Assembly: GCF_025370775.1 (NCBI RefSeq)
Contig: NZ_JAMXEX010000014.1
Location: forward strand, 62,001-126,000
Origin: Ancylothrix sp. D3o
Lineage (GTDB): Bacteria > Cyanobacteriota > Cyanobacteriia > Cyanobacteriales > Oscillatoriaceae
Length of the DNA: 64,000 bases
Direction of reading: 5' to 3'
Made by a program: the position numbers and the translations under genes. Below the pieces are notes generated by a model. That model saw only the letters and a list, made by a program, of their open reading frames with translations. It had not been told where the DNA came from and ran no database searches. Of the stretch, positions 1 to 64,000 are shown piece by piece (within the stretch, counting starts at the first letter, position 1; each line of letters begins with the position of its first letter).

Positions 1-1
1 A

Positions 2-241
2 ATTCAAGGCTTATTTGAGTATAAAACAGACTTATTTGAGGCAGCGAGTATTGAGCGAATGGTGCGAAGTTTTAAAACAATTGTCCACCAAATTGTTGAC
101 CAACCCAATATTAGAATAAACGACTTAGCAGAAACCGTTGCTGAAGCAGAAAAGCAGCACCAAAAAAACAAAGAAAAACAACTCCAAGCCTCAAACATTC
201 AAAAATTAAAAATAGCCAAACGCAAAGCAACAAAAAAATAA
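2..241 (+). CDS. NRPS, C-terminal end of a condensation domain (partial, open at left edge)
   Basis: The frame is open to the left edge. It reads as the last part of an NRPS condensation domain: a G-x-F-E-Y-K-T-D-L-F strand followed by a helix ending in QPNIRINDL. This matches, in order, the end of the second C domain in the synthetase at 4672-10425 (W-K-Y-N-S-D-L-F, then QPDSRLNTL). After the domain comes a Lys/Gln-rich tail of about 35 residues and a stop. In the other synthetase the equivalent tail runs straight on into a hydroxylase domain; here the chain stops and the hydroxylase is the next gene (364). I infer this is the catalytic C domain acting with the Asp module at 1436. Upstream modules and loading are outside the window. 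Confidence 0.8.
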   Translation: MQGLFEYKTDLFEAASIERMVRSFKTIVHQIVDQPNIRINDLAETVAEAEKQHQKNKEKQLQASNIQKLKIAKRKATKK

Positions 242-280
242 CCTATCCGTGTCCATCTGCGTTCATCTGCGGTTAAAAAA
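241..280 (+). repeat. Interspersed ATCTGCGGTTAA-type repeat, half element
   Basis: A 40-bp stretch ending in TTCATCTGCGGTTAAAAAA. Almost the same sequence occurs at 37475-37514, and a full palindromic form lies at 35341-35422. It starts on the stop codon of the NRPS fragment and fills a third of the gap before the hydroxylase gene, so it sits exactly where the two parts of a C-hydroxylase fusion are separated. Confidence 0.75.
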
Positions 281-363
281 ATCAACCCAGAGTCACATAT
301 CTTATAAAAACCTCACCTAGCCCAAAACACCCTCTAAAAACCCTACCTACCAAAAGAAAAAAC

Positions 364-1413
364 ATGACCAATACAGAACTAAAAAACCCCAATTCTCCCA
401 AATTAGGCACAGTTAGACGCAAAGCAGTCAGCGTGTCTCCAGAGGAATTAGTAAAAACGTCCTATTTCCAATCAGAAAACCTCCTACCGGCCATTTTTCA
501 ACCGGCAGTAGATCGATTAAACCTCGCCGCTTGGGCTACCAACAATCGAGAGTCAATTACAACGCAATTATTGAAGCAGGGCGGAATACTTTTTCGAGGC
601 TTTGAAGTCGGCGGAGTAGCCGGTTTTGAGCAGTTTATACAAGCAGTTGGCGGCGAGTTGTTAGAATATTCTTTTCGCTCAACTCCGCGTAGTCAACTAA
701 GCGGAAATATCTACACTTCCACCGAATATCCTGCCGAGCAATTCATCCCCCTTCATAATGAAATGGCCTATTCTAAAAATTGGCCTCTAAAAATTGCTTT
801 TTTCTGCGTTAAAAAAGCCGAACAAGGAGGAGAAACCCCGATAGCTGACAGCCGCAAAGTTTTTGAACGTATCGATCCAAAAATTAAAGAGCGCTTCGCA
901 CAAAAAAAAGTTATGTATGTGCGAAATTACGGGGCCGGTGTAGATTTGCCCTGGCAAAATGTCTTCAATACTGATAGCAAAAGTGAGGTAGAAAACTATT
1001 GCAATAAAACCGGAATTCAATTAGAATGGGGAAACAATAATCGCTTAAAAACTCGCCAAATTTGTCAGGCCGTTGCCCAGCACCCCCAAACAAAAGAAAT
1101 GGTGTGGTTTAATCAAGCCCACCTCTTCCACATTTCCAGTCTCGATACCGCCGTTAGGAGAGAGCTTTTAACTTCTTTTAAAGAAGAAGATTTACCACGC
1201 AATGCTTATTACGGCGATGGCTCGCCAATCGAAGATTATATTTTAGATGAAATTCGCTATTGCTATCAGCAAGAAACGATAATTTTTCCTTGGGAAGAAG
1301 GAGATGTTTTACTCCTAGATAATATGTTAGCCGCGCACGGGCGGACACCTTTTGTAGGTTCGCGTCGAGTTGTTGTAGGGATGGCAGAAGGATTTAGCTG
1401 TCAAGAAATTTAG
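364..1413 (+). CDS. SyrP/TauD-family Fe(II)/2-oxoglutarate hydroxylase, probable aspartyl beta-hydroxylase
   Basis: A 349-residue TauD/TfdA-fold dioxygenase of the SyrP type, which hydroxylates the beta carbon of an amino acid held on an NRPS carrier domain. The facial triad is visible as H131-N-E133 and distal H325 in AAHGR, with R334/R335 placed to bind 2-oxoglutarate; GGETPIADSR follows the first His. It aligns end to end with the hydroxylase domain fused to the synthetase at 4672 (GGILFRGF, YVRNYG/T, NAYYGDG versus NVYYGDG). It lies between the C-domain end (241) and an Asp-activating module (1436), so L-Asp bound to that module is the likely substrate. By resemblance it is a detached fused-type enzyme, not necessarily of the classical stand-alone TbetaH subtype. 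The start is ATG with a weak purine-rich ribosome site. Confidence 0.85.
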   Translation: MTNTELKNPNSPKLGTVRRKAVSVSPEELVKTSYFQSENLLPAIFQPAVDRLNLAAWATNNRESITTQLLKQGGILFRGFEVGGVAGFEQFIQAVGGELLEYSFRSTPRSQLSGNIYTSTEYPAEQFIPLHNEMAYSKNWPLKIAFFCVKKAEQGGETPIADSRKVFERIDPKIKERFAQKKVMYVRNYGAGVDLPWQNVFNTDSKSEVENYCNKTGIQLEWGNNNRLKTRQICQAVAQHPQTKEMVWFNQAHLFHISSLDTAVRRELLTSFKEEDLPRNAYYGDGSPIEDYILDEIRYCYQQETIIFPWEEGDVLLLDNMLAAHGRTPFVGSRRVVVGMAEGFSCQEI

Positions 1414-1435
1414 ACACATGAAAGGAAGTGTAAAT

Positions 1436-4400
1436 ATGCAAAAAGAAACAATCGAAGGGTTTAGACTATCTCCGCAGCAAAGGCATTTGTGGGAGGTTCA
1501 ACAAAATAATTGCAAACATTCCTATCGGGTTCAGGGTGCAATTCTTCTTGAAGGAAATCTCGAAAAAGAACTTCTTAAAACGGCGCTGCAAAAGGTGGTA
1601 AACCGGCACGAAATTCTGCACACAAACTTTCCCTGCTTGCCAGGAATGACATTACCTCTGCAAGTGATCACTAGCGCTGATGAAATTTCAGTTGCAGAAC
1701 ACAATTTGAGCAGTTTGCCTACTGAAGAGCAAGAATCTAAAATCGAAGAATTTATTCAAGAATTAAACCGGCTTACTTTTGATTTTGAGCGCGGCACACT
1801 TTGGCATATTTATTTACTCACTCTAGCGCCAGACAAACACCTATTGCTGGCAAACTTTTTGGCCTTAATTGCAGATAGTTATACCCTGAAAAACTTTACA
1901 CGCGAACTCAGTCTTTTTTACTCAACCAGTGGGGGCGGTGAAAACCTATCTGATGAACCAATGCAATATGCAGATATTGCTGAGTGGCAAAATGAGTTAC
2001 TGGAAGCCGAAGAATCAACAATCGGTAAAGAATACTGGCGGAAACTGAACATTGAATCTTTGGATTTATTAACGCTTCCTTGGCAAAAGAAGAATTCCGA
2101 AGCCGAATTTCAGCCGCAACTAGAAAAAATGACAATTCGGGGTGATTTATTTAAGCAACTAGAAATAATCACCCAAAAACATGAGAGTGAGATTCTTACA
2201 TTCTTGCTGACTTGCTGGCAAATTATAATGGCGCGGCTTACCAAACAGCCAAACCTAATTATCGGTGTCGCTATCGACGGCAGAAAATATCAAGAATTAG
2301 AGCTATCACTGGGGCTGCTGTGTAAATATTTACCCCTACAGCTTGACTTGCAAAATAACTTAACTTTCGCGGAATTGTGGCGGCTAGTTGATACGAATCT
2401 CAACGAAATGCACAACTGGCAAGAATACTTTAGCTGGGAAGAAATACTGCCAAAAGATCAAAATAATAGTTTCTTCCCCGTCTGTTTTGAGTGGCAAAAA
2501 CAGCCTGAAACCTACAGCAATTCTGGCGTTTCATTTTCCCTCATTCAGCAAAATTCCTGCCTAGAGCCATTCAAACTCAAACTTTCCTGCCTTCGTCGGG
2601 ATAATTCTTTAATCGCAGAATTCCACTATGATTCAGCATTATTTGACGCAGAAGATATCAAGCGCTTGTCAGAGCATTTTCAGGCGTTATTAGAAAGTGC
2701 GGTGAAAAATACCCAAGCTGACATCAATCATTTAGAAATTCTGAGTGATAGCGCCCGCCGGCAAATTCTCGTGGAGTTTAACCAAACTCAAAAAAATTAC
2801 CCGAATAACAAATGCGTTCATCAGCTTTTTGAAGAACAAGCAGAACGCGATCCAGACAGCATTGCCGTTGTTTTTGAAAATCACAAAATCACCTACCGGC
2901 AACTCAATGATCGCGCCAATAAACTAGCTCATCACCTGCAAAACTTGGGAGTTGAACCAGAGATAATTGTGGGAATTTGCCTCGAACGATCTTTAGAAAT
3001 GATTGTGGCAATGCTGGGTATTTTAAAAGCCGGTGGAGCCTATTTACCCATCGATCCAACAACACCTAAAGAGCGTAAGGCGCTGATGCTAGGAGACGCT
3101 CAGGCAAAGGTGTTGCTCACAGAAAAACGGCTGATTGAAAGCTTACCTAAAACTCAGGCAAATATTGTTTGCATAGATTCAGAAATTCCCACTTTTTCTG
3201 ACAGCTATACTGCTTGTGTTTCTGCGGAAAATTTAGCTTACATTATCTATACTTCTGGCAGCACCGGCACCCCCAAAGGCGTCGCCATTGAACACCGGCA
3301 ACTGCTTAATTACCTGTACAGCATTCAGGAAAAATTAAACCTCCCAGCCGGTGCAAATTATGCCACCGTTTCCACCTTCGCCGCCGACTTAGGAAATACA
3401 GCAATTTTTCCTGCACTTTGTTTCGGTGGTTGTTTGCACATAATATCTCAAGAACGCGCAACAAATGCAGAGGCACTCGCTGAATATTTCCGCCGCAATT
3501 CTATCGACATCCTCAAAATAGTTCCCTCTCACCTAGCCGCTCTTTTAAACTCCCCGGAAGCCCAGTTTATTTTGCCTCAGAAGCGGCTAATTTTAGGAGG
3601 AGAACCTGTCAAATGGAATTTGGTTAAAAAGGTTCGGAATTTGTCTCCTAATTGCTTGGTTTTTAACCATTACGGGCCAACAGAAACGACAGTGGGAGTG
3701 TTAACTTATGCAGTGAATTTCGATAAAATAAAAGCCGATTATGACACAGTTCCGCTCGGTCTTCCAATTGCCAATACTCAGATTTATATCTTAGATTCCC
3801 ATTTGCAGCCGGTGCCGGTAGGCATAACAGGTGAACTGCACATTGGTGGTGATAATTTAGCACGCGGATATCTCAATCGGCCAGAAGCTACAGCAGAAAA
3901 ATTTATTCGTAATTTCTTTGACACCCAGGCAGAAAAACGACTGTATAAAACCGGCGATTTAGCGAGGTATTTACCAGATGGAAATATTGAATTTATCGGG
4001 CGAATTGACAATCAAGTAAAAATTCGAGGATTCCGCATAGAATTAGGAGAAATTGAACAAGCAATCAGGCAACATCCAGACATTGCCGAGGCTGTAGTTG
4101 TGGTGCGGGAAGAAGAAATCTCAGAAAAGCGACTCGTTGCTTATTTAGTTCCCCATCAAAAACAAACACCTACCCAGAGCGAAATTCGCAACTTTTTAAT
4201 AGCAAAATTGCCTGATTACATGGTGCCTTCGGCTTTTGTAATCCTCAAAACTTTGCCTTTAACTTCTAACGGAAAAGTAGACCGGCAATCACTGCCCGCA
4301 CCTGATGAAACGCGACCAGAATTGACAGGAAACTTTGTAGCACCTCGCACCAATGCAGAGCAAACTTTAGCTACTATTTGGGTGGAAGTTCTCAAAGTTA

Positions 4401-4672
4401 AAAAAGTCGGCATTTACGATAACTTTTTTGAGTTAGGAGGACACTCCTTATTAGCCACACAAGTAATTTCCAGAGTCCGCCAAATATTTGAAGTCGAGTT
4501 GTCTTTGCAGCGCTTATTTGAGTCTCCCACTGTCGCTGATTTAGGTGTGGCAATTACCCAAAAACAAGCCGAAAAATTGGATAGTGAAATGCTGGCTCAG
4601 ATGTTAGCAGAGATGGAACAAATGTCAGAAGAAGAAATTAAACAAATTATTACCCAACAAGGAGTTAACTAA
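1436..4672 (+). CDS. NRPS module: degenerate C (interface-like)-A(Asp)-T
   Basis: A 1078-residue single module. ATG 1436 is preferred over ATG 1418 because AAAGGAAG lies 8 bases before it. The N-terminal 430 residues have the fold signature of a condensation domain (FRLSPQQ, RHEILHTNF), but the HHxxxDG motif is replaced by L-A-L-I-A-D-S at 142-148, so peptide-bond catalysis is unlikely. The adenylation domain has core A3 TSGSTGTPKG near 605 and a binding pocket read as D-L-T-K-I-G-H-V-G, essentially the L-Asp code (D235 equivalent is D651). The carrier has GGHS with Ser1004 for phosphopantetheine. A non-catalytic C domain after a hydroxylase matches the interface domain of beta-hydroxyaspartate synthetases. 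The stop overlaps the next start by one base (TAATG). Confidence 0.9.
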   Translation: MQKETIEGFRLSPQQRHLWEVQQNNCKHSYRVQGAILLEGNLEKELLKTALQKVVNRHEILHTNFPCLPGMTLPLQVITSADEISVAEHNLSSLPTEEQESKIEEFIQELNRLTFDFERGTLWHIYLLTLAPDKHLLLANFLALIADSYTLKNFTRELSLFYSTSGGGENLSDEPMQYADIAEWQNELLEAEESTIGKEYWRKLNIESLDLLTLPWQKKNSEAEFQPQLEKMTIRGDLFKQLEIITQKHESEILTFLLTCWQIIMARLTKQPNLIIGVAIDGRKYQELELSLGLLCKYLPLQLDLQNNLTFAELWRLVDTNLNEMHNWQEYFSWEEILPKDQNNSFFPVCFEWQKQPETYSNSGVSFSLIQQNSCLEPFKLKLSCLRRDNSLIAEFHYDSALFDAEDIKRLSEHFQALLESAVKNTQADINHLEILSDSARRQILVEFNQTQKNYPNNKCVHQLFEEQAERDPDSIAVVFENHKITYRQLNDRANKLAHHLQNLGVEPEIIVGICLERSLEMIVAMLGILKAGGAYLPIDPTTPKERKALMLGDAQAKVLLTEKRLIESLPKTQANIVCIDSEIPTFSDSYTACVSAENLAYIIYTSGSTGTPKGVAIEHRQLLNYLYSIQEKLNLPAGANYATVSTFAADLGNTAIFPALCFGGCLHIISQERATNAEALAEYFRRNSIDILKIVPSHLAALLNSPEAQFILPQKRLILGGEPVKWNLVKKVRNLSPNCLVFNHYGPTETTVGVLTYAVNFDKIKADYDTVPLGLPIANTQIYILDSHLQPVPVGITGELHIGGDNLARGYLNRPEATAEKFIRNFFDTQAEKRLYKTGDLARYLPDGNIEFIGRIDNQVKIRGFRIELGEIEQAIRQHPDIAEAVVVVREEEISEKRLVAYLVPHQKQTPTQSEIRNFLIAKLPDYMVPSAFVILKTLPLTSNGKVDRQSLPAPDETRPELTGNFVAPRTNAEQTLATIWVEVLKVKKVGIYDNFFELGGHSLLATQVISRVRQIFEVELSLQRLFESPTVADLGVAITQKQAEKLDSEMLAQMLAEMEQMSEEEIKQIITQQGVN

Positions 4673-7600
4673 TGAGTGATTTAATTGAACGTATCGCCTC
4701 TCTTTCTCCCGAAAAGCGTGAGTTGATGTTGCAGCTACTCAAGCAGAAAAAACAAAGCATTTCACCGGCAGAAATTCGCCCTCAAAGTCGAGAATCTAAT
4801 TTTTTTCCTTTGTCGTTTGCTCAACAGCGGTTGTGGTTTTTTGAGCAATTAAATCCGGGCAACTTTACTTATCACATCCCCGCCGCTGTGCGCCTTAGCG
4901 GCACACTTAATTTCATCGCCCTTGAGCAAAGTTTAAATGAACTTATCAAGCGTCACGAAGTTTTGCGAACTGCCTTTACTACAATCGATGGACAACCCAC
5001 TCAAATTATTACTGCAAATCAAAAAATTAAGCTTGCAGAAATTAATTTGCGTTCGCTTCCTGAAACGCAGCGTAATGGCGAAGTAGAGCGGCTAATTGTC
5101 GCAGAATCTCAACAACCTTTTGACTTATCAAAAGCACCATTATTGCGGGCTAAATTGCTGAATTTAAGCGATTCAAATTGGGTATTAATATTCAGCACAC
5201 ACCACATCATTTCTGATGGTTGGTCAATGGGGCTATTTATTGAGGAACTCGCCACTCTTTATCAAGCTTTTTGCATGGGGGAACCTTCCCCTCTCCCCGA
5301 TTTGCCGGTGCAATATGCAGACTTTGCAAGCTGGCAACGGCAGTGGTTACAAGGAGAAGTTTTAGAAACACAACTAAGTTACTGGAAAAAACAGCTAGGC
5401 GGCAATCTTCCGGTGCTGAATTTGCCAATTGACCGGCCCCGACCGGCAGTGCAAACCTTCCGAGGTGCGGTGCATAAATTCACCATTTCTAAGGCAATTA
5501 CAGAGAAGCTTAACGAATTAAGCCAGCAGGAAAGAGCCACTTTATTTATGACTTTGCTGGCAGCATTTAAAACACTGCTTTATCGCTATACAGAGCAAGA
5601 AGATATATTAGTCGGCTCCCCCATTGCTAACCGCAACCGCCGCGAAATTGAGGGATTAATTGGCTTATTTGCTAACACTTTAGTTTTCCGCACCGATCTG
5701 TCGCATAACCCAACTTTTAAAGAATTAATTGGGCGCGTGCGAGAAGTAGCCCTCGGTGCTTACAATCACCAGGATCTTCCCTTCGAGAAACTCGTAGAAA
5801 TTCTGCAACCAGAAAGAGATTTAAGCCACAATCCGCTGTTTCAAGTGTTGTTTTCCCTGCGAAATGTTCAGACACCGCAGATACAACTACCCAGACTTAC
5901 CTTAAGCAGTTTAGAAATAGAGCGCAAAACCGCCAGATTTGATTTAGCGCTTGACTTAGAAGAAGGCTCAGAAGGTATTAATGCAGCCCTTGAATACAGC
6001 CTAGATTTGTTTGATAGCAGCACTGCAAAGCGGATAGCTGGACATTTTTTAACCTTACTAGAAAGCATTGCTGATAATCCCGCTCAGCGCATTTCAAACT
6101 TGCCAATATTGACAAAATTTGAACGGCATCAACTACTTGCCGAGTGGAACAATACTCAATCGGAATTTCCGCAAGATAACTGCATACATCAACTATTTGA
6201 AACCCAGGCAGCACAGACACCTGATGCGATTGCTGTGGTTTTTGAAAATGAATCTCTAACTTATCGGGAACTGAACGAAAAAGCAAATAATCTCGCAAAT
6301 TACTTGCAAAAAATTGGTGTCAATCCAGAAACTTTAGTGGGCATTTATGTCGAGCGTTCCCTAGAAATGGTAGTCGGACTTCTCGGCATCCTCAAAGCCG
6401 GTGGCGCTTACGTTCCCCTCGATCCAGCCTATCCGCCAGAGCGCATTGCATTAATGCTGGAAGACGCACAAATTCCCGTATTATTAACTCAGAAAAAACT
6501 GTTAAAAACGCTGCCTCAAAACAGTGCCTCTACAGTCTTTTTAGATGCAGAATGGGATGCCATATCAAGCTGCACTAATCGCGCCCTATCCATCCCAAAT
6601 CCCGCCAATTTAGCCTATGTCATTTATACTTCAGGCTCAACCGGCAAACCCAAAGGAGTGCAAATTACGCACCCCTCTGTCGTCAATTTCTTAACTTCTA
6701 TTCGCCAGCAACTCGCCATCACAGATCGAGATGTTTGGCTGGCAGTAACATCCTTATCTTTTGACATTGCAGCCCTAGAAATTTTCCTGCCTATTACAAC
6801 AGGTTCTCGCCTCATTGTAGCCAGCAAAAGCGTCACATCTGACGGACAAAAACTGTTAGAAACCTTGCTAAATTCTGGCGCAACAGTAATGCAAGCGACT
6901 CCTGCTACTTGGAAAATGCTTTTAGCAGCAGGATGGCAGAAAAGCAATCAATTAAAAATACTCTGTGGTGGAGAAGCTTTACCTCAAAAACTCTCCGATC
7001 AATTGCTTTTACGGGGCGCTTCTGTGTGGAATTTATACGGCCCTACAGAAACCACAATTTGGTCTACTATTTATCAGCTTGATGGCAAAAAATTGGTTTC
7101 TATCGGTCGCCCCATTGCCAACAATGAAATTTATATATTAGACCGTTATTTAATGCCGGTTCCTGTAGGAGTATTTGGCGAACTACACATAGGAGGTGCA
7201 GGTTTATCAAGAGGTTATTTAAACCGGCCCGAATTAACCGCAGAAAAGTTTATTTCTAACCCCTTTGCAGAGGGCGGAATTCATGCTTCATTTATAGAGC
7301 ATTCTTCATCATTAACTGTTTCAAAATACCTCTATAAAACAGGGGACTTGGCGCGCTATCTGCCAGATGGAAATATAGAATTTATCGGGCGAATTGACAA
7401 CCAAGTAAAAGTTCGCGGATTTCGCATCGAATTAGGCGAAATTGAAGCGGTGATCAGCCAATACCCAACCGTGCGAGAAGTGATCGCCCTCGTTCGAGAA
7501 GACAATCCAGGTGACAAGCGTTTAGTTGCTTATATAGTTGCTAATTCCGAACTCTTGAATGGGGACAGAAACACTACTCCTAAATTCTCTGAATTTATTA

Positions 7601-10425
7601 ATAACTTGCGCGTTTTTCTCAAACAAAAATTACCTCATTACATGATGCCTTCAGCATTTGTAATGCTGGAAGCAATGCCTTTAACGCCTAACGGAAAAAT
7701 CGACCGGCGATCACTTCCTGCACCTGACACAAACACAGCAGAATTTGATAGCAATTTTGCCGAGCCTCGAACTTCAGACGAGCAAGTAATAGCAAAAATT
7801 TGGGCAGACGTTCTCCATTTAGAGCGGGTAGGAATTAACGATAATTTCTTTGAATTGGGCGGCCATTCATTGCTGGCTACTCAGGCGATTTCTCGCTTAG
7901 GAAAAGCTTTTCAAATTGACTTACCTCTACGGTTGATTTTTGAATCGCCTACCGTTGCAACTTTCAGCGAAAGTATCTCCCAATATCGGGCCGGTGAAAA
8001 ACTTAAAGCTCCCCCTATTAAGCCGGTGTTGCGGGATGGAGAATTACCCCTCTCTTTTGCTCAACAAAGACTGTGGTTTCTCGACCAATTACAACCCGGA
8101 AATCCTGCCTATAATATCCCCGCAGCAGTGCGCTTGAAAGGGCCTCTCAATGTGTCGGCATTCGAGCAAAGTTTTCAGGAAGTTATCAAGCGTCACGAAG
8201 CTTTGCGAACAACTTTTAAATCAGTGGAAGGGAAACCAGTTCAGGTTATTACTTCATCTTTTAATTTCACACTTCCCATAATAAATTTAAGGCACTTATC
8301 GGAAGTTGAAAGAGAAGCCGAAGCCATGCGACTTGCCGGTGAAGAAGTGCGACAAGCTTTTGACCTCACAAAATGGCCCTTATTGCGCGTTAATTTGCTG
8401 CAATTAGACGACACAGAATACCTGCTGTTGCTGACAATACACCACATCGTTGCTGATGGTTGGTCGCTAGGAATATTAGTGCGGGAATTAGCGGCGCTTT
8501 ACGAAGCTTTTTGTGCCGGTAAACCTTCTCCCCTCCCCGAACTTTCTATACAGTATGCAGACTATGCTGTGTGGCAAAGAAACTGGCTACAAGGAGAAGT
8601 TTTATCAGCAAAACTCGCGGAGTGGAAACAGCAGTTAGGTCAAATTTTGCCCCCGCTGCAATTACCCACAAAACAACCGCATCCTGCCGTTTATAATCAT
8701 CAAGCTGAGATTCAAAATTTCCAGCTTTCTACGCAAGTTTCAGAAGCCTTAATCGCCCTCAGCCGTCAAGAAAATGTCACCTTGTTTATGACGTTATTAG
8801 CAGCACTTCAAACGCTGCTTTATCGTTACACAAATCAAGAGGATATTGTCGTTGGTACTGACCTGGCAAACCGCACCCAAGTGGAGACAGAAGCCTTAAT
8901 TGGTTTCTTTGTCAATATCCTTGTTTTGCGAACAAATATGCGCGGTAATCCTACATTTCGGCAACTGCTTGATCAAGTCCGCGAGGTGACATTAAAAGCT
9001 TATGCTCACCAAGATTTACCCTTCGATAAATTAGTAGAAGAATTGCGTCCAGAGCGCAGTTTGAGTCAGACACCGCTGTTTCAAGTTTTGTTTGTCATGC
9101 AAAATGCGCCTATGCCGACTTTAGAACTAGCCGGTTTAACTTTAATGCCGGTGGAAATTGATAGCGGTACAGCTAAATTTGATGTGGCGTTATTCGTGTC
9201 AGAAACAGAGGGAAAAATTAACGGCAGTTGGAAATATAATTCCGACCTATTTGATAGAGAAACTATCTCTCAAATATCAAATCGTTTTGAAACCCTCTTA
9301 GGCAGCATTGTGGCGCAGCCAGACAGTCGTTTAAACACTTTAGAAATTATCCCCGAAGCTGAGAAGCAAAAACAAATTATGCAAGAAGTAAAGCGCGAAA
9401 AAAGCAATTTCAGCAAATTTAAAAGCGTCAAGCCAAAGGTAGTAGCTTTGCCGCAAGGCGACTTGATAAAAACCGAGTATCTGCACCCCGACCAACACTT
9501 TCCATTAGTAATAAAACCGGCAGTAACCGATGTTGATCTTGCAGATTGGGCAAAAAATAACCGCGAGTTTATAGAAGAAAAATTGCTCAAACATGGAGGA
9601 ATTCTTTTTCGAGGATTCACCGGCCCTGTTGTTTCTGCATTCGAGCAATTTGCTCTCTCAATTTGTTCGGAATTATTTGGTGAATACGGCGATTTACCAC
9701 GCGAAGGAGTTAGCGGCAAAGTGTACGGTTCAACTCCTTACCCAGCCGATAAAGCTATCTTATTTCACAGCGAAAGTTCGCACTTGCACCGCTGGCCTAT
9801 GAAAATTTGGTTTTTCTGCGTTCAACCGGCCCAACAAGGCGGAGAAACCCCCATAGTTGACTGCCGAAAAATTTACCAAATGCTCAACCCGAAACTGCGA
9901 GAAAAATTTGCCGAAAAGCAAATAATGTACGTCCGCAACTACACAGATGGACTAGATGTAAGTTGGCAAGATTTCTTCAAAACCGAAGACAAATCTGTAG
10001 TTGAAAAATACTGCCGGCAAGCTGGAATAGAATTTGAATGGAAAGCCGGAAATAATTTGAGAACTCGCAAAATTCGCCCAGCAATTGCTAAGCACCCAAA
10101 AACTAAAGAAATGGTGTTTTTTAATCAACTTCCTTTGCATCATATTTCCTGTTTAGATACAGCAACTCGCGCCTCTTTACTATCCGTATTTGGAGAAGAA
10201 AACCTCCCCCGCAATGTTTATTACGGTGACGGCACTCCTATTGAAGACTCGGTAATGGAAGAAATTCAGCAAATTTACGCGCAAGTTGCTGTTAGTTTCC
10301 CCTGGCAAGCAGGAGACATCATAATGCTAGATAATATGCTTGCCGCTCACAGTCGGAATCCATTTACCGGCCCACGAAAAATTGTTGTAGCAATGGGCGA
10401 AATGATTGCAGAATCAGAAGTTTAA
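4672..10425 (+). CDS. NRPS: C-A(Gly)-T-C-aspartyl hydroxylase fusion
   Basis: A 1917-residue protein. Domain order: C (about 45-480, HHIISDG 177-183 intact), A (about 500-1010, TSGSTGKPKG near 653), T (Ser1066 in GGHS), second C (about 1120-1560, HHIVADG 1257-1263 intact), then a SyrP-type hydroxylase (about 1600-1917). The A pocket reads D-I-L-Q-L-G-L-I-W, a glycine code. The hydroxylase keeps H1699-x-E1701 and distal H1893. I infer that the first C joins the upstream Asp to Gly, the second C joins Gly to the Asp loaded on the next protein, and the fused hydroxylase acts on that Asp in trans. Hydroxylase domains at the C terminus of an NRPS are the IbetaH type, linked in other siderophores to L-threo beta-OH-Asp. 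AAGGAG precedes the ATG. Confidence 0.92.
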   Translation: MSDLIERIASLSPEKRELMLQLLKQKKQSISPAEIRPQSRESNFFPLSFAQQRLWFFEQLNPGNFTYHIPAAVRLSGTLNFIALEQSLNELIKRHEVLRTAFTTIDGQPTQIITANQKIKLAEINLRSLPETQRNGEVERLIVAESQQPFDLSKAPLLRAKLLNLSDSNWVLIFSTHHIISDGWSMGLFIEELATLYQAFCMGEPSPLPDLPVQYADFASWQRQWLQGEVLETQLSYWKKQLGGNLPVLNLPIDRPRPAVQTFRGAVHKFTISKAITEKLNELSQQERATLFMTLLAAFKTLLYRYTEQEDILVGSPIANRNRREIEGLIGLFANTLVFRTDLSHNPTFKELIGRVREVALGAYNHQDLPFEKLVEILQPERDLSHNPLFQVLFSLRNVQTPQIQLPRLTLSSLEIERKTARFDLALDLEEGSEGINAALEYSLDLFDSSTAKRIAGHFLTLLESIADNPAQRISNLPILTKFERHQLLAEWNNTQSEFPQDNCIHQLFETQAAQTPDAIAVVFENESLTYRELNEKANNLANYLQKIGVNPETLVGIYVERSLEMVVGLLGILKAGGAYVPLDPAYPPERIALMLEDAQIPVLLTQKKLLKTLPQNSASTVFLDAEWDAISSCTNRALSIPNPANLAYVIYTSGSTGKPKGVQITHPSVVNFLTSIRQQLAITDRDVWLAVTSLSFDIAALEIFLPITTGSRLIVASKSVTSDGQKLLETLLNSGATVMQATPATWKMLLAAGWQKSNQLKILCGGEALPQKLSDQLLLRGASVWNLYGPTETTIWSTIYQLDGKKLVSIGRPIANNEIYILDRYLMPVPVGVFGELHIGGAGLSRGYLNRPELTAEKFISNPFAEGGIHASFIEHSSSLTVSKYLYKTGDLARYLPDGNIEFIGRIDNQVKVRGFRIELGEIEAVISQYPTVREVIALVREDNPGDKRLVAYIVANSELLNGDRNTTPKFSEFINNLRVFLKQKLPHYMMPSAFVMLEAMPLTPNGKIDRRSLPAPDTNTAEFDSNFAEPRTSDEQVIAKIWADVLHLERVGINDNFFELGGHSLLATQAISRLGKAFQIDLPLRLIFESPTVATFSESISQYRAGEKLKAPPIKPVLRDGELPLSFAQQRLWFLDQLQPGNPAYNIPAAVRLKGPLNVSAFEQSFQEVIKRHEALRTTFKSVEGKPVQVITSSFNFTLPIINLRHLSEVEREAEAMRLAGEEVRQAFDLTKWPLLRVNLLQLDDTEYLLLLTIHHIVADGWSLGILVRELAALYEAFCAGKPSPLPELSIQYADYAVWQRNWLQGEVLSAKLAEWKQQLGQILPPLQLPTKQPHPAVYNHQAEIQNFQLSTQVSEALIALSRQENVTLFMTLLAALQTLLYRYTNQEDIVVGTDLANRTQVETEALIGFFVNILVLRTNMRGNPTFRQLLDQVREVTLKAYAHQDLPFDKLVEELRPERSLSQTPLFQVLFVMQNAPMPTLELAGLTLMPVEIDSGTAKFDVALFVSETEGKINGSWKYNSDLFDRETISQISNRFETLLGSIVAQPDSRLNTLEIIPEAEKQKQIMQEVKREKSNFSKFKSVKPKVVALPQGDLIKTEYLHPDQHFPLVIKPAVTDVDLADWAKNNREFIEEKLLKHGGILFRGFTGPVVSAFEQFALSICSELFGEYGDLPREGVSGKVYGSTPYPADKAILFHSESSHLHRWPMKIWFFCVQPAQQGGETPIVDCRKIYQMLNPKLREKFAEKQIMYVRNYTDGLDVSWQDFFKTEDKSVVEKYCRQAGIEFEWKAGNNLRTRKIRPAIAKHPKTKEMVFFNQLPLHHISCLDTATRASLLSVFGEENLPRNVYYGDGTPIEDSVMEEIQQIYAQVAVSFPWQAGDIIMLDNMLAAHSRNPFTGPRKIVVAMGEMIAESEV

Positions 10426-10493
10426 TTTTTTATCATCTCTCGTTCCTTGCGTTTGTCTGGAAGAATAAAGTAGTGTTTGGAGAAATAGGAACA

Positions 10494-13400
10494 ATGCAAA
10501 CAATTAACGGTTTTCGGCTTTCCCCCCAACAAAAATATCTCTGGCTGTTGCAGCAAAACAGCCCTGCTTATCGCGTTCAAGCGGCTATTTTGATTGAGGG
10601 AAATCTTCAAACAGATAACCTCAAAAAAGCTTTAGAAAAAGTTAGCGAACGTCACGAAATTATTCGCACAAGCTTTCAGCGAAAAGCAGGGCTGAAAACT
10701 CCTATACAAGTTATCTCAGAACCTAGCTCTGTTTTCTGGAACTGGGTTAACTTAAGTGATGTTAATCCTCAACAGCAAGAAGCCAAAATCGCCGAGATTT
10801 TTGACCAAGAAAAGAGGGCTTTCTTTAACTTCGATCAAAATCCTATTTGGCGCTTATCTTTAATTAAACTTTCATCTGACAAACATATTTTGCTAGTCAG
10901 TTTGCCGGCACTGTGCGCTGATAATCGCACACTAAAAAATCTAGTTCAAGAAATCAGCCAGTGCTATGCAGCCAGCCTTCAAGGTGAAGAACTTTCCGAT
11001 GAAGTTGTGCAATACATTCAATTTTCCGAATGGCAAAACGAACTACTCGAAGATGAGGAAGCGGCGGAAGGTAAAGAATACTGGAATCAGCAAAAATTAG
11101 CGCCGCAAGCGAGTTTAAATTTGCCCTTTGAAAATAAACTAATTGACACCCAATCTCAATTTTCACCCCAAGCTTTTGAGGTAAAATTAGACCTAGCTTT
11201 GCTGGAAAAAGTCGAAGTTATCGCCCGCCAGTACAACATCTCAGTGTCTACATTTTTGCTGACTTGCTGGAAAATTTTGCTCTGGCGTTTGACCGGCAAA
11301 TCAGATATCATCGTCAGCGTATTATTCGACGGTCGAAAATACGAAGAACTAGAACCAGCGCTAGGTTTGTTTGCCAAATTTTTACCGCTGTGTAGCCATT
11401 TAAAAGAAGAGTTTTCCTTTGCTGAAGTCTTGGAGCAAGTTCAACAAAACGCTCACGAAGCATATAAATGGCAGGAATATTTTTGCCAGGAATCTCTCTC
11501 TACATTTGGTTTTGAGTTTGAAGAATATCTCGAAAATTATTCTGCTGCGGGCGCATCTTTTTCGCTCTACAAACAATATGCTTGCTGCGATTACTTCAAA
11601 GTTAAATTATCTTGTCAACGTCAAAAAGACGCGCTCAATGTTGAATTTAACTATGATCCTGCCTACCTCACAGAAAACAGCATCCGCTGTTTAGCAGACC
11701 AATTTTATACCCTCGTAGAAAGTGCAGCCAACAACCCCGAAACTGCAATTACCCAACTTGAAATTCTCAGCAAGAATGCCCGTCATCAATTATTAGTAGA
11801 ATTCAACAACACAAAAATTGATTACCCGCTAAATAAGTGCGTTCATCAATTATTTGAACAACAAGCCGAGCGCTCACCAGATAGCATTGCTGCTGTTTTT
11901 GAAAATCAGCAAATTACTTACGCAGAACTTAACAATCGCGCTAACCAAATCGCTTATTATTTGCAGCAATTAGGCGTAAAGCCAGAGGTTATTGTTGGCA
12001 TTTGCGTTGAGCGCTCTTTAGACGCGCTGGCTGGAATTTTAGGCATCCTTAAAGCCGGTGGTGCTTACCTGCCAATTGACTGTTCTATGCCAAAAGATCG
12101 CCTAGCATTGATGTTGCAAAATGCTCAGGCGACTGTCCTGTTAACCCAACAACATCTCATCGAAAAGTTACCAGAAACTCAGGCAAATATAGTCTGCTTA
12201 GATGCAGAAATTCCCTCTTTTTCTCCTGCTACTTCCGCCTCTCCTTCTCCTGAAAATTTAGCTTACGTTATCTATACTTCTGGCTCCACCGGCACCCCCA
12301 AAGGCGTCGCCATTGAACACCGGCAACTGCTCAATTACCTATACGGAATTCAGGACAAATTAAACCTCCCAGCCGGTGCAAATTATGCCACCGTTTCCAC
12401 CTTCGCCGCCGACTTGGGACACACCGTTATTTTTCCCGCTTTGTGTTCGGGTGGATGCCTGCACATTATTTCTCAAGAACGCGCAACAGATCCTCAAGCA
12501 ATTGCGGCTTATTTTCAGCAACATTCTATCGATTGTCTGAAAATTGTTCCCTCTCACCTAAAAGCTTTGTTGAGCGCTTCTAACCCCTCGCAAATATTAC
12601 CCAAAAAGCGATTAATTTTCGGTGGAGAAACTTTGAATTGGAATTTAATTGAGACCATTCAAAAATACAATCCAGGCTGTTTGATATTCAATCACTACGG
12701 GCCGACAGAAACAACTGTGGGCGTGTTAACTTATCAGGTAAAAGCGCAAAATCCTGGCATTTCTGACACAGTTCCTCTCGGCGTTCCCCTGCCAAATACG
12801 CAGATTTATTTGTTAGATTCACACTTGCAGCCGGTGCCTGTAGGAGTGGCTGGTGAATTATATATTGCCGGTGCAGGAGTTGCTCGCGGCTATCTAAATC
12901 AACCTCAAAAAACAGCAGAAAAATTTATCCCCAACCCATTCAATCAAAAAGCAGAAAATCGCCTTTATAAAACTGGTGATTTGGCTCGCTATTTGCCAGA
13001 CGGAAATATCGAATTTATCGGACGCATCGACCATCAAATAAAACTGCGGGGATTTCGTATTGAATTAGGGGAAATTGAAGCCTCGCTTTCTCATCATCCC
13101 TCTGTACGCGAAGCAGTTGTTTTGCTTCAAAACTCGAAACTCAGTAATCAGCGTTTAGTAGCCTATATTGTTTCTCCCTCAAAACTCGGATCTCAGGCTT
13201 CAGAATTAATTGATGATCTGCGTTCATTCCTCAAAGAAAAGCTGCCAGAATATATGATTCCCTCGGCTTTTGTTGTTCTGAAATCCTTACCACTAACCCC
13301 CAATGGCAAGATAGACCGGCAAGCACTACCAGCACCAGAAACCGCCGCCAATTTAACCGATAATTTTGTAGCGCCTCGCACTTCTGTTGAGGCAATTCTT

Positions 13401-14828
13401 GCCGGCATTTGGAGTCAACTACTCGCTCTTAAAAAAGTAGGAATTCACGATAATTTCTTTGATTTAGGCGGACACTCATTACTAATCACTCAGTTGTTAG
13501 CAAAAATACGCGAATCTTTTCAGGTAGAATTGCCTTTGCGTGTGTTATTTGAGGCTCCTACTGTGGCCGGTTTGGCTGAAAAAATCGAGATGAAAGAAGC
13601 GGGCAAATCTTCTGATTTCCTACCTTCCAATTTCGATATTAATGCTGAAGCTATTCTCGACTCTTCCATACATCCTGAAACTGCATTTTTGGGGCCGGTG
13701 GGTGAACCTACTCGCATTCTCTTAACAGGAGCAACCGGCTTTTTAGGAGCCTTTTTCCTCCGCGAATTGCTCCTACAAACTCAAGCAAAAATTTATTGTT
13801 TGGTGCGCTCTTCTGATGCTGAATCCGCCAAGAAACGTATCCAAACTAGCCTCGAATCTTATTCGATTTGGGACGAAAATTTAAGCCATCGTATAATGCC
13901 GGTTGCTGGAGATTTAGCTCAGCCACTTTTGGGGCTTTCCCAAGAAAAGTTTCAAGAAATGGCAAGCCTAATTGATGTCATCTATCACAATGGGGCATTT
14001 GTCAAATTTACTTATCCCTATTCATATCTCAAACCATCAAATGTTTTAGGTACTCAAGAAATTCTGCGGTTGGCGTGTCAAATTAAGCTTAAACCCGTGC
14101 ATTTCGTTTCTACTGTATCCGTTTTTTCTTCAACGCAAGAAGGCAGCGTAAAGGTTATAGGAGAGGAAGACCAACTCACCCCAGGAGAAGCCCTAAAAGG
14201 CGCTTATCCTCAGAGTAAATGGGTGGCAGAAAAGTTAATTGAAATCGGGCGTTCTCGCGGAATTCCTATCAGTATTTACCGCCCAGGACGCATTTCTGGA
14301 GACAGCAAAACCGGCACCTGCAATCCCAGCGATTCATTTTCTATATTGCTTGCAGGATGTGTGCAATTAGGATGCGTACCCGATGGAAACTGGATGATGA
14401 ATGTGGCGCCGGTGGATTATGTCAGCCGTGCAATTATTCACCTATCAAAGCAACAAGAATCGAGCGGCAAAAATTTCCACTTAGTCAACCCAGATTCTTT
14501 TTTATTGAGTGAATTAGTCGCTTGGATGCAAGCGCTTGGCTATCCAGTGGATCGGGTTTCTTATCCAACTTGGCAAGCAGAAATAATCAATCGCGCCGGC
14601 AATTCTCCCGATCATGCTTTATACCCCCTTGCCAGTCTTTTTTCCGAAAAACTTTCAGAAGCAAAAATGCCCCATTCAGAAGAGCTACAGTTTGATTGCA
14701 AAAATACGCTTAATGGACTTGCTAACACAGAGATTACTTGCCCGCCAGCAAACGCAAATTTGTTTCATACTTACTTTTCTCATCTCAGTGATCGTGGCTT
14801 AATTAATGCCCCTCATTACAACCTATAA
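10494..14828 (+). CDS. NRPS terminal module: degenerate C (interface-like)-A(Asp)-T-thioester reductase
   Basis: A 1444-residue protein. ATG 10494 with AGGA just upstream is preferred over GTG 10473. The N-terminal C-like domain has P-A-L-C-A-D-N (138-144) where HHxxxDG should be, as in the protein at 1436. The A domain gives D-L-T-K-I-G-H-V-G, an Asp code (D640). Carrier Ser995 lies in GGHS. The C-terminal 370 residues are an NAD(P)H-dependent thioester reductase: Rossmann motif TGATGFLG 1078-1085 and Y1238-x3-K1242. This should release the peptide as an aldehyde (two-electron) or alcohol (four-electron). The aminotransferase directly downstream argues for the aldehyde. There is no thioesterase. 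The A domain is almost identical at DNA level to that of the 1436 protein over its centre. Confidence 0.92.
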   Translation: MQTINGFRLSPQQKYLWLLQQNSPAYRVQAAILIEGNLQTDNLKKALEKVSERHEIIRTSFQRKAGLKTPIQVISEPSSVFWNWVNLSDVNPQQQEAKIAEIFDQEKRAFFNFDQNPIWRLSLIKLSSDKHILLVSLPALCADNRTLKNLVQEISQCYAASLQGEELSDEVVQYIQFSEWQNELLEDEEAAEGKEYWNQQKLAPQASLNLPFENKLIDTQSQFSPQAFEVKLDLALLEKVEVIARQYNISVSTFLLTCWKILLWRLTGKSDIIVSVLFDGRKYEELEPALGLFAKFLPLCSHLKEEFSFAEVLEQVQQNAHEAYKWQEYFCQESLSTFGFEFEEYLENYSAAGASFSLYKQYACCDYFKVKLSCQRQKDALNVEFNYDPAYLTENSIRCLADQFYTLVESAANNPETAITQLEILSKNARHQLLVEFNNTKIDYPLNKCVHQLFEQQAERSPDSIAAVFENQQITYAELNNRANQIAYYLQQLGVKPEVIVGICVERSLDALAGILGILKAGGAYLPIDCSMPKDRLALMLQNAQATVLLTQQHLIEKLPETQANIVCLDAEIPSFSPATSASPSPENLAYVIYTSGSTGTPKGVAIEHRQLLNYLYGIQDKLNLPAGANYATVSTFAADLGHTVIFPALCSGGCLHIISQERATDPQAIAAYFQQHSIDCLKIVPSHLKALLSASNPSQILPKKRLIFGGETLNWNLIETIQKYNPGCLIFNHYGPTETTVGVLTYQVKAQNPGISDTVPLGVPLPNTQIYLLDSHLQPVPVGVAGELYIAGAGVARGYLNQPQKTAEKFIPNPFNQKAENRLYKTGDLARYLPDGNIEFIGRIDHQIKLRGFRIELGEIEASLSHHPSVREAVVLLQNSKLSNQRLVAYIVSPSKLGSQASELIDDLRSFLKEKLPEYMIPSAFVVLKSLPLTPNGKIDRQALPAPETAANLTDNFVAPRTSVEAILAGIWSQLLALKKVGIHDNFFDLGGHSLLITQLLAKIRESFQVELPLRVLFEAPTVAGLAEKIEMKEAGKSSDFLPSNFDINAEAILDSSIHPETAFLGPVGEPTRILLTGATGFLGAFFLRELLLQTQAKIYCLVRSSDAESAKKRIQTSLESYSIWDENLSHRIMPVAGDLAQPLLGLSQEKFQEMASLIDVIYHNGAFVKFTYPYSYLKPSNVLGTQEILRLACQIKLKPVHFVSTVSVFSSTQEGSVKVIGEEDQLTPGEALKGAYPQSKWVAEKLIEIGRSRGIPISIYRPGRISGDSKTGTCNPSDSFSILLAGCVQLGCVPDGNWMMNVAPVDYVSRAIIHLSKQQESSGKNFHLVNPDSFLLSELVAWMQALGYPVDRVSYPTWQAEIINRAGNSPDHALYPLASLFSEKLSEAKMPHSEELQFDCKNTLNGLANTEITCPPANANLFHTYFSHLSDRGLINAPHYNL

Positions 14829-14877
14829 GGGCGCAATGTACAACATCCTACCTGCTTAAATTTTTGGAGATTTGAAA

Positions 14878-16263
14878 ATGAATGAATCCTTACAGCAAAA
14901 ACATCTATTAGCCCTGATTGAGCGCTACACCCAACGCACAAAAACTTCTAAAAGTTTCGCCCAAAAATATCGGCCTGTTCTTGCTGATAATCGCGCTTCT
15001 GATGGGTTTCGCCTTCCTGTTAAAGAGATGTTTTATCCCCTTGTGGCAAAGCAAACCCTAGGCTCTAAAATGTGGGATATCGATGGCAATGAATACATCG
15101 ACATCACGATGGGATTTGGTATCAATCTTTTTGGTCACAATCCGTCTTTTATTAAACAAGCTTTATTAGAGCAACTTGATAGCGGTTTGCAAATTGGCGC
15201 TCAAGCAGAATTGGCTGGAGAAGTTGCAGAATTAATCTGCGAACTAACAAAAATGGATCGCGTGGCTTTTTCTAACACCGGCACCGAAGCAGTAATGGCA
15301 GCCCTACGTTTAGCAAGAGCCGCAACTAAACGCAATAAAATTGCTTTATTTTCTGGTTCTTATCACGGTCATTTTGACGGAATTCTGGCAATTCAAAAAA
15401 AGATAAATGGCGATTTACAAACAATGCCAAAAGCGCCCGGAATTCCCGCTAATTTTGTTGAAAATGTTTTAGTTTTAGATTACGCAAACCCACAATCCCT
15501 GGAAATTATCAAAGCTCACCGGCACGAATTAGCAGCAGTTCTAGTTGAGCCGGTGCAAAGTCGCCGCCTCGATTTGCAGCCTAAAGAATTTCTCCACCAA
15601 CTTAGAAAATTAACAAAAGAATCAGAAATTGCCCTCATTTTTGATGAAATGGTTTCCGGTTTCCGAATTCATCAAGGCGGCGCCCAAGCGTGGTTTGGCA
15701 TTGAGGCAGATATCGCCACCTACGGCAAAATTGTCGGGGGTGGTATGCCCATTGGAGTTATCGCCGGAAAAGCCGCTTATATGGATAAAATTGACGGCGG
15801 TTTGTGGAACTATGGCGATGATTCTTACCCCCAGGTAGAAAAAACAATTTTTGCCGGCACTTTTTGCAAGCACCCAATGGCTTTGGCTGCTGCACGTTCT
15901 GTGCTTTATTATCTGAAAAATCAAGGCCCAATTCTTCAGCAACAGTTAAATTATCGAACTTCCCAGCTAGTCGAAACTTTGAATGCTTATTTCAAAGAAA
16001 ATGAGCTTTCTGTCTGGCTTGTTAATTTCGGTTCGCAATTTCGCGCTGCGGCTTCTATTGATATAGATCCCTTCCTATTTCATTTACTGGAAAAGGGTAT
16101 TTTTATTTGCGAAGGTCGTAGCTGTTTTCTCTCGACAGCCCACACAGATCAAGATATGAATCGCATCATTGAGGCGGTTAAAGAGAGCGTTCAAGAAATG
16201 CAAGAAGGAGGGTTTTTTCCGGTTCCTTCTCATCAGAAAAGCACCTGTACATCTTTAAAGTAA
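14878..16263 (+). CDS. Class III (GSA-AT-like) PLP aminotransferase, probable peptide-aldehyde transaminase
   Basis: A 461-residue fold-type I aminotransferase resembling glutamate-1-semialdehyde 2,1-aminomutases. ATG 14878 is chosen over TTG 14872 because TTTGGAGA sits 7 bases upstream. Visible motifs: SNTGTEAVMAALRLAR (cofactor phosphate binding), SYHGHFDG, a D-E-M-V-S-G-F-R segment with the PLP-binding Asp, and the Schiff-base Lys284 in YGKIVGGGMP. It is last in the NRPS operon, about 50 bases after the reductase-ending synthetase. In myxochelin biosynthesis the GSA-AT-like MxcL converts the reductase-released aldehyde into an amine, and the same role is inferred here. A housekeeping HemL role is less likely given the operon position, but the family signature alone cannot exclude another amine or aldehyde substrate. 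Confidence 0.8.
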   Translation: MNESLQQKHLLALIERYTQRTKTSKSFAQKYRPVLADNRASDGFRLPVKEMFYPLVAKQTLGSKMWDIDGNEYIDITMGFGINLFGHNPSFIKQALLEQLDSGLQIGAQAELAGEVAELICELTKMDRVAFSNTGTEAVMAALRLARAATKRNKIALFSGSYHGHFDGILAIQKKINGDLQTMPKAPGIPANFVENVLVLDYANPQSLEIIKAHRHELAAVLVEPVQSRRLDLQPKEFLHQLRKLTKESEIALIFDEMVSGFRIHQGGAQAWFGIEADIATYGKIVGGGMPIGVIAGKAAYMDKIDGGLWNYGDDSYPQVEKTIFAGTFCKHPMALAAARSVLYYLKNQGPILQQQLNYRTSQLVETLNAYFKENELSVWLVNFGSQFRAAASIDIDPFLFHLLEKGIFICEGRSCFLSTAHTDQDMNRIIEAVKESVQEMQEGGFFPVPSHQKSTCTSLK

Positions 16264-16316
16264 CTTAGAACGAACGATGGGAATAATCATACAAACTAGA
16301 TATCATTAGAAAATGC

Positions 16317-16332
16317 CTACCCTGAAGGGTAG
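16317..16332. terminator. Short perfect hairpin after the NRPS operon
   Basis: CTACCC-TGAA-GGGTAG forms a 6-bp stem with a tetraloop (7 bp if the loop closes further), 54 bases after the aminotransferase stop. It is followed by CTAAAAATTG rather than a T run, so it may be a weak terminator or an RNA processing site. Confidence 0.35.
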
Positions 16333-16438
16333 CTAAAAATTGAGCCGAAATACCTCCTTAATTACTGATGGCGAACTAACGAATAATTAGGTAGAATTCC
16401 ACCTTAATTAAATTAAAATCCATAATTTTATTGACTTT

Positions 16439-16464
16439 CTCCCCCTAAATTGTTTTGGGGGGAG
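16439..16464. other. GC stem-loop in the leader of the MoxR operon
   Basis: CTCCCCC and GGGGGAG pair across a 12-base loop, 98 bases before the MoxR start. The 299-base gap 16264-16562 otherwise holds AT-rich sequence and no gene that I can support. Confidence 0.4.
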
Positions 16465-16562
16465 CATAGTTCTTGATTTAGGCTAGGCGGCGGGATATCA
16501 TGGAACTAAGGCAATAGAGCCGTTAATATGAGTAACCAGCATTTTTACCTAGCCAAATAATT

Positions 16563-17525
16563 ATGGATAAAGCAATTACAGAAAATCAGGGCCGGTGTGG
16601 CAGAAAAACCTATCAAAGAATTCTCAACAACATTGAAAAGGTAATAAAAGGGCAATCAGCAGCAATCAGAAAATTGTTGTCAGCCTTTGCAAGCGGGGGG
16701 CACGTTTTGCTAGAAGATTATCCGGGTACTGGTAAAACAACCCTAGCAAAAGCCCTAGCTTTCTCGGTAGATGTAACATTTAAGCGTATTCAATTTACGC
16801 CCGATCTTTTACCTTCCGATATTTTGGGAATTTCCATGCTTGACCCCAACGAACGCACTTTTCATTTCCATGAAGGCCCGATTTTTGCTAATATTGTTTT
16901 GGCTGATGAAATCAATCGCTCCTCACCGCGAACTCAGTCAGCTTTGTTAGAAGCAATGGCAGAATTCCAAGTTAGCATTGATGGAAATTTGCGGAAACTT
17001 AAAGACCCATTTTTTGTAATTGCTACTCAAAACCCAGTAGAATCTCGTGGGACTTATCCACTTCCAGAAGCCCAAATGGATCGCTTTGCACTTCAGTTTA
17101 GTTTAGGATACATTTCGCCAGAAGACGAGGTTAACCTGCTTTCCGATCAAATTCAGCAGCATCCAATTGATGCACTTCAACCCTGTGTCCAATTAGAGGA
17201 TTTAATATTATTAAAACAGCAAGTCAAACAAACGCGAATAAGCGAAGAATTGAAACGTTATATCGTCGATATTGTCAATGCCACTCGGTCAGCAGAAGGC
17301 GTACAATTAGGGGCAAGTCCGAGAGCATCCCTCGCTTTAATGAAAATTGCTCAAGCATTAGCATTGTTTGATGGCTATGAATTTGTTACACCCGAACATA
17401 TCCAAGAACCGGCCATTTCAGTGATTGCTCACCGGCTAGTAATGGAACCCCAAGCGCGTTTTTCTGGAAAAACCGCCGCCAGCGTTGTTGAAGAAATTAT
17501 TACAACTCTTCCTGTACCGGCCTAA
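16563..17525 (+). CDS. MoxR-family AAA+ ATPase
   Basis: A 320-residue MoxR AAA+ ATPase, a chaperone-like ATPase that typically works with DUF58/VWA partners. Walker A is G-T-G-K-T-T in EDYPGTGKTTLAKAL near residue 56. Walker B is VLADEINR, followed by SPRTQSALLEAM. Sensor 1 ATQNPVE and the PLPEAQMDRF arginine-finger segment are present, and the length is normal. It starts the three-gene set MoxR-DUF58-transglutaminase (3-base gap to the next gene, then a 4-base overlap), a conserved arrangement whose role is poorly known and often linked to the cell envelope. Located 300 bases after the NRPS operon, it is most likely an independent unit. Confidence 0.9.
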   Translation: MDKAITENQGRCGRKTYQRILNNIEKVIKGQSAAIRKLLSAFASGGHVLLEDYPGTGKTTLAKALAFSVDVTFKRIQFTPDLLPSDILGISMLDPNERTFHFHEGPIFANIVLADEINRSSPRTQSALLEAMAEFQVSIDGNLRKLKDPFFVIATQNPVESRGTYPLPEAQMDRFALQFSLGYISPEDEVNLLSDQIQQHPIDALQPCVQLEDLILLKQQVKQTRISEELKRYIVDIVNATRSAEGVQLGASPRASLALMKIAQALALFDGYEFVTPEHIQEPAISVIAHRLVMEPQARFSGKTAASVVEEIITTLPVPA

Positions 17526-17528
17526 AAA

Positions 17529-18881
17529 ATGACCTACATTATTTATCAACTTTTTAGGTTCATTTCTTCCCTCGAATATTCAGCCAAAAAACGATTAACC
17601 CCCAATGGTTTAATAGTCTTAATTAGCCTAATCTTCTCAGGCATTTTTGGCTTAGACACCAATGAGAGCATGACCTATCAAATATTTACCTTCCTGTTAT
17701 CAACCCTCACCATTTCAATAATTTACAGTCGTTTTTTTCGCTTCCACTATAATGCAGTGCGGATTCTGCCAAGATTTGCCACAGTTGGAATCACTCTCAA
17801 GTACCGCATTATTGTACAAAACAAAACTAACCAGACTCAAAACAGCCTAAAATTGTGGGAAAATTTTGCAGATCCGCGCCCCAATTTTAAAGAATTTATA
17901 GAAACACCCGCACCTAGTGAAGAACAACGCAATTTTCTTGATAAACACTTGGGTTATTATCGATGGCTGCGGCTAACTTCTAGGAAACAGTGCGCTACAG
18001 CTAAGGCGATAAATTTGCCTTCTCTTGCACCCCATAGCAAAACAGAAATTGTACTTGAAATTAAGCCCACCCATAGAGGCGTTATCCGCCTGACAGGTTT
18101 AACAGTAGCTAGGTCAGATCCGTTTGGGCTTTGGAATGCTTACAAGACCATTTCTTTGCCCCAATCACTGTTAATTTTACCAAAATTATATCACGTTCCA
18201 CCGATTCAACTTCCGGGGTCAAGAAGATATCAATCCGGTGGTATAGCACTAGCTTCATCTGTAGGAGATTCCGAAGAATTTCGCTCTTTGCGAGAATATC
18301 GTCCCGGCGATCCTTTACGAAAAATTCATTGGAAAAGTTGGGCAAAAGTAGGCAAACCAATTGTCAAAGAAGAGCAAGATGAGTTCTTTGTTAGGCACGC
18401 CTTAATTCTCGATACTTTTCAAACCCAAAAATATAGCGAAATTTTAGAAGAGGCTATCTCAATTGCTGCTTCATTAGCCGGTGAATTTCAGACTCAAGAA
18501 TCGTTATTAGATTTGATGTTTGTTGCTCAAGAAGCTTACTGCTTTACGTTTGGTCGGGGGCTGAATTCCACTGATAAAATGTTAGAAATTCTTGCCTCAC
18601 TCGGAGCCTGTCGAGACAAAGATTTTGAATTTATTATTCCCGTTGTCATTGAAAAAGTTTCTCTGTTAAGCGGGTGCATCTGTATATTTTTGTGTTGGGA
18701 CGAACCGAGAAAAAGATTAGTGAATTATCTTAAAAGTAGAGGCATCTCTACCTTAGTTTTAATTTTAACAAATAAAGAATCTCAATTAAAAGAATTAGAT
18801 TCTCGCCTTATTAACGATGAGCTAACTAGCTTTCATCTCTTAAAATTGGGCAAAATACAAGAGGAGTTAATGAAACTATGA
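17529..18881 (+). CDS. DUF58 domain protein
   Basis: A 450-residue protein with two N-terminal hydrophobic segments (roughly residues 27-42 and 50-68) and the DUF58 signature G-D-x-E-E-F-R-S-L-R-E-Y-R-P-G-D followed by I-H-W-K-x-W-A near residue 260. The region after it has the VWA-like alternation seen in this family (HALILDTF). DUF58 proteins pair with MoxR ATPases; the biochemical role is not settled. The gene begins 3 bases after moxR and its stop overlaps the next ATG (ATGA), which indicates translational coupling. Confidence 0.88.
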   Translation: MTYIIYQLFRFISSLEYSAKKRLTPNGLIVLISLIFSGIFGLDTNESMTYQIFTFLLSTLTISIIYSRFFRFHYNAVRILPRFATVGITLKYRIIVQNKTNQTQNSLKLWENFADPRPNFKEFIETPAPSEEQRNFLDKHLGYYRWLRLTSRKQCATAKAINLPSLAPHSKTEIVLEIKPTHRGVIRLTGLTVARSDPFGLWNAYKTISLPQSLLILPKLYHVPPIQLPGSRRYQSGGIALASSVGDSEEFRSLREYRPGDPLRKIHWKSWAKVGKPIVKEEQDEFFVRHALILDTFQTQKYSEILEEAISIAASLAGEFQTQESLLDLMFVAQEAYCFTFGRGLNSTDKMLEILASLGACRDKDFEFIIPVVIEKVSLLSGCICIFLCWDEPRKRLVNYLKSRGISTLVLILTNKESQLKELDSRLINDELTSFHLLKLGKIQEELMKL

Positions 18882-20881
18882 AAATGCCAATGTTTCTGCT
18901 GGGTACTGCTGTAATTTTTTGGGGCTGGCAAACAAAACTATGGATTGTAGCTTTGCCAATTGCCATTGTTTTAGAAGCCGCTCGCTGGTTTTCTTCTCGG
19001 TGGGATTTTTCAGATAATGATTTTAGACGCATTGCTAATCTCTGTCTGATTATTTTGTGCGGTTTACTGATTTATCTTTTGATTGTTAATCGCTCAATTT
19101 ACTTTATCTATAATTTATTGAAGTGGCTTCCTCTTGTATTTTTTCCTCTCCTGCTTATTCAGGCATACTCTGTTAAAGAAAACGTAGATATACGCTCGCT
19201 ATTTTTCTTCCTAGATAACAAAACAAAAAAAGAACCTCATAATGGCTTTACTGCTAATCTAAATTATCCCTATTTTGCCCTTTGTCTACTCTCCGCTAGT
19301 ACCGGCAACACCAGAGATATCTCTTTTTATGCTGGGATGTTTTTAATGTCAGCCGTTGCTTTATTTTATGGGCGAACAAAAAGATTTTCACTTATAACCT
19401 GGTGTTCTCTGCTTTTAATTGCCGGTAGTATGGGCTTTATCGGCCAAATTGGACTGCATCAACTCCACTCAGCCGTATCAAATTATATGGGGGAATTATT
19501 GAGCAATTCTAGTGGACAAGAAACAGACTTTTTGAAAAAGCAAACCAAAATGGGAGAAATTGGTTTATTGAAACAGTCAAATGAAATTATTTTAAGAGTG
19601 ACTCCAGAAGCCAAACAAACTCCCCCCCGACTGCTAAGAGAAGCAACTTATAATAAATACACATCTTCTACTTGGATAGCCTTAAATCCTAATTTTGCTG
19701 TCCTTCAACCAGAAAGTAATGGCAAAACTTGGCATTTAGGAAGTAAAACAGAAAATTCCTCAATGATTAATATTTTTGCCACACTCCAAAAAAATCAAGG
19801 TTTGCTAAGGCTGGCGGACGGAACTTTTCAAATTAATGAATTACCCGTCATCAAAATGGAGAAAAATAAATATGGCACAGTCAAAGTAGAAGGAAAAGTT
19901 GATTTTATTGCCTATCAAGCTTATTTTAATAATACCCTTTCTTTAGATAGTCCGCCAACTAAAGATGACCTAGAAATTCCCAAATCCGAATTATTTGCCA
20001 TCAATAAAATCATCAGTCAATTGGATATCAAAGGCAAATCACCTTCCCAAATATTAGAACTCGTAGACAGATTTTTTCAAAAAAATTTCAGCTATTCTCT
20101 TAACCAAACAGCTAAAAGTAATCACCTGACACCCTTATCAACATTTTTATTAGAAACCCGCTCTGGACATTGCGAATATTTTGCCACTTCTACAGCCCTT
20201 ATGTTGCGCTCTTTAGGCATTCCAGCACGTTATGCTGTTGGATATTCAGTTCACGAATTTAGCCCTTTGGAGAGCCAATATATTGTCAGAAGTCGTCATG
20301 CTCATGCTTGGACATTAGCTTATATAGCGGGAAAATGGCAAGCCTTTGATACAACCCCGGCTGACTGGATAAGTGTAGAGGATAACGCTGCTTCTCAATT
20401 GAGTTTTATTTCTGATTTATGGTCATTATTGACTTTTAAATTTTCCCTATTATTACGGCAGGGTGCCGGTAGCTATGGCTGGAAATATGGCGGCGGGCTA
20501 GTCTTGGTATTAATAATTTTTCTGGGGTGGAAATTTAGCTCTCCCAAAAAGATCCGCCGTTTAACTAAAACCTCGAAAACCTTTAAATCCAGTCAAAACA
20601 ATAACATACCTGATTTGGTTTCCGAATTTTATTTAATCGAAGACAAGCTAAAAAAATTAGGATTTATTCGCCCTCCTTCCGAACCTTTAAAAAGTTGGAT
20701 AAAGCGGTTAAAAAACGAACAACCAGAATTAGCTTTTATTGACGATTTGGAATCGCTGGTTGAGCTTTATTATCACATCCGTTTCGATAGAGAAAATTCC
20801 GTGAGCATTCAGCAAAGCAATAATGATGCTGAAAAAACCCGATTCAAATCTTTTATCCAATCTTGGCTTAAGAAATATTAA
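18878..20881 (+). CDS. Membrane transglutaminase-like protein (TgpA type)
   Basis: A 667-residue protein. About seven hydrophobic segments lie in the first 200 residues, followed by an extracytoplasmic region with a transglutaminase-like core: C432 in SGHCEYFA, H476 in HAHAW and D491 in FDTTP form the expected Cys-His-Asp triad. A further membrane segment (about residues 535-552, GLVLVLIIFLGW) precedes a short cytoplasmic C-terminal helical domain of the DUF4129 kind (around residues 590-660). The family member TgpA of Pseudomonas is an essential protein, but the substrate in cyanobacteria is unknown. It is the third member of the MoxR-DUF58 set. Confidence 0.88.
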   Translation: MKMPMFLLGTAVIFWGWQTKLWIVALPIAIVLEAARWFSSRWDFSDNDFRRIANLCLIILCGLLIYLLIVNRSIYFIYNLLKWLPLVFFPLLLIQAYSVKENVDIRSLFFFLDNKTKKEPHNGFTANLNYPYFALCLLSASTGNTRDISFYAGMFLMSAVALFYGRTKRFSLITWCSLLLIAGSMGFIGQIGLHQLHSAVSNYMGELLSNSSGQETDFLKKQTKMGEIGLLKQSNEIILRVTPEAKQTPPRLLREATYNKYTSSTWIALNPNFAVLQPESNGKTWHLGSKTENSSMINIFATLQKNQGLLRLADGTFQINELPVIKMEKNKYGTVKVEGKVDFIAYQAYFNNTLSLDSPPTKDDLEIPKSELFAINKIISQLDIKGKSPSQILELVDRFFQKNFSYSLNQTAKSNHLTPLSTFLLETRSGHCEYFATSTALMLRSLGIPARYAVGYSVHEFSPLESQYIVRSRHAHAWTLAYIAGKWQAFDTTPADWISVEDNAASQLSFISDLWSLLTFKFSLLLRQGAGSYGWKYGGGLVLVLIIFLGWKFSSPKKIRRLTKTSKTFKSSQNNNIPDLVSEFYLIEDKLKKLGFIRPPSEPLKSWIKRLKNEQPELAFIDDLESLVELYYHIRFDRENSVSIQQSNNDAEKTRFKSFIQSWLKKY

Positions 20882-21239
20882 GGGCCGGTATTTCCTTGGT
20901 TTAAGGCTTGATGGATTCTTTCAAAAATCATCTTTAGCTACCTTCGTGACTTTGAGATCCTCGTTTTCTTTTCATAATAAGTAGAAGCACTTAATTATTT
21001 GTAGGATGGGTAGAGCGTAAGCGATACCCATCAAAGCGTTGAGAGTGTTGGGTTTCGTTCCTCTACCCAACCTACATTACATATAGAGTTTAATTAAGTT
21101 GACTTACTTAACAGACAAACGCTCTGAATGTCCATCTTCAAAGTCAGCTAAAACACTGAACCATTAAATTATAAAATCGAATAAAATGAATATAAAGCAT
21201 ATTTAAATCCTCTTATTGCTCTGATAGTCCGCTCAAATT
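20882..21239. other. 358-base intergenic region
   Basis: No gene is supported here. It contains the inverted repeat at 21001-21075 and an AT-rich stretch before the large kinase gene. The kinase ATG at 21240 has no clear Shine-Dalgarno sequence (the bases before it read CCGCTCAAATT). Confidence 0.5.
21001..21075. repeat. MITE-like inverted repeat GTAGGATGGGTAGAG / CTCTACCCAACCTAC
   Basis: The 15-base arms at 21001-21015 and 21061-21075 are inverted copies with one mismatch and 45 bases between them. The sequence resembles the GTAGGxTGGG repeats scattered in many cyanobacterial genomes. No transposase is present, so a non-autonomous element is inferred. Confidence 0.6.
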
Positions 21240-24200
21240 ATGATCATCCCTCGACTCAACCAAATTAAAAATTTATATCACGCATTAGTCAAGAACCTGC
21301 TACTTATGCTGCTTGGTTTACTCGCTTCTGTGGCTGTTTTATTCTTGTGGCAAGAGCTAATTGCCAACGAACAACTCCACATCGAGCAGTTAATTGAGCA
21401 ACAAGCCAATGCGATCAAGTCACAAATCAGCGAAGAATTATCAATTCGGATGGTCGCACTTCAGCAAATGGCAAATCGTTGGGAAGTGAGTGGCGCTACA
21501 CCCCAAGACCTTTGGGAAGCTGATGCTGAAGCCTATGTAAAGGATTTCTACGGTTGTCAAGCGCTGGAGTGGGTCGATCCCTCATTTAAAGTCCGCTGGG
21601 TTGTACCTTTAATAGGAAATGAGGCCGTAAAAAACTTAGATTTGAGTCAGGAGCCACGTCGCCAGATTACTTTGCAGGTGGCTCGTGATTTACGTCAAAT
21701 TATTTTAACACGCAAGATTGCACTGGCTCAAGGCGGTAAAGGATTTCTGGCAACGGTTCCTCTATTTGTAGGCGAAAGATTTGATGGGTTTATTCTTGGA
21801 GTCTTTCGGTTTCAAAGTTTATTTCACACTATTTTAAAAGTGCCGGTTGGGTATAACGTTGCGATTTATGATGGCGCAGAATTAATTTACAGCCAAGGGA
21901 ATACATCTCAATCTTTCCCTCACAAAACGGTAGTCGTTAAAACCTATGGTGCCGACTGGCGCCTAGAGGTTTCTCCCACTCCCGAATTACTGGAACAAGT
22001 AAAATCTCCGGTGCTAAATGTCGTCTTAATAGGCGGTTTAGCTTTAGTTTGGATGCTTGTATTAATCGTTTATTTAACCCAAATTAGCTATCGTCAAATT
22101 CATCAATTTAAAAAAGCTAACCGTCAGTTAGAACGGGAAATTCACCAACGACAACAGGCAGAAATTGAGATCGCTCGACTAGCCGCCATTGTTGAATCCT
22201 CAGAAGATGCAATTTTTAGTAAAGATTTAGATAATGTAATTACAAGCTGGAATCGTGGAGCCGAGCGGATTTTTGGTTACACCGCCGCAGAAATCATCGG
22301 CCAAAGGGCGACAAAATTAATTTCAGCAGAATATCAAGATGAAGAAAACAACAATATTCGCAGAATTCAGCAAGGAGAACGCATCAAACATTACGAGACA
22401 AAACGGCTGAGAAAAGACGCAGCTTTAATCGATATTTCAATTACTGTTTCACCAATTAAAGACGAAAACGGCAATATCATTGGAGCTTCAAAAATTGCCC
22501 GCAATATTAGTGACCGCAAACAAGCTGAAGAAGCACTACGTCAGAGCGAAGAACGCTGGGAACTAGCGCTACGCGGGAATAACGACGGCATTTGGGATTG
22601 GAATATTCAAAGCAACGAAGTTTTCTTTTCTAGCCGGTGGAAAGAAATGCTGGGTTATCAAGAACATGAAATCCAAAACACTTTGGACGAATGGACAAAC
22701 CGCATACATCCCGATGATTTAGAATGGGTCATGGAAGCCGTTCAAGACCATTTTGCCAAAAAAACACCCTTCTATCTCACAGAACATCGCATTCGCTGTA
22801 AAGATGGTTCCTATAAATGGATTCTGGATCGCGCTCAAGCACTTTGGGATGACAAAGGTAAAGTAATTCGGATGGCCGGTTCTCACACCGATATCACAGA
22901 ACGCAAACAAACTGAAGTTGCCATCAAAGAAAGCGAAGCTAGATATCGCCAACTCATCGATAACTTAACTGCTGGTTTTGTCATTCACGCAATTGATACC
23001 AGCATCATATTATGCAATTCAAAAGCCTGTGAATTACTAGGGCTTTCAATGGATCAAATCTTGGGAAAAACCACCTTTGATCAGTCATGGCATTTCCTGC
23101 GAGAAGATGGCACAGTTATGCCAAAAGAGGAATATCCGGTGAATCAAGTTTTATCCTCTAACATTCCCCTCAAAAATTATGTTTTAGGAATTAACAGAGG
23201 AATTGACCCCTTAATTTGGGTATTAGTCAATGCTTACCCAGAGTTCGATACCAACAATCAATGCAAACAAGTTGTCATTACCTTTATTGATATTAGCAAG
23301 CTTAAACAAGCCGAGTCAGAAATTCAACAAACCCGGAATTTCTTACAAGCACTCTTGAATCATCTACCCGTTGCGATTGTTGTCAAAGATGCACATCCTG
23401 AAAGATTTGGAGTATTTCAGTTTTGGAATAAAACTAGCGAAGTGTTATTTGGAATTTCCGCCGAACAAGCCACCGGCAAAACTTGCTATGACTTTTTCCC
23501 AACCGAACAAGCAAACTTTTTCGACCAAAAAGATAGAGAAACTGTCAGCAAAGGTAGTGTTGAGGATATTCCCGAAAAAGTCATCGATAGTCATAGTTTA
23601 GGCCAACGTTGGCTGCATACCATCAAAATTCCCATTTATAACGAGCAGAATCAGCCCGATTATCTGCTTGAATTTTCAGAAGATATCACTGCTCGCAAAC
23701 AAGCAGAAACAGAATTGCGAGAAATGAGTAAGGCGGTAGAAAATGCGGTGTCCGGTATTTCTAAACTAGATACCCAAGGATGTTACCTCTTCGTCAATAA
23801 AGCTTATGCTGACCTGACAGGCTACCAACCAGAAGAAATGCTCGGAATGGCTTGGCAAAAAACCGTACATCCCGACGAGTTAGACAAACTAATTGCAGCC
23901 TATGGGCAGATGGTAGAACAGGGTAGAGTTGAAGTTGAAACCACAGGAGTCCGTAAAGATAATTCAATTTTTTACAAACAATTGGTGATGATTTCAACTT
24001 ACGACGAACAACACCAATTCATAGGGCATTACTGCTTTATGAAAGATATTACTGAGCGCAAAATAACCGAAGTCGCACTAGCTCAAGAACTCCTGCGGAC
24101 TAAAACACTTTTCCACACTTCAATGGATGGTATTGTTGTCATGGATGCAAAGGGAAAAGTGGTTGAAGCCAGCCCCAGTTTTGCCCAAATGCTGGGTTAC

Positions 24201-26297
24201 ACTTTAGAAGAAACGGTAAATCTTAGTGTTTTTGATTGGGATGCTCAATGGTCGAAGGAAGAGCTAGAACTAATATTAAATGAACAGCAAACTTTTCCTC
24301 TCTTTGAAACTCGACACCGCCGGAAAGATGGTTTCATTTATGATGTTGAAATTAGCTGGAGCCGCGTGACTTTAGAAGGAAAAGTTATGAACTTATGTAT
24401 CTGCCGCGATATCAGCGGACGCAAACAAACAGAAGAAGCTCTGCGACATCAAAAAGAGATGTTTCAAACCATCGTCAGTCATATCCCAGTTATGATTGCT
24501 TTGTTTAACCCAGAGGGGATAATTGAATTTATCAACCCGGAATTAGAACGAATTTTAGGTTGGTCGCTAGAGGATTGGAAGCAAAAAGATATCTTAGAAG
24601 AGTGTTATCCAGACCCGGTTTATCGCCAAAGTGTCTTAGAACATATGCTGTCGGCTACTGGAAAATGGAAAGATGCAACTACGCTAACCGCTACCAAACA
24701 ATCGTTAGAGACATCTTGGGCAAACGTGAGGCTTTCCAGCGGATATTTGTTAGGGATTGGTCAAGATATTACTGAGCGCAAACAAAAAGAACGAGCCCTG
24801 CAACAAGCAATGGAAGCCGCAGAAGCAGCGAATTTAGCAAAAAGTATTTTTCTGGCGAATATGAGCCACGAACTACGCACTCCGCTCAACGTGATTTTGG
24901 GATTTGCCCAGGTGATGGCCCATGACTCTGCCCTAACTCCCAGTCAACAAGAAGACTTACTCACGATTCGCCGGAGTGGCGATCATCTCTTGAATTTGAT
25001 TAATGATGTGTTAGATATCTCAAAAATTGAATCGGGGCACTGCACGATTGAAGAGAGCCCCTTTGATTTAATTGCATTGCTGCATTCTCTCCGCAATATG
25101 TTTGCAGAACGAGCGAGTTCTAAAGGGCTTGACATCTCTTTGGAGATTAGCCCAGACGTGCCCCAATACATCCTTGCCGATGCTCAAAAATTGCGCCAAG
25201 TTTTACTCAATCTTCTCAGTAATGCAATTAAATTTACCAGTCGGGGAAGTATTACTGTGGGCGTGAGCGTTGCGGTTGACGATAAAAAAACGACACCCAT
25301 CACTCAGTCGATTCTCCGGTTTGTGGTGGCTGACACCGGTGTAGGCATTGCCGTAGAAGAACTGGACACCATTTTCGATGCGTTTGTACAAGCTCAAGCT
25401 GGGAAGCGCTCAGCCAATGGTACCGGCCTAGGTTTAACCATTAGCCGCAAACTTGTGGAACTGATGGGCGGTCAAATTTCTGTCAGTACCACTCTCGGAG
25501 TGGGCACTCAATTTAGCTTTACTGTTCCCGTTACTCCCACGAGCGGAGTTAATATTACACCCGAAGAGAATGATCGCCTTGTGATTGGGTTAGCGCCCGG
25601 CCAACCCCATCATCGCATTTTGGTGGTTGATGATCGGCTTGAAAATCGTCGGCTGATCGCTCGATTACTGGGTCAATTAGGCTTAGAGGTAAAAGAAGCG
25701 ACTAACGGACGCGAAGCGGTAAAGATTTGGCAGGAATGGCTTCCTGACTTAACCTGGATGGACATTCGGATGCCGGTGCTCGATGGATATGAAGCCACTA
25801 AGCAAATTCGGGCAATGGAACACGGGCAGAATGGCATTATTATTGCACTGACTGCCCAAGCATCCCAGAGTGATCGCGCCCTCGCCCTCGCTGCTGGTTG
25901 CAACGACTATATCAGCAAGCCCTTCCGAGAACAGACCGTCTTTTTCAAGATGTCGGAATATCTAGGGTTAAAGTATATCTATGAGGAAGAAACAATGGCG
26001 GGGCAAGGGAGAGGCCATAATTCTTCGCCTTCCCTATCTTCTCTTTCCACTCCGGCTTCTAGTTGCTTCGATCCAGCGCTTCTGGCCACGTTATCATCGG
26101 CATGGCTAACGCAGTTGGAGAAGGCGGCTGTCTGCGGGGATGATGTTTTGATCATTGACTTGGTTGCTGAACTATCGCCAGAATTTTCTTCACTGGCTAC
26201 GGAGCTTGTAGAATTCGCCAACCAGTATCAATTTGAGGAAATTCTCAAGCTGATTCAAGACAATTTTCCCACGAGGGTTTCTTCTTCCAATTCATAA
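21240..26297 (+). CDS. Membrane hybrid histidine kinase, CHASE-like sensor, seven PAS domains, HisKA-HATPase-REC
   Basis: A 1685-residue sensor kinase. A transmembrane helix (about 19-37) and a second one (about 258-282) enclose a roughly 215-residue extracytoplasmic sensor resembling a CHASE domain. I count seven PAS units near 310, 440, 570, 700, 830, 955 and 1080, most closed by a D-I-T-x-R-K type PAC ending. Then come HisKA with H1210 in MSHELRTPL, a HATPase with N-x-I-K-F-T, DTGVGI and GTGLGL, and a receiver with D1508 in WMDIRMP. The last 100 residues are helical without an Hpt-type HxxKG motif. It probably feeds the REC-GGDEF gene 92 bases downstream. The signal is not predictable from sequence. 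Confidence 0.9.
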   Translation: MIIPRLNQIKNLYHALVKNLLLMLLGLLASVAVLFLWQELIANEQLHIEQLIEQQANAIKSQISEELSIRMVALQQMANRWEVSGATPQDLWEADAEAYVKDFYGCQALEWVDPSFKVRWVVPLIGNEAVKNLDLSQEPRRQITLQVARDLRQIILTRKIALAQGGKGFLATVPLFVGERFDGFILGVFRFQSLFHTILKVPVGYNVAIYDGAELIYSQGNTSQSFPHKTVVVKTYGADWRLEVSPTPELLEQVKSPVLNVVLIGGLALVWMLVLIVYLTQISYRQIHQFKKANRQLEREIHQRQQAEIEIARLAAIVESSEDAIFSKDLDNVITSWNRGAERIFGYTAAEIIGQRATKLISAEYQDEENNNIRRIQQGERIKHYETKRLRKDAALIDISITVSPIKDENGNIIGASKIARNISDRKQAEEALRQSEERWELALRGNNDGIWDWNIQSNEVFFSSRWKEMLGYQEHEIQNTLDEWTNRIHPDDLEWVMEAVQDHFAKKTPFYLTEHRIRCKDGSYKWILDRAQALWDDKGKVIRMAGSHTDITERKQTEVAIKESEARYRQLIDNLTAGFVIHAIDTSIILCNSKACELLGLSMDQILGKTTFDQSWHFLREDGTVMPKEEYPVNQVLSSNIPLKNYVLGINRGIDPLIWVLVNAYPEFDTNNQCKQVVITFIDISKLKQAESEIQQTRNFLQALLNHLPVAIVVKDAHPERFGVFQFWNKTSEVLFGISAEQATGKTCYDFFPTEQANFFDQKDRETVSKGSVEDIPEKVIDSHSLGQRWLHTIKIPIYNEQNQPDYLLEFSEDITARKQAETELREMSKAVENAVSGISKLDTQGCYLFVNKAYADLTGYQPEEMLGMAWQKTVHPDELDKLIAAYGQMVEQGRVEVETTGVRKDNSIFYKQLVMISTYDEQHQFIGHYCFMKDITERKITEVALAQELLRTKTLFHTSMDGIVVMDAKGKVVEASPSFAQMLGYTLEETVNLSVFDWDAQWSKEELELILNEQQTFPLFETRHRRKDGFIYDVEISWSRVTLEGKVMNLCICRDISGRKQTEEALRHQKEMFQTIVSHIPVMIALFNPEGIIEFINPELERILGWSLEDWKQKDILEECYPDPVYRQSVLEHMLSATGKWKDATTLTATKQSLETSWANVRLSSGYLLGIGQDITERKQKERALQQAMEAAEAANLAKSIFLANMSHELRTPLNVILGFAQVMAHDSALTPSQQEDLLTIRRSGDHLLNLINDVLDISKIESGHCTIEESPFDLIALLHSLRNMFAERASSKGLDISLEISPDVPQYILADAQKLRQVLLNLLSNAIKFTSRGSITVGVSVAVDDKKTTPITQSILRFVVADTGVGIAVEELDTIFDAFVQAQAGKRSANGTGLGLTISRKLVELMGGQISVSTTLGVGTQFSFTVPVTPTSGVNITPEENDRLVIGLAPGQPHHRILVVDDRLENRRLIARLLGQLGLEVKEATNGREAVKIWQEWLPDLTWMDIRMPVLDGYEATKQIRAMEHGQNGIIIALTAQASQSDRALALAAGCNDYISKPFREQTVFFKMSEYLGLKYIYEEETMAGQGRGHNSSPSLSSLSTPASSCFDPALLATLSSAWLTQLEKAAVCGDDVLIIDLVAELSPEFSSLATELVEFANQYQFEEILKLIQDNFPTRVSSSNS

Positions 26298-26389
26298 GCT
26301 GTTTGTCTCTTTAACATACGTTGAGAAGATGTCTTTAAAAACAGCAAATTGAACTGCTCACTACTTTTACTCAAATTTAGGAGAAGATT

Positions 26390-27415
26390 ATGGCGACTAC
26401 TCTCAAATTTGGCCGCCAAGCGAATATCCTCATCGTTGATGATATCCCCGACAATCTACGATTATTAGCCAAAATACTAGAGTCTCAAGGCTATATAGTT
26501 CGCAAATCACTGAACGGCAGAATGGCGCTCCAAGCGGTTGAACGGCAAGCTCCTGATATCATTTTACTTGATATCAATATGCCAGAAATGAATGGGTATG
26601 AAGTCTGCCAACTTTTAAAAGCATCGGCTGCGACTGCTGAGATTCCCGTAATTTTTATCAGTGCGCTGGATCAAGTTGACGAAAAGGTACGCGCTTTTGA
26701 AGTGGGGGCTGTAGACTATATCACAAAGCCTTTTCAAGAAAAAGAAGTGCTGATGCGTGTTCATACCCAATTAGTGATCCAACATCAACATCAGGAACTC
26801 CTCGAAAAAAATCAACGTTTAGAACAGGAAATACAGGAACGTCTGAGGGCTGAAGAAGAAGTTAGACAGCTATCTCTAACGGATGAATTAACGAAATTAT
26901 ATAACCGGCGCGGCTTTTTTTTGCTGGCAGAGCAACAATTGAAAATTGCTCGACGCACGCAAACTTCTGCCTGTCTTTTATTTGCTGACTTGGATGGTTT
27001 AAAGAATATAAACGATACTTTAGGTCACGAAATGGGAGACAGACTCATCGTTGATGCAGCCCAAATTTTAAAGCAAACTTTTCGTGATGCGGATATTGTG
27101 GCTCGACTGGGAGGAGATGAATTTGCTATATTTATGCCTGGTTGTTTGGCTGAGGCTGATGATTTTTATGTTCGACTCCAAGATAATATTGATCGCTTTA
27201 ATCAACAGCCTGATCGCTGCTATCTACTTTCTATCAGTATAGGCTTGCAATGGGGAGATATGAATAGTGAATGTTCGCTAGAACAATTGATAGCTCAGGC
27301 TGACAAACTTATGTACGAACATAAACGCACTAAACCCTATTTTAAGAGTTCTTTTGAGAAAAGTAATAGGGATTTGCCTGAAGCAGTATTTCCTCAGCGT
27401 TTTGAAAGTTATTGA
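26390..27415 (+). CDS. Response regulator-diguanylate cyclase (REC-GGDEF)
   Basis: A 341-residue protein: receiver (about 15-130) with phospho-acceptor D61 in LLDINMP, a linker coiled coil (about 130-165) and a GGDEF domain (about 170-330). The active site GGDEF is intact at 241-245, and an RxxD product-inhibition site lies 5 residues before it (R232-D235). It should therefore make cyclic di-GMP and be feedback inhibited. AGGAGAAG precedes the ATG. The neighbour upstream is the seven-PAS hybrid kinase in the same direction, a likely cognate partner. Confidence 0.92.
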   Translation: MATTLKFGRQANILIVDDIPDNLRLLAKILESQGYIVRKSLNGRMALQAVERQAPDIILLDINMPEMNGYEVCQLLKASAATAEIPVIFISALDQVDEKVRAFEVGAVDYITKPFQEKEVLMRVHTQLVIQHQHQELLEKNQRLEQEIQERLRAEEEVRQLSLTDELTKLYNRRGFFLLAEQQLKIARRTQTSACLLFADLDGLKNINDTLGHEMGDRLIVDAAQILKQTFRDADIVARLGGDEFAIFMPGCLAEADDFYVRLQDNIDRFNQQPDRCYLLSISIGLQWGDMNSECSLEQLIAQADKLMYEHKRTKPYFKSSFEKSNRDLPEAVFPQRFESY

Positions 27416-27467
27416 GTTTATTTAGGGTTCCGGCAATTATCGCGCCACAACACCGGCTCTTTTCCGA

Positions 27468-27878
27468 TTAGAGGGCGATTTGGGGCCAGCCGGTGAGGTA
27501 GGCGATGTGGGTTTCTAGGGCTTGTTGGAGGGTGTCGATGATGGTGCTGGGGTAGGGATAGCGTTTGAATTCAAATTTGAGGATGTTGCGGAGTTTGAAG
27601 GCGCCTGGCAAGTCTTGAGATTCGGCGATGGCTTGGAGAACGAGGTTTTGCCAGACCAGCAGTTTTCTGTAGCTAAAAAATGTCGAACAGCACCGGCCAT
27701 CTTTGCCTTTGTAGGAAACCCAGAGTTGATGGGCGAGTAAGCGGACTTGATAGATATTTTCAAGGCGCATGGCCATAAGGCGGGCGAGTTCGCGCTTGAT
27801 TTGGCCGATTTTGTTGGCGAGTTGGACGGTGGGTTTGAGGATTTTTCGGCTGATCAGGCTTTGGCGCTTGCGGGACAT
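27468..27878 (-). CDS. Conserved hypothetical protein (136 aa)
   Basis: I do not recognise a family. The protein is basic, Arg/Lys/Gln-rich in the first half and predicted mostly helical (KIGQIKRELARLMAMR, QNLVLQAIAES), with two adjacent Cys in the middle (GRCCSTFF). No signal peptide or membrane segment. GGGAG precedes the ATG on the minus strand. It is divergent from the XRE-type regulator at 28066 across a 187-base gap, which may hold both promoters. Confidence 0.55.
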   Translation of the reverse strand: MSRKRQSLISRKILKPTVQLANKIGQIKRELARLMAMRLENIYQVRLLAHQLWVSYKGKDGRCCSTFFSYRKLLVWQNLVLQAIAESQDLPGAFKLRNILKFEFKRYPYPSTIIDTLQQALETHIAYLTGWPQIAL

Positions 27879-28065
27879 AGGTGTGGCTCCCTGAATAACT
27901 TGTGAGTGGAGGTTTGGCTTGCTGGGGCTGTTCGCAATGATTTATAGTTCCATTTTAAACAATGTTTTGATTTATGTCAAGCATGAAAATGAAACTTGTA
28001 CACTGATAAGTAAACTGAAGAGTTTTTGTTAAGTTCTCTTGGCTAGAATGGGTGGCGCAAGCTAG

Positions 28066-28416
28066 ATGGTAACGGCACAAAGTAAAGAAAAACTGATGGA
28101 ACTGGTGAAAAAGGCACGGGGCGGTATGACTAAGCGTGCTTTTGGCCGGCTTTTGGGTGTAACGGATACGGCGGTTCGGTTGTGGGAAACGGGACAAACG
28201 TTTCCTGAAACTGAGCAGTTGAGTAAACTGGCTGCTAGAACCGGCTATTCGCTGGAGGAGTTGCTGAGTTATTTGGAGGGTAAGCCGGTGTCTTCGTCCA
28301 AGGAGTTGACGGAGATTTTGGAGCAAATTCGCTATATGCCGCTGTCGGATGTAGCGGAAATTGGCAAGGCGGTGGCTGAGAGGTTTGCAGATGTGGCACA
28401 GATAACACGGCATTAA
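28066..28416 (+). CDS. XRE-type helix-turn-helix regulator
   Basis: A 116-residue small DNA-binding protein. Residues about 15-62 form a Cro/CI-type HTH (MTKRAFGRLLGVTDTAVRLW, then ETGQTFP), followed by SLEELLSYL and a helical C terminus that may dimerise. It overlaps tail to tail by three bases with the kinase on the other strand (28413), so the two stop codons share TTA(A). Divergent from the unknown at 27468, which it might regulate; this is inference only. Confidence 0.8.
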   Translation: MVTAQSKEKLMELVKKARGGMTKRAFGRLLGVTDTAVRLWETGQTFPETEQLSKLAARTGYSLEELLSYLEGKPVSSSKELTEILEQIRYMPLSDVAEIGKAVAERFADVAQITRH

Positions 28417-29609
28417 GAGAGTGAGACTTCTGTGGGCAGGGTAATGGTGAAGGTGGAACCGATACCCGGTTGGGAGGTGAGGGAAATTTGACCTTGGAGG
28501 AGTTTGACGAGGCGGCGGACAATGGCGAGTCCCAGGCCGGTGCTGTTGGGAAGGTAGGAGTTATCGGCGGAGACGACTCGGAAGTAGGGCTCAAAGATGT
28601 GTTTTTGGTCTTCTGGGGTGATTCCTTTGCCGGTGTCGCTGATGGTGATTGACCATTGGTTGTCTGGGAGAGACTCGCAGATGACTTTGATGGTGCCGGT
28701 TTCTGTGTAGCGGATGGCGTTACTGAGGAGGTTGGTGAGGATTTGCTGTAGGCGTAGGCTGTCGGTGATGACTTGTTCTGGGCAATTCTGGCATTCTAGG
28801 GTGAGTTTTAAGAGTTTTGCGCTGGCTAAGGATTCGACCATTTCTAGGGTTTGGTTGATTAAGGTCTGGGGGTTGATTTCGGTGGGGTGAAGCTGCATTT
28901 GACCGGCTTCATAGCGGGAGATTTCGAGGGAGTCGTTGATCAGGCGGAGCAGTTGCCGGCCATTTCGCTGGACTTTTTCGATGTGTTCGAGGTTGGGGAC
29001 GTTATTTTCTACGTTGGGGTTTTGTTTCATTTGCCGCAGAAATAGGTCGGAGTAGCCGATGATTGAGGTGAGGGGGGTTTTGAGTTCGTGGGCGAGGTGG
29101 GCGAGGTTGTCTTTGGATGCGCGTACTAGGCGGGTTAGTTCTTGGTTGGTGAGGCGCATTTGGCTTTGGAGTTGCTCGAATTCTTTGAGTCTTTCTTGGG
29201 TATAGGTTTGAAAACAGCGGGCGATGATTTCGTCTATGGCGGTGTCTATTAAGCGCATGGCGCGAATGACTTCTACTGTGGTTCCTTGTTCTAAGTCTTC
29301 TTCTAATACTGAAAATATTACGCAACGGATTAGCCGGTATTCTCTGGCTATTTCTTCGGCGTCGTAGCCTTGTTTGGCGCGGAGTTTTCCGTGTTCTAAT
29401 GATTTTTCGACTAGGGTTTTTATGTCGCTGTCTTCTGATTCAGAAAGAATGGTGGCGATGGCTTGTAGAAGGATGGGGAGGCTGTCTCGGATGCCTTTAT
29501 AGGTGAGTTCTTTTGCTGTTTCGATTTTTTCGTCCTGCCGGACTGCTTCTACCCATTGCTCGATGATTATTTCTATTTTGTTAAGGAGTGCGAGGCTAAA
29601 ATCTTTCAT
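28413..29609 (-). CDS. Soluble histidine kinase with RsbRD-type N-terminal domain
   Basis: A 398-residue kinase without membrane segments. The first 150 residues resemble the RsbRD N-terminal helical sensor (IEQWVEAVRQDE, GYDAEEIAREYRLIR), a globin-like fold in stress regulators. HisKA carries the phospho-acceptor His (about residue 175) in LAHELKTPL. HATPase motifs are NLLSNAIRYT, DTGKGI and STGLGLAI. No receiver is fused and no cognate regulator is adjacent. The protein ends on the stop of the XRE gene coming from the other side. Confidence 0.9.
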   Translation of the reverse strand: MKDFSLALLNKIEIIIEQWVEAVRQDEKIETAKELTYKGIRDSLPILLQAIATILSESEDSDIKTLVEKSLEHGKLRAKQGYDAEEIAREYRLIRCVIFSVLEEDLEQGTTVEVIRAMRLIDTAIDEIIARCFQTYTQERLKEFEQLQSQMRLTNQELTRLVRASKDNLAHLAHELKTPLTSIIGYSDLFLRQMKQNPNVENNVPNLEHIEKVQRNGRQLLRLINDSLEISRYEAGQMQLHPTEINPQTLINQTLEMVESLASAKLLKLTLECQNCPEQVITDSLRLQQILTNLLSNAIRYTETGTIKVICESLPDNQWSITISDTGKGITPEDQKHIFEPYFRVVSADNSYLPNSTGLGLAIVRRLVKLLQGQISLTSQPGIGSTFTITLPTEVSLS

Positions 29610-30161
29610 GGGTATCGGCTGTTTTTTTGTCTGTGCGGAAGTCGCTATTTATAGATTAGGTGATTTGGTGGCTTGTTTTATGGGTATCTGGGTCTAGGAT
29701 TGTTTGGTTGATAATTTGATGGGCTTGCCTGGTGTGGGGGCGGGGGGCAATTTCAAATGCTTTGTTAATAAATTAGGTGAAGGGTAAAGAGGGAATTCTG
29801 CGAAGTATGCTGAGTGATTGAATGGTTTGTTAAAAAACATCTTTATAAGGCGGTTTTTGTCGGTGCCGGATAATTTTTTAATTTTGGACAAAATGGGCTA
29901 GATTAAGATGAATTTTTTATTTTTAAAGCCTTATTGAATGATAACATTTTTTGGGGAGGCCGGCAGCAATTTTCAGGCAATTTAGAGGGGGTAAACTTCA
30001 AAGTGGGGTGAGGGGATTGTTTTGTTGGTGGCGAGTGGAGTTGGGCTGTTGGAGAGGTTAAAGTGTATAATGAGTTTTGATAAACTGAGTTTCTCGGTTT
30101 TTGGTTCAGAGTTTTTGGTTAGTTTTTCACCTATTTACAATCACGGAAAGGAAAGTTAACA
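29610..30161. other. 552-base intergenic region before the ABC-2 permease
   Basis: No credible gene. The + strand is strongly G/T-rich, with a GGGGAGGCCGGC tract near 29954. A good ribosome site (GGAAAGGAAAG, 30145-30155) precedes ATG 30162. Short minus frames here lack a ribosome site and any recognisable fold. Confidence 0.5.
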
Positions 30162-30944
30162 ATGTTTAGATATTTAAATGTTTTAAAGTTTTTTTGGGGT
30201 GCTGCTATTGCGGCGGAGTTGGAGTATCGGATTAATTTTTTGATTTCGAGTTTGACGAGTTTGGGGAATTTGGCGGGGAGTATTTTTGCTTTGTTTTTGT
30301 TTTACCGCACTGGTTATACTTTTGCTGGTTGGAAGTGGGAGGAGGCGCTTGTGGTGTTGGGTATTTTTACGATTTTGCAAGGGTTTTCGAGTACGTTTTT
30401 GGTGCCAAATTTGAATAAGATTGTGGATCATGTGCAGCAGGGAACTCTGGATTTTGTTTTGTTAAAACCGATTAATTCTCAGTTTTGGTTGTCTACGCGG
30501 ACAATTTCGCCTTGGGGCTTGCCGGATCTTATTTTTGGGGTGATTGTGTTATGGTATGCTGGCTCAAAGTTAAATTTGCAAGCAAGTAATTATTTGCTGG
30601 GTGTGATTCCTTTGGGGTTTGGTTTGGTGAGTCTTTATAGTTTGTGGTTTGTGTTGGGGGCGACGAGTATTTGGTTTGTGAAAATTTATAATGTGACGGA
30701 GGTTTTGCGGGGTTTGTTGGAGGCGGGGAGGTATCCAATGGCGGCTTATCCTGCGGGGTATCGTGTGTTTTTTACGTTTGTGGTGCCGGTGGCTTTTTTA
30801 ACGACTGTGCCGGCGGAGGCGTTGTTAGGAAGGGGTGAGGTTGGTTGGATTGCTGGGGCGGGGTTTTTGGCGCTGTTTTTGTTGGTTTTTTCGATGGGTT
30901 TTTGGCGCTTTGCTTTGCGTTTTTATACGAGTGCTTCAAGTTAG
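30162..30944 (+). CDS. ABC-2 type transporter permease (DUF990 family)
   Basis: A 260-residue integral membrane protein with about six hydrophobic segments (near 25-50, 60-80, 115-132, 142-170, 200-220 and 232-252). It carries the N-L-N-K-I-V-D-H-V-Q-Q-G-T-L-D-F-V-L-L-K-P segment typical of the ABC2_membrane_6 (DUF990) permeases. These act with a separate ATPase and often a second permease, neither of which is nearby, so the partner genes must lie elsewhere. Substrate unknown. Confidence 0.85.
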   Translation: MFRYLNVLKFFWGAAIAAELEYRINFLISSLTSLGNLAGSIFALFLFYRTGYTFAGWKWEEALVVLGIFTILQGFSSTFLVPNLNKIVDHVQQGTLDFVLLKPINSQFWLSTRTISPWGLPDLIFGVIVLWYAGSKLNLQASNYLLGVIPLGFGLVSLYSLWFVLGATSIWFVKIYNVTEVLRGLLEAGRYPMAAYPAGYRVFFTFVVPVAFLTTVPAEALLGRGEVGWIAGAGFLALFLLVFSMGFWRFALRFYTSASS

Positions 30945-31083
30945 GGAGGGGTTGGGAGAAAGAATGCCGGTTTGTTAAATATTTATTGGCAAATTTATTT
31001 GGCAGATTTCTACCAAAGGTGAGAGTTTGGAGGTAATGTTTCAGGATATAACAAGAAAAGCTAATGAGAGTAGGAAGGTAGGA

Positions 31084-31953
31084 ATGGAAAGTAAACATTT
31101 GGGAAACACCGGCATCTTGATCAGTGCTATTGGTTTAGGAGGAATGCCGTTATCTTTAACCGGCCGGCCTCCTGAAAATGATGCGATTTCTGTTATTCAG
31201 CGGGCTTTAGATTTGGGTGTGACTTTTATTGATTCGGCTGATGCTTATTGCTTAGATGAAAGCGACAAACACCACAATGAAAAACTTATTGCTAAAGCAA
31301 TTCAGGAATATTCGGGGAATAAAAATAATGTGGTTGTAGCAACAAAAGGGGGTTTAATGCGCCCCAATGGTAGCTGGGCGCGCAATGGCAATCCGAAGCA
31401 TTTAAGGGAGACTATTCGGGGGAGTTTTGAGGCTTTGGGTGGGGAAAAGGCGATTGATGTTTGGCAATATCATGCGCCTGATCCTGACTATTCGATTGAG
31501 GAATCGCTGGCGCCGGTGAAGGAGGCGGTAAAGTCGGGATTAATTCGGTTTGTTGGGGTGTCTAATTTTTCGGTTGAGCAGATAAAACGGGCTCGGAATG
31601 TGGTTGAGGTTGTGTCTGTGCAAAATCAATATAATCCCTGGTACCGGCAACCAGAATTTGATGGGGTTCTCGAATATTGTGAACGGGAAACGCTGACGTT
31701 TTTGCCTTGGAGTCCTTTGGGGGGAAGTCGCCGGGTTAAAAGTTTAAAAGAGTTTACGGTGATTGCTAATTTGGCGCAAGAAAAAGAAGTTTCTGTTTAT
31801 TGTATTGTGCTGGCTTGGTTGCGGGCAAAATCTTCTTGTATTGTGCCGATTCCTGGGGCAACTAAGGTATCTAGTATTGAGGATTCTGTGCAGGCTGTGA
31901 AGGTGAAGTTGACGGCGGAAGAGATGGGGCAAATTGATAAAGCGACGGCGTAA
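31084..31953 (+). CDS. Aldo/keto reductase
   Basis: A 289-residue NADP-dependent oxidoreductase with a TIM-barrel fold. ATG 31084 is preferred over TTG 31027 and ATG 31036: AGGAAGG lies 5 bases upstream and the protein then opens with the family start M-x-x-K-H-L-G-N-T-G. The catalytic tetrad appears as D-A-Y (DSADAY), Lys in ATKGG and His in WQYHAPDP. The cofactor end SNFS and IPGA(T)K are present. Substrate not predictable. It is followed by a strong hairpin at 31972. Confidence 0.88.
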   Translation: MESKHLGNTGILISAIGLGGMPLSLTGRPPENDAISVIQRALDLGVTFIDSADAYCLDESDKHHNEKLIAKAIQEYSGNKNNVVVATKGGLMRPNGSWARNGNPKHLRETIRGSFEALGGEKAIDVWQYHAPDPDYSIEESLAPVKEAVKSGLIRFVGVSNFSVEQIKRARNVVEVVSVQNQYNPWYRQPEFDGVLEYCERETLTFLPWSPLGGSRRVKSLKEFTVIANLAQEKEVSVYCIVLAWLRAKSSCIVPIPGATKVSSIEDSVQAVKVKLTAEEMGQIDKATA

Positions 31954-31971
31954 ATTTAAGGTTTAAAAGAA

Positions 31972-31995
31972 AGCCACCGATTTCAAACGGTGGCT
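31972..31995. terminator. Bidirectional hairpin terminator between convergent genes
   Basis: AGCCACCG and CGGTGGCT form an 8-bp stem with an 8-base loop. On the minus strand it is followed by TTCTTTT, so it best ends the DUF2993 gene; it also closes the reductase gene on +. Confidence 0.7.
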
Positions 31996-32058
31996 ACAAG
32001 AATAAAGTGCCTTTCGAGGAATAAGTAAGTGAATAGGAAATTAGAAGTTAGCTAGAGA

Positions 32059-32802
32059 TCAGCCGGTGGGGATTTTTTGGACATGGGCTTGGGCTTGCAA
32101 ATTCAAGTTATCGCTGTTGACATCAAGCCGGTTTAACCGTAAAGACATCCCATCCAATTCAAAGTTTTTAAAGTCGAGAATTTCGGCGGTTTTCTCTAAC
32201 AAAGCTTTGGTTAATTCGGGGTACAATTCTTTGTTGTCTGGATATTCAACATTTTCTAAAACCAAGCCGCTGCCATTTGTAAGGACGCGGGGAACGGCGG
32301 TAAATTCAATTTGTTGGGTTTCCTTTGTTTCGCGTACTTTTACGGCTGCACTCAATGCAATTTTTCCATTCCCCGGAAGCTGAAAGTTAACGCTTTCTAC
32401 ATCTACTGTCACCGGCTTTCCTTCGACATTCACCTGCAAGTTTTGCAGCATTTGGGCGATATACTCGGAATTAAAAGCGCCGTTAATATCGTTTTCTGTT
32501 AAAACAACGTTCGCGTTTCCTTGGGTGGGTTTGGTGAGTTCAATTTGTCCAAAAGCTGCTTGCATGGGATTAATTGCAACGTTGTTAACTTGCATTTCCA
32601 ATTTTTCCATTCTCAAGCTTTCTTGCATGACTAATCCTTCGCCTTCTATGACGACAGAATCTATTTCTCCTGCCATCATTTTGAAGGCATCAGCTTTGAC
32701 TTTTACCTGCAATTCTTCGACTTTATCGAGTTGACTGGCTATACCAATTTCTGCTGCTTTGCTTAATGCTTGTTCGTGCAGTCCGCTTGCTTCTTGGGTC
32801 AC
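32059..32802 (-). CDS. DUF2993 (LmeA-like) lipid-binding protein
   Basis: A 247-residue protein of the DUF2993 family found throughout cyanobacteria and actinobacteria; the mycobacterial member LmeA binds phospholipids in the envelope. Seen here: alternating beta-rich segments, V-V-L-T-E-N-D-I-N-G-A-F-N-S around residue 105, and N-L-N-L-Q-A-Q-A near the end. No clear signal peptide. It is convergent with the aldo/keto reductase and divergent from the GH31 gene. Function in cyanobacteria unknown. Confidence 0.75.
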   Translation of the reverse strand: MTQEASGLHEQALSKAAEIGIASQLDKVEELQVKVKADAFKMMAGEIDSVVIEGEGLVMQESLRMEKLEMQVNNVAINPMQAAFGQIELTKPTQGNANVVLTENDINGAFNSEYIAQMLQNLQVNVEGKPVTVDVESVNFQLPGNGKIALSAAVKVRETKETQQIEFTAVPRVLTNGSGLVLENVEYPDNKELYPELTKALLEKTAEILDFKNFELDGMSLRLNRLDVNSDNLNLQAQAHVQKIPTG

Positions 32803-32977
32803 GTTTTGCTCTCCGATTTCTCTTTACAAAAGTTAACTTTAGGTCATCGGCCCATAACATTTGCTCTGTCTTGAGGGAGAAAACCGGCTGAAACACTCTC
32901 TATCTGGGGGGGAATTAAAATTTCTAAATTCAAGCTACAAAATGAATAGGTTTTATTTTGAGATTTTTTGAGATTTT

Positions 32978-35308
32978 ATGCCCCAATACTTCGGTAAACT
33001 TCCTACAACCGCTCAACCTTGGTCAACTATTGAGCCGGTAGAATCTGTGCAAAAGGATGAGCGTTCCGTACAATTTAAGTGTGGGGAAGCGCATCTAATT
33101 CTCAGTATCCTGGCGCCCAATCTTATCCGCGTCAAAATGTCTCCTAATGGCGATTTTTTACCGCGCCGATCTTGGGCTGTGGCTAAAGATGATAGTGAGT
33201 GGCCGGTTGTTTCATTTCAACACAACCAAAGCGGGAATAACACCGAAATTGAGACAGAACAACTTAAAATTTCTGTAACAAAAGATAGCCAAATTTCGTT
33301 TTTTGATAAACAAGGAAATGCCTTTGCTTGTGATGCAAACCCAAGTGCCGGTTGGCGGATGGGAATGACAGCAAGTTGGAAAAAAATTGCCGCAGACGAA
33401 CATTTTTATGGTTTTGGAGAACGCACCGGCTTTTTAGATAAACTCAGCCAAGTTAAAACTAATTGGACAACAGATGCGCTTGATTTTGGTTCGCTTACTG
33501 ATGAAATGTACCAAGCGATTCCTTTTTTTATTGCCTTACGTCCGGGTTTAGCCTATGGTGTTTTCTTTAATACAACTTTTTGGAGTTGCTTTGATATTGG
33601 TGCCGAAGAACCGGCAATTTTAAAAATGGAAACTCGCGCCCCGGAACTGGATTATTATATCATTTACGGCCCGGAACCCTCCCAAATTTTACAAACCTAT
33701 TGCGAGTTAACCGGCAAAATGCCTCTGCCTCCAAAATGGGCTTTAGGTTATCATCAATGCCGGTGGAGTTATGAATCCGAAATTGTTGTCCAAAACCTTA
33801 CAAAAGAATTTCGTCAACGTCAAATTCCCTGCGATGTGATTCATTTAGATATCGATTATATGCGGGGATATCGAGTTTTTACTTGGAGTCCGAAACGCTT
33901 TCCTAATTATCAAAATTTACTCAGCAATTTAGCTGAAAACGGCTTTAAAGCTGTGACGATTATTGACCCTGGCGTAAAATACGAACCAGAGGCAGATTAT
34001 GCCGTTTTTGATGAAGGTCTGCAAAACGATTATTTTGTCCGAAAAGCCGACGGACAGTTATTTCATGGTTATGTCTGGCCGGATAAAGCGGTGTTTCCTG
34101 ATTTTATGCGCTCTGATGTGCGAAAATGGTGGGGAGATTGGCATAAAACCCTTACAGATGTTGGAGTTAGCGGCATTTGGTGCGATATGAATGAGCCGGC
34201 ATTAGATGACCGGCCTTTTGGCGATCCGGGTAATAAAATTTGGTTTCCTTTTGATGCACCGCAAGGCGATGATAATGACCGCACAAACCATGCAGAAACG
34301 CATAATTTATACGGTTTAATGATGGCAAAATCGACATCTGAAGGCTTAGAAAAGCATCGCCATGAGCGCTCTTTTGTTTTAACTCGTTCGGGTTATGCCG
34401 GTGTGCAAAAATGGTCATCTGTTTGGATGGGTGACAATCATTCTTTGTGGGATCATTTGGAAATGTCGCTGCCCATGTTATGCAATATGGGACTTTCTGG
34501 TGTGGCATTTGTAGGCTGTGATATTGGAGGTTTTGCCGGCAATGCTACTGCGGAATTATTTGCGCGTTGGATGCAAGTTGGAATGCTTTACCCCCTCATG
34601 CGTGCCCATTCTGCCTTTAGTACCGCACGTCACGAACCTTGGGTTTTTGGTGAAGAAGTCGAGAAAATTTGCCGCGAATATATCCAATTGCGGTATCAAC
34701 TTTTGCCTTATATTTACACAGCGTTTTGGGAAGCCGCAACCACCGGCGCACCAATTTTGCGACCGCTTCTTTATCATTATCCCAATGATTTGCAAACCTA
34801 TCATCTCTATGATCAAGTATTCCTTGGTTCGGCAATAATGGCAGCCCCAATTTATCGTCCGGGGGTGGAATATCGCAGTGTTTATTTACCAGAAGGTGTC
34901 TGGTTTGATTGGTGGACAGGTGAACGTTATCAAGGTTCGCAGCACATTTTAGCACACGCACCCCTCGAAAAAATGCCACTTTATGTCCGGGCCGGTGCTG
35001 TTATTCCCATGATGCCGGTTATGCAATACGTTGATCAGCGTCCGGTTGATGAATTGACTGTAAAAATATACCCCGGAGAAGGCGAATTTACTTTCTATGA
35101 AGATGATGGAAAAAGCTTTGAATACAAAACCGGCAATTTTGCCACCACAACTTACAAAGTCTTTTCTGAAAATGAAAAAATCCTTGTTGAAATAGGTGCA
35201 AAACAAGGTAATTATACTCCCCCAGCGCGTCAACTTATTGTGCAAGTTATTGGAGTAGGGGAAGAGCGTTTTACAGATGATGGAAACGCCCGAACGCTAA
35301 CGTTTTAA
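32978..35308 (+). CDS. Glycoside hydrolase family 31 alpha-glucosidase
   Basis: A 776-residue GH31 enzyme, most likely an alpha-glucosidase releasing glucose from alpha-glucans or maltooligosaccharides. The nucleophile is D403 in WCDMNEPA; the acid/base is D486 in WMGDNHSLWDH. The N-terminal beta-sandwich (1-250) with YGFGER, the TIM barrel (WALGYHQCRWSY, DIDYM), and the C-terminal sheets (YEDDGKSFEY) are all present at normal length. No signal peptide, so it is probably cytosolic and part of glycogen or maltooligosaccharide turnover with the GH57 gene 115 bases downstream. Confidence 0.92.
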   Translation: MPQYFGKLPTTAQPWSTIEPVESVQKDERSVQFKCGEAHLILSILAPNLIRVKMSPNGDFLPRRSWAVAKDDSEWPVVSFQHNQSGNNTEIETEQLKISVTKDSQISFFDKQGNAFACDANPSAGWRMGMTASWKKIAADEHFYGFGERTGFLDKLSQVKTNWTTDALDFGSLTDEMYQAIPFFIALRPGLAYGVFFNTTFWSCFDIGAEEPAILKMETRAPELDYYIIYGPEPSQILQTYCELTGKMPLPPKWALGYHQCRWSYESEIVVQNLTKEFRQRQIPCDVIHLDIDYMRGYRVFTWSPKRFPNYQNLLSNLAENGFKAVTIIDPGVKYEPEADYAVFDEGLQNDYFVRKADGQLFHGYVWPDKAVFPDFMRSDVRKWWGDWHKTLTDVGVSGIWCDMNEPALDDRPFGDPGNKIWFPFDAPQGDDNDRTNHAETHNLYGLMMAKSTSEGLEKHRHERSFVLTRSGYAGVQKWSSVWMGDNHSLWDHLEMSLPMLCNMGLSGVAFVGCDIGGFAGNATAELFARWMQVGMLYPLMRAHSAFSTARHEPWVFGEEVEKICREYIQLRYQLLPYIYTAFWEAATTGAPILRPLLYHYPNDLQTYHLYDQVFLGSAIMAAPIYRPGVEYRSVYLPEGVWFDWWTGERYQGSQHILAHAPLEKMPLYVRAGAVIPMMPVMQYVDQRPVDELTVKIYPGEGEFTFYEDDGKSFEYKTGNFATTTYKVFSENEKILVEIGAKQGNYTPPARQLIVQVIGVGEERFTDDGNARTLTF

Positions 35309-35340
35309 GCCTTACCCCGACTCAAAACTTAAAAAGAAAT

Positions 35341-35422
35341 TAAAAACCGCAGATGAACGCAGATTAACGCAGATAATATAATTAATTCATCCGCGTTAAT
35401 CCGCGTTTATCTGCGGTTAAAA
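35341..35422. repeat. Palindromic interspersed repeat (full element) abutting the GH57 start
   Basis: The left arm 35341-35374 (reading AACCGCAGATGAACGCAGAT) and right arm 35389-35422 (ending TTTATCTGCGGTTAA) are inverted copies around an AT core. The right arm touches the GH57 ATG at 35424, so the repeat forms the gene's 5' leader and can fold into a long hairpin. Half copies lie at 241-280 and 37475-37514. Confidence 0.8.
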
Positions 35423-35423
35423 A

Positions 35424-36644
35424 ATGACAACCAAACCTCTAGCTGTCTTCGTTCCCTGGCTACACTTTCACCAACCCCCCATCTGGGTAGGAGAAACCCT
35501 CACCGGCAACCTTGAAAAAATGCTCAATGGGCCCGAAAATTCCGAAGAACGCTGGAATGCACAATGGTTTGCTCAAGCTTACAAAAACCCCGCCAGATAC
35601 ATCGAAATTTTGCGAAAAGAAGGGCATTTTCCCCGCATCATGGTTGATTATTCAGGGGTTTTACTTGAAGAATTAGCCAAACTAAGCACCGGCTTATTTA
35701 ATAATATCTATGTAGATGGGGAAGCGATTGGTAATGTCATAGAATTATGGCGGTATATTTTAAACGAATATCCCGATAGTGTCGAATTTGCCGGCACCGC
35801 CTATAGTCATTGTTATTTCCCCGCTACCCCCGAACGCGATCACGAAGCACAAATCATGCAATGGCGCAAAGTTTTTGCTGATTTATTTGGCGAAAAAGCA
35901 CTTTCAAAAGTACGCGGTTTTTGGCCGCCAGAAATGGGAATGACCGGCGATCCTGCGGAAGCATTGCGGTTTATTCGTTTGCTGAAAAAATGCGGTTATG
36001 AATGGATAATTTTACCCCGTAGCGCCATCGAACATCCTGAAAATTGGAGTGTGCCGGCCCTCGAAAATCGCGTCCATTGGTTAACCGTTGAATCTCAAGG
36101 AGAAACCGAGCAAATTTTATGCGTTATCCGCGATACAGACATGGGAATTCGTCAGCAAAGCGGTCAAAATGTCGATGGTTGTATTAACGATATGCGTTAT
36201 CGCGGCCAAGAATTACAAGCTGAAAAAATCCCCCCTTTAATTGTGCCAACTTCTGACGGAGAAAATGGCAATGTAATGATGTTTGAATATTTCCGCAATA
36301 GCTTTGCACCCCTGTTTCGTAATTCTCAATCTTGGCAAGATATCGCCTTTATGAATGTCAGCGAATATATAGACCAATATTTGCCCAATGGCGCAACAAC
36401 AGAAGTGCGATTAAAACCCACCGGCGGATCATGGATAGGGGGACATCAAAGCTGGAATGAAGGAGATCGCCGCCAACAAGTTTTAGCCGCCATTGAACAG
36501 TTAAGTCAAAACTACGCAAATAACGCTCTTCAAGATAAAATGCCGGTGCTTTTATGCGAAACCAGTTGTTATGTTTACTGGAATTCTGAGTTTTGGTTTC
36601 AGCAAGCAGATCGCTGTATTGATTGGGCAAAAAAATCCCCGTAA
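35424..36644 (+). CDS. Glycoside hydrolase family 57 protein
   Basis: A 406-residue GH57 catalytic (beta/alpha)7 domain. Conserved regions visible: region 1 HFHQPP, region 3 nucleophile E170 in FWPPEMGM, and region 4 acid/base D278 in PTSDGENGN. The family covers alpha-amylases, amylopullulanases, 4-alpha-glucanotransferases and branching enzymes. At about 400 residues without the C-terminal helical domain this is the short cyanobacterial type, and its exact activity cannot be assigned. It lies after the GH31 gene in the same direction, separated by a palindromic repeat. No classical ribosome site: the leader is the repeat itself. Confidence 0.85.
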   Translation: MTTKPLAVFVPWLHFHQPPIWVGETLTGNLEKMLNGPENSEERWNAQWFAQAYKNPARYIEILRKEGHFPRIMVDYSGVLLEELAKLSTGLFNNIYVDGEAIGNVIELWRYILNEYPDSVEFAGTAYSHCYFPATPERDHEAQIMQWRKVFADLFGEKALSKVRGFWPPEMGMTGDPAEALRFIRLLKKCGYEWIILPRSAIEHPENWSVPALENRVHWLTVESQGETEQILCVIRDTDMGIRQQSGQNVDGCINDMRYRGQELQAEKIPPLIVPTSDGENGNVMMFEYFRNSFAPLFRNSQSWQDIAFMNVSEYIDQYLPNGATTEVRLKPTGGSWIGGHQSWNEGDRRQQVLAAIEQLSQNYANNALQDKMPVLLCETSCYVYWNSEFWFQQADRCIDWAKKSP

Positions 36645-36650
36645 ATAAGC

Positions 36651-36707
36651 AGGCCGGTTAGTGTATTTTTTGCCAAACTCTGCGTTGGAAACCGCACCGG
36701 CCTTTTC
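36651..36707 (+). terminator. Terminator of the GH57 gene
   Basis: AGGCCGGT (36651-36658) pairs with ACCGGCCT (36696-36703), followed by TTTT. The 37-base loop is long, but the position just after the GH57 stop fits. Confidence 0.5.
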
Positions 36708-36852
36708 AGTTCTCTTCATCATAACAACTAAAAATTTTCCCTCCACCGGCCCATCACCAAGTCGTCAAACAAAAACGTTATTTATCTAATTTCTTAATCC
36801 AAAATCCCGTCATACTGTAAAATATAACCCATAAAATCCAACAGAGGAAACC

Positions 36853-37398
36853 ATGCCATCTTGCACCTTTGCCGAATACATCGAACAAGAAAAAACCGAA
36901 GCCAGCCGGCATGAATACGTCAGCGGCTACAAATTTGAAATGCCAGAAATTAGCGAAGAACATCATCTCATCGCTACCAAAATTGAAACTTTATTTGCCG
37001 CCAAACTCCGCGAAAAATCCTATCAACTCTATAGCTTTGAAAACCCCCTTTGGATAGAACAAGTTGCTGTTTGTTACTATCCCGATATGATGATCATTCC
37101 CACAACCCAAAAAACCGAAACCCCCTACAAAACTAACCCCAACCTCATCATAGAAATTTTCAGTTCCCGAACCCAAGCCACCGACCGGCAAGAAAAATTC
37201 TCCAACTACCAAGCTATCCCAACTTTGCAAGAATATATCTTAATTTCTGAAAAAGAACCCAAAATCGAAATTTACCGCAAAAAAGAGGGCTACTGGAGAA
37301 GCCAAACCCTAAAAGAAACCGAAGATATCTACATTCAAACTCTCGACCTCACCATCAGCCTTGAAGACATCTATCAAAACAGCTTCATAGACGACTAA
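36853..37398 (+). CDS. Uma2-family (DUF820) PD-(D/E)XK nuclease-fold protein
   Basis: A 181-residue Uma2 protein, a family greatly expanded in cyanobacteria, with the restriction-endonuclease fold and no settled function. Seen: R-H-E-Y-V-S-G near 25, the core P-D-M-M-I-I-P, and I-E-I-F-S-S-R-T followed by D-R-Q-E-K-F-x-N-Y, where Asp, Glu and Lys make up the presumed metal site. CAGAGGAAACC precedes the ATG. Single gene with its own terminator at 37410-37466. Confidence 0.85.
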   Translation: MPSCTFAEYIEQEKTEASRHEYVSGYKFEMPEISEEHHLIATKIETLFAAKLREKSYQLYSFENPLWIEQVAVCYYPDMMIIPTTQKTETPYKTNPNLIIEIFSSRTQATDRQEKFSNYQAIPTLQEYILISEKEPKIEIYRKKEGYWRSQTLKETEDIYIQTLDLTISLEDIYQNSFIDD

Positions 37399-37409
37399 CT
37401 AAATATTAA

Positions 37410-37466
37410 AAACCGGGTTTCTTGCCACATAACGTAAATTTCTCAAACAAACCCGGTTTCTTTTTT
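37410..37466 (+). terminator. Terminator built on the AAACCCGGTTT repeat
   Basis: AAACCGGGTTT (37410-37420) and AAACCCGGTTT (37449-37459) can pair, and CTTTTTT follows. The same AAACCCGGTTTCT word forms the hemH terminator at 39492. Confidence 0.65.
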
Positions 37467-37474
37467 AAAAACTA

Positions 37475-37514
37475 ACCTATCTGCGTCCATCCGCGTTTAT
37501 CTGCGGTTAAAAAA
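37475..37514 (+). repeat. Interspersed ATCTGCGGTTAA-type repeat, half element
   Basis: Forty bases closely matching 241-280 and the right arm of 35341-35422, ending in TTTATCTGCGGTTAAAAAA. It ends just inside the stop region of the minus-strand methyltransferase. Confidence 0.75.
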
Positions 37515-37517
37515 CTC

Positions 37518-38141
37518 TTATTTCCACACCCTTACTACCTGCAAAGCACCCCCAGCAAACAACTTTTTCTCACCCCCACTAAACCCAATTTCCCGCAAAA
37601 CTTCCAACAAATCAATATCCAATAACTCCCAAGATGTATGAGTTTCAAATAACCATAAAAACACCGCCAACCCAGGCCAAAATAATACATTAGTGGGAGA
37701 ATGAAAATCGATCATAGTAAAAACTCCCCCCGGTTTTAAAACTCTAAAAATCTCCCCAAAAATTTGCCGGCGCTGTTCTTTTTCCATTTCGTGCATCGCC
37801 ACACTGGAATGCACCACATCAAACACCGCATCCGAAAACGGCATCTCTTCTGCAAACGCCTCCACAAACTTCGCCTCCGGCACATTTTGCCGCGCTCGCT
37901 TCACCGAAAAAGGCGACGCATCCAACCCCGTCACATCCTGCGAAAACTCTACTAAAAACCGCGTCGTTTGACCGGCACCACAACACAAATCCAAAATTTT
38001 CGTATCAGCATTTATTGACAATCCCTCTAACGCTAAATGACGAAACCGACTCTCCCCCCCTACACCCAACGCCGCCAACCGGGAAATGCCATCATAAAGC
38101 CACTGATAGCGATAACTCCAATCTCGCAAAATTGTAGCCAC
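37518..38141 (-). CDS. Class I SAM-dependent methyltransferase
   Basis: A 207-residue methyltransferase of the UbiE/Methyltransf_11 kind. Motif I is D-L-C-C-G-A-G-Q-T-T near 50-60, the acidic residue closing beta-2 is in VTGLDAS, and motif II lies around VFDVVHSSVAMHE. LKPGGVFTMIDF follows. Substrate unknown. Divergent from hemH, with a 159-base gap between starts. Confidence 0.82.
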   Translation of the reverse strand: MATILRDWSYRYQWLYDGISRLAALGVGGESRFRHLALEGLSINADTKILDLCCGAGQTTRFLVEFSQDVTGLDASPFSVKRARQNVPEAKFVEAFAEEMPFSDAVFDVVHSSVAMHEMEKEQRRQIFGEIFRVLKPGGVFTMIDFHSPTNVLFWPGLAVFLWLFETHTSWELLDIDLLEVLREIGFSGGEKKLFAGGALQVVRVWK

Positions 38142-38300
38142 CCTTCAACTCCCTTAAATAAATACACAACACTTGTGTAGCCCAAGATACAGCCTAGCGC
38201 TGATTTTCATAAAAATTCCTCTTTCCGTCTCACCCCCGGACGCCTTATCATTGTTAAAATCAGTAACGAAAATGAAAACAAACTATAAAGTGTAACTGCT

Positions 38301-39464
38301 ATGGGCCGTGTAGGGGTTTTATTGCTCAATCTAGGAGGGCCGGATCAACTTGATGATGTCCGACCATTTCTTTTTAACTTATTTTCCGATCCAGAAATCA
38401 TTAGACTGCCCTTTCCTTGGTTGCAAAAACCCCTAGCATGGCTCATTTCCACGCTGAGGGTCGAAAAATCTCAGGAAAACTACCGTCAAATTGGCGGCGG
38501 TTCGCCTCTGCGCCGCATCACCGAAGAACAAGCCCTGGCTATGCAGCAAGTCTTGCAAGAAAAAGGCACGGATGCCCAAGTGTACATCGGAATGCGCTAC
38601 TGGCACCCGTTCACCGAAGAAGCCATCGCTCGCATCAAACGCGACAAAATAGAAAAACTTGTTATCCTCCCCCTCTACCCCCAATTTTCGATCAGCACCA
38701 GCGGTTCTTCTTTCCGTCTCCTTGAGAAAATTTGGCAACAAGACCCGAATCTTCAAAAAATTGATTATACTGTTATCCCTTCTTGGTATAACCGGCCCGG
38801 ATATCTCCAAGCAATGGCTGACTTAATCGCCAAAGAACTTGACCAACTGGAAAACCCGGATCAAGTACATATCTTTTTTAGCGCACATGGTGTACCTCTC
38901 AGCTATGTGGAAGAAGCCGGCGACCCCTACCAGCGGGAAATTGAGGAATGCACCCGCTTGATTATGGAAACCCTCAACCGGCCTAACCCCCATACTCTCG
39001 CCTATCAAAGCCGCGTTGGGCCGGTGGAATGGCTTAAACCCTACACCGAAGACGCTATCCCCCAACTTGCAGAACAAGGGGTGAAAGAATTATTAGTGGT
39101 TCCCATAAGTTTTGTTTCAGAACATATCGAAACATTACAAGAAATTGACATGGAGTACCGCGAATTGGCAGAAGAGGCGGGGATACATCACTTTTACCGT
39201 GTGCCGGCCCTTAATACCCATCCGATTTTTGTTGATGATCTCGCCGACATGGTTGTGGAATCTCTCGATCAACCCAGCGTTAAGTTTGAAGAGGTAGCAC
39301 ATCCGACGCAAAAAGTCAAGATGTATCCTCAAGAAGGTTGGGAATGGGGATTAACTCCTAATGCGGAAGTCTGGAATGGCCGGCTGGCTATGCTTGGTTT
39401 TCTAGCCTTAGTTATTGAACTAATCACCGGCCAAGGGTTATTACACTTTGTGGGTTTACTTTAA
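38301..39464 (+). CDS. hemH: Ferrochelatase with C-terminal chlorophyll a/b-binding (CAB) domain
   Basis: A 387-residue ferrochelatase inserting Fe(II) into protoporphyrin IX, the last step of heme synthesis. Seen: N-terminal [20 protein letters not shown], the metal-site His in FFSAHGVP, Y[12 protein letters not shown], and the E-x-x-E-T-L-x-E-I-D segment. After residue 330 a proline-rich linker leads to a single membrane helix with the CAB motif ([10 protein letters not shown]), the hallmark of cyanobacterial and plant type II ferrochelatases, linked to thylakoid location and regulation by chlorophyll. It is followed by a strong terminator. Confidence 0.97.
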
Positions 39465-39491
39465 GATACAGCCTCATCAAAAAGCCGATCA

Positions 39492-39525
39492 AAAACCCGG
39501 TTTCTGAGAGAAACTGGGTTTTTTT
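39492..39525 (+). terminator. Rho-independent-type terminator of hemH
   Basis: AAACCCGGTTTCT (39492-39504) pairs with AGAAACTGGGTTT (39508-39520) across a GAG loop with one mismatch and ends in a run of eight T. Confidence 0.85.
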
Positions 39526-40049
39526 TACACAAAAAATTCGGAGTAATAACGTTGCTGAGAGTTGGTTAAATAACTCTTTGTGGTGCGGTAATATAGTGGA
39601 ACAGCCGCCAATAAGTTATCTAGCGAGGTTTGGTTGCTACTGCGAATTATGGGTTTTGTTGCAGGCTTTACTGGAAGCAATTACTTCTCTAGGAGTTGGG
39701 GAAGGGTGATATGAAATTGGCTTTAGATTTGAGGTTTGTTTGGGTTTTTATTTTTTAGCCGCAGATGGGTTGACTGGTTTGTTTTGGGGGTTTTTGCTGT
39801 TAATAGTCAATGTTTTTTTTATAATCGGAAAATTCGTTGTGCTTTAAGGGTTATTAGGCGATTTTTGGGTTTGGTATGAGGACGTGATTGATTTGTTATT
39901 TTTAGGTTTTTTTACTCACTTTTTAGGGTTCCCCGTCAGGTAATTGTTTTGGAGGCTAAAGTTTATTGTGGCCGATAATTTTTATGATATGATATTTGTA
40001 ATTTTTGAATTTTTAGAGAGTTCTGTTACCGGGAAATAAAACAACTGCC
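39526..40049. other. About 520-base region without a supported gene
   Basis: G/T-rich on + with long T tracts. Only very short frames are present and none has a family resemblance. A TATGATATGATATTT stretch near 39985-40000 could hold a -10 element for the WD40 STAND gene, whose GTG start is at 40050. Confidence 0.4.
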
Positions 40050-43000
40050 GTGAAAGAAAAAAACTCTGCTAAACCTAAACGCCACCGGGGGTATCTCCTG
40101 ACGCCGGCGGGTGCGAAAAAAATCCAAAATCGGATCAGCGAGTTAGAAGAGAAAACGGGAATAAAATATAATGCAAATAAGATAGCTGAACGTACTCAAC
40201 TTATTAGTAGTCAAGGGCTGCATCCGACGACGATTCGGAAAATATTGCGGGGTACAAGTGGAAGTGATGAACAGTCTTTAAGGCTAATTTTTAAGGTGTT
40301 TCAACTAGAGTTAGAAGAGGAAGATTATACACAACCTGGTTTAGATGAAATTGTCGGTGTTAATGCTTCCCAAGATTGGGGGGAGGCGGTGGATGTTTCG
40401 GTTTTTTATGGCCGAGATTTGGAATTAGAACTCTTAAAAAAAGCGGTGATTTCTGACCGGTGCCGGTTGGTGTTATTGTTGGGGATGGGGGGGATAGGTA
40501 AAACATCTTTGTCGGTAAAGTTAGGGCAGTTGTTGGAGGATAAATTTGAGTTTTTAATTTGGCGTTCGTTGCGAAATGGGCAGTTTTTGGAAGAAATTTT
40601 AATAGAACTTCTTGATTTTTTTGGCCAAAATGAAATAGAAATACAGCGAAAACCAACTCAGAGTTATTTATCGCAATTAATTTATTATTTACGATCTGCA
40701 CGGTGTTTGTTAATTTTGGATAATTTCGAGACGATTTTAAAACCTGGAAGTCCGGCGGGTTCTTATCGAGAAGGTTATGAAGATTATGGAGAATTTTTAA
40801 GGGCAATTGCGGAAACAAATCATCAAAGTTGTGTGATTTTGACAGGACGGGAAAAACCACAAGGCATTTCGGCTTTGGAAGGGGAAAATGCAGCGGTGAG
40901 AGTGTTGAGTTTGAAGGGTTTACCGGCAGAAAATGCAGAAAGAATTTTTATCGATAAAAATTTGCAGAGTTTGGCAAGTGAGCGAAAGCAATTGATTGAT
41001 ATTTATCAAGGAAATCCCCTGGCGCTCAAAATTGTAGCGACTTCTATTCAAGAAATTTTTGCCGGCAATGTCGGGGAATTTTTGGGCTGCGGAATTGGGG
41101 TTTTTAATGGAATTCGCAGCCTTTTAGAGCAGCAATTTGAGCGTTTAGCGCCTTTAGAGAAACAGATTCTTTTTTGGTTAGCAATTAATCGGGAGCCGGT
41201 GAGTTTAAACTGTTTGCGGGAGGATCTTCGTTTGGTGTCTTCTGGCAGGCTTTTGGAAGCGATAGAATTTATTGGTTGGCGTTCGCTGATTGAAATTAAA
41301 ACGACAGAAATGGGGCAGTTGTTTACGCTGCAACCTGTGGTGATGGAGTATGTGACGGGCCGGTTGATTGAGGGAGTTTGTGGGGAAATTCGGGCTTTTC
41401 AAGAGTCAGAAAATTTGGCAGAGTTTAATTTATTTAAGCATCATGCTTTGATGAAAGCTGAAGTAACAGATGCGGTGCGTTTTGCCCAAAAGCAAATAAT
41501 TTTACAGCAAGTTATAGAAGAATTATTATCTAGCATTCTCGGTTTAGAAGGTTTAATTTTCTTGGCTGACAAAATTTTAGAAAAATTGCGTTTAGATGGG
41601 GCCGCAAATTGGGGCTATGTGGCGGGAAATACGCTGAATTTATTGGTGCATTTGGGCCAAGATTTAAGCGGCTATAATTTGGCCGGTTTGACAATTTTGC
41701 AAGCTTATTTGAAGGGGCTAAATTTACGGGGGTGTAACTTCACCGGCGCTCATGTAGCTAAATCAATTTTTAGTGAGAATTTTGGCAATATTTGCAGTAT
41801 GGTGATATCGCCTGATGGGGTACATTTAGCAACCAGTCATGGGGATGGTGAGGTGTGTTTATGGGTAATTGCTGATGGAAAACTTTTGTTTCGCTTGCAT
41901 CCCCACACCGGCGCAGTTTGGGGTTTAAATTTTAGTGGGGATGGAGAAGTGCTTGTCAGTGGAAGTTTTGACGGAAAAATTCAAGCAGTAAACGTTAAGA
42001 ATCCCCAGATTTTTCAACTTTTCCAAGCTCATACAGATTGGGTGTGGGGAGTGGATGTTTCGCCTCTTTACCCAGCGATTAATTCTGTGGAGCAAAAACC
42101 ATTAATTACCTCTGGGTTGGCTACTTTACCAAGCCCCATTTACGGGGAGGAAATTAAGCCTAAAGGTGGGTTTAGTGGAGGGGAGTTAGGTTTTGAAGGT
42201 GGAATGATTGCGAGTTGCAGTAGTGACCGCACTGTGAAAATTTGGGAACAGTCAACCGGCTTGTGTATTAAAACTTTAGAAGGGCATACAGATATTGTTC
42301 AAACAATTGCTTTTTGTCCCACCGGCAGGCTGATTGCTTCCGGCAGTGCAGATCGAACAATTCGGCTGTGGTATTTAACAGAAAAGGCTGATAGTCGTAG
42401 CGTTAATTTAGCCATAAATTCTGTCACAATTTTGCACGGACACCGGCATCAAATTTCAGCAATTGCTTTTAGTCTCGATGGCAAAACTTTGGCAAGTTGT
42501 GATGGAGAAAGTATTAAAATTTGGGATGTAGAAAGTGGGGAATGCCGATACACTTTTGAGGGTAATTTTACGTTTGTTTGGCGGGTGGCGTTTTGTTTTG
42601 GCGGTAAGCTGCTGGCTTTAGGAGATGGCAAATTATTAAAAGTTTTGGAAATTGAAAGTGGAGAATGCCGGTGTGTTTTCGCAGGGTTTAGCAGCCAAAT
42701 TTGGGCGGTGAGTTGGAATGAAAAAGAAAAACTCCTGGCGGCTAACGATAAGCAAATGGTGAAGTTATGGCGACTTGGAGAAAACGGCACATTTCACGCC
42801 CTGCAAACAATTCAAAGTTATACAAATTCGGTTTATGAGATTGCGGTGAATGAGAATCAACAGACGTTTGTGAGTGCCGGTGCAGATGGCATGATTAGCC
42901 TATGGAATCAAGAAAATAGGCAGTGTTTAAGAAGTTGGCAAGCCTCGCAAAAATCGATTCGCAGTTTAGCATTTAGTGGGGATGGGGAATGGCTGGCATC

Positions 43001-43937
43001 GGGGAGTGAAGATAAAACAATTGCGATTTGGAAGGCTTCCACCGGCCAGCAAATTTGCCGGTTTATTGGACACACTGGCTGTGTGTGGGGGGTGCATTTT
43101 CATCCCCAGGAAAAATTGTTAGCAAGTGCGAGTGCAGATGGAACGCTACGACTTTGGGATGTCAGCAAAAACCGCTTGTTAAAAATTTTGCAAAAAGATG
43201 AAAAATGGGTGCTTTCTGTGGTGTTTAGTGGGGATGGAAAATGGCTGGCAAGTAGCAGTGCCGAGGGCATTATTCGGGTGTGGGATCTGACAAAAGTTTT
43301 GGCAGTTGAGGAAAACTGGGAAAGCTCGAAACAAGCCCAGAGAGGGGATTTGATGGGTCAAAATCTAACTTTTTCTTCTTTAGCCAGTCCGAGTAATTTT
43401 TCAAAGAGTGGCCGCGAAAATGCGGGTGTAAAAAGTTTATTTGCTCATCAGGGTTTAATTTGGTCGTTGGCGTTTAGGGGGGATGGAAAAATTTTAGTGA
43501 GTGGGGGCGAAGATGGGATCGTAAAGTTATGGGAAGTTGAGACGGGTTTGTGCGAAAAAATTTTGCAAGGTCATCAAAGTTTAGTGTTGTGTGCGGCTTT
43601 TCAAAAGGGCGGAAATTTGCTGGCAACGGGTAGCGCTGACCGGACAATTCGGCTTTGGGATAGTGGGACGGGCCGGTGTTTAAAGGTGTTAGAAGGTCCT
43701 AGGGGTGGAGTATGGTCGGTGGGGTTTAGTGGCGATGGAAAAATGCTGATGAGTGGCTCTTTGGATGAGACTATTAAGTGTTGGGATGTAGAAAAGTTTG
43801 TGTGTGTGGAAACTCTGCGACCGGCCCGAATTTGTGAGGGTATGAATATTACCAGTTTATTGGGATTAACAGAGGCCCAAAAAGCGACATTAAAGGCGCT
43901 GGGGGCCGTAGAAAATGTTGGTGATTTGGGAGTTTAA
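40050..43937 (+). CDS. STAND NTPase with NB-ARC and 14 WD40 repeats
   Basis: A 1295-residue signal-transduction ATPase. The N-terminal 100 residues look like an HTH-type DNA-binding or adaptor domain (NKIAERTQL, HPTTIRKILRG). NB-ARC runs about 125-420, with Walker A GMGGIGKT (K151) and Walker B C-L-L-I-L-D-N-F. A winged-helix-like region and a short pentapeptide-like stretch (NLRGCNFTGA) follow. About 14 WD40 blades (about 580-1260) would make two seven-bladed propellers, with linker-like insertions in blade 3 and after blade 11. GTG start. Such proteins are sensors or oligomerisation switches, and some relatives act in phage defence; the ligand is unknown here. Confidence 0.88.
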   Translation: MKEKNSAKPKRHRGYLLTPAGAKKIQNRISELEEKTGIKYNANKIAERTQLISSQGLHPTTIRKILRGTSGSDEQSLRLIFKVFQLELEEEDYTQPGLDEIVGVNASQDWGEAVDVSVFYGRDLELELLKKAVISDRCRLVLLLGMGGIGKTSLSVKLGQLLEDKFEFLIWRSLRNGQFLEEILIELLDFFGQNEIEIQRKPTQSYLSQLIYYLRSARCLLILDNFETILKPGSPAGSYREGYEDYGEFLRAIAETNHQSCVILTGREKPQGISALEGENAAVRVLSLKGLPAENAERIFIDKNLQSLASERKQLIDIYQGNPLALKIVATSIQEIFAGNVGEFLGCGIGVFNGIRSLLEQQFERLAPLEKQILFWLAINREPVSLNCLREDLRLVSSGRLLEAIEFIGWRSLIEIKTTEMGQLFTLQPVVMEYVTGRLIEGVCGEIRAFQESENLAEFNLFKHHALMKAEVTDAVRFAQKQIILQQVIEELLSSILGLEGLIFLADKILEKLRLDGAANWGYVAGNTLNLLVHLGQDLSGYNLAGLTILQAYLKGLNLRGCNFTGAHVAKSIFSENFGNICSMVISPDGVHLATSHGDGEVCLWVIADGKLLFRLHPHTGAVWGLNFSGDGEVLVSGSFDGKIQAVNVKNPQIFQLFQAHTDWVWGVDVSPLYPAINSVEQKPLITSGLATLPSPIYGEEIKPKGGFSGGELGFEGGMIASCSSDRTVKIWEQSTGLCIKTLEGHTDIVQTIAFCPTGRLIASGSADRTIRLWYLTEKADSRSVNLAINSVTILHGHRHQISAIAFSLDGKTLASCDGESIKIWDVESGECRYTFEGNFTFVWRVAFCFGGKLLALGDGKLLKVLEIESGECRCVFAGFSSQIWAVSWNEKEKLLAANDKQMVKLWRLGENGTFHALQTIQSYTNSVYEIAVNENQQTFVSAGADGMISLWNQENRQCLRSWQASQKSIRSLAFSGDGEWLASGSEDKTIAIWKASTGQQICRFIGHTGCVWGVHFHPQEKLLASASADGTLRLWDVSKNRLLKILQKDEKWVLSVVFSGDGKWLASSSAEGIIRVWDLTKVLAVEENWESSKQAQRGDLMGQNLTFSSLASPSNFSKSGRENAGVKSLFAHQGLIWSLAFRGDGKILVSGGEDGIVKLWEVETGLCEKILQGHQSLVLCAAFQKGGNLLATGSADRTIRLWDSGTGRCLKVLEGPRGGVWSVGFSGDGKMLMSGSLDETIKCWDVEKFVCVETLRPARICEGMNITSLLGLTEAQKATLKALGAVENVGDLGV

Positions 43938-44387
43938 GAGAAGGTAAAGCCAAAAATATCAGGGATTTAATAAAAAGTAATGGGCGGAAAAATGCCTTGA
44001 ATTGCGTTTAGTTTTAGGGCATATAGTAAACACTTAATCGCCGTACCCCGCCTGAGTTTGAGGCAAGGGGGAGAAGTTGCCCGCTTTGCCGCCTTCTGAA
44101 GCGGGGTAGGGGGGAGAGGTTTTTTTGCTGTTAAGTTCTTCTTAAGATCGCTATCTTCTCCCCAAGAACCTGCCGGACGGTGAAAACTAGAGTTATCAGC
44201 AATGACAGGTATCAATAACAACCGGTCGTACTGGAGATTTAGATTCCTTGTTTGAATGTTTAAACCACTGGCAAATTTTATGAATACGCAGGCAGGTAAG
44301 ATTTTTAGTCGTTTAGATTTTATAAGTTTTCAAAAATGCTATTCAAAAAAAGAACATACCTACCTTATGCCAAAAGAAGAGGAAATT
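43938..44387. other. 450-base region before the REC-GGDEF-EAL gene
   Basis: No supported gene. It contains CCCCGCCTGAGTTTGAGGC- and CCGCTTTGCCGCC-like short repeats (about 44045-44115) that resemble intergenic REP-type sequence. Part of the region (44256-44387) is open in the frame of the next gene, but ATG 44388 has the ribosome site. Confidence 0.4.
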
Positions 44388-46178
44388 ATGAAAAAAAATC
44401 AAATAGCCGGGGCACTGGGTAATATTTTAATCGTTGATGATACGCCGGCAAATTTGCGATTACTAGGGGAATTTTTGATGCCGTTAGGTTACACAGTTCA
44501 TCAAGCGCTTAACGGAGAAGCGGCTTTACAAATTGCTGAAACGGTCAAGCCAGATTTGATTTTACTTGATATTATGTTGCCTGTTCTCAATGGCTATCAA
44601 GTGTGCAACCGTTTGAAAGTTAATCCGGCCACCGCAGAAATTCCGGTAATTTTTTTAAGTCATTTGGATAAAAGTTTGGATAAAGTCAAGGCTTATGAAG
44701 TTGGGGGAGTGGATTATATCAGCCAGCCTTTTATTGCTAATGAAATTGTCAATAAAGTTAAAATTCACCTAGAATTAAAAGCAGCAAAACAGGAAATTGC
44801 CTGGTTAAAAAATGAACTGGTGGCGCAAAAACAAAAGTATGAAGAAAACTTAAAATTAGCCTTGGATAAAGTGAGTGCTTTGCACTCTGATCGGCTCACC
44901 GGCTTACCCAATCGAGAGTTTTTCACTGAATTTTTGCAAACGGCTCTCAATTGCCTTAAGACAAAACAAGGATATCAATTTTCGCTATTAGTTGTTGATT
45001 GTGACCGTTTTAACATTCTCAATAATTCTCTAGGCGCTAAGATAGGAGATAAACTGCTTAAGGGTATTGTAAAGCGCCTAAAAAATTGTTTAAATCAAAC
45101 CGATATTTTAGCGAGGATAGATGAAGATAAGTTTGGAATTTTACTAACTGATACGAAAGAAGGCACCCAAGCAACCGAGATGGCAAAGCAAATTCAAGCC
45201 GCAGTCACTCATCCTTTTTACCTGCAAGGTTATGAAGTTTTTATGAGTGTCCGTATTGGGGTTGTTGTAGGAAATGAAAACTATTATCAACCCGAACATT
45301 TAATTAGAGATGCGGATACTGCATTAGCTCGCTCTCGACAAATTGGTAAAGATTATTATCAAATTTTTGATCAAACAATGAAAGAGATAGATTCGGAATT
45401 TTTTCAAATAGAAACAGAGTTACGCCGGGGGATTAAACAACAAGAATTTGTATTACATTACCAACCGATTATTGCCTTAAAAACAGGTCGGATTGCCGGT
45501 TTAGAAGCGTTGGTAAGGTGGCAGCATCCACTGCGGGGTTTATTGCCACCGGCAGAATTTATTTCGATAGCCGAAGAAACCGGTTTAATTGATGATATTG
45601 GTAAGTGGGTGTTGCGAGAAGCTTGCCACCAGCTTACTGTCTGGCAAAAAGCGGGACTTGCTGATTCTTCTCTTACTATGAGCGTAAATTTATCGGCGCG
45701 ACAATTTAATCAACCGGATTTAATTGATCAAATTGACGAAGTTTTTGCAGAAACTAAACTGAATCCCCACTGCTTAAAATTAGAAATTACCGAAAGCGCC
45801 ATTATGGAAAATACCCAAGCGGCAGCTAAGGTTTTGCAACAACTAAGAGAGCGAGAAATTCAATTAAGCCTTGATGATTTTGGAATTGGTTACTCTTCAC
45901 TTTCTTATTTGCATTCGTTTCCGGTGGATACCATTAAAATTGATAAATCTTTTGTAGGTTGTTTGGAGGATAATGATAAAAATTTGGGCTTAGTGCCGGC
46001 GATCATGTGTATTGCAAAAACAATGGGAATGAGTGTGATTGCCGAAGGAATTGAAAGCAGCGAACAATTAAAATATTTGAGAAATTTAAAATGTGATTAT
46101 TCGCAAGGATATTTATTTTCTCGACCGTTGGAACCGACAAAAGTGATTGAATTAATAGGGGCTTCTCCGCGATGGTAG
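44388..46178 (+). CDS. Response regulator REC-degenerate GGDEF-EAL phosphodiesterase
   Basis: A 596-residue protein. ATG 44388 is preferred over ATG 44256 because GAGGAAATT lies just before it and the receiver then starts after 12 residues, as in its relatives. REC has D61 in LLDIMLP. The GGDEF domain has DEDKF at 245-249 in place of GGDEF, so it should not make cyclic di-GMP. The EAL domain is complete: E373-A-L in GLEALVRW, SVNLSARQF and LDDFGIGYSS. The expected activity is therefore cyclic di-GMP hydrolysis, perhaps controlled by GTP binding to the dead GGDEF and by receiver phosphorylation. It heads a signalling cluster with the kinase at 46385 and the regulator at 50175. Confidence 0.9.
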   Translation: MKKNQIAGALGNILIVDDTPANLRLLGEFLMPLGYTVHQALNGEAALQIAETVKPDLILLDIMLPVLNGYQVCNRLKVNPATAEIPVIFLSHLDKSLDKVKAYEVGGVDYISQPFIANEIVNKVKIHLELKAAKQEIAWLKNELVAQKQKYEENLKLALDKVSALHSDRLTGLPNREFFTEFLQTALNCLKTKQGYQFSLLVVDCDRFNILNNSLGAKIGDKLLKGIVKRLKNCLNQTDILARIDEDKFGILLTDTKEGTQATEMAKQIQAAVTHPFYLQGYEVFMSVRIGVVVGNENYYQPEHLIRDADTALARSRQIGKDYYQIFDQTMKEIDSEFFQIETELRRGIKQQEFVLHYQPIIALKTGRIAGLEALVRWQHPLRGLLPPAEFISIAEETGLIDDIGKWVLREACHQLTVWQKAGLADSSLTMSVNLSARQFNQPDLIDQIDEVFAETKLNPHCLKLEITESAIMENTQAAAKVLQQLREREIQLSLDDFGIGYSSLSYLHSFPVDTIKIDKSFVGCLEDNDKNLGLVPAIMCIAKTMGMSVIAEGIESSEQLKYLRNLKCDYSQGYLFSRPLEPTKVIELIGASPRW

Positions 46179-46384
46179 CATCATAAATAAGGGATTCTTT
46201 AGATGCTAGTAAAATGGAAAAACAGAAGTAAAGAGAATGTTGGGAAGCGAACATAACAATTACTAAATAAAGGAGGAAAAGCCTTAAAATCGATCCTCGT
46301 AGGGTGCGAGTAAATTCTGGAAAATTTGTTTTAAAATAAGAATAGCCGCTCTTTAAGCTATCTGACTTCATAAAAAAAGCAGCA

Positions 46385-49300
46385 ATGAACAGCCACTCTA
46401 CCACTCCTCTAAAAGCCAGTATCCTGATCGCGGATGATACCCTAGATAATCTGCGTTTGCTATCCGATATCCTCACACAAAAAGGTTATAAAGTCCGGGG
46501 AGTTCGCAAAGGCGAAAGAGTAATATCTGCTGCGGAGTTATCGGCTCCTGATTTAATTTTATTGGATATTCTCATGCCAGAAATTAATGGCTATGAAGTG
46601 TGCCGGCAACTCAAAGCTTCTCCAAAAACCCGTGATATACCCGTAATTTTTTTAAGTGCTTTAAAAGACACCAGCGAGAAAGTTAAAGCCTTTGCAGTGG
46701 GCGGTGTAGATTACATTACAAAACCCTTTCAGATAGAAGAAGTTTTAGCGCGAGTAGAAAATCAGTTACACTTAAAATTGTTGCAAAAACAACTCAGCGA
46801 ACAAAACAGCCGGTTGCAGCAAGAAATTCGGGAACGGCAATTACTGGAAGACAAATTGCATTCTTCCGAAACAGAAATCCGGGCTTTTTTTGAAGCGATG
46901 AATGATGTTGTCTTAATTTTGAATACCCAAGAGGGAAATCTGAAAGTTGCCCCAACCAATACGGCGCGATTTTACCCGCCAGAAGTTGATATTTTAAGCT
47001 TAACAATTGAGCAATTTTTTTTAGAAGAAAAAGCTCCTATTTTTAAAAGCCAAGTAGAGCGAGCTTTAGCCGAGCAAAAACTTGTTAATTTTGAGTACAG
47101 TTTGGAAGCCGCTGGCGAGAAATTTTGGTTTACAGCCAGCATCACCCCTACTTCCGAAAATACAGTTACTTGGGTAGCGAGAGACATTCGAGATCGCAAA
47201 AAAGTAGAAGCCGCCTTGCGCCACAGTGAAAAGCGATTTAGAAGCTTAGTAGAAAATATACCAGGGGTGATTTATCGCTGCGCTTGTGATGGAGACTGGA
47301 CAATGCAATTTATCAGCGATGCGGTTGAAGAAATCAGCGGTTATCCAGCCAATGATTTTATTAAAAATAAGGTAAGGAGTTGGGCAAGTATCATTCATCC
47401 AGACGACCGATTAAATGTACAAATTAGCATTAATAAATCTGTTGAAATTAGACAAGCTTTTGTTTTAGAATACCGCATTATTCACGCCTGCGGCAGTATT
47501 CGCTGGGTTTACGAAAAAGGTCAAGCTTCTTTTCAATCAGATAATTTACTCTGTCTTGATGGAGCAATTTTTGATATTACTGAACGCAAACAACAAGAAC
47601 AAGCATTGCAATTAATTGTCGAAGGCACCGCCGCACAAACAGGCTTAGAATTTTTCCGCTCTTGCGTTCGCTATTTAGCCATTGTTTTGCGGGTGCGTTA
47701 TGCGCTTGTCAGCCAGCGAATATATCAAACTACAAAAGTTCGCACTTTAGCATTTTGGACGGGTGAAACTTGGAGCGACGACGTGGAATACGAACTTGCA
47801 AGCACCCCTTGTGAAAAAGTTTTAGCCGGCCAATGTTGTTACTATCCTGATAGCGTTCAAAAAAGATTTCCCGAAGATCAAGAATTAATTGATTTAGGAG
47901 TGGAAAGCTATTTAGGAATTCCCTTGCTAGACTCCACCGGCCAAATTTTAGGTCATTTATCTGTAATGGACACCAAACCTATGATCAACGACACCAACCA
48001 GCAGTTAATTCTCCGAATTTTTGCCGCCAGAGCCGGTGCAGAAATTGAACGAAAATTAGCAGAACAAGCGCTTGAACATCGAGCCAAAATGGACAGTTAT
48101 CTTAGCAATATATCCCGCGCTTTTCTTGATCGAGAATTTGAAAGTGCCCTCAATTTCATCCTCAAAATTTTAGCAGAAGCCACCGGCGGCGAACGCAGTT
48201 ATTTAATTCGCTATTCCGAGAGTCAAATTCATTGGAGTGTCACCCATGAATGGTATGCAGAAACAGTTTCCCCCGCCGCGCCAATTTTACAAAATATCTC
48301 TATTTATGCAGCCCCTTGGATTTACAATCAACTGAGCAATAAAACCCTGATTAATATTCCCAAGGTTGCCAATTTACCTCCCGAAGCCAACGCAGATCGC
48401 TCAATTTTAGAAAAACTCTCCATCCAATCTTTAATTAACATTCCCCTCCTCCACCGAAATGAACTAATCGGCTGCTTAGGAGTAGATGCAGTGCGAACGC
48501 CGAAAGCTTGGAGTGAACAAGAAATTAATTTGTTAAAAGTTGCCGGTGAAATTATTACAATTGCCCTTGCTCGCCACGAAGCCGAACTTGCCCAGCAACA
48601 CGCCGCCGAAGCCGCCCTTGCTGCCAACAAAGCCAAAAGCGAATTTCTTGCCAATATGAGCCACGAACTCCGCACACCGCTAACAGCAATTCTCGGTCTT
48701 TCTGAAGCCTTGCGCGATGAAGTTTTTGGGCCTTTAACCACTAAACAACATCAAAAATTAGCAACCATTGAACAAAGCGGCCAACACTTATTAGAACTCA
48801 TTAATGATGTTCTTGATTTGGCCAAAATTGAATCAGGAAAAATGGATTTACAATTGGCAAATACCGATATTTTAGGTTTATGCCAAGCCAGTTTAGCCTT
48901 TGTAAGGCAACAAGCCTATCAAAAACAAATTAAACTCAGTTCGCAAATTTCTCCTCACATCAAACAAGTAGAACTAGACGAGCGCCGCATTCGCCAAGTG
49001 CTGATTAATTTACTTAGTAATGCCGTAAAATTTACCCCCGAAGGCGGCCAAGTTTGGATAGAAGTTAATGGAAATTTAGAACAAGAAGTTTTAAACTTTA
49101 CCATCGCTGACACCGGCATTGGTATTTCCGCCGAAAATATTACCAAACTTTTTAAACCTTTTGTACAGTTAGATAGTTCCTTCACGCGCCGTTATGCCGG
49201 CACCGGCTTAGGTTTAGCATTAGTGCGGCAAGTCGTAGAATTGCACGGCGGTAGTGTCTCTCTCGAAAGTGAAGTCGGGCAAGGAAGCCGGTTTACAGTA

Positions 49301-50167
49301 TCTTTGCCCTGGAAATTAGAAACCAAAAAATCCTTAGCTGAACCGGCCAACTATGGCAACTTATCTATTAACTTAAATCAGGTTTTAATCGTAGAAGATT
49401 CTCCCCCCGCCGCCGAACAAATCGCCCTTTATTTATCACAATTAAACGTTAAACACTGCGAAATTCATCCCTTGGGAACCGGCACAATAGAAGAAGCCAT
49501 AAAAATAAATCCAGATGCAATTATTTTAGATTTACAACTACCTGATCGCTCCGGTTGGGATGTTTTGGCACAACTCAAAACCGAACCTCGCACCCAAAAC
49601 ATTCCCATTTTGATTGTTTCCGTCGCCGATGAACCGGCCAAAATTAAACAATATACCGGCCCCTGTGAATATTTACTCAAACCTTTTTCTGCCTATCAAT
49701 TCCAAATTGCTTTACGCAAATTATTAGCCGTAACAACACCTCTAAAAACCCCTTTACCCGCTCCTCAAAATAACACGCCTTTAATTTTACTTGCCGAAGA
49801 TAATGAAGCAAATATTAGTACAATTGTTGAATATTTAGAAATCCGAGGTTATCGTCTGGCAACCGCTTTCAACGGTGTAGAAGCAGTGCAAATGACCCAA
49901 CATTTAAAACCTGATTTAATATTAATGGATATTCAAATGCCAGAAATGGATGGTTTAGAAGCAACCCGCCTTCTTCGCGCCAGTCCAGAACTTGCCAAAA
50001 CGCCGATTATTGCCCTCACTTCCCTTGCCATGCCAGGAGATCGGGAAAAATGTTTTGAGGCGGGAGTGAATGAATATCTCGCCAAACCTGTAAGCTTGAA
50101 AAAGTTAGCTGAAACAATCGCTCAGCAGATTGCTGCTTCCCAAACTCTCCCTCAATCCCAACTTTAG
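46385..50167 (+). CDS. Hybrid histidine kinase REC-PAS-PAS-GAF-GAF-HisKA-HATPase-REC-REC
   Basis: A 1260-residue soluble kinase. Order: N-terminal receiver (D61 in LLDILMPE), PAS near 155-275, PAS near 280-405, GAF near 410-560, GAF near 575-735, HisKA with H760 in MSHELRTPL, HATPase (NLLSNAVKFT, DTGIGI, GTGLGLAL), then two receivers (about 1000-1110 with ILDLQLPD, about 1130-1250 with LMDIQMPEMDG). Neither GAF has an obvious bilin Cys-His pair, so phytochrome-like light sensing is not supported. An N-terminal receiver means it can itself be phosphorylated by another kinase. The stop is 8 bases from the next ATG, which points to co-transcription. Confidence 0.9.
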   Translation: MNSHSTTPLKASILIADDTLDNLRLLSDILTQKGYKVRGVRKGERVISAAELSAPDLILLDILMPEINGYEVCRQLKASPKTRDIPVIFLSALKDTSEKVKAFAVGGVDYITKPFQIEEVLARVENQLHLKLLQKQLSEQNSRLQQEIRERQLLEDKLHSSETEIRAFFEAMNDVVLILNTQEGNLKVAPTNTARFYPPEVDILSLTIEQFFLEEKAPIFKSQVERALAEQKLVNFEYSLEAAGEKFWFTASITPTSENTVTWVARDIRDRKKVEAALRHSEKRFRSLVENIPGVIYRCACDGDWTMQFISDAVEEISGYPANDFIKNKVRSWASIIHPDDRLNVQISINKSVEIRQAFVLEYRIIHACGSIRWVYEKGQASFQSDNLLCLDGAIFDITERKQQEQALQLIVEGTAAQTGLEFFRSCVRYLAIVLRVRYALVSQRIYQTTKVRTLAFWTGETWSDDVEYELASTPCEKVLAGQCCYYPDSVQKRFPEDQELIDLGVESYLGIPLLDSTGQILGHLSVMDTKPMINDTNQQLILRIFAARAGAEIERKLAEQALEHRAKMDSYLSNISRAFLDREFESALNFILKILAEATGGERSYLIRYSESQIHWSVTHEWYAETVSPAAPILQNISIYAAPWIYNQLSNKTLINIPKVANLPPEANADRSILEKLSIQSLINIPLLHRNELIGCLGVDAVRTPKAWSEQEINLLKVAGEIITIALARHEAELAQQHAAEAALAANKAKSEFLANMSHELRTPLTAILGLSEALRDEVFGPLTTKQHQKLATIEQSGQHLLELINDVLDLAKIESGKMDLQLANTDILGLCQASLAFVRQQAYQKQIKLSSQISPHIKQVELDERRIRQVLINLLSNAVKFTPEGGQVWIEVNGNLEQEVLNFTIADTGIGISAENITKLFKPFVQLDSSFTRRYAGTGLGLALVRQVVELHGGSVSLESEVGQGSRFTVSLPWKLETKKSLAEPANYGNLSINLNQVLIVEDSPPAAEQIALYLSQLNVKHCEIHPLGTGTIEEAIKINPDAIILDLQLPDRSGWDVLAQLKTEPRTQNIPILIVSVADEPAKIKQYTGPCEYLLKPFSAYQFQIALRKLLAVTTPLKTPLPAPQNNTPLILLAEDNEANISTIVEYLEIRGYRLATAFNGVEAVQMTQHLKPDLILMDIQMPEMDGLEATRLLRASPELAKTPIIALTSLAMPGDREKCFEAGVNEYLAKPVSLKKLAETIAQQIAASQTLPQSQL

Positions 50168-50174
50168 AATTTTT

Positions 50175-50645
50175 ATGGAAAATCAACCTACTCAAACCAA
50201 CAATAGAAAACTCCGCCTTTTGGTTATTGATGATGAAGAAAGCATTTTTGAAGTCATCGAAGGATTGCTTTTTCGAGAAGGATATGAATTTACCTATCTT
50301 CCCAGTGGCATCGAAGCCTTAACCAAAATAGATGAAATTCAACCCGATGTAATTTTACTCGATTTAATGATGCCAGAAATGGATGGCATCGAAACTTGCC
50401 AGAAAATAAAATTTAACGAACGCTGGCGTCCGATTCCAATTATTATGGTAACAGCTTTAAGTTCCAAAGAAGATTTAGCTCGTTGTTTAGAGGCGGGGGC
50501 TGATGATTTTTTATCCAAACCGATTAATAGCATCGAACTCCGAGCACGGGTTCGCTCAATGTTGCGAATTAAACTTCAATATGATGCCCTCGCTGCAACT
50601 CAGCAATTGCGAACTTTAAATCTTTTTAATGCTTTTTTGAATTAA
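50175..50645 (+). CDS. Single-domain response regulator
   Basis: A 156-residue receiver with D-D-E-E acidic pocket, phospho-acceptor Asp in LLDLMMPEMDG and Lys in FLSKPI. ATG 50175 is used, since the longer frame from 50130 would overlap the kinase. No output domain follows, only a 25-residue helical tail, so it may relay phosphate from the hybrid kinase or bind a partner. Confidence 0.88.
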   Translation: MENQPTQTNNRKLRLLVIDDEESIFEVIEGLLFREGYEFTYLPSGIEALTKIDEIQPDVILLDLMMPEMDGIETCQKIKFNERWRPIPIIMVTALSSKEDLARCLEAGADDFLSKPINSIELRARVRSMLRIKLQYDALAATQQLRTLNLFNAFLN

Positions 50646-50653
50646 CAAAAACT

Positions 50654-51289
50654 ATGACAGCAAATTTCGGCCCCAACCCCAATAAACCCTATCCAATGGC
50701 AGACCAACGGCGCGTCTGTTTTATCAAAAATTTTATAAAATCCCCGCTTATTATTGTCGGGGATTATTCCTACTATGACGATCCCATTGACCCCGAAAAC
50801 TTCGAGAAAAACGTCCTCTACAACTACGGCCCCGATAAATTAATTATCGGGAAATTTTGCGCCATTGCTACAAATGTTAAGTTTATTATGAACGGCGCAA
50901 ACCACAAACTTGATGGCATTTCTACTTATCCATTTCCAATTTTTGGGCAAGGTTGGGAAACAGCTATGGATAAATTAATTGCCCTGCCAAGTCGGGGGGA
51001 TACGGTGATTGGAAATGATGTTTGGATTGGCTATGAATCTGTAATTATGCCCGGAGTTTGTATCGGTGACGGCGCGATTATTGCCGCAAAATCGGTGGTT
51101 GTTAGTGATGTGCCGGCTTATACGGTTTTTGGTGGCAACCCAGCCCGCAAAATTAAGCAGCGGTTTAGCGATTCCCAAATAGAAACTTTGCTAAAGATTC
51201 GCTGGTGGGATTGGGAAATAGAAAAAATTACTCGCAATATTCCTATTATTATGGAGGGAGATATTCAAGCTTTGATGAAAGCTGAATAA
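50654..51289 (+). CDS. Vat/CatB-like xenobiotic acetyltransferase (left-handed beta-helix)
   Basis: A 211-residue hexapeptide-repeat acyltransferase closest in layout to streptogramin (Vat) and type B chloramphenicol acetyltransferases: GDYSYYDDP, the loop F-I-M-N-G-A-N-H with the catalytic His, hexapeptide repeats V-I-G-N-D-V-W-I-G-Y-E-S-V-I-M-P-G, then GGNPARKIKQRF. The C-terminal segment IRWWDWEIEKI is typical. Acetyl-CoA is the expected donor. Many environmental homologues acetylate unknown alcohols, so the presence of this gene does not itself show drug resistance. It starts 8 bases after the response regulator stop and may be co-transcribed. Confidence 0.85.
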   Translation: MTANFGPNPNKPYPMADQRRVCFIKNFIKSPLIIVGDYSYYDDPIDPENFEKNVLYNYGPDKLIIGKFCAIATNVKFIMNGANHKLDGISTYPFPIFGQGWETAMDKLIALPSRGDTVIGNDVWIGYESVIMPGVCIGDGAIIAAKSVVVSDVPAYTVFGGNPARKIKQRFSDSQIETLLKIRWWDWEIEKITRNIPIIMEGDIQALMKAE

Positions 51290-51344
51290 GAGCTATAAAA
51301 GATTGTCGCAAGCTGAGGTCGAAATAGTGGGGAATTAAAATCAA

Positions 51345-51376
51345 AGGCCGGTATTAATTTGGAATTACACCGGCCT
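51345..51376. terminator. Hairpin between the acetyltransferase and the recQ remnant
   Basis: AGGCCGGT (51345-51352) and ACCGGCCT (51369-51376) form an 8-bp stem with a 16-base loop. On the minus strand TTTGATTTT follows, so it most likely was the recQ terminator. Confidence 0.55.
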
Positions 51377-51867
51377 CAATAAACGCCGCCGAATCACAAC
51401 CTCAACAGCCAAATTTTTATACCCCACCTCATCAAATAAAATCACAATTTTATCCCCCTCATACCGCATCACTTGGCCTTCTCCCCAGCTTGCATGAACC
51501 ACGCGACATAACAGCGGAAATGGCTGCTTTCCTGAACTTTCCTCAGCCGCAATTCCCACAAGGCCGGCCTAAATTTTCCCCCAAATAATTAAGCAAATAC
51601 TCACGGCGGCAATTACCTAACTCTGCATAACCACGCATCATTTCTAAACGCGATTTTACAAATTGCTGCCGGCGTTCCTGCTGCCTTTAAATCAGCACTT
51701 TCTTCGCCTAAAATCACCTCGCCGGTGGGCATCACCGCCAGCGTGTCGTGAGCTTCCAGAATTACTAAAATTGCCTCCTCTTGCCCTGGACGCAGCGATT
51801 TATAGCCGAACTCAATGCGGGCAGTTTTATCAATTTGTACCCTTTTTTTGGGCTTTCTTCCCATCAT
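51365..51867 (-). pseudogene. recQ: Decayed recQ-type ATP-dependent DNA helicase
   Basis: Three fragments in three different frames, all on the minus strand and in RecQ order. First (from about 51867): FGYKSLRPGQEE and DTLAVMPTG, the helicase N terminus up to the start of motif I; the GKS/T that should follow is gone. Second (about 51550-51690): a segment with RLEMMRGYAELGNCRREYLL and PCGNC, the RecQ zinc-binding region. Third (51365-51559): VVHASWGEGQVMRYEGDKIV and ending RRRLLRPV, the C-terminal domain seen in cyanobacterial RecQ-like helicases. Most of the helicase core (motifs I-VI) is deleted, so no activity is expected. Its 5' end lies next to the DUF6335-like gene. Confidence 0.8.
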
Positions 51868-51902
51868 TTTCACTGCCGGTTTTTCGATGAAAATTGCCCT
51901 TA

Positions 51903-52313
51903 TTAATCCCGGCGTTCCTCGTAATCTTCCGAAGCCATTGGGTCTAATTCCCACCTATTATCGTCGCGTTCATCTAACATATCGATGGTACGCAAATCAG
52001 TGCGATCATCGATTTCTAAACCCACCGCCGCTGCTAATTCTTCAACTACATTTTGATCCGGTGTTGCAACAGTTCCGCCAACCGCTTCATCCCCCACATT
52101 TGCCTGATCCCAAGCTGCATCAATATCGCCGCCGGTTAATTCTGGGCCCAGGGAATTATATTGAGCCATTTCTTTTCGCATTCTGCGGGCACCATTCATG
52201 GCCGGTTCTTCTTTAACGCCGGTGCCATAAGACTCAGTAATTCCTTGCGGTAAATCCCCATAATCTTGTTCATTTTCTGTTGTCGGTGCAGCTTTTTTTT
52301 CTTTATCTGCCAT
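51903..52313 (-). CDS. Small acidic cyanobacterial protein (DUF6335-like)
   Basis: A 136-residue acidic, soluble, low-complexity protein without a signal peptide. The segment L-T-G-G-D-I-D-A-A-W-D-Q-A followed by VGDEAVGGTVATPDQN and VEELAAAVGLE resembles the DUF6335 family of cyanobacteria as I remember it; no function is known. The C-terminal end is rich in Asp, Glu and Arg. It is transcribed away from the sdhA promoter region and toward the recQ remnant. Confidence 0.65.
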   Translation of the reverse strand: MADKEKKAAPTTENEQDYGDLPQGITESYGTGVKEEPAMNGARRMRKEMAQYNSLGPELTGGDIDAAWDQANVGDEAVGGTVATPDQNVVEELAAAVGLEIDDRTDLRTIDMLDERDDNRWELDPMASEDYEERRD

Positions 52314-52450
52314 GATTTTAGCCTCTAATTTTTTTTGCTACTACTATAAAAAAAGATATCCTATTTGCCAGACGAAAAAATCTGCAAATAGGAATAAATT
52401 GGAACTTAAAACACCCTAACCATCAGAAAGAGATTTTTCCTCTCCCATCA

Positions 52451-54178
52451 TTAATACTTGCGTTCCTGCGGTTGGAAAAGCGTCATAGTCACCGGCCGGT
52501 ATTGTAAATCAATCCCCGCCGGCGAATAATAAGCAAACGTATGTTTCAAGAAATTACTATCATCCCGTTCGGTAAAATCCTCACGAGAATGAGCACCGCG
52601 ACTTTCTTTGCGGTTCAACGCCGAAGTCAAAATCATCTTGCCAACAATCATCAAATTTCGCAACTCAATTGCCTCAAGGATCTCCGTATTCCAGCAACTT
52701 CCTTTGTCATCTAAATAAATTTTTTGGTATTGTTGCTGGAGTTGTTCAAGTTGCTTTAACCCTTCCTGCATCACCTCCTCCGTGCGAAAAACCCCGCAAT
52801 GTTGAGTCATGCAATCTTGGAAATCTTGACGCAATTTGCCAATCCGAATTTCCCCATTTTGATTAAACAAAGCTTGCATTTGTTTAACCGCAGTTGTTAA
52901 ATAACGCTGTTCATCAACTTGCGGCATTTTGCGATTCTGCACATATTCAGCTATTGCTGCACCTGTACGTTTGCCATAAACAACACATTCCAAAAGCGAA
53001 TTACTCCCCAGCCGGTTTGCACCATGAACCGAGACACAAGCTGCTTCACCGGCAGCAAAAAATCCCTCCACAAAATTATCGGGCCCACTGCGAACTTTGC
53101 CATCCACATTAACAGGAATTCCCCCCATTGAATAGTGAACAGTTGGGCGAATCGGCATCGGTTTTTCCACCGCATCAATACCAACAAGCCGGTGTGCTTC
53201 TTCCCAAGCAAAAGGAACGCGCAACATAATTTTTTCGCGTCCCATGTGTCGCAAATCTAAATACACAAAAGGCCCGCCGGCACTCCCATCAGGATGAATT
53301 CCACGACCGGCCCGAATTTCTTTTGTAATAGCGCGAGAAGTAATATCACGAGGGGCTAATTCCATGCGACTTGGTGCATAATTTGCCATGAAACGTTCGC
53401 CTTCGCTGTTAATTAAATAAGCCCCTTCTCCTCGTACAGCTTCGGAAATTAAGACGCCGGCAGGATAGAGGCCGGTGGGGTGAAATTGCACAAACTCCAT
53501 ATCTTCGAGGGGAACACCGGCCAGCGCCGACATCGCCAAACCGTCGCCGGTGGAGGCAAAATCATTTGAAGTGGTGTTATAAACGCGACCATAACCGCCG
53601 GTGGCAAACATCACAGCTTTGGCGCGAACAACAGCTAATTTGCCATCTTCAATGCGGTACATAACCACACCTTTTGCTTGAGAGTCTTCAAGAATAAGCT
53701 GCATTACATACCATTCATCGTAGATATGTACGCCATACCGGCGCAAATTGTTAACTAATTCATGGAGAATGGCGTGGCCGGTTTTATCTGCTGCATAACA
53801 AGTACGATTGTGAGAATGGCCGCCAAAGGCTCTTTGTGCGATGCGTCCATCCGCCAAACGTGAGAACAAAACCCCCATGTGTTCAAGGTCGATAACCACG
53901 TCCGGCGCTTCTTTGGTCAGCAGTTCGACGGCATCTTGGTCAGCGAGATAATCGGAACCTTTAACGGTATCAAAGGCGTGAGCTTTCCAGCTATCTTCTG
54001 TATCAACGTTTTTGAGGCTGGCAGCCATGCCCCCTTGTGCGGCAACAGAGTGAGAGCGGATCGGGTGAGTTTTGGCCACAACGGCGATGCTGAGTTTCGA
54101 GTCTTTGCGGGCGATTTCAACAGCAGCGCGACAGCCGGCCAAACCACCGCCAACAATAATAACGTCGTGTTCTAACAT
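52451..54178 (-). CDS. sdhA: Succinate dehydrogenase/fumarate reductase flavoprotein subunit
   Basis: A 575-residue FAD protein that oxidises succinate to fumarate as part of complex II in the cyanobacterial membrane. ATG 54178 is chosen over 54220: AGAGGAATC precedes it and the protein then starts MLEHDVIIVGGGLAG, a normal Rossmann FAD start. Also seen: SHSVAAQGGMAAS with the FAD-linking His region, H-P-T-G-L-Y-P-A-G, TSRAI, H-Y-S-M-G-G-I-P and the C-terminal ESRGAHSREDF. The iron-sulfur subunit is not adjacent, which is common in cyanobacteria. The upstream region carries heptamer repeats. Confidence 0.93.
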   Translation of the reverse strand: MLEHDVIIVGGGLAGCRAAVEIARKDSKLSIAVVAKTHPIRSHSVAAQGGMAASLKNVDTEDSWKAHAFDTVKGSDYLADQDAVELLTKEAPDVVIDLEHMGVLFSRLADGRIAQRAFGGHSHNRTCYAADKTGHAILHELVNNLRRYGVHIYDEWYVMQLILEDSQAKGVVMYRIEDGKLAVVRAKAVMFATGGYGRVYNTTSNDFASTGDGLAMSALAGVPLEDMEFVQFHPTGLYPAGVLISEAVRGEGAYLINSEGERFMANYAPSRMELAPRDITSRAITKEIRAGRGIHPDGSAGGPFVYLDLRHMGREKIMLRVPFAWEEAHRLVGIDAVEKPMPIRPTVHYSMGGIPVNVDGKVRSGPDNFVEGFFAAGEAACVSVHGANRLGSNSLLECVVYGKRTGAAIAEYVQNRKMPQVDEQRYLTTAVKQMQALFNQNGEIRIGKLRQDFQDCMTQHCGVFRTEEVMQEGLKQLEQLQQQYQKIYLDDKGSCWNTEILEAIELRNLMIVGKMILTSALNRKESRGAHSREDFTERDDSNFLKHTFAYYSPAGIDLQYRPVTMTLFQPQERKY

Positions 54179-54275
54179 GATTCCTCTGGAGGTTTTCCTA
54201 CTTTTTATATGGTCGCTCAAACAAAAAAAATCCCCACCAAAAGGCAGGGAAGTTTTTATAAATAGTCATTTGTCC

Positions 54276-54440
54276 TTGGTCATTGGTCATTGGTCATTAG
54301 CAAAAACAAATAATTAGTGGCGCGGGCAACATGAGCCGCGATTGCCGATTGCTGCGATTATTGCGATTGGCGCGCATCTGTCCCAGATGCGCCACTCAGG
54401 CATCGCAACTGTTGACAAATGACAAATGACAAATGACAAA
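54276..54440. repeat. Heptamer tandem repeats and hairpin upstream of sdhA
   Basis: Three TTGGTCA units (54276-54297) and four TGACAAA units (54413-54440), both typical cyanobacterial short tandem repeats, flank a compact palindrome: GCGCATCTG-TCC-CAGATGCGC (54372-54392), itself inside a GTGGCGC...GCGCCAC pair (54316 and 54389). No gene is supported here. Confidence 0.8.
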
Positions 54441-54441
54441 A

Positions 54442-54750
54442 TCAGCTTGTCGCTTGTAGAGTTTGCTGGCTGGAGACGTTGCCCACCGGCTCAGGGACTG
54501 TGGCGGTTTCGACCGGCTCAAATTGGATATGATTAAGCAGGGTGGTAACGAAGGCAAACAGTAAAAAGGGCAGGGAAAGGACGAGGATGAGTCCAACGGT
54601 TGCTAGGGCGTAAATTTGGCGGGTGGTGCTCCACAGCGCAAGAGCAGACGCGAGGCTGAGGAATATGACGATTAACCAAATGATGATTTGACCGTAGATA
54701 TCTCCAAAAGTGAGCGTGCAGACTAAACGGTATCCATTGTCGTTTTTCAT
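54442..54750 (-). CDS. Small membrane protein of unknown function
   Basis: A 102-residue protein with two strong transmembrane helices (about 21-41 and 47-70), a short N terminus and a roughly 30-residue polar C-terminal tail rich in Val, Pro and Gln. No family recognised. GAGGGACA lies just before the ATG on the minus strand. The gene is in the same direction as sdhA but separated from it by the heptamer-repeat region. Confidence 0.6.
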   Translation of the reverse strand: MKNDNGYRLVCTLTFGDIYGQIIIWLIVIFLSLASALALWSTTRQIYALATVGLILVLSLPFLLFAFVTTLLNHIQFEPVETATVPEPVGNVSSQQTLQATS

Positions 54751-54997
54751 ATTGTCCCTCTCATCATGGATTCTTTTAAAGTTCTAGTTTAAGCCGGGAA
54801 TTTGGGGTTGGCTGTTTTATAAAGATTTTTCAAGCGTATTGTAATATGCCTTTACAATTTTTCGGAGTTTTTAATCTGGCGGTTGGCCGGCTTGTTTGAG
54901 TATGCTGTTTTATGCTGGTGATAAGAAAGGCAGGCCGGTTGATGGCTGATAAATACACTAAAATTTAAACATTGCTCAATAAAATTGCGGTGAGTTT

Positions 54998-55780
54998 ATG
55001 GTTTCTCAACTTGAATCGCTCACAAATTCAGAAATTATTTATCCCGAATCTGATGGACAACCAATGGCAAATAATACCGAACAATTCCGCTGGATAGTTG
55101 TAATCGAGCAAAATTTGGAATGGTTATATGCGGATGATCCGAATGTGTTTGTAGCGGCAGATTTGTTTTGGTATCCGGTGCAAGGAAAACAGAATATTGT
55201 CAATGCGCCTGATGTGTTCGTGGCATTTGGCCGGCAAAAAGGAAAACGAGGTTCTTATCAACAATGGAATGAAGGAGGAGTTGCGCCGCAGGTAGTTTTT
55301 GAAATTTTGTCTCCGAGTAATTCTCTGGATGAAATGGACAGGAAGTTGTTGTTTTATGAGCGTTATGGAGTTGAGGAGTATTACATTTATAATCCTGAAA
55401 ATAACCAACTTCGCGGGTGGTTGCGAGATGAGGATGGTTTGCAGGTAATTGCTTCGATTGCCGGTTGGGTGAGTCCAAGAATGGGGATTCGTTTTGAGTT
55501 GTCAACTGAAAAATTAGATATTTTTCGTCCAGATGGCAATCAGTTTTTTTCTTATGTTGAAACCTGCCAATTATTAGAAGAAGAACAGCAGCGAACAGAA
55601 GCAGAACGCCAACGCGCTGAAACAGAACGCCAACGCGCTGAAACAGAACGCCAACGCGCTGAAACAGAACGCCAACGCGCTGAGGAGGCCGAAAATTCTT
55701 TACAAGAAGAACGGCGCCGGTCGCAACTTTTAGCAGAACGTTTGCGGCAGATGGGAATTAACCCTGATGAAATTGGGTAA
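54998..55780 (+). CDS. Uma2-family protein with C-terminal heptad-repeat coiled coil
   Basis: A 260-residue protein. The Uma2 nuclease-fold core (about 15-180) shows P-D-V-F-V-A-F-G, V-F-E-I-L-S-P-S-N-S and Y-G-V-E-E-Y-Y-I-Y. Residues about 195-245 are a charged coiled coil built from tandem E-R-Q-R-A-E-T heptads, encoded by perfect 21-bp DNA repeats (55601-55684). Such tails are frequent in cyanobacterial Uma2 proteins and vary in repeat number. The last 16 codons are copied, without the rest of the gene, at 56544-56592. Confidence 0.87.
   Translation: MVSQLESLTNSEIIYPESDGQPMANNTEQFRWIVVIEQNLEWLYADDPNVFVAADLFWYPVQGKQNIVNAPDVFVAFGRQKGKRGSYQQWNEGGVAPQVVFEILSPSNSLDEMDRKLLFYERYGVEEYYIYNPENNQLRGWLRDEDGLQVIASIAGWVSPRMGIRFELSTEKLDIFRPDGNQFFSYVETCQLLEEEQQRTEAERQRAETERQRAETERQRAETERQRAEEAENSLQEERRRSQLLAERLRQMGINPDEIG
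55601..55684 (+). repeat. Four tandem 21-bp repeats inside the Uma2 gene
   Basis: Unit CAGAACGCCAACGCGCTGAA plus one base, in frame, four near-perfect copies encoding E-R-Q-R-A-E-T heptads. Copy number should be prone to slippage, always in steps of seven residues. Confidence 0.9.
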
Positions 55781-55788
55781 TATTAAGA

Positions 55789-55817
55789 AAGCCGATTTGT
55801 TTGATCGGCTTTTTTTT
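55789..55817 (+). terminator. Terminator of the coiled-coil Uma2 gene
   Basis: AAGCCGAT (55789-55796) pairs with ATCGGCTT (55804-55811) across a 7-base loop and is followed by T residues. Confidence 0.8.
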
Positions 55818-55884
55818 GCTCAGCAACAAGAAACCTATCAATTTTGTTATAATTTCATTTAATTTGAGAAAGCGCAGGGAAATT

Positions 55885-56520
55885 ATGACAGCCACTTTAA
55901 TAGAAAAACCGGCTCAGGGAGTGGTGCTAAAAAATATTAGCTGGCAGACTTATGAATCTTTGTTACAAGATTTAGCAGAACAGCCAGGAGTTCGCTTGAC
56001 TTATGACCGAGGAACTTTAGAAATTATGACACCTTTAGCACCGCACGAAAAGTACAGCGAACTGTTAGGGAATTTTGTAGAAGTTGTAACGGATGAATTA
56101 AATCAAGAAATTTGCAGCTTGGGTTCCCTGACTTGTAAACGGGAAGACTTAGCGCGGGGTTTAGAACCAGATAAATGTTTTTATATCAAAAATGAGGATC
56201 TTGTTTGGAATAAAGAACAAATTGATTTTAATCAAGATCCACCGCCAGATTTAGCGATAGAGATAGATATAACAAGCAGTTCTATTGACCGGCTGACATT
56301 GTATGCAAGTTTAGGGGTGCCGGAAGTGTGGCGATATGACGGTACTCGTTTAATAATTTATCAATTAGAAGAAAATGGATATGTAGAGGCGGATGTTTCT
56401 CGGACTTTTCCTTTTTTGCCGCAAACTGAGATTATGCGGTTTTTGGACTTGAGGAAAACGACAAAAGAAAAGGCATTGTTGCGGTTATTTCGCCGGTGGG
56501 TGAAAAGTCAAATTGAATAG
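55885..56520 (+). CDS. Uma2-family protein, tandem copy 1
   Basis: A 211-residue Uma2 protein. ATG 55885 is used because GCAGGGAAATT precedes it; the longer frame from 55801 runs through the terminator of the previous gene. Core motifs: T-Y-D-R-G-T-L-E-I-M-T-P-L-A-P-H-E, E-P-D-K-C-F-Y-I and D-L-A-I-E-I-D-I-T, giving the presumed nuclease-fold acidic residues. It is about 70-75 percent identical by eye to copy 2, with the N-terminal 60 residues nearly unchanged. Confidence 0.87.
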   Translation: MTATLIEKPAQGVVLKNISWQTYESLLQDLAEQPGVRLTYDRGTLEIMTPLAPHEKYSELLGNFVEVVTDELNQEICSLGSLTCKREDLARGLEPDKCFYIKNEDLVWNKEQIDFNQDPPPDLAIEIDITSSSIDRLTLYASLGVPEVWRYDGTRLIIYQLEENGYVEADVSRTFPFLPQTEIMRFLDLRKTTKEKALLRLFRRWVKSQIE

Positions 56521-56543
56521 GAAAATGGCCAAGAATATTGCCA

Positions 56544-56592
56544 GGCAGAACGTTTGCGGAAGATGGGAATTAACCCTGATGAAATTGGGTAA
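56544..56592 (+). pseudogene. 3'-end remnant of the coiled-coil Uma2 gene
   Basis: Nearly identical to 55732-55780, the last 16 codons and stop of the gene at 54998. It has no start and no upstream part, so it is debris of the tandem duplication. Confidence 0.85.
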
Positions 56593-56600
56593 TATTAAGA

Positions 56601-56629
56601 AAGCCGGTTTGTTTGATCGGCTTTTTTTA
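56601..56629 (+). terminator. Duplicated terminator after Uma2 copy 1
   Basis: AAGCCGGT and ATCGGCTT across a 7-base loop followed by seven T; it is the second copy of the hairpin at 55789, with one base change converting A-T to a G-T wobble pair. Confidence 0.75.
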
Positions 56630-56696
56630 GATTAGCTACAAGAAACCTATAAATTTTGTTATAATCTCATCTAATTTGAGAAAGCGCAGGGAAATT

Positions 56697-57332
56697 ATGA
56701 CAGCCACTTTAATTGAAAAACCGGCTCAGGGAGTGGTACTAAAAAATATTAGCTGGCAGACTTATGAATCTTTGTTAAAAGATTTAGCAGAACAGCCAGG
56801 AGTTCGCTTGACTTATGATCGAGGAACTTTAGAAATTATGACACCTTTAGCACCGCACGAAAGCAGCAAGAAAATTTTAGGGCGTTTTGTGGAAACTGTC
56901 ACTGAGGAATTAGATATTGAAATTCGCAGCTTGGGTTCTTTAACTTGCCGGCGTGAGGATTTGGAGAGGGGTTTAGAACCGGATCAGTGCTATTATATTG
57001 ACAATGAGTCAGTTGTCCGCAATGTAGAGCAAATCAATTTTAATCAAGATCCACCGCCAGATTTAGTGATTGAAATTGATATTACAAGCAGTTCGATTAA
57101 CCGTATGGAATTGTATGCAGCTTTGGGGGTGTCCGAGGTTTGGCGTTATGACGAGTCGCGGCTAGTGTTTTATCAATTGCAGGGGGAAGAATATGTAGAG
57201 TGTGAAGTGTCTCCAAAATTTCCATTTTTAAGGCCGGTGGAGGTTATACGCTTTTTGGAAATGCAAAAAGAGGTGGGAGAGACATCGATGATTAAAGCAT
57301 TTCGCCGGTGGGTGAAAAGTCAAATTGAATAA
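56697..57332 (+). CDS. Uma2-family protein, tandem copy 2
   Basis: A 211-residue paralogue of the preceding gene. ATG 56697 has the same GCAGGGAAATT leader. The N terminus up to P-L-A-P-H-E and the C-terminal F-R-R-W-V-K-S-Q-I-E are almost identical to copy 1. The middle has drifted (HESSKKILGRF versus HEKYSELLGNF) while keeping E-P-D-Q-C-Y-Y-I and D-L-V-I-E-I-D-I-T, which suggests selection on the core. Confidence 0.87.
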   Translation: MTATLIEKPAQGVVLKNISWQTYESLLKDLAEQPGVRLTYDRGTLEIMTPLAPHESSKKILGRFVETVTEELDIEIRSLGSLTCRREDLERGLEPDQCYYIDNESVVRNVEQINFNQDPPPDLVIEIDITSSSINRMELYAALGVSEVWRYDESRLVFYQLQGEEYVECEVSPKFPFLRPVEVIRFLEMQKEVGETSMIKAFRRWVKSQIE

Positions 57333-57451
57333 ATAGATGGGAAAGAAGAGGTTTCTCTGCAACATCTTGAACTTCAATTAAAAAGCCACAAAGAAAGCCG
57401 GTTTCTTGCCTCGACGTAGGTAAGTTTTGTTGGTTATCACAATATAAAAAG

Positions 57452-57480
57452 CGCATCACCTGAGTAAGTGATGCGACTAG
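57452..57480 (-). terminator. Terminator of the DUF2690-like gene
   Basis: CGCATCAC (57452-57459) pairs with GTGATGCG (57468-57475). On the minus strand the stem is followed by CTTTTTATATT, 40 bases after the stop codon at 57517. Confidence 0.75.
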
Positions 57481-57516
57481 CAACCTTCGCTAATTTTTTC
57501 AAGATGTCTAATTTAT

Positions 57517-57951
57517 TTATACGAGGCTTGTACAGACTTCTTTACCATCAGAAAACCTAGCGCAAGCTCGGAATTTTTGCCGATAGTTCATCATATCTCC
57601 ATAACTCCATCCGTCTATTTCAGTTTTGTACTCGTTATAAGTGCGTCCTTGTTCATTCTTGAGATACAAAACAGTATTCACTGGAACATCTGCTTTAACC
57701 CAATTTGCTTTACAGTTTTCTGATTTCCGCAGTTCAACGATAATTTCCCGTCGTTCCTGACGTCGAGTTGTATAATTTCCCCCTGATGTTCTTGTCAACG
57801 TTTCTGAATCTTGGTTACATCCTCGTGTAACTGGATCTTGCCCATCTTGCGCTTGAACCACCGGCACCGAAGCCAAAAATATAGTCAACATAGCTGTTAA
57901 AACAGCAACCGTACCACCTAAACCAGCAAATTTTGAACCTTTGAGCGACAT
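57517..57951 (-). CDS. Secreted DUF2690-like protein
   Basis: A 144-residue protein with a signal peptide (MSLKGSK, then a hydrophobic stretch to about residue 33, cleavage near VQAQ). ATG 57951 is preferred over 57969: GGAGAAG lies just upstream. The mature part has the DUF2690 look: E-L-R-K-S-E-N-C-K-A-N-W-V, with a Cys pair and a Y-x-N-E-Y segment. DUF2690 is best known from actinobacteria and has no assigned function. It lies downstream of the CHAP gene in the same direction with a 72-base gap, so both may be exported together. Confidence 0.7.
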   Translation of the reverse strand: MSLKGSKFAGLGGTVAVLTAMLTIFLASVPVVQAQDGQDPVTRGCNQDSETLTRTSGGNYTTRRQERREIIVELRKSENCKANWVKADVPVNTVLYLKNEQGRTYNEYKTEIDGWSYGDMMNYRQKFRACARFSDGKEVCTSLV

Positions 57952-58023
57952 AATTCTTCTCCGTGTCAAATGTAATTTTCTGGAAAGCTTTAAAGGCTGA
58001 GCCTCTATTTTTCGCTAAACTTA

Positions 58024-58482
58024 TTAAAGCTGTACGCCAAAGTTCAAAGACCAAAAAGATATATCGCTACGGCCTTTAACACTTGTTCCAAAAGGAGTAA
58101 CTCGAACATTGGAACACCCTTTTTCGCTAAAAAACGGACTCCCCATATACTGATTAGCTCCTCGTACAGTTATGGTATTATCAGCTTTAACTTCTTCTAC
58201 TATTCCAACATGGCCGAAGCTGCTATCAGCCCCACGAAAAGACCGTTCCATGACTACAATTGCACCTGGCTTAGGACTGTCTAATTGAATGAATCCCCTC
58301 TTTTGCAAAAAACCATCATTCCAGTCTGCTGCATCAGGAAAACCTGTTAAATTGAAACGATTTGCCACATAATTTGTACACTGACATTTGCCCTGAGCAA
58401 GGCTACTACTTGGCGTGAATAACTGAATGCTGGCTATGCTTCCAAGTAGCACCGCAATTGAACCAAAGCACAATTTCTTCAT
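58024..58482 (-). CDS. Secreted CHAP-domain amidase/peptidase
   Basis: A 152-residue protein: signal peptide (1-30, SSSLAQ-G), then a CHAP domain of the NlpC/P60 superfamily. Catalytic Cys35 is in C-T-N-Y-V-A and the His in F-G-H-V-G-I-V-E. PGAIVVM and the FWSLNF end are typical. CHAP domains cut peptidoglycan amide bonds or other gamma-glutamyl-type links; with no cell-wall binding domain the target is uncertain. A lone small secreted CHAP next to a secreted DUF2690-like protein could be an envelope pair. Divergent from the STAND gene at 58700. Confidence 0.85.
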   Translation of the reverse strand: MKKLCFGSIAVLLGSIASIQLFTPSSSLAQGKCQCTNYVANRFNLTGFPDAADWNDGFLQKRGFIQLDSPKPGAIVVMERSFRGADSSFGHVGIVEEVKADNTITVRGANQYMGSPFFSEKGCSNVRVTPFGTSVKGRSDISFWSLNFGVQL

Positions 58483-58556
58483 AGCATCTATCTAAGGAGT
58501 TAATTATCTTATAAAACTTTTTATTTGATACAGTCAACTATACATAAAGCTTTTAC

Positions 58557-58649
58557 GGCTCACCATTTGGCTCAACAAAAAAGGCTCATCTGTCTACTCA
58601 AAGCGCACTTTTTGGCTCATTTATCTCAATTAGCTCATTGTTCGGCTCT
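58557..58649 (+). promoter_or_regulatory. GGCTCA direct repeats upstream of the STAND gene
   Basis: GGCTCA at about 58557, 58569, 58583 and 58614, a variant AGCTCA at 58632 and GGCTCT at 58644, all on the same strand, within 93 bases. An inverted TGAGCT follows at 58656, touching the -10 box. These look like iterated operator half sites. Confidence 0.7.
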
Positions 58650-58666
58650 GCAACCTGAGCTATAAT
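58638..58666 (+). promoter_or_regulatory. Sigma-70-type promoter of the STAND gene
   Basis: TTGTTC (58638-58643), a 17-base spacer and a perfect TATAAT (58661-58666), 34 bases before the ATG. It overlaps the last GGCTCA-type repeats. Confidence 0.7.
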
Positions 58667-58699
58667 TCAACTTGATTACAAATATGGTATGGGAAAAAA

Positions 58700-60349
58700 A
58701 TGGCCGGCTTACTAAGAGCATCCGAAGAAGGTCTAAAAATCGTCAATCTAGCCAGAAGAAACCCCGGTTGGAACAAAGCAGATGAACTTTGGTGTCAAGC
58801 CGCCCTCACTTCAAAAGCAACCTTAAAAAGATTTTGGGCAAAAAAGCCAATTCGACGCGAAACATTTATTGATATTTGCAAAGCTGTAGGAATTAATAAC
58901 TGGGAAGATATTATTGAGCGTAAAGACATCCAACAAACCGAACCACTTTTAGCCGCCGCCATCGCAGATTTACCTGTAGTTTGTGAAAAAAACACCGGCT
59001 TCCCACTGCCAGAAAACTTACCCCCCGTGAGAAACTGGGTAAACCGCACAAAACAACTCGAAACCCTAAAAACATACATACTAAATTCAACAATCACCGG
59101 CCTTTCAATTGTGGGATTACCCGGCACCGGCAAAACCACCCTCGCCAGTCAAATTATCCGCCAACTCCACACAGAAAACACCCCATTCCTAGCAGCAGCA
59201 TGGCAAACTTTACAAACCGGCACCCATCAACCTCCCCCATTTAACCGCATCATTAATTCCCTCCTTTTTTCCCTCTCCAATGGCGAAGTCACAACAAGCG
59301 ACATCCCAGACAATGACTATTACCAAAAAACCGAAAAACTCATAAAAATTATTCAAAAAAAACCTTGCTTAATAGTATTCGATAGCGTCGAAATACTCCT
59401 GAAAACCGGCCACCCCCAAACCGCCGGCTACTTTTCCCAAACCTCCACAGAATACGCCTGGTTATTTAAACAACTCTTAGAAACCGAACATCAAAGCAAA
59501 ATTTTATTCACCAGTCAGGAAAGCTTGGCAGAATTGCCTCCAATTGTTACCCGTGAAATCGTATTAAATGGACTCGAAGAAGAGGCTGGTGTTAAGTTAT
59601 TGCAAACTTTTAACCTAACAGCAACCCCAGAAGAACTCACACAATTAACCCAACGCTATCAAGGACACCCAAAAGCCTTACAACTCATCGCCGGCTTAAT
59701 TAGAGATGATGACGAATATCACGGAAACATCGCCAAGTTTTTACAAAATAGAGACTGGTTACTCATTCAAGAAATAGAAAATTTCCTTGATCAAATTATC
59801 CACCGGCTGAGTGAAATAGAGTTAACTTGCCTCAGTCGAATTTCCGTTTATCAAACCTCAGAATACCCTCTAAATTACACCGGCATTATCGCTCAAATGC
59901 CAGAAATTAGCCGTTATGAACTCAAAGAAAACATCCTCCGTGCCCTCAAGCGTCGGCAACTACTTTATTATTATCCAAAACAAGAATCCTACCGGCTTCC
60001 TCCCCTCATCCAAGAAAAAGCTTATCAAATATTATCTCAAAATCCAGAAAATCTCCGCACAGCACACCGCTGCGCTTACCATTACTTTTTAAACCTTCCT
60101 CTCAAACCAGAAACCGAATGGCAAACAATAGAAGATATTAAACCCCTCATCCACGCCCATTATCACGCTTATCAAGCACAAAATTGCCAAGAAGCCGCAC
60201 AAATAATATCAAGAATCTATGAGTATTTGAGCAGTTGGGGTTATGAATTCGATCAAAACTGGACTTATTTATTAACAAAAACTCCCCAAAGAATCGCTAG
60301 GGATGAACAAACCCAGCAAATGCTTTGCGGAACTCCACCAGAGTTGTAG
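58700..60349 (+). CDS. STAND (NB-ARC) ATPase with N-terminal HTH-like domain, short C terminus
   Basis: A 549-residue protein. Residues 1-75 form a helical HTH-like domain (WCQAALTSKATLKRFWAKKP, then RETFIDICKAVGI) seen in cyanobacterial NB-ARC proteins. The P-loop GLPGTGKTTL (K145) is followed by Walker B C-L-I-V-F-D-S-V near residue 230 and a winged-helix region (about 370-450). Only about 80 helical residues follow, ending before any WD40 or long TPR sensor. It may be a naturally short version or a truncated one. Strong promoter and GGCTCA repeats lie upstream. STAND proteins act as sensor switches, including in immunity; the role here is unknown. Confidence 0.82.
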   Translation: MAGLLRASEEGLKIVNLARRNPGWNKADELWCQAALTSKATLKRFWAKKPIRRETFIDICKAVGINNWEDIIERKDIQQTEPLLAAAIADLPVVCEKNTGFPLPENLPPVRNWVNRTKQLETLKTYILNSTITGLSIVGLPGTGKTTLASQIIRQLHTENTPFLAAAWQTLQTGTHQPPPFNRIINSLLFSLSNGEVTTSDIPDNDYYQKTEKLIKIIQKKPCLIVFDSVEILLKTGHPQTAGYFSQTSTEYAWLFKQLLETEHQSKILFTSQESLAELPPIVTREIVLNGLEEEAGVKLLQTFNLTATPEELTQLTQRYQGHPKALQLIAGLIRDDDEYHGNIAKFLQNRDWLLIQEIENFLDQIIHRLSEIELTCLSRISVYQTSEYPLNYTGIIAQMPEISRYELKENILRALKRRQLLYYYPKQESYRLPPLIQEKAYQILSQNPENLRTAHRCAYHYFLNLPLKPETEWQTIEDIKPLIHAHYHAYQAQNCQEAAQIISRIYEYLSSWGYEFDQNWTYLLTKTPQRIARDEQTQQMLCGTPPEL

Positions 60350-60446
60350 AGATTGCTTTATTTTATTTGTTACAAAAATTGATAATTGACTGAGAACGAC
60401 TTTACCGGCAACCTCTTCAAAAAAACCGGCCCCTTTCCCTAAAAAC

Positions 60447-60460
60447 TTGACTTAAATCAA
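60447..60460. promoter_or_regulatory. FNR/DNR/NNR-like operator
   Basis: TTGACTTAAATCAA matches the CRP-FNR family consensus TTGAT-N4-ATCAA with one change (C for T). It lies 62 bases before the methyltransferase ATG and at the head of a set of genes that ends in a nitric oxide reductase, the classic regulon of DNR/NNR-type NO sensors. Confidence 0.6.
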
Positions 60461-60521
60461 AGACAATCCCAAAAATATCTGCCACCCTAGAAATATATCA
60501 AACAAACGTTAGGAGTTGGCA

Positions 60522-61298
60522 ATGAATAACCCAACGGTGAACTTAGAAAAAGCCGGTGGTCATCAAGTGCTCGCCGCCGCCGGCAAAACAATTTTAAGAC
60601 CAGGCGGACGCACCGGCACCGAACAATTATTCCGCTGGGCAGATTTCAAAGCCGGTGACACCGTATTAGAATTAGCCTCTAGTTTTGGATATAGTGCCAT
60701 CGCCCTAGCACAACGCTTTAATGTACAGGTTGTAGGAGTAGAAAAAAACCCCGAAAGCGTCGCCAGAGCCAGAGCAAATATACAAGCAGCCGGCTTACAA
60801 AATCAAGTGCAAATCATCGAAGGAGACATCTTTGATTTAGACGCCCTAAACCAGAAATTTGACTGGGTTTTTGCCGAAGCAATATTATCAATGCAATCAG
60901 CACCCGGAAAAGCCAAAATATTAGAACAAATTCGCAATTGTTTAAAACCCGGAGGCAAATTTCTTTCCCACGAACTGCTCGCCCAAAACCACGAAGAAGA
61001 AATCCGCCAAGAATTAGGGCCCCTCGCCCACACCAACACCACGCCGATTTCTGAAAACAACTGGAGGGCACTTTATGAACAAACCGGCCTCAAAGTAGAA
61101 CAACATAAAACCGGCCCCATCGCCTTACTAAATCTTCCTCAAAACATCAAAGACGAAGGCATCTTACCCACCCTAAAAATTGTGTGGAACGTCCTAACAA
61201 AACCAGTTATCCGCAAACGAGTTCTCACGATGCGGCGCGTTTTCAAAAAGTATCAAAACGATTTAGGCTACATTGTCTTATGTGCCGTTGCTGAATAA
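60522..61298 (+). CDS. SAM-dependent methyltransferase of the NO-reductase locus
   Basis: A 258-residue class I methyltransferase. ATG 60522 has AGGAG 6 bases upstream, which rules out TTG 60516. Motif I is V-L-E-L-A-S-S-F-G-Y-S near 45, with V-E-K-N-P closing beta-2 and CLKPGGKFLSHEL later. The substrate is unknown. The cupin gene follows after 31 bases with its own ribosome site, and the nitric oxide reductase lies 400 bases further on. Possible control by the FNR/DNR-like box at 60447. Confidence 0.82.
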   Translation: MNNPTVNLEKAGGHQVLAAAGKTILRPGGRTGTEQLFRWADFKAGDTVLELASSFGYSAIALAQRFNVQVVGVEKNPESVARARANIQAAGLQNQVQIIEGDIFDLDALNQKFDWVFAEAILSMQSAPGKAKILEQIRNCLKPGGKFLSHELLAQNHEEEIRQELGPLAHTNTTPISENNWRALYEQTGLKVEQHKTGPIALLNLPQNIKDEGILPTLKIVWNVLTKPVIRKRVLTMRRVFKKYQNDLGYIVLCAVAE

Positions 61299-61329
61299 AG
61301 TTTTTATCAAATTTTCAAAGGAGTTAACC

Positions 61330-61680
61330 ATGACTGCTAAAACCCTAGAATCCGGTTCATTAACTCTCAACTTAAACGAACAAATAGAATATCCCACAGG
61401 CGGAGTATTAAGCAAAGTAATTGCCAAAACCTCTAACTGCCAATACACCCTATTTTGCCTAGCCGCCGGCACCGATATTTCTGAACATACCGCCGCCCGA
61501 AATGCCACAGTCCACGTCATAGAAGGCCGAGGAATATTCACCTTAGAAGGCCAAGAAATCGCCCTAGAACCCGGTGTTTTTATCTTCATGCCGGCCCACG
61601 CCCCCCACGCCCTCAAAGCCCAAGAAAACCTAGCATTCTTGCTCACGCTTTCTGACAACACACCCGCTGTTAATTCGTAG
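61330..61680 (+). CDS. Small cupin-domain protein
   Basis: A 116-residue single-domain cupin. ATG 61330 is used: AAAGGAG lies before it, and the longer frame from 61273 overlaps the methyltransferase. Cupin motif 1 is seen as E-H-T-A-A-R-N-A-T-V-H-V-I-E-G-R-G and motif 2 as P-A-H-A-P-H-A, giving one Glu and four His (in EHT, VHV, AHA and PHA) that could form a metal site. Small cupins with this layout commonly neighbour NO-detoxification genes; enzymatic or sensory role unknown. Confidence 0.82.
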   Translation: MTAKTLESGSLTLNLNEQIEYPTGGVLSKVIAKTSNCQYTLFCLAAGTDISEHTAARNATVHVIEGRGIFTLEGQEIALEPGVFIFMPAHAPHALKAQENLAFLLTLSDNTPAVNS

Positions 61681-61825
61681 CTATTTCTGCTGGAAAATAC
61701 CCATGCAAATCTTCCTTGTTTGGAAAAATTTTAGGCAATTTTATTGAATTAACTTTTATAGGGGGTTTAGCTAAGCATTTCTCAAATCGACAGCTACCAA
61801 CTACCTATAAAAAAATTTACCCCAT

Positions 61826-61862
61826 AGCTACCGGCCAAAAAAAGCGCCTCGGTAGCTTTTAT
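61826..61862 (+). terminator. Terminator downstream of the cupin gene
   Basis: AGCTACCG (61826-61833) and CGGTAGCT (61850-61857) form an 8-bp stem, followed by TTTATTG. It would separate the methyltransferase-cupin transcript from norB. Confidence 0.65.
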
Positions 61863-62002
61863 TGTCCTAAAAAAAATCTTACCAACCTCAGCATTTTTAA
61901 CACAAAACTGAAAATTTTATCAGCCAAAAATGAATAAAATCTTAAGAAATGTTGAAAAGCCACACAAAAGCTTTTGAAATAGCTACTAATAAGTTGATGG
62001 GG

Positions 62003-62017
62003 CTGCAAATCATGCAG
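62003..62017. promoter_or_regulatory. CTGCA-N5-TGCAG palindrome upstream of norB
   Basis: A perfect 5-bp inverted repeat with a 5-base centre, 63 bases before the ATG of the NO reductase, a position suited to an operator. It does not match the FNR/DNR consensus. Confidence 0.35.
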
Positions 62018-62079
62018 TCAAATTCGCAACAATTTAACAAAATGTAAAGACGAGAGCCATAAATTAAGGAGGTTTGCCA

Positions 62080-64000
62080 ATGGCAAATACCACAGTTATT
62101 GACACCGGCACAGCCAGCCCATCGAGAAGGCGACAACTAAGTTTGCCGGTGTGGTTAGTATTAATTTGTATCGTGGCATTTACAGTCTTGCTGATAGCCG
62201 GTGCAGCCATTTGGAAAAACGCGCCGCCGGTGCCGGAAACGATGCGTTCTCCAGCCCAAGAAATCGTCTTGACGAAACAAGAAATACAAGCCGGTCAAGA
62301 AACCTATCTCGCACGCGGCGGACAGCATATTGGTAGTATTTGGGGACACGGAAGCTATCTTGCACCCGACTGGACAGCAGCCGTATTGCACCATTGGGGA
62401 TTAGCAACAGCCGGAGTTTTATATAACAACAACCCCAACTTTACACAGCAAGATTTAGAAGCCTTACCGGCCCCCCAAAGAGCCAGCCTACAAGCCCAAG
62501 TAAGCGAACAATTTAAAACCAATAGATACGACCCAAAAACCCACGAATTGCTGCTTACCGAAGCCCAAACCGAAGGCTTAAAACAAGTCTTCGATCAATA
62601 CAACACCCTGCTAACTTATGGGTCATCAATTCACTCAATCCCGCGAGGTTGGTTCAAAGACGAAACCCAAGTTCGTAACGTCACCGGCTTCTTTGTATGG
62701 ACAGCATGGGCAGCCGTAGCCAACCGGCCAAATGCACCCTTTTCCTATACCGCAAACTGGCCCCATGATGACTTAATTGGCAACCAACCCCCCGGTCAAT
62801 TTATTATCTGGTCAATTGTCTCCGTCATCATTTTAATTGGCGGTACCGGCATCTTTTTGTTTGTTTACCTAACCCAAGAAGATCCCGACGACATACAACC
62901 AGTCCCCGCCCGTCCAGCAGTGAGAATTCCTACCCCCAGCCAAAAAGTAACCTCCCTATTTTTTGGCGTAGCAATGGCACTATTTTTAGTGCAAATTCTC
63001 ATGGGAATGTTTACAGCCCACTATGCCGTAGAAGGCGAAGGATTTTATGGAATACCGATCATAAACTTCTTACCCTACGCCGCATCTCGGACATGGCACC
63101 TACAATTAGGAATTTTTTGGATAGCAACTTGTTGGTTAGCAGCAGGCTTATATTTTGCCCCTCGTTTTGGCAACTTTGAACCAAAAAATCAAGCCCTTGG
63201 CAATAGCGTTTTGCTCATTGCTTTAACCGTCGTTGTTGTTGGTTCAATGATTGGAACCTGGGAAGCAATTACCGGCGTTTTAGACATCAAAAACAGCTTT
63301 TTGTGGGGACACCAAGGCTATGAATACATCGAATTAGGGCGAGTTTGGCAAATCTTGCTAATTATCGCCATGACTTTTTGGCTGTGGTTAATGTATCGTG
63401 CCTTTAAACCGGCCCTCGTCAAAGAAAAAAATCCCACCGGTTTAAGTCACTTTTTCCTCTACAGCGCGATAACAATTCCCCTCTTTTATTCCATTGGTTT
63501 AGCCTACACCAACCACACCCCCTTAAGCATTGCCGAATATTGGCGCTGGTGGGTAATTCACCTTTGGGTAGAAGGCTTTTTTGAAGTATTCGCCACCGTT
63601 GTCATTGCCTATTTGTGTAGTGAACTCGGTTTCCTGAAAAAATCCTCAGCTTTACGCGCCACATACCTAACAACAATTTTGTATTTAGGTAGCGGAGTCA
63701 TTGGCACATTGCACCACCTTTATTTTTCCGGTACGCCCACATTTATTGCAGCCATAGGCTCAGTATTTTCGGCTTTAGAAGTGGTGCCATTAACATTGAT
63801 TGGGTTTGAAGTTCTCAAGACCTTAAAACTCTCCCAAGAAGCCGAAGGATTTTATCGTTGGCCGTTGCGATTTTTCATGGCTACTTGTTTTTGGAATTTA
63901 ATCGGGGCCGGTATTTTTGGCTTCTTGATTAATCCCCCCATTGTTCTCTATTATTCCCAAGGTTTAAACACCACACCCATTCACGCCCACTCAGCTTTAT
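62080..64000 (+). CDS. norB: Quinol-dependent nitric oxide reductase (qNor), partial at right edge
   Basis: 640 codons are present and the frame is open at the edge. AAGGAGG precedes the ATG by 6 bases. The protein reduces NO to N2O in the cytoplasmic membrane with electrons from quinol and does not need the NorC cytochrome. Seen: a first transmembrane helix (about 22-44), a long extracytoplasmic loop with G-H-G-S-Y-L-A-P-D-W and P-R-G-W-F typical of qNor, then a series of helices of the heme-copper oxidase fold with conserved His (LHHWG, HYAVEGEG, WWVIHLW, TLHHLYF, IHAHSAL). Cyanobacterial homologues probably serve in NO detoxification. The C-terminal part lies beyond the window. Confidence 0.93.
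   Translation, partial: MANTTVIDTGTASPSRRRQLSLPVWLVLICIVAFTVLLIAGAAIWKNAPPVPETMRSPAQEIVLTKQEIQAGQETYLARGGQHIGSIWGHGSYLAPDWTAAVLHHWGLATAGVLYNNNPNFTQQDLEALPAPQRASLQAQVSEQFKTNRYDPKTHELLLTEAQTEGLKQVFDQYNTLLTYGSSIHSIPRGWFKDETQVRNVTGFFVWTAWAAVANRPNAPFSYTANWPHDDLIGNQPPGQFIIWSIVSVIILIGGTGIFLFVYLTQEDPDDIQPVPARPAVRIPTPSQKVTSLFFGVAMALFLVQILMGMFTAHYAVEGEGFYGIPIINFLPYAASRTWHLQLGIFWIATCWLAAGLYFAPRFGNFEPKNQALGNSVLLIALTVVVVGSMIGTWEAITGVLDIKNSFLWGHQGYEYIELGRVWQILLIIAMTFWLWLMYRAFKPALVKEKNPTGLSHFFLYSAITIPLFYSIGLAYTNHTPLSIAEYWRWWVIHLWVEGFFEVFATVVIAYLCSELGFLKKSSALRATYLTTILYLGSGVIGTLHHLYFSGTPTFIAAIGSVFSALEVVPLTLIGFEVLKTLKLSQEAEGFYRWPLRFFMATCFWNLIGAGIFGFLINPPIVLYYSQGLNTTPIHAHSAL

Follow-up and report, generated by a model that had tools for sequence, protein, structure and literature searches.

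Probable reductive-amination release of a cyanochelin-like lipopeptide siderophore by a terminal reductase and a stand-alone aminotransferase in Ancylothrix sp. D3o

The siderophore-type cluster of Ancylothrix sp. D3o raises the question of how its peptide leaves the last nonribosomal peptide synthetase (NRPS), which ends in a thioester reductase domain (R) and is followed by a separate aminotransferase gene (AT). The stretch analysed here, referred to as the window, comprises 64,000 nucleotides of contig NZ_JAMXEX010000014.1, and the synthetase genes of the cluster begin ca. 20 kb upstream of it. The features concerned are listed in Table 1.

Table 1. Features of the window that bear on chain assembly and release
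Feature	Position in window	Strand	Evidence
Stand-alone TauD-family protein, candidate Asp beta-hydroxylase	364..1413	+	PF02668 (1.1e-46)
NRPS module, I-A(Asp)-T	1418..4672	+	Domain profiles; code DLTKIGHVG
NRPS, C-A(Gly)-T-C-TauD	4672..10425	+	Domain profiles; code DILQLGLIW; HHxxxDG motifs
Last NRPS, I-A(Asp)-T-R	10473..14828	+	Domain profiles; A code DLTKIGHVG
Terminal thioester reductase domain (R), Thr-Tyr-Lys intact	13698..14825	+	TIGR01746; MxaA R (4u7w); residues
Stand-alone class III aminotransferase (AT), R-linked clade	14878..16263	+	PF00202; MycA AMT (6kfm); trees; PLP Lys284

The first ligase of the cluster finds its best specific models among the fatty-acid--AMP ligases, all below their cut-offs (NF004509, 453.4 against 775); the label FAAL is thus our own. 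An ACP comes after this ligase. The two Asp modules share the same code and each is adjoined by a TauD domain: the stand-alone TauD protein is taken as the partner of the first module, and the candidate Asp beta-hydroxylase fused to the C-terminus of the Gly-containing synthetase spans residues 1617-1907. The amino-acid readings of all adenylation codes follow what we take to be the usual conventions, the code positions being presumably those of PheA numbering. To this extent, the beta-hydroxyaspartate residue of the original prediction is borne out at the level of the codes and of the neighbouring candidate hydroxylases. The condensation-like domains marked I in Table 1 are presumed to be interface domains, an idea and a name that reportedly go back to Reitz in 2019; the feature checked was the HHxxxDG motif, which is missing from the N-terminal domain of the first Asp module.

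The last synthetase matches the thioester reductase model TIGR01746 with 362.7 bits (cut-off, 213.35) as well as PF07993 (1.7e-71), and the best solved relative of R is the MxaA reductase (4e-101). Motif positions give Thr1214, Tyr1245 and Lys1249 as catalytic residues, so that the complete Tyr-Lys pair initially reported at the end of this protein was found again. Tyr and Lys are kept in all 75 R stretches compared, own R counted; the Thr position, among the 74 stretches with a letter there, is Ser in 10 and Ala in 4. The next gene had been described as a GSA-AT-like aminotransferase, and it is indeed a separate ORF of 461 aa with a class III match (PF00202, 3.6e-49), in which PLP Lys284 and Asp256 belong to residues conserved in 73 of 73 AT stretches, again with its own included. 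Its ATG lies 49 bp past the stop of the R-bearing gene and is preferred over the TTG at 14872 given in the ORF list because it is preceded by GGAG with an 8-base spacing. The best solved relative of AT is the MycA AMT domain (7.5e-157), which aligns with residues 6-448, nearly the whole protein. When compared to a Tychonema relative, dN/dS is 0.13 for AT and 0.16 for R, indicating that both genes are under constraint; over four pairs the AT value ranges from 0.10 to 0.14, in a set where dS exceeds 2 for two pairs and one R pair yielded no value.

The association of the two genes extends to other genomes. R occurs at most 1.3 kb upstream in 59 of 60 stand-alone AT loci (39/40 and 20/20), in regions that were hand-picked, one per genome, from a search of 388 genomes, with better matches first and several rows passed over. 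This pairing exceeds chance. The single exception, L113, has no R in view, and its AT falls inside the R-linked clade of the first tree (SH-aLRT 84). Seen from the reductase side, 30 R loci (the best match in each of 30 genomes out of the 62 that gave any, with that of the window among them) have an AT within 1.5 kb downstream in 20 cases, an aldo/keto reductase in one and neither in nine. Three loci with neither (L192, L193 and L194) are Asp-ended, and AT is therefore not obligatory.

The first tree was built from 96 distinct AT rows minus 16 (Bacillus and Variovorax domains, distant rows and the partial L037), and a more careful tree also left aside 14 further rows (L003, L004, L059, L058, L097, L095, L034, L047, L085, L131, L115, L103, L113 and L084, the locus of the last being too short to show R). 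In the careful tree, a branch with 100/99 support has the R-linked ATs on one side (48 of 66 rows); these are separate from the PKS-embedded ATs, among which their clade is nested. An AU test does not reject the PKS-embedded domains as a single clade (p 0.288), and no derivation of the R-linked AT from an embedded domain is claimed.

The substrate of AT is best approached through a pair of closely similar clusters. In a Microcoleus-type genome (G039), R shares 94.8% identity with its counterpart in M. vaginatus HSN003, and the two clusters share 88-94% DNA identity until the last ca. 30 bp of R. Beyond this point, G039 carries an aldo/keto reductase (Pfam) and HSN003 an AT, with homology resuming farther on. 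G039 keeps its true HemL, and no AT of the R-linked family was found in its genome. The exchange is not a clean one-for-one, as a further ca. 4 kb downstream is occupied by other DNA in G039, whose preceding module also carries a different code. Since two carbonyl-using enzymes alternate behind one reductase, the released aldehyde is indicated as the substrate of AT, and the presence of an aldo/keto reductase in its place points to transamination of this aldehyde. The same dedicated enzyme suggests that R stops at the aldehyde in G039, where the product should have an alcohol end.

From the genes, the catalytic residues, the Asp codes, the AT clade and this exchange, all read from the sequence, the following reactions, hydroxylation and product may be proposed for the window. 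The last module would load Asp, the beta carbon of which would be hydroxylated by a TauD enzyme; R would use NAD(P)H to convert the peptidyl thioester to a free aldehyde, and the stand-alone AT would turn this aldehyde into a primary amine by transamination. The C-terminal residue would thereby become an N3-acylated 3,4-diamino-2-hydroxybutanoate, in which the alpha-hydroxycarboxylate iron-binding pair is left intact and the amine takes the place of the chain-ending carboxyl. The cassette is thus probably one for reductive-amination release of a cyanochelin-like lipopeptide siderophore. Reductive release followed by transamination was the core of the original prediction, and it gains support from the R-tied AT clade, the HemL located elsewhere (see below) and the aldo/keto reductase of G039; reductive amination is well supported by inference.

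A first alternative is that R performs a four-electron reduction, with the amino alcohol as main product and AT serving a minor branch, as for myxochelins A and B. The PDB entry that R matches best is MxaA, an alcohol-forming reductase, and it is common for R to occur with neither partner (9 of 30 R loci). In the closest known product class, that of cyanochelin B, the terminus is ethanolamine, presumably a reduced Gly (PMC12628792). Against a minor role stand the purifying selection on AT, the retention of R with AT in nearly all sampled AT loci and the dedicated aldo/keto reductase of the sister cluster, which suggests that R halts at the aldehyde there, and this alternative appears unlikely. 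Since R of this type can reach the alcohol, as in cyanochelin B, alcohol and amine may nevertheless both be formed, as described for the two myxochelins (PMC8400222).

The aldehyde might also cyclise, either as an imine with an internal amine or as a hydroxy-butyrolactone with the beta carboxylate, or the new amine might close on this carboxylate to give a 3-hydroxy-pyrrolidin-2-one. An R-released aldehyde forms a macrocyclic imine in nostocyclopeptide (PMC12184294), and by our own chemical reasoning the new amine and the beta carboxylate are spaced such that a five-membered lactam is allowed. Such a lactam would, however, consume an iron-binding carboxylate. Among the cluster proteins scanned, none matched a thioesterase or another family dedicated to macrocyclisation, although imine or lactam closure needs none. 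Overall, cyclisation is quite improbable.

Even less credence is given to the idea that AT makes or alters a building block, as the PKS-embedded ATs of beta-amino fatty acids do, and leaves the released peptide untouched. The nearest solved structure is the MycA domain, and a FAAL-like ligase opens the cluster, as in puwainaphycin (PMC4219810). The aminotransferase domain of MycA acts on a polyketide intermediate inside the synthetase (PMC3870968), and for this reason homology alone is no proof of an aldehyde substrate. In mycosubtilin, however, this domain is embedded in a PKS/NRPS protein, whereas AT in the window is encoded on its own, belongs to another clade and does not lie within such a protein after a ketosynthase module. 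No ketosynthase family was matched among the scanned cluster proteins, which leaves AT with no beta-keto substrate, and G039 has an aldo/keto reductase in its place; PKS-type beta-amination was rejected on these grounds.

Finally, AT could be a second housekeeping glutamate-1-semialdehyde aminomutase located by accident beside the cluster, given that its top NCBIfam matches are HemL models, but this can practically be dismissed: all these matches are below cut-off (TIGR00713, 262.4-265.2 bits against 527.3), a true HemL that passes the same model with 615.4 bits is encoded elsewhere in the genome (C7:211815-213077) and falls well outside the AT clade in both trees, and the match of AT to MycA is far stronger than that to HemL (about 1e-56). 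Grouping with HemL in a genome devoid of any other HemL had been named at the outset as the result that would speak against the proposal, and the opposite was found. The tree proposed at that stage was built with HemL, from which AT stands apart.

Reductive-amination release has a close precedent in myxochelin B, in which the aldehyde released by the MxcG reductase is transaminated by MxcL, a stand-alone GSA-type enzyme (PMC8400222, PMC3870968). Compared by gene arrangement, both systems combine a terminal thioester reductase on an NRPS with such an aminotransferase. They differ in the last residue (Asp in the window, Lys in myxochelin) and in class, a beta-hydroxyaspartate-type lipopeptide as opposed to a catecholate, and the window NRPS scores 710.1 with the MxcG equivalog NF038078, below its cut-off of 2300. 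The cluster resembles that of cyanochelin B from Leptolyngbya sp. NIES-3755 in its putative FAAL-type start, its cyclisation domain with a Cys-like code, its two Asp modules, its one fused and one free candidate hydroxylase and its terminal R; two Asp modules with candidate TauD hydroxylases and a terminal R, which mark the cyanochelin class, are all present in the window. Cyanochelin B reduces its terminal Gly to an alcohol, ethanolamine (PMC12628792), and no AT follows its R gene within 9 kb, whereas in the window the last Asp is predicted to be reduced before AT acts; the window's cluster also differs in having no ketosynthase family among its scanned proteins. No description of R and AT acting on beta-hydroxyaspartate was found in the literature, though one may be in print, and the predicted end is a new variation on myxochelin/anachelin release.

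A broader reading, held tentatively and at a little less than an even chance, is that cyanobacterial siderophore synthetases have an exchangeable release slot behind one reductase type, either empty or occupied by an aldo/keto reductase, by an AT or by an AT with an N-methyltransferase, and that the window's setting gives the 3,4-diamino-2-hydroxybutanoate end. Similar chains would then receive alcohol, amine or methylated amine ends. In the window's product, the new amine, the hydroxyl and the carboxylate could bind metal with three donors or form a hydroxy-pyrrolidinone. The cyanobacterial siderophores known so far are few, with one count giving 24 structures (PMC12628792), yet R and AT were seen together in all but one of the 60 sampled genomes. 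Should the proposed reactions be correct, a basic amine end would be present on many products of this kind, and the iron complex would change in charge, uptake, behaviour at membranes and photochemistry. With an AT in one and an aldo/keto reductase in the other of two closely similar clusters, the question could be addressed by a comparison of two strains that requires no genetic work.

If such a slot exists, the R and AT of Dmaq formation would be one specialised use of it. In the anachelin cluster, genes 11-15 are assigned to Dmaq production by Calteau et al., whose figure key names a reductase, a methyltransferase and an aminotransferase (PMC4247773). Anachelin and fabrubactin-type loci resemble the window in having R with AT downstream and in belonging to cyanobacterial siderophores. 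Eight loci (L093, L094, L096, L121, L130, L135, L142 and L152) were labelled Dmaq-like by us from gene order and similarity. In seven, R is preceded by a DAPT code and separated from AT by a methyltransferase, both features being absent from L121, and at least one of the two small FbnL/FbnM-like genes is present in all eight; the pair of L093 was recognised by position and by likeness to that of L094, called 'siderophore biosynthesis protein', and none of these four small genes is matched by Pfam or NCBIfam models. No N-methyltransferase, FbnL/FbnM-like gene or DAPT code was found in positions 1-20000 of the window. Its AT nevertheless falls in the clade that holds those of L093, L094, L096, L121, L130 and L135.

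The last synthetase of the cluster ends in a thioester reductase domain (R), and a stand-alone class III aminotransferase gene (AT) starts 49 bp past its stop. Gene order and intact catalytic residues both bear out the original prediction that this reductase-then-aminotransferase ending is real. By this route the Asp of the last module would be hydroxylated, R would release the chain as an aldehyde by two-electron reduction and AT would transaminate the aldehyde, leaving a 3,4-diamino-2-hydroxybutanoate end. Iron chelation should be retained on chemical grounds, because the reduced carboxyl is not part of the iron-binding alpha-hydroxycarboxylate of beta-hydroxyaspartate. From gene order, catalytic residues, adenylation codes, the AT clade and a gene exchange, all read from sequence, we infer with good support that reductive amination occurs as predicted and that release of an Asp-ended chain by R and AT would be a variation on already known release chemistry. 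The pair belongs to a wider pattern, which lay outside the view of the original prediction.

Coordinates of the features discussed (C14, contig of the window, which covers its positions 62001-126000; L017 and L018, loci upstream of the window)
Feature	Location	Position	Strand
First synthetase start	C14	42171	
Penicillin-amidase-family protein	L017	3842-5959	
Beta-alanine-like A domain and adjoining aspartate decarboxylase	L018	7678-12711	
I domain, first Asp module (approximate limits)	window	1418-2770	
I domain, second Asp module (approximate limits)	window	10473-11792	
R domain	window	13698-14825	+
AT	window	14878-16263	+
R locus of G039 (L191)	G039:C1	6672000-6690000	

For the AT, the match to the MycA aminotransferase domain is at 7.5e-157, compared with about 1e-56 for HemL structures. 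That it might be the only HemL of this genome can be dismissed, since a true HemL on another contig scores 615.4 bits (cut-off 527.3) and AT 262.4 in the same search. Matches at 1e-130 or better, stand-alone and PKS-embedded forms pooled, occur in 140 of 388 genomes of the order. Sixty regions, one per genome and biased to good matches, were sampled: first 40 stand-alone ones with long flanking sequence, then 20 more from further down the ranking. R precedes the stand-alone AT by no more than 1.3 kb in 39 of the first 40 (the exception being L113) and in all of the next 20. In a careful tree of 66 rows, built without MxcL as was the first tree, 48 R-linked ATs form one side of a branch with support 100/99, the remainder being 16 PKS-embedded domains and two HemL-like rows far outside; the corresponding clade of the first tree (80 rows) holds 54, including L113, L084 and L085, with SH-aLRT 84. 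The R-linked clade contains the ATs of six loci that would produce Dmaq (L093 of Gloeocapsa sp. PCC 7428, L094 and L096 on Agrobacterium-group plasmids, L121, L130 and L135). For the anachelin cluster, Calteau et al. 2014 (PMC4247773) attribute Dmaq production to genes 11-15, with reductase, methyltransferase and aminotransferase in the figure key; this clade thereby includes a kind of AT for which such chemistry has already been suggested in print. The best named relatives of the window AT are from Tychonema and Microcoleus (86-87%). Homologues in three genomes of the same family are less similar (75-76%), a pattern that may reflect transfer of the cluster.

In locus maps of the 60 regions, the last A domain before R carries an Asp code (DLTK or DLSK) in 18, with an E domain intervening in two, and DSALIAEVW in 13; the R-AT cassette is thus not bound to one amino acid. 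A methyltransferase lies between R and AT in 12 regions, including five of the 18 Asp-ended ones (L126, L144, L148, L149 and L155), which suggests N-methylated amine ends on beta-hydroxyaspartate-type residues there; no methyltransferase match was found in positions 1-20000 of the window. FbnL/FbnM-like genes occur in five of the 60. The catalytic Thr of R is replaced by Ala in L109, L130, L142 and L152, with Tyr and Lys retained, and three of these four loci have FbnL/FbnM-like genes.

Used as a query, R was matched at 1e-70 in 62 of 120 genomes. Among 30 R loci (best match per genome), AT follows within 1.5 kb in 20, an aldo/keto reductase in one and neither in nine. R domains of this kind can also give an alcohol as sole product, as described for cyanochelin B (PMC12628792), and the frequency of R with neither partner fits such an outcome; three R loci that lack both partners are Asp-ended (L192, L193 and L194). 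The preferred reading, release of an aldehyde, draws on the single aldo/keto reductase case, the Microcoleus-type genome G039, compared with Microcoleus vaginatus HSN003. Their DNA matches at 94% identity along 3.3 kb and at 88% along another 4.4 kb until the last ca. 30 bp of R, past which G039 has an aldo/keto reductase (PF00248, 3.2e-25) and HSN003 has AT; homology resumes downstream at 91% over 1.3 kb, then 97% over 2.5 kb after ca. 4 kb more in G039. The R domains are 94.8% identical, whereas the preceding module has DFWNVGFVW in G039 and a Gly code in HSN003. No AT of this family was found in the G039 genome, which has a true HemL, and three relatives searched alongside have both. In two families the closest relatives of the window have AT, so its loss in G039 would be the simpler direction. 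Both enzymes act on a carbonyl, so the released aldehyde would be their natural common substrate. R followed by an aldo/keto reductase also occurs in another synthetase cluster, in Nostoc sp. NIES-3756.

The original prediction had seen the end part of the cluster only; in this 6.57 Mb genome the first synthetase starts ca. 20 kb 5' of the window. Upstream lie TonB, the penicillin-amidase-family protein, an MFS transporter, a PepSY protein and a TonB-dependent receptor with an AMIN domain, then a FAAL-like ligase, an ACP, C-A-T-Cy-A-T, C-A-T-E, C-A-T, an aspartate decarboxylase and a lone C domain. The window continues with TauD, I-A(Asp)-T, C-A(Gly)-T-C-TauD, I-A(Asp)-T-R and AT. This layout resembles that of cyanochelin B, which combines a fatty-acyl ligase with a thiazoline, a pair of beta-hydroxyaspartates, two hydroxylases (one fused, the other free) and a terminal reductase (PMC12628792). 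HHxxxDG is absent from the condensation-like domains opening both Asp modules and kept in the lone or C-terminal C domains preceding them. I denotes condensation-like domains lacking the motif.

Alignment to the last A domain gave the codes. Module 1 has DAEDIGTI- and module 2 DMYNFGVLW, which we take to resemble a Cys code; module 2 follows a domain that carries the cyclisation-domain motif DxxxxD. Next come DFWNIGMVH, presumably Thr, and an A4 stretch FVDSVWE with VVSLAD, presumably beta-alanine; the final three are DLTKIGHVG (Asp), DILQLGLIW (Gly) and DLTKIGHVG (Asp). Consistent with the beta-alanine reading, a neighbouring gene encodes a PanP-type aspartate 1-decarboxylase (629.1 bits, cut-off 606.1), which suggests that the cluster makes its own beta-alanine. 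PvdQ removes the acyl chain in pyoverdine; the penicillin-amidase-family protein adjoins a siderophore cluster that opens with a FAAL-like ligase and could by analogy do the same.
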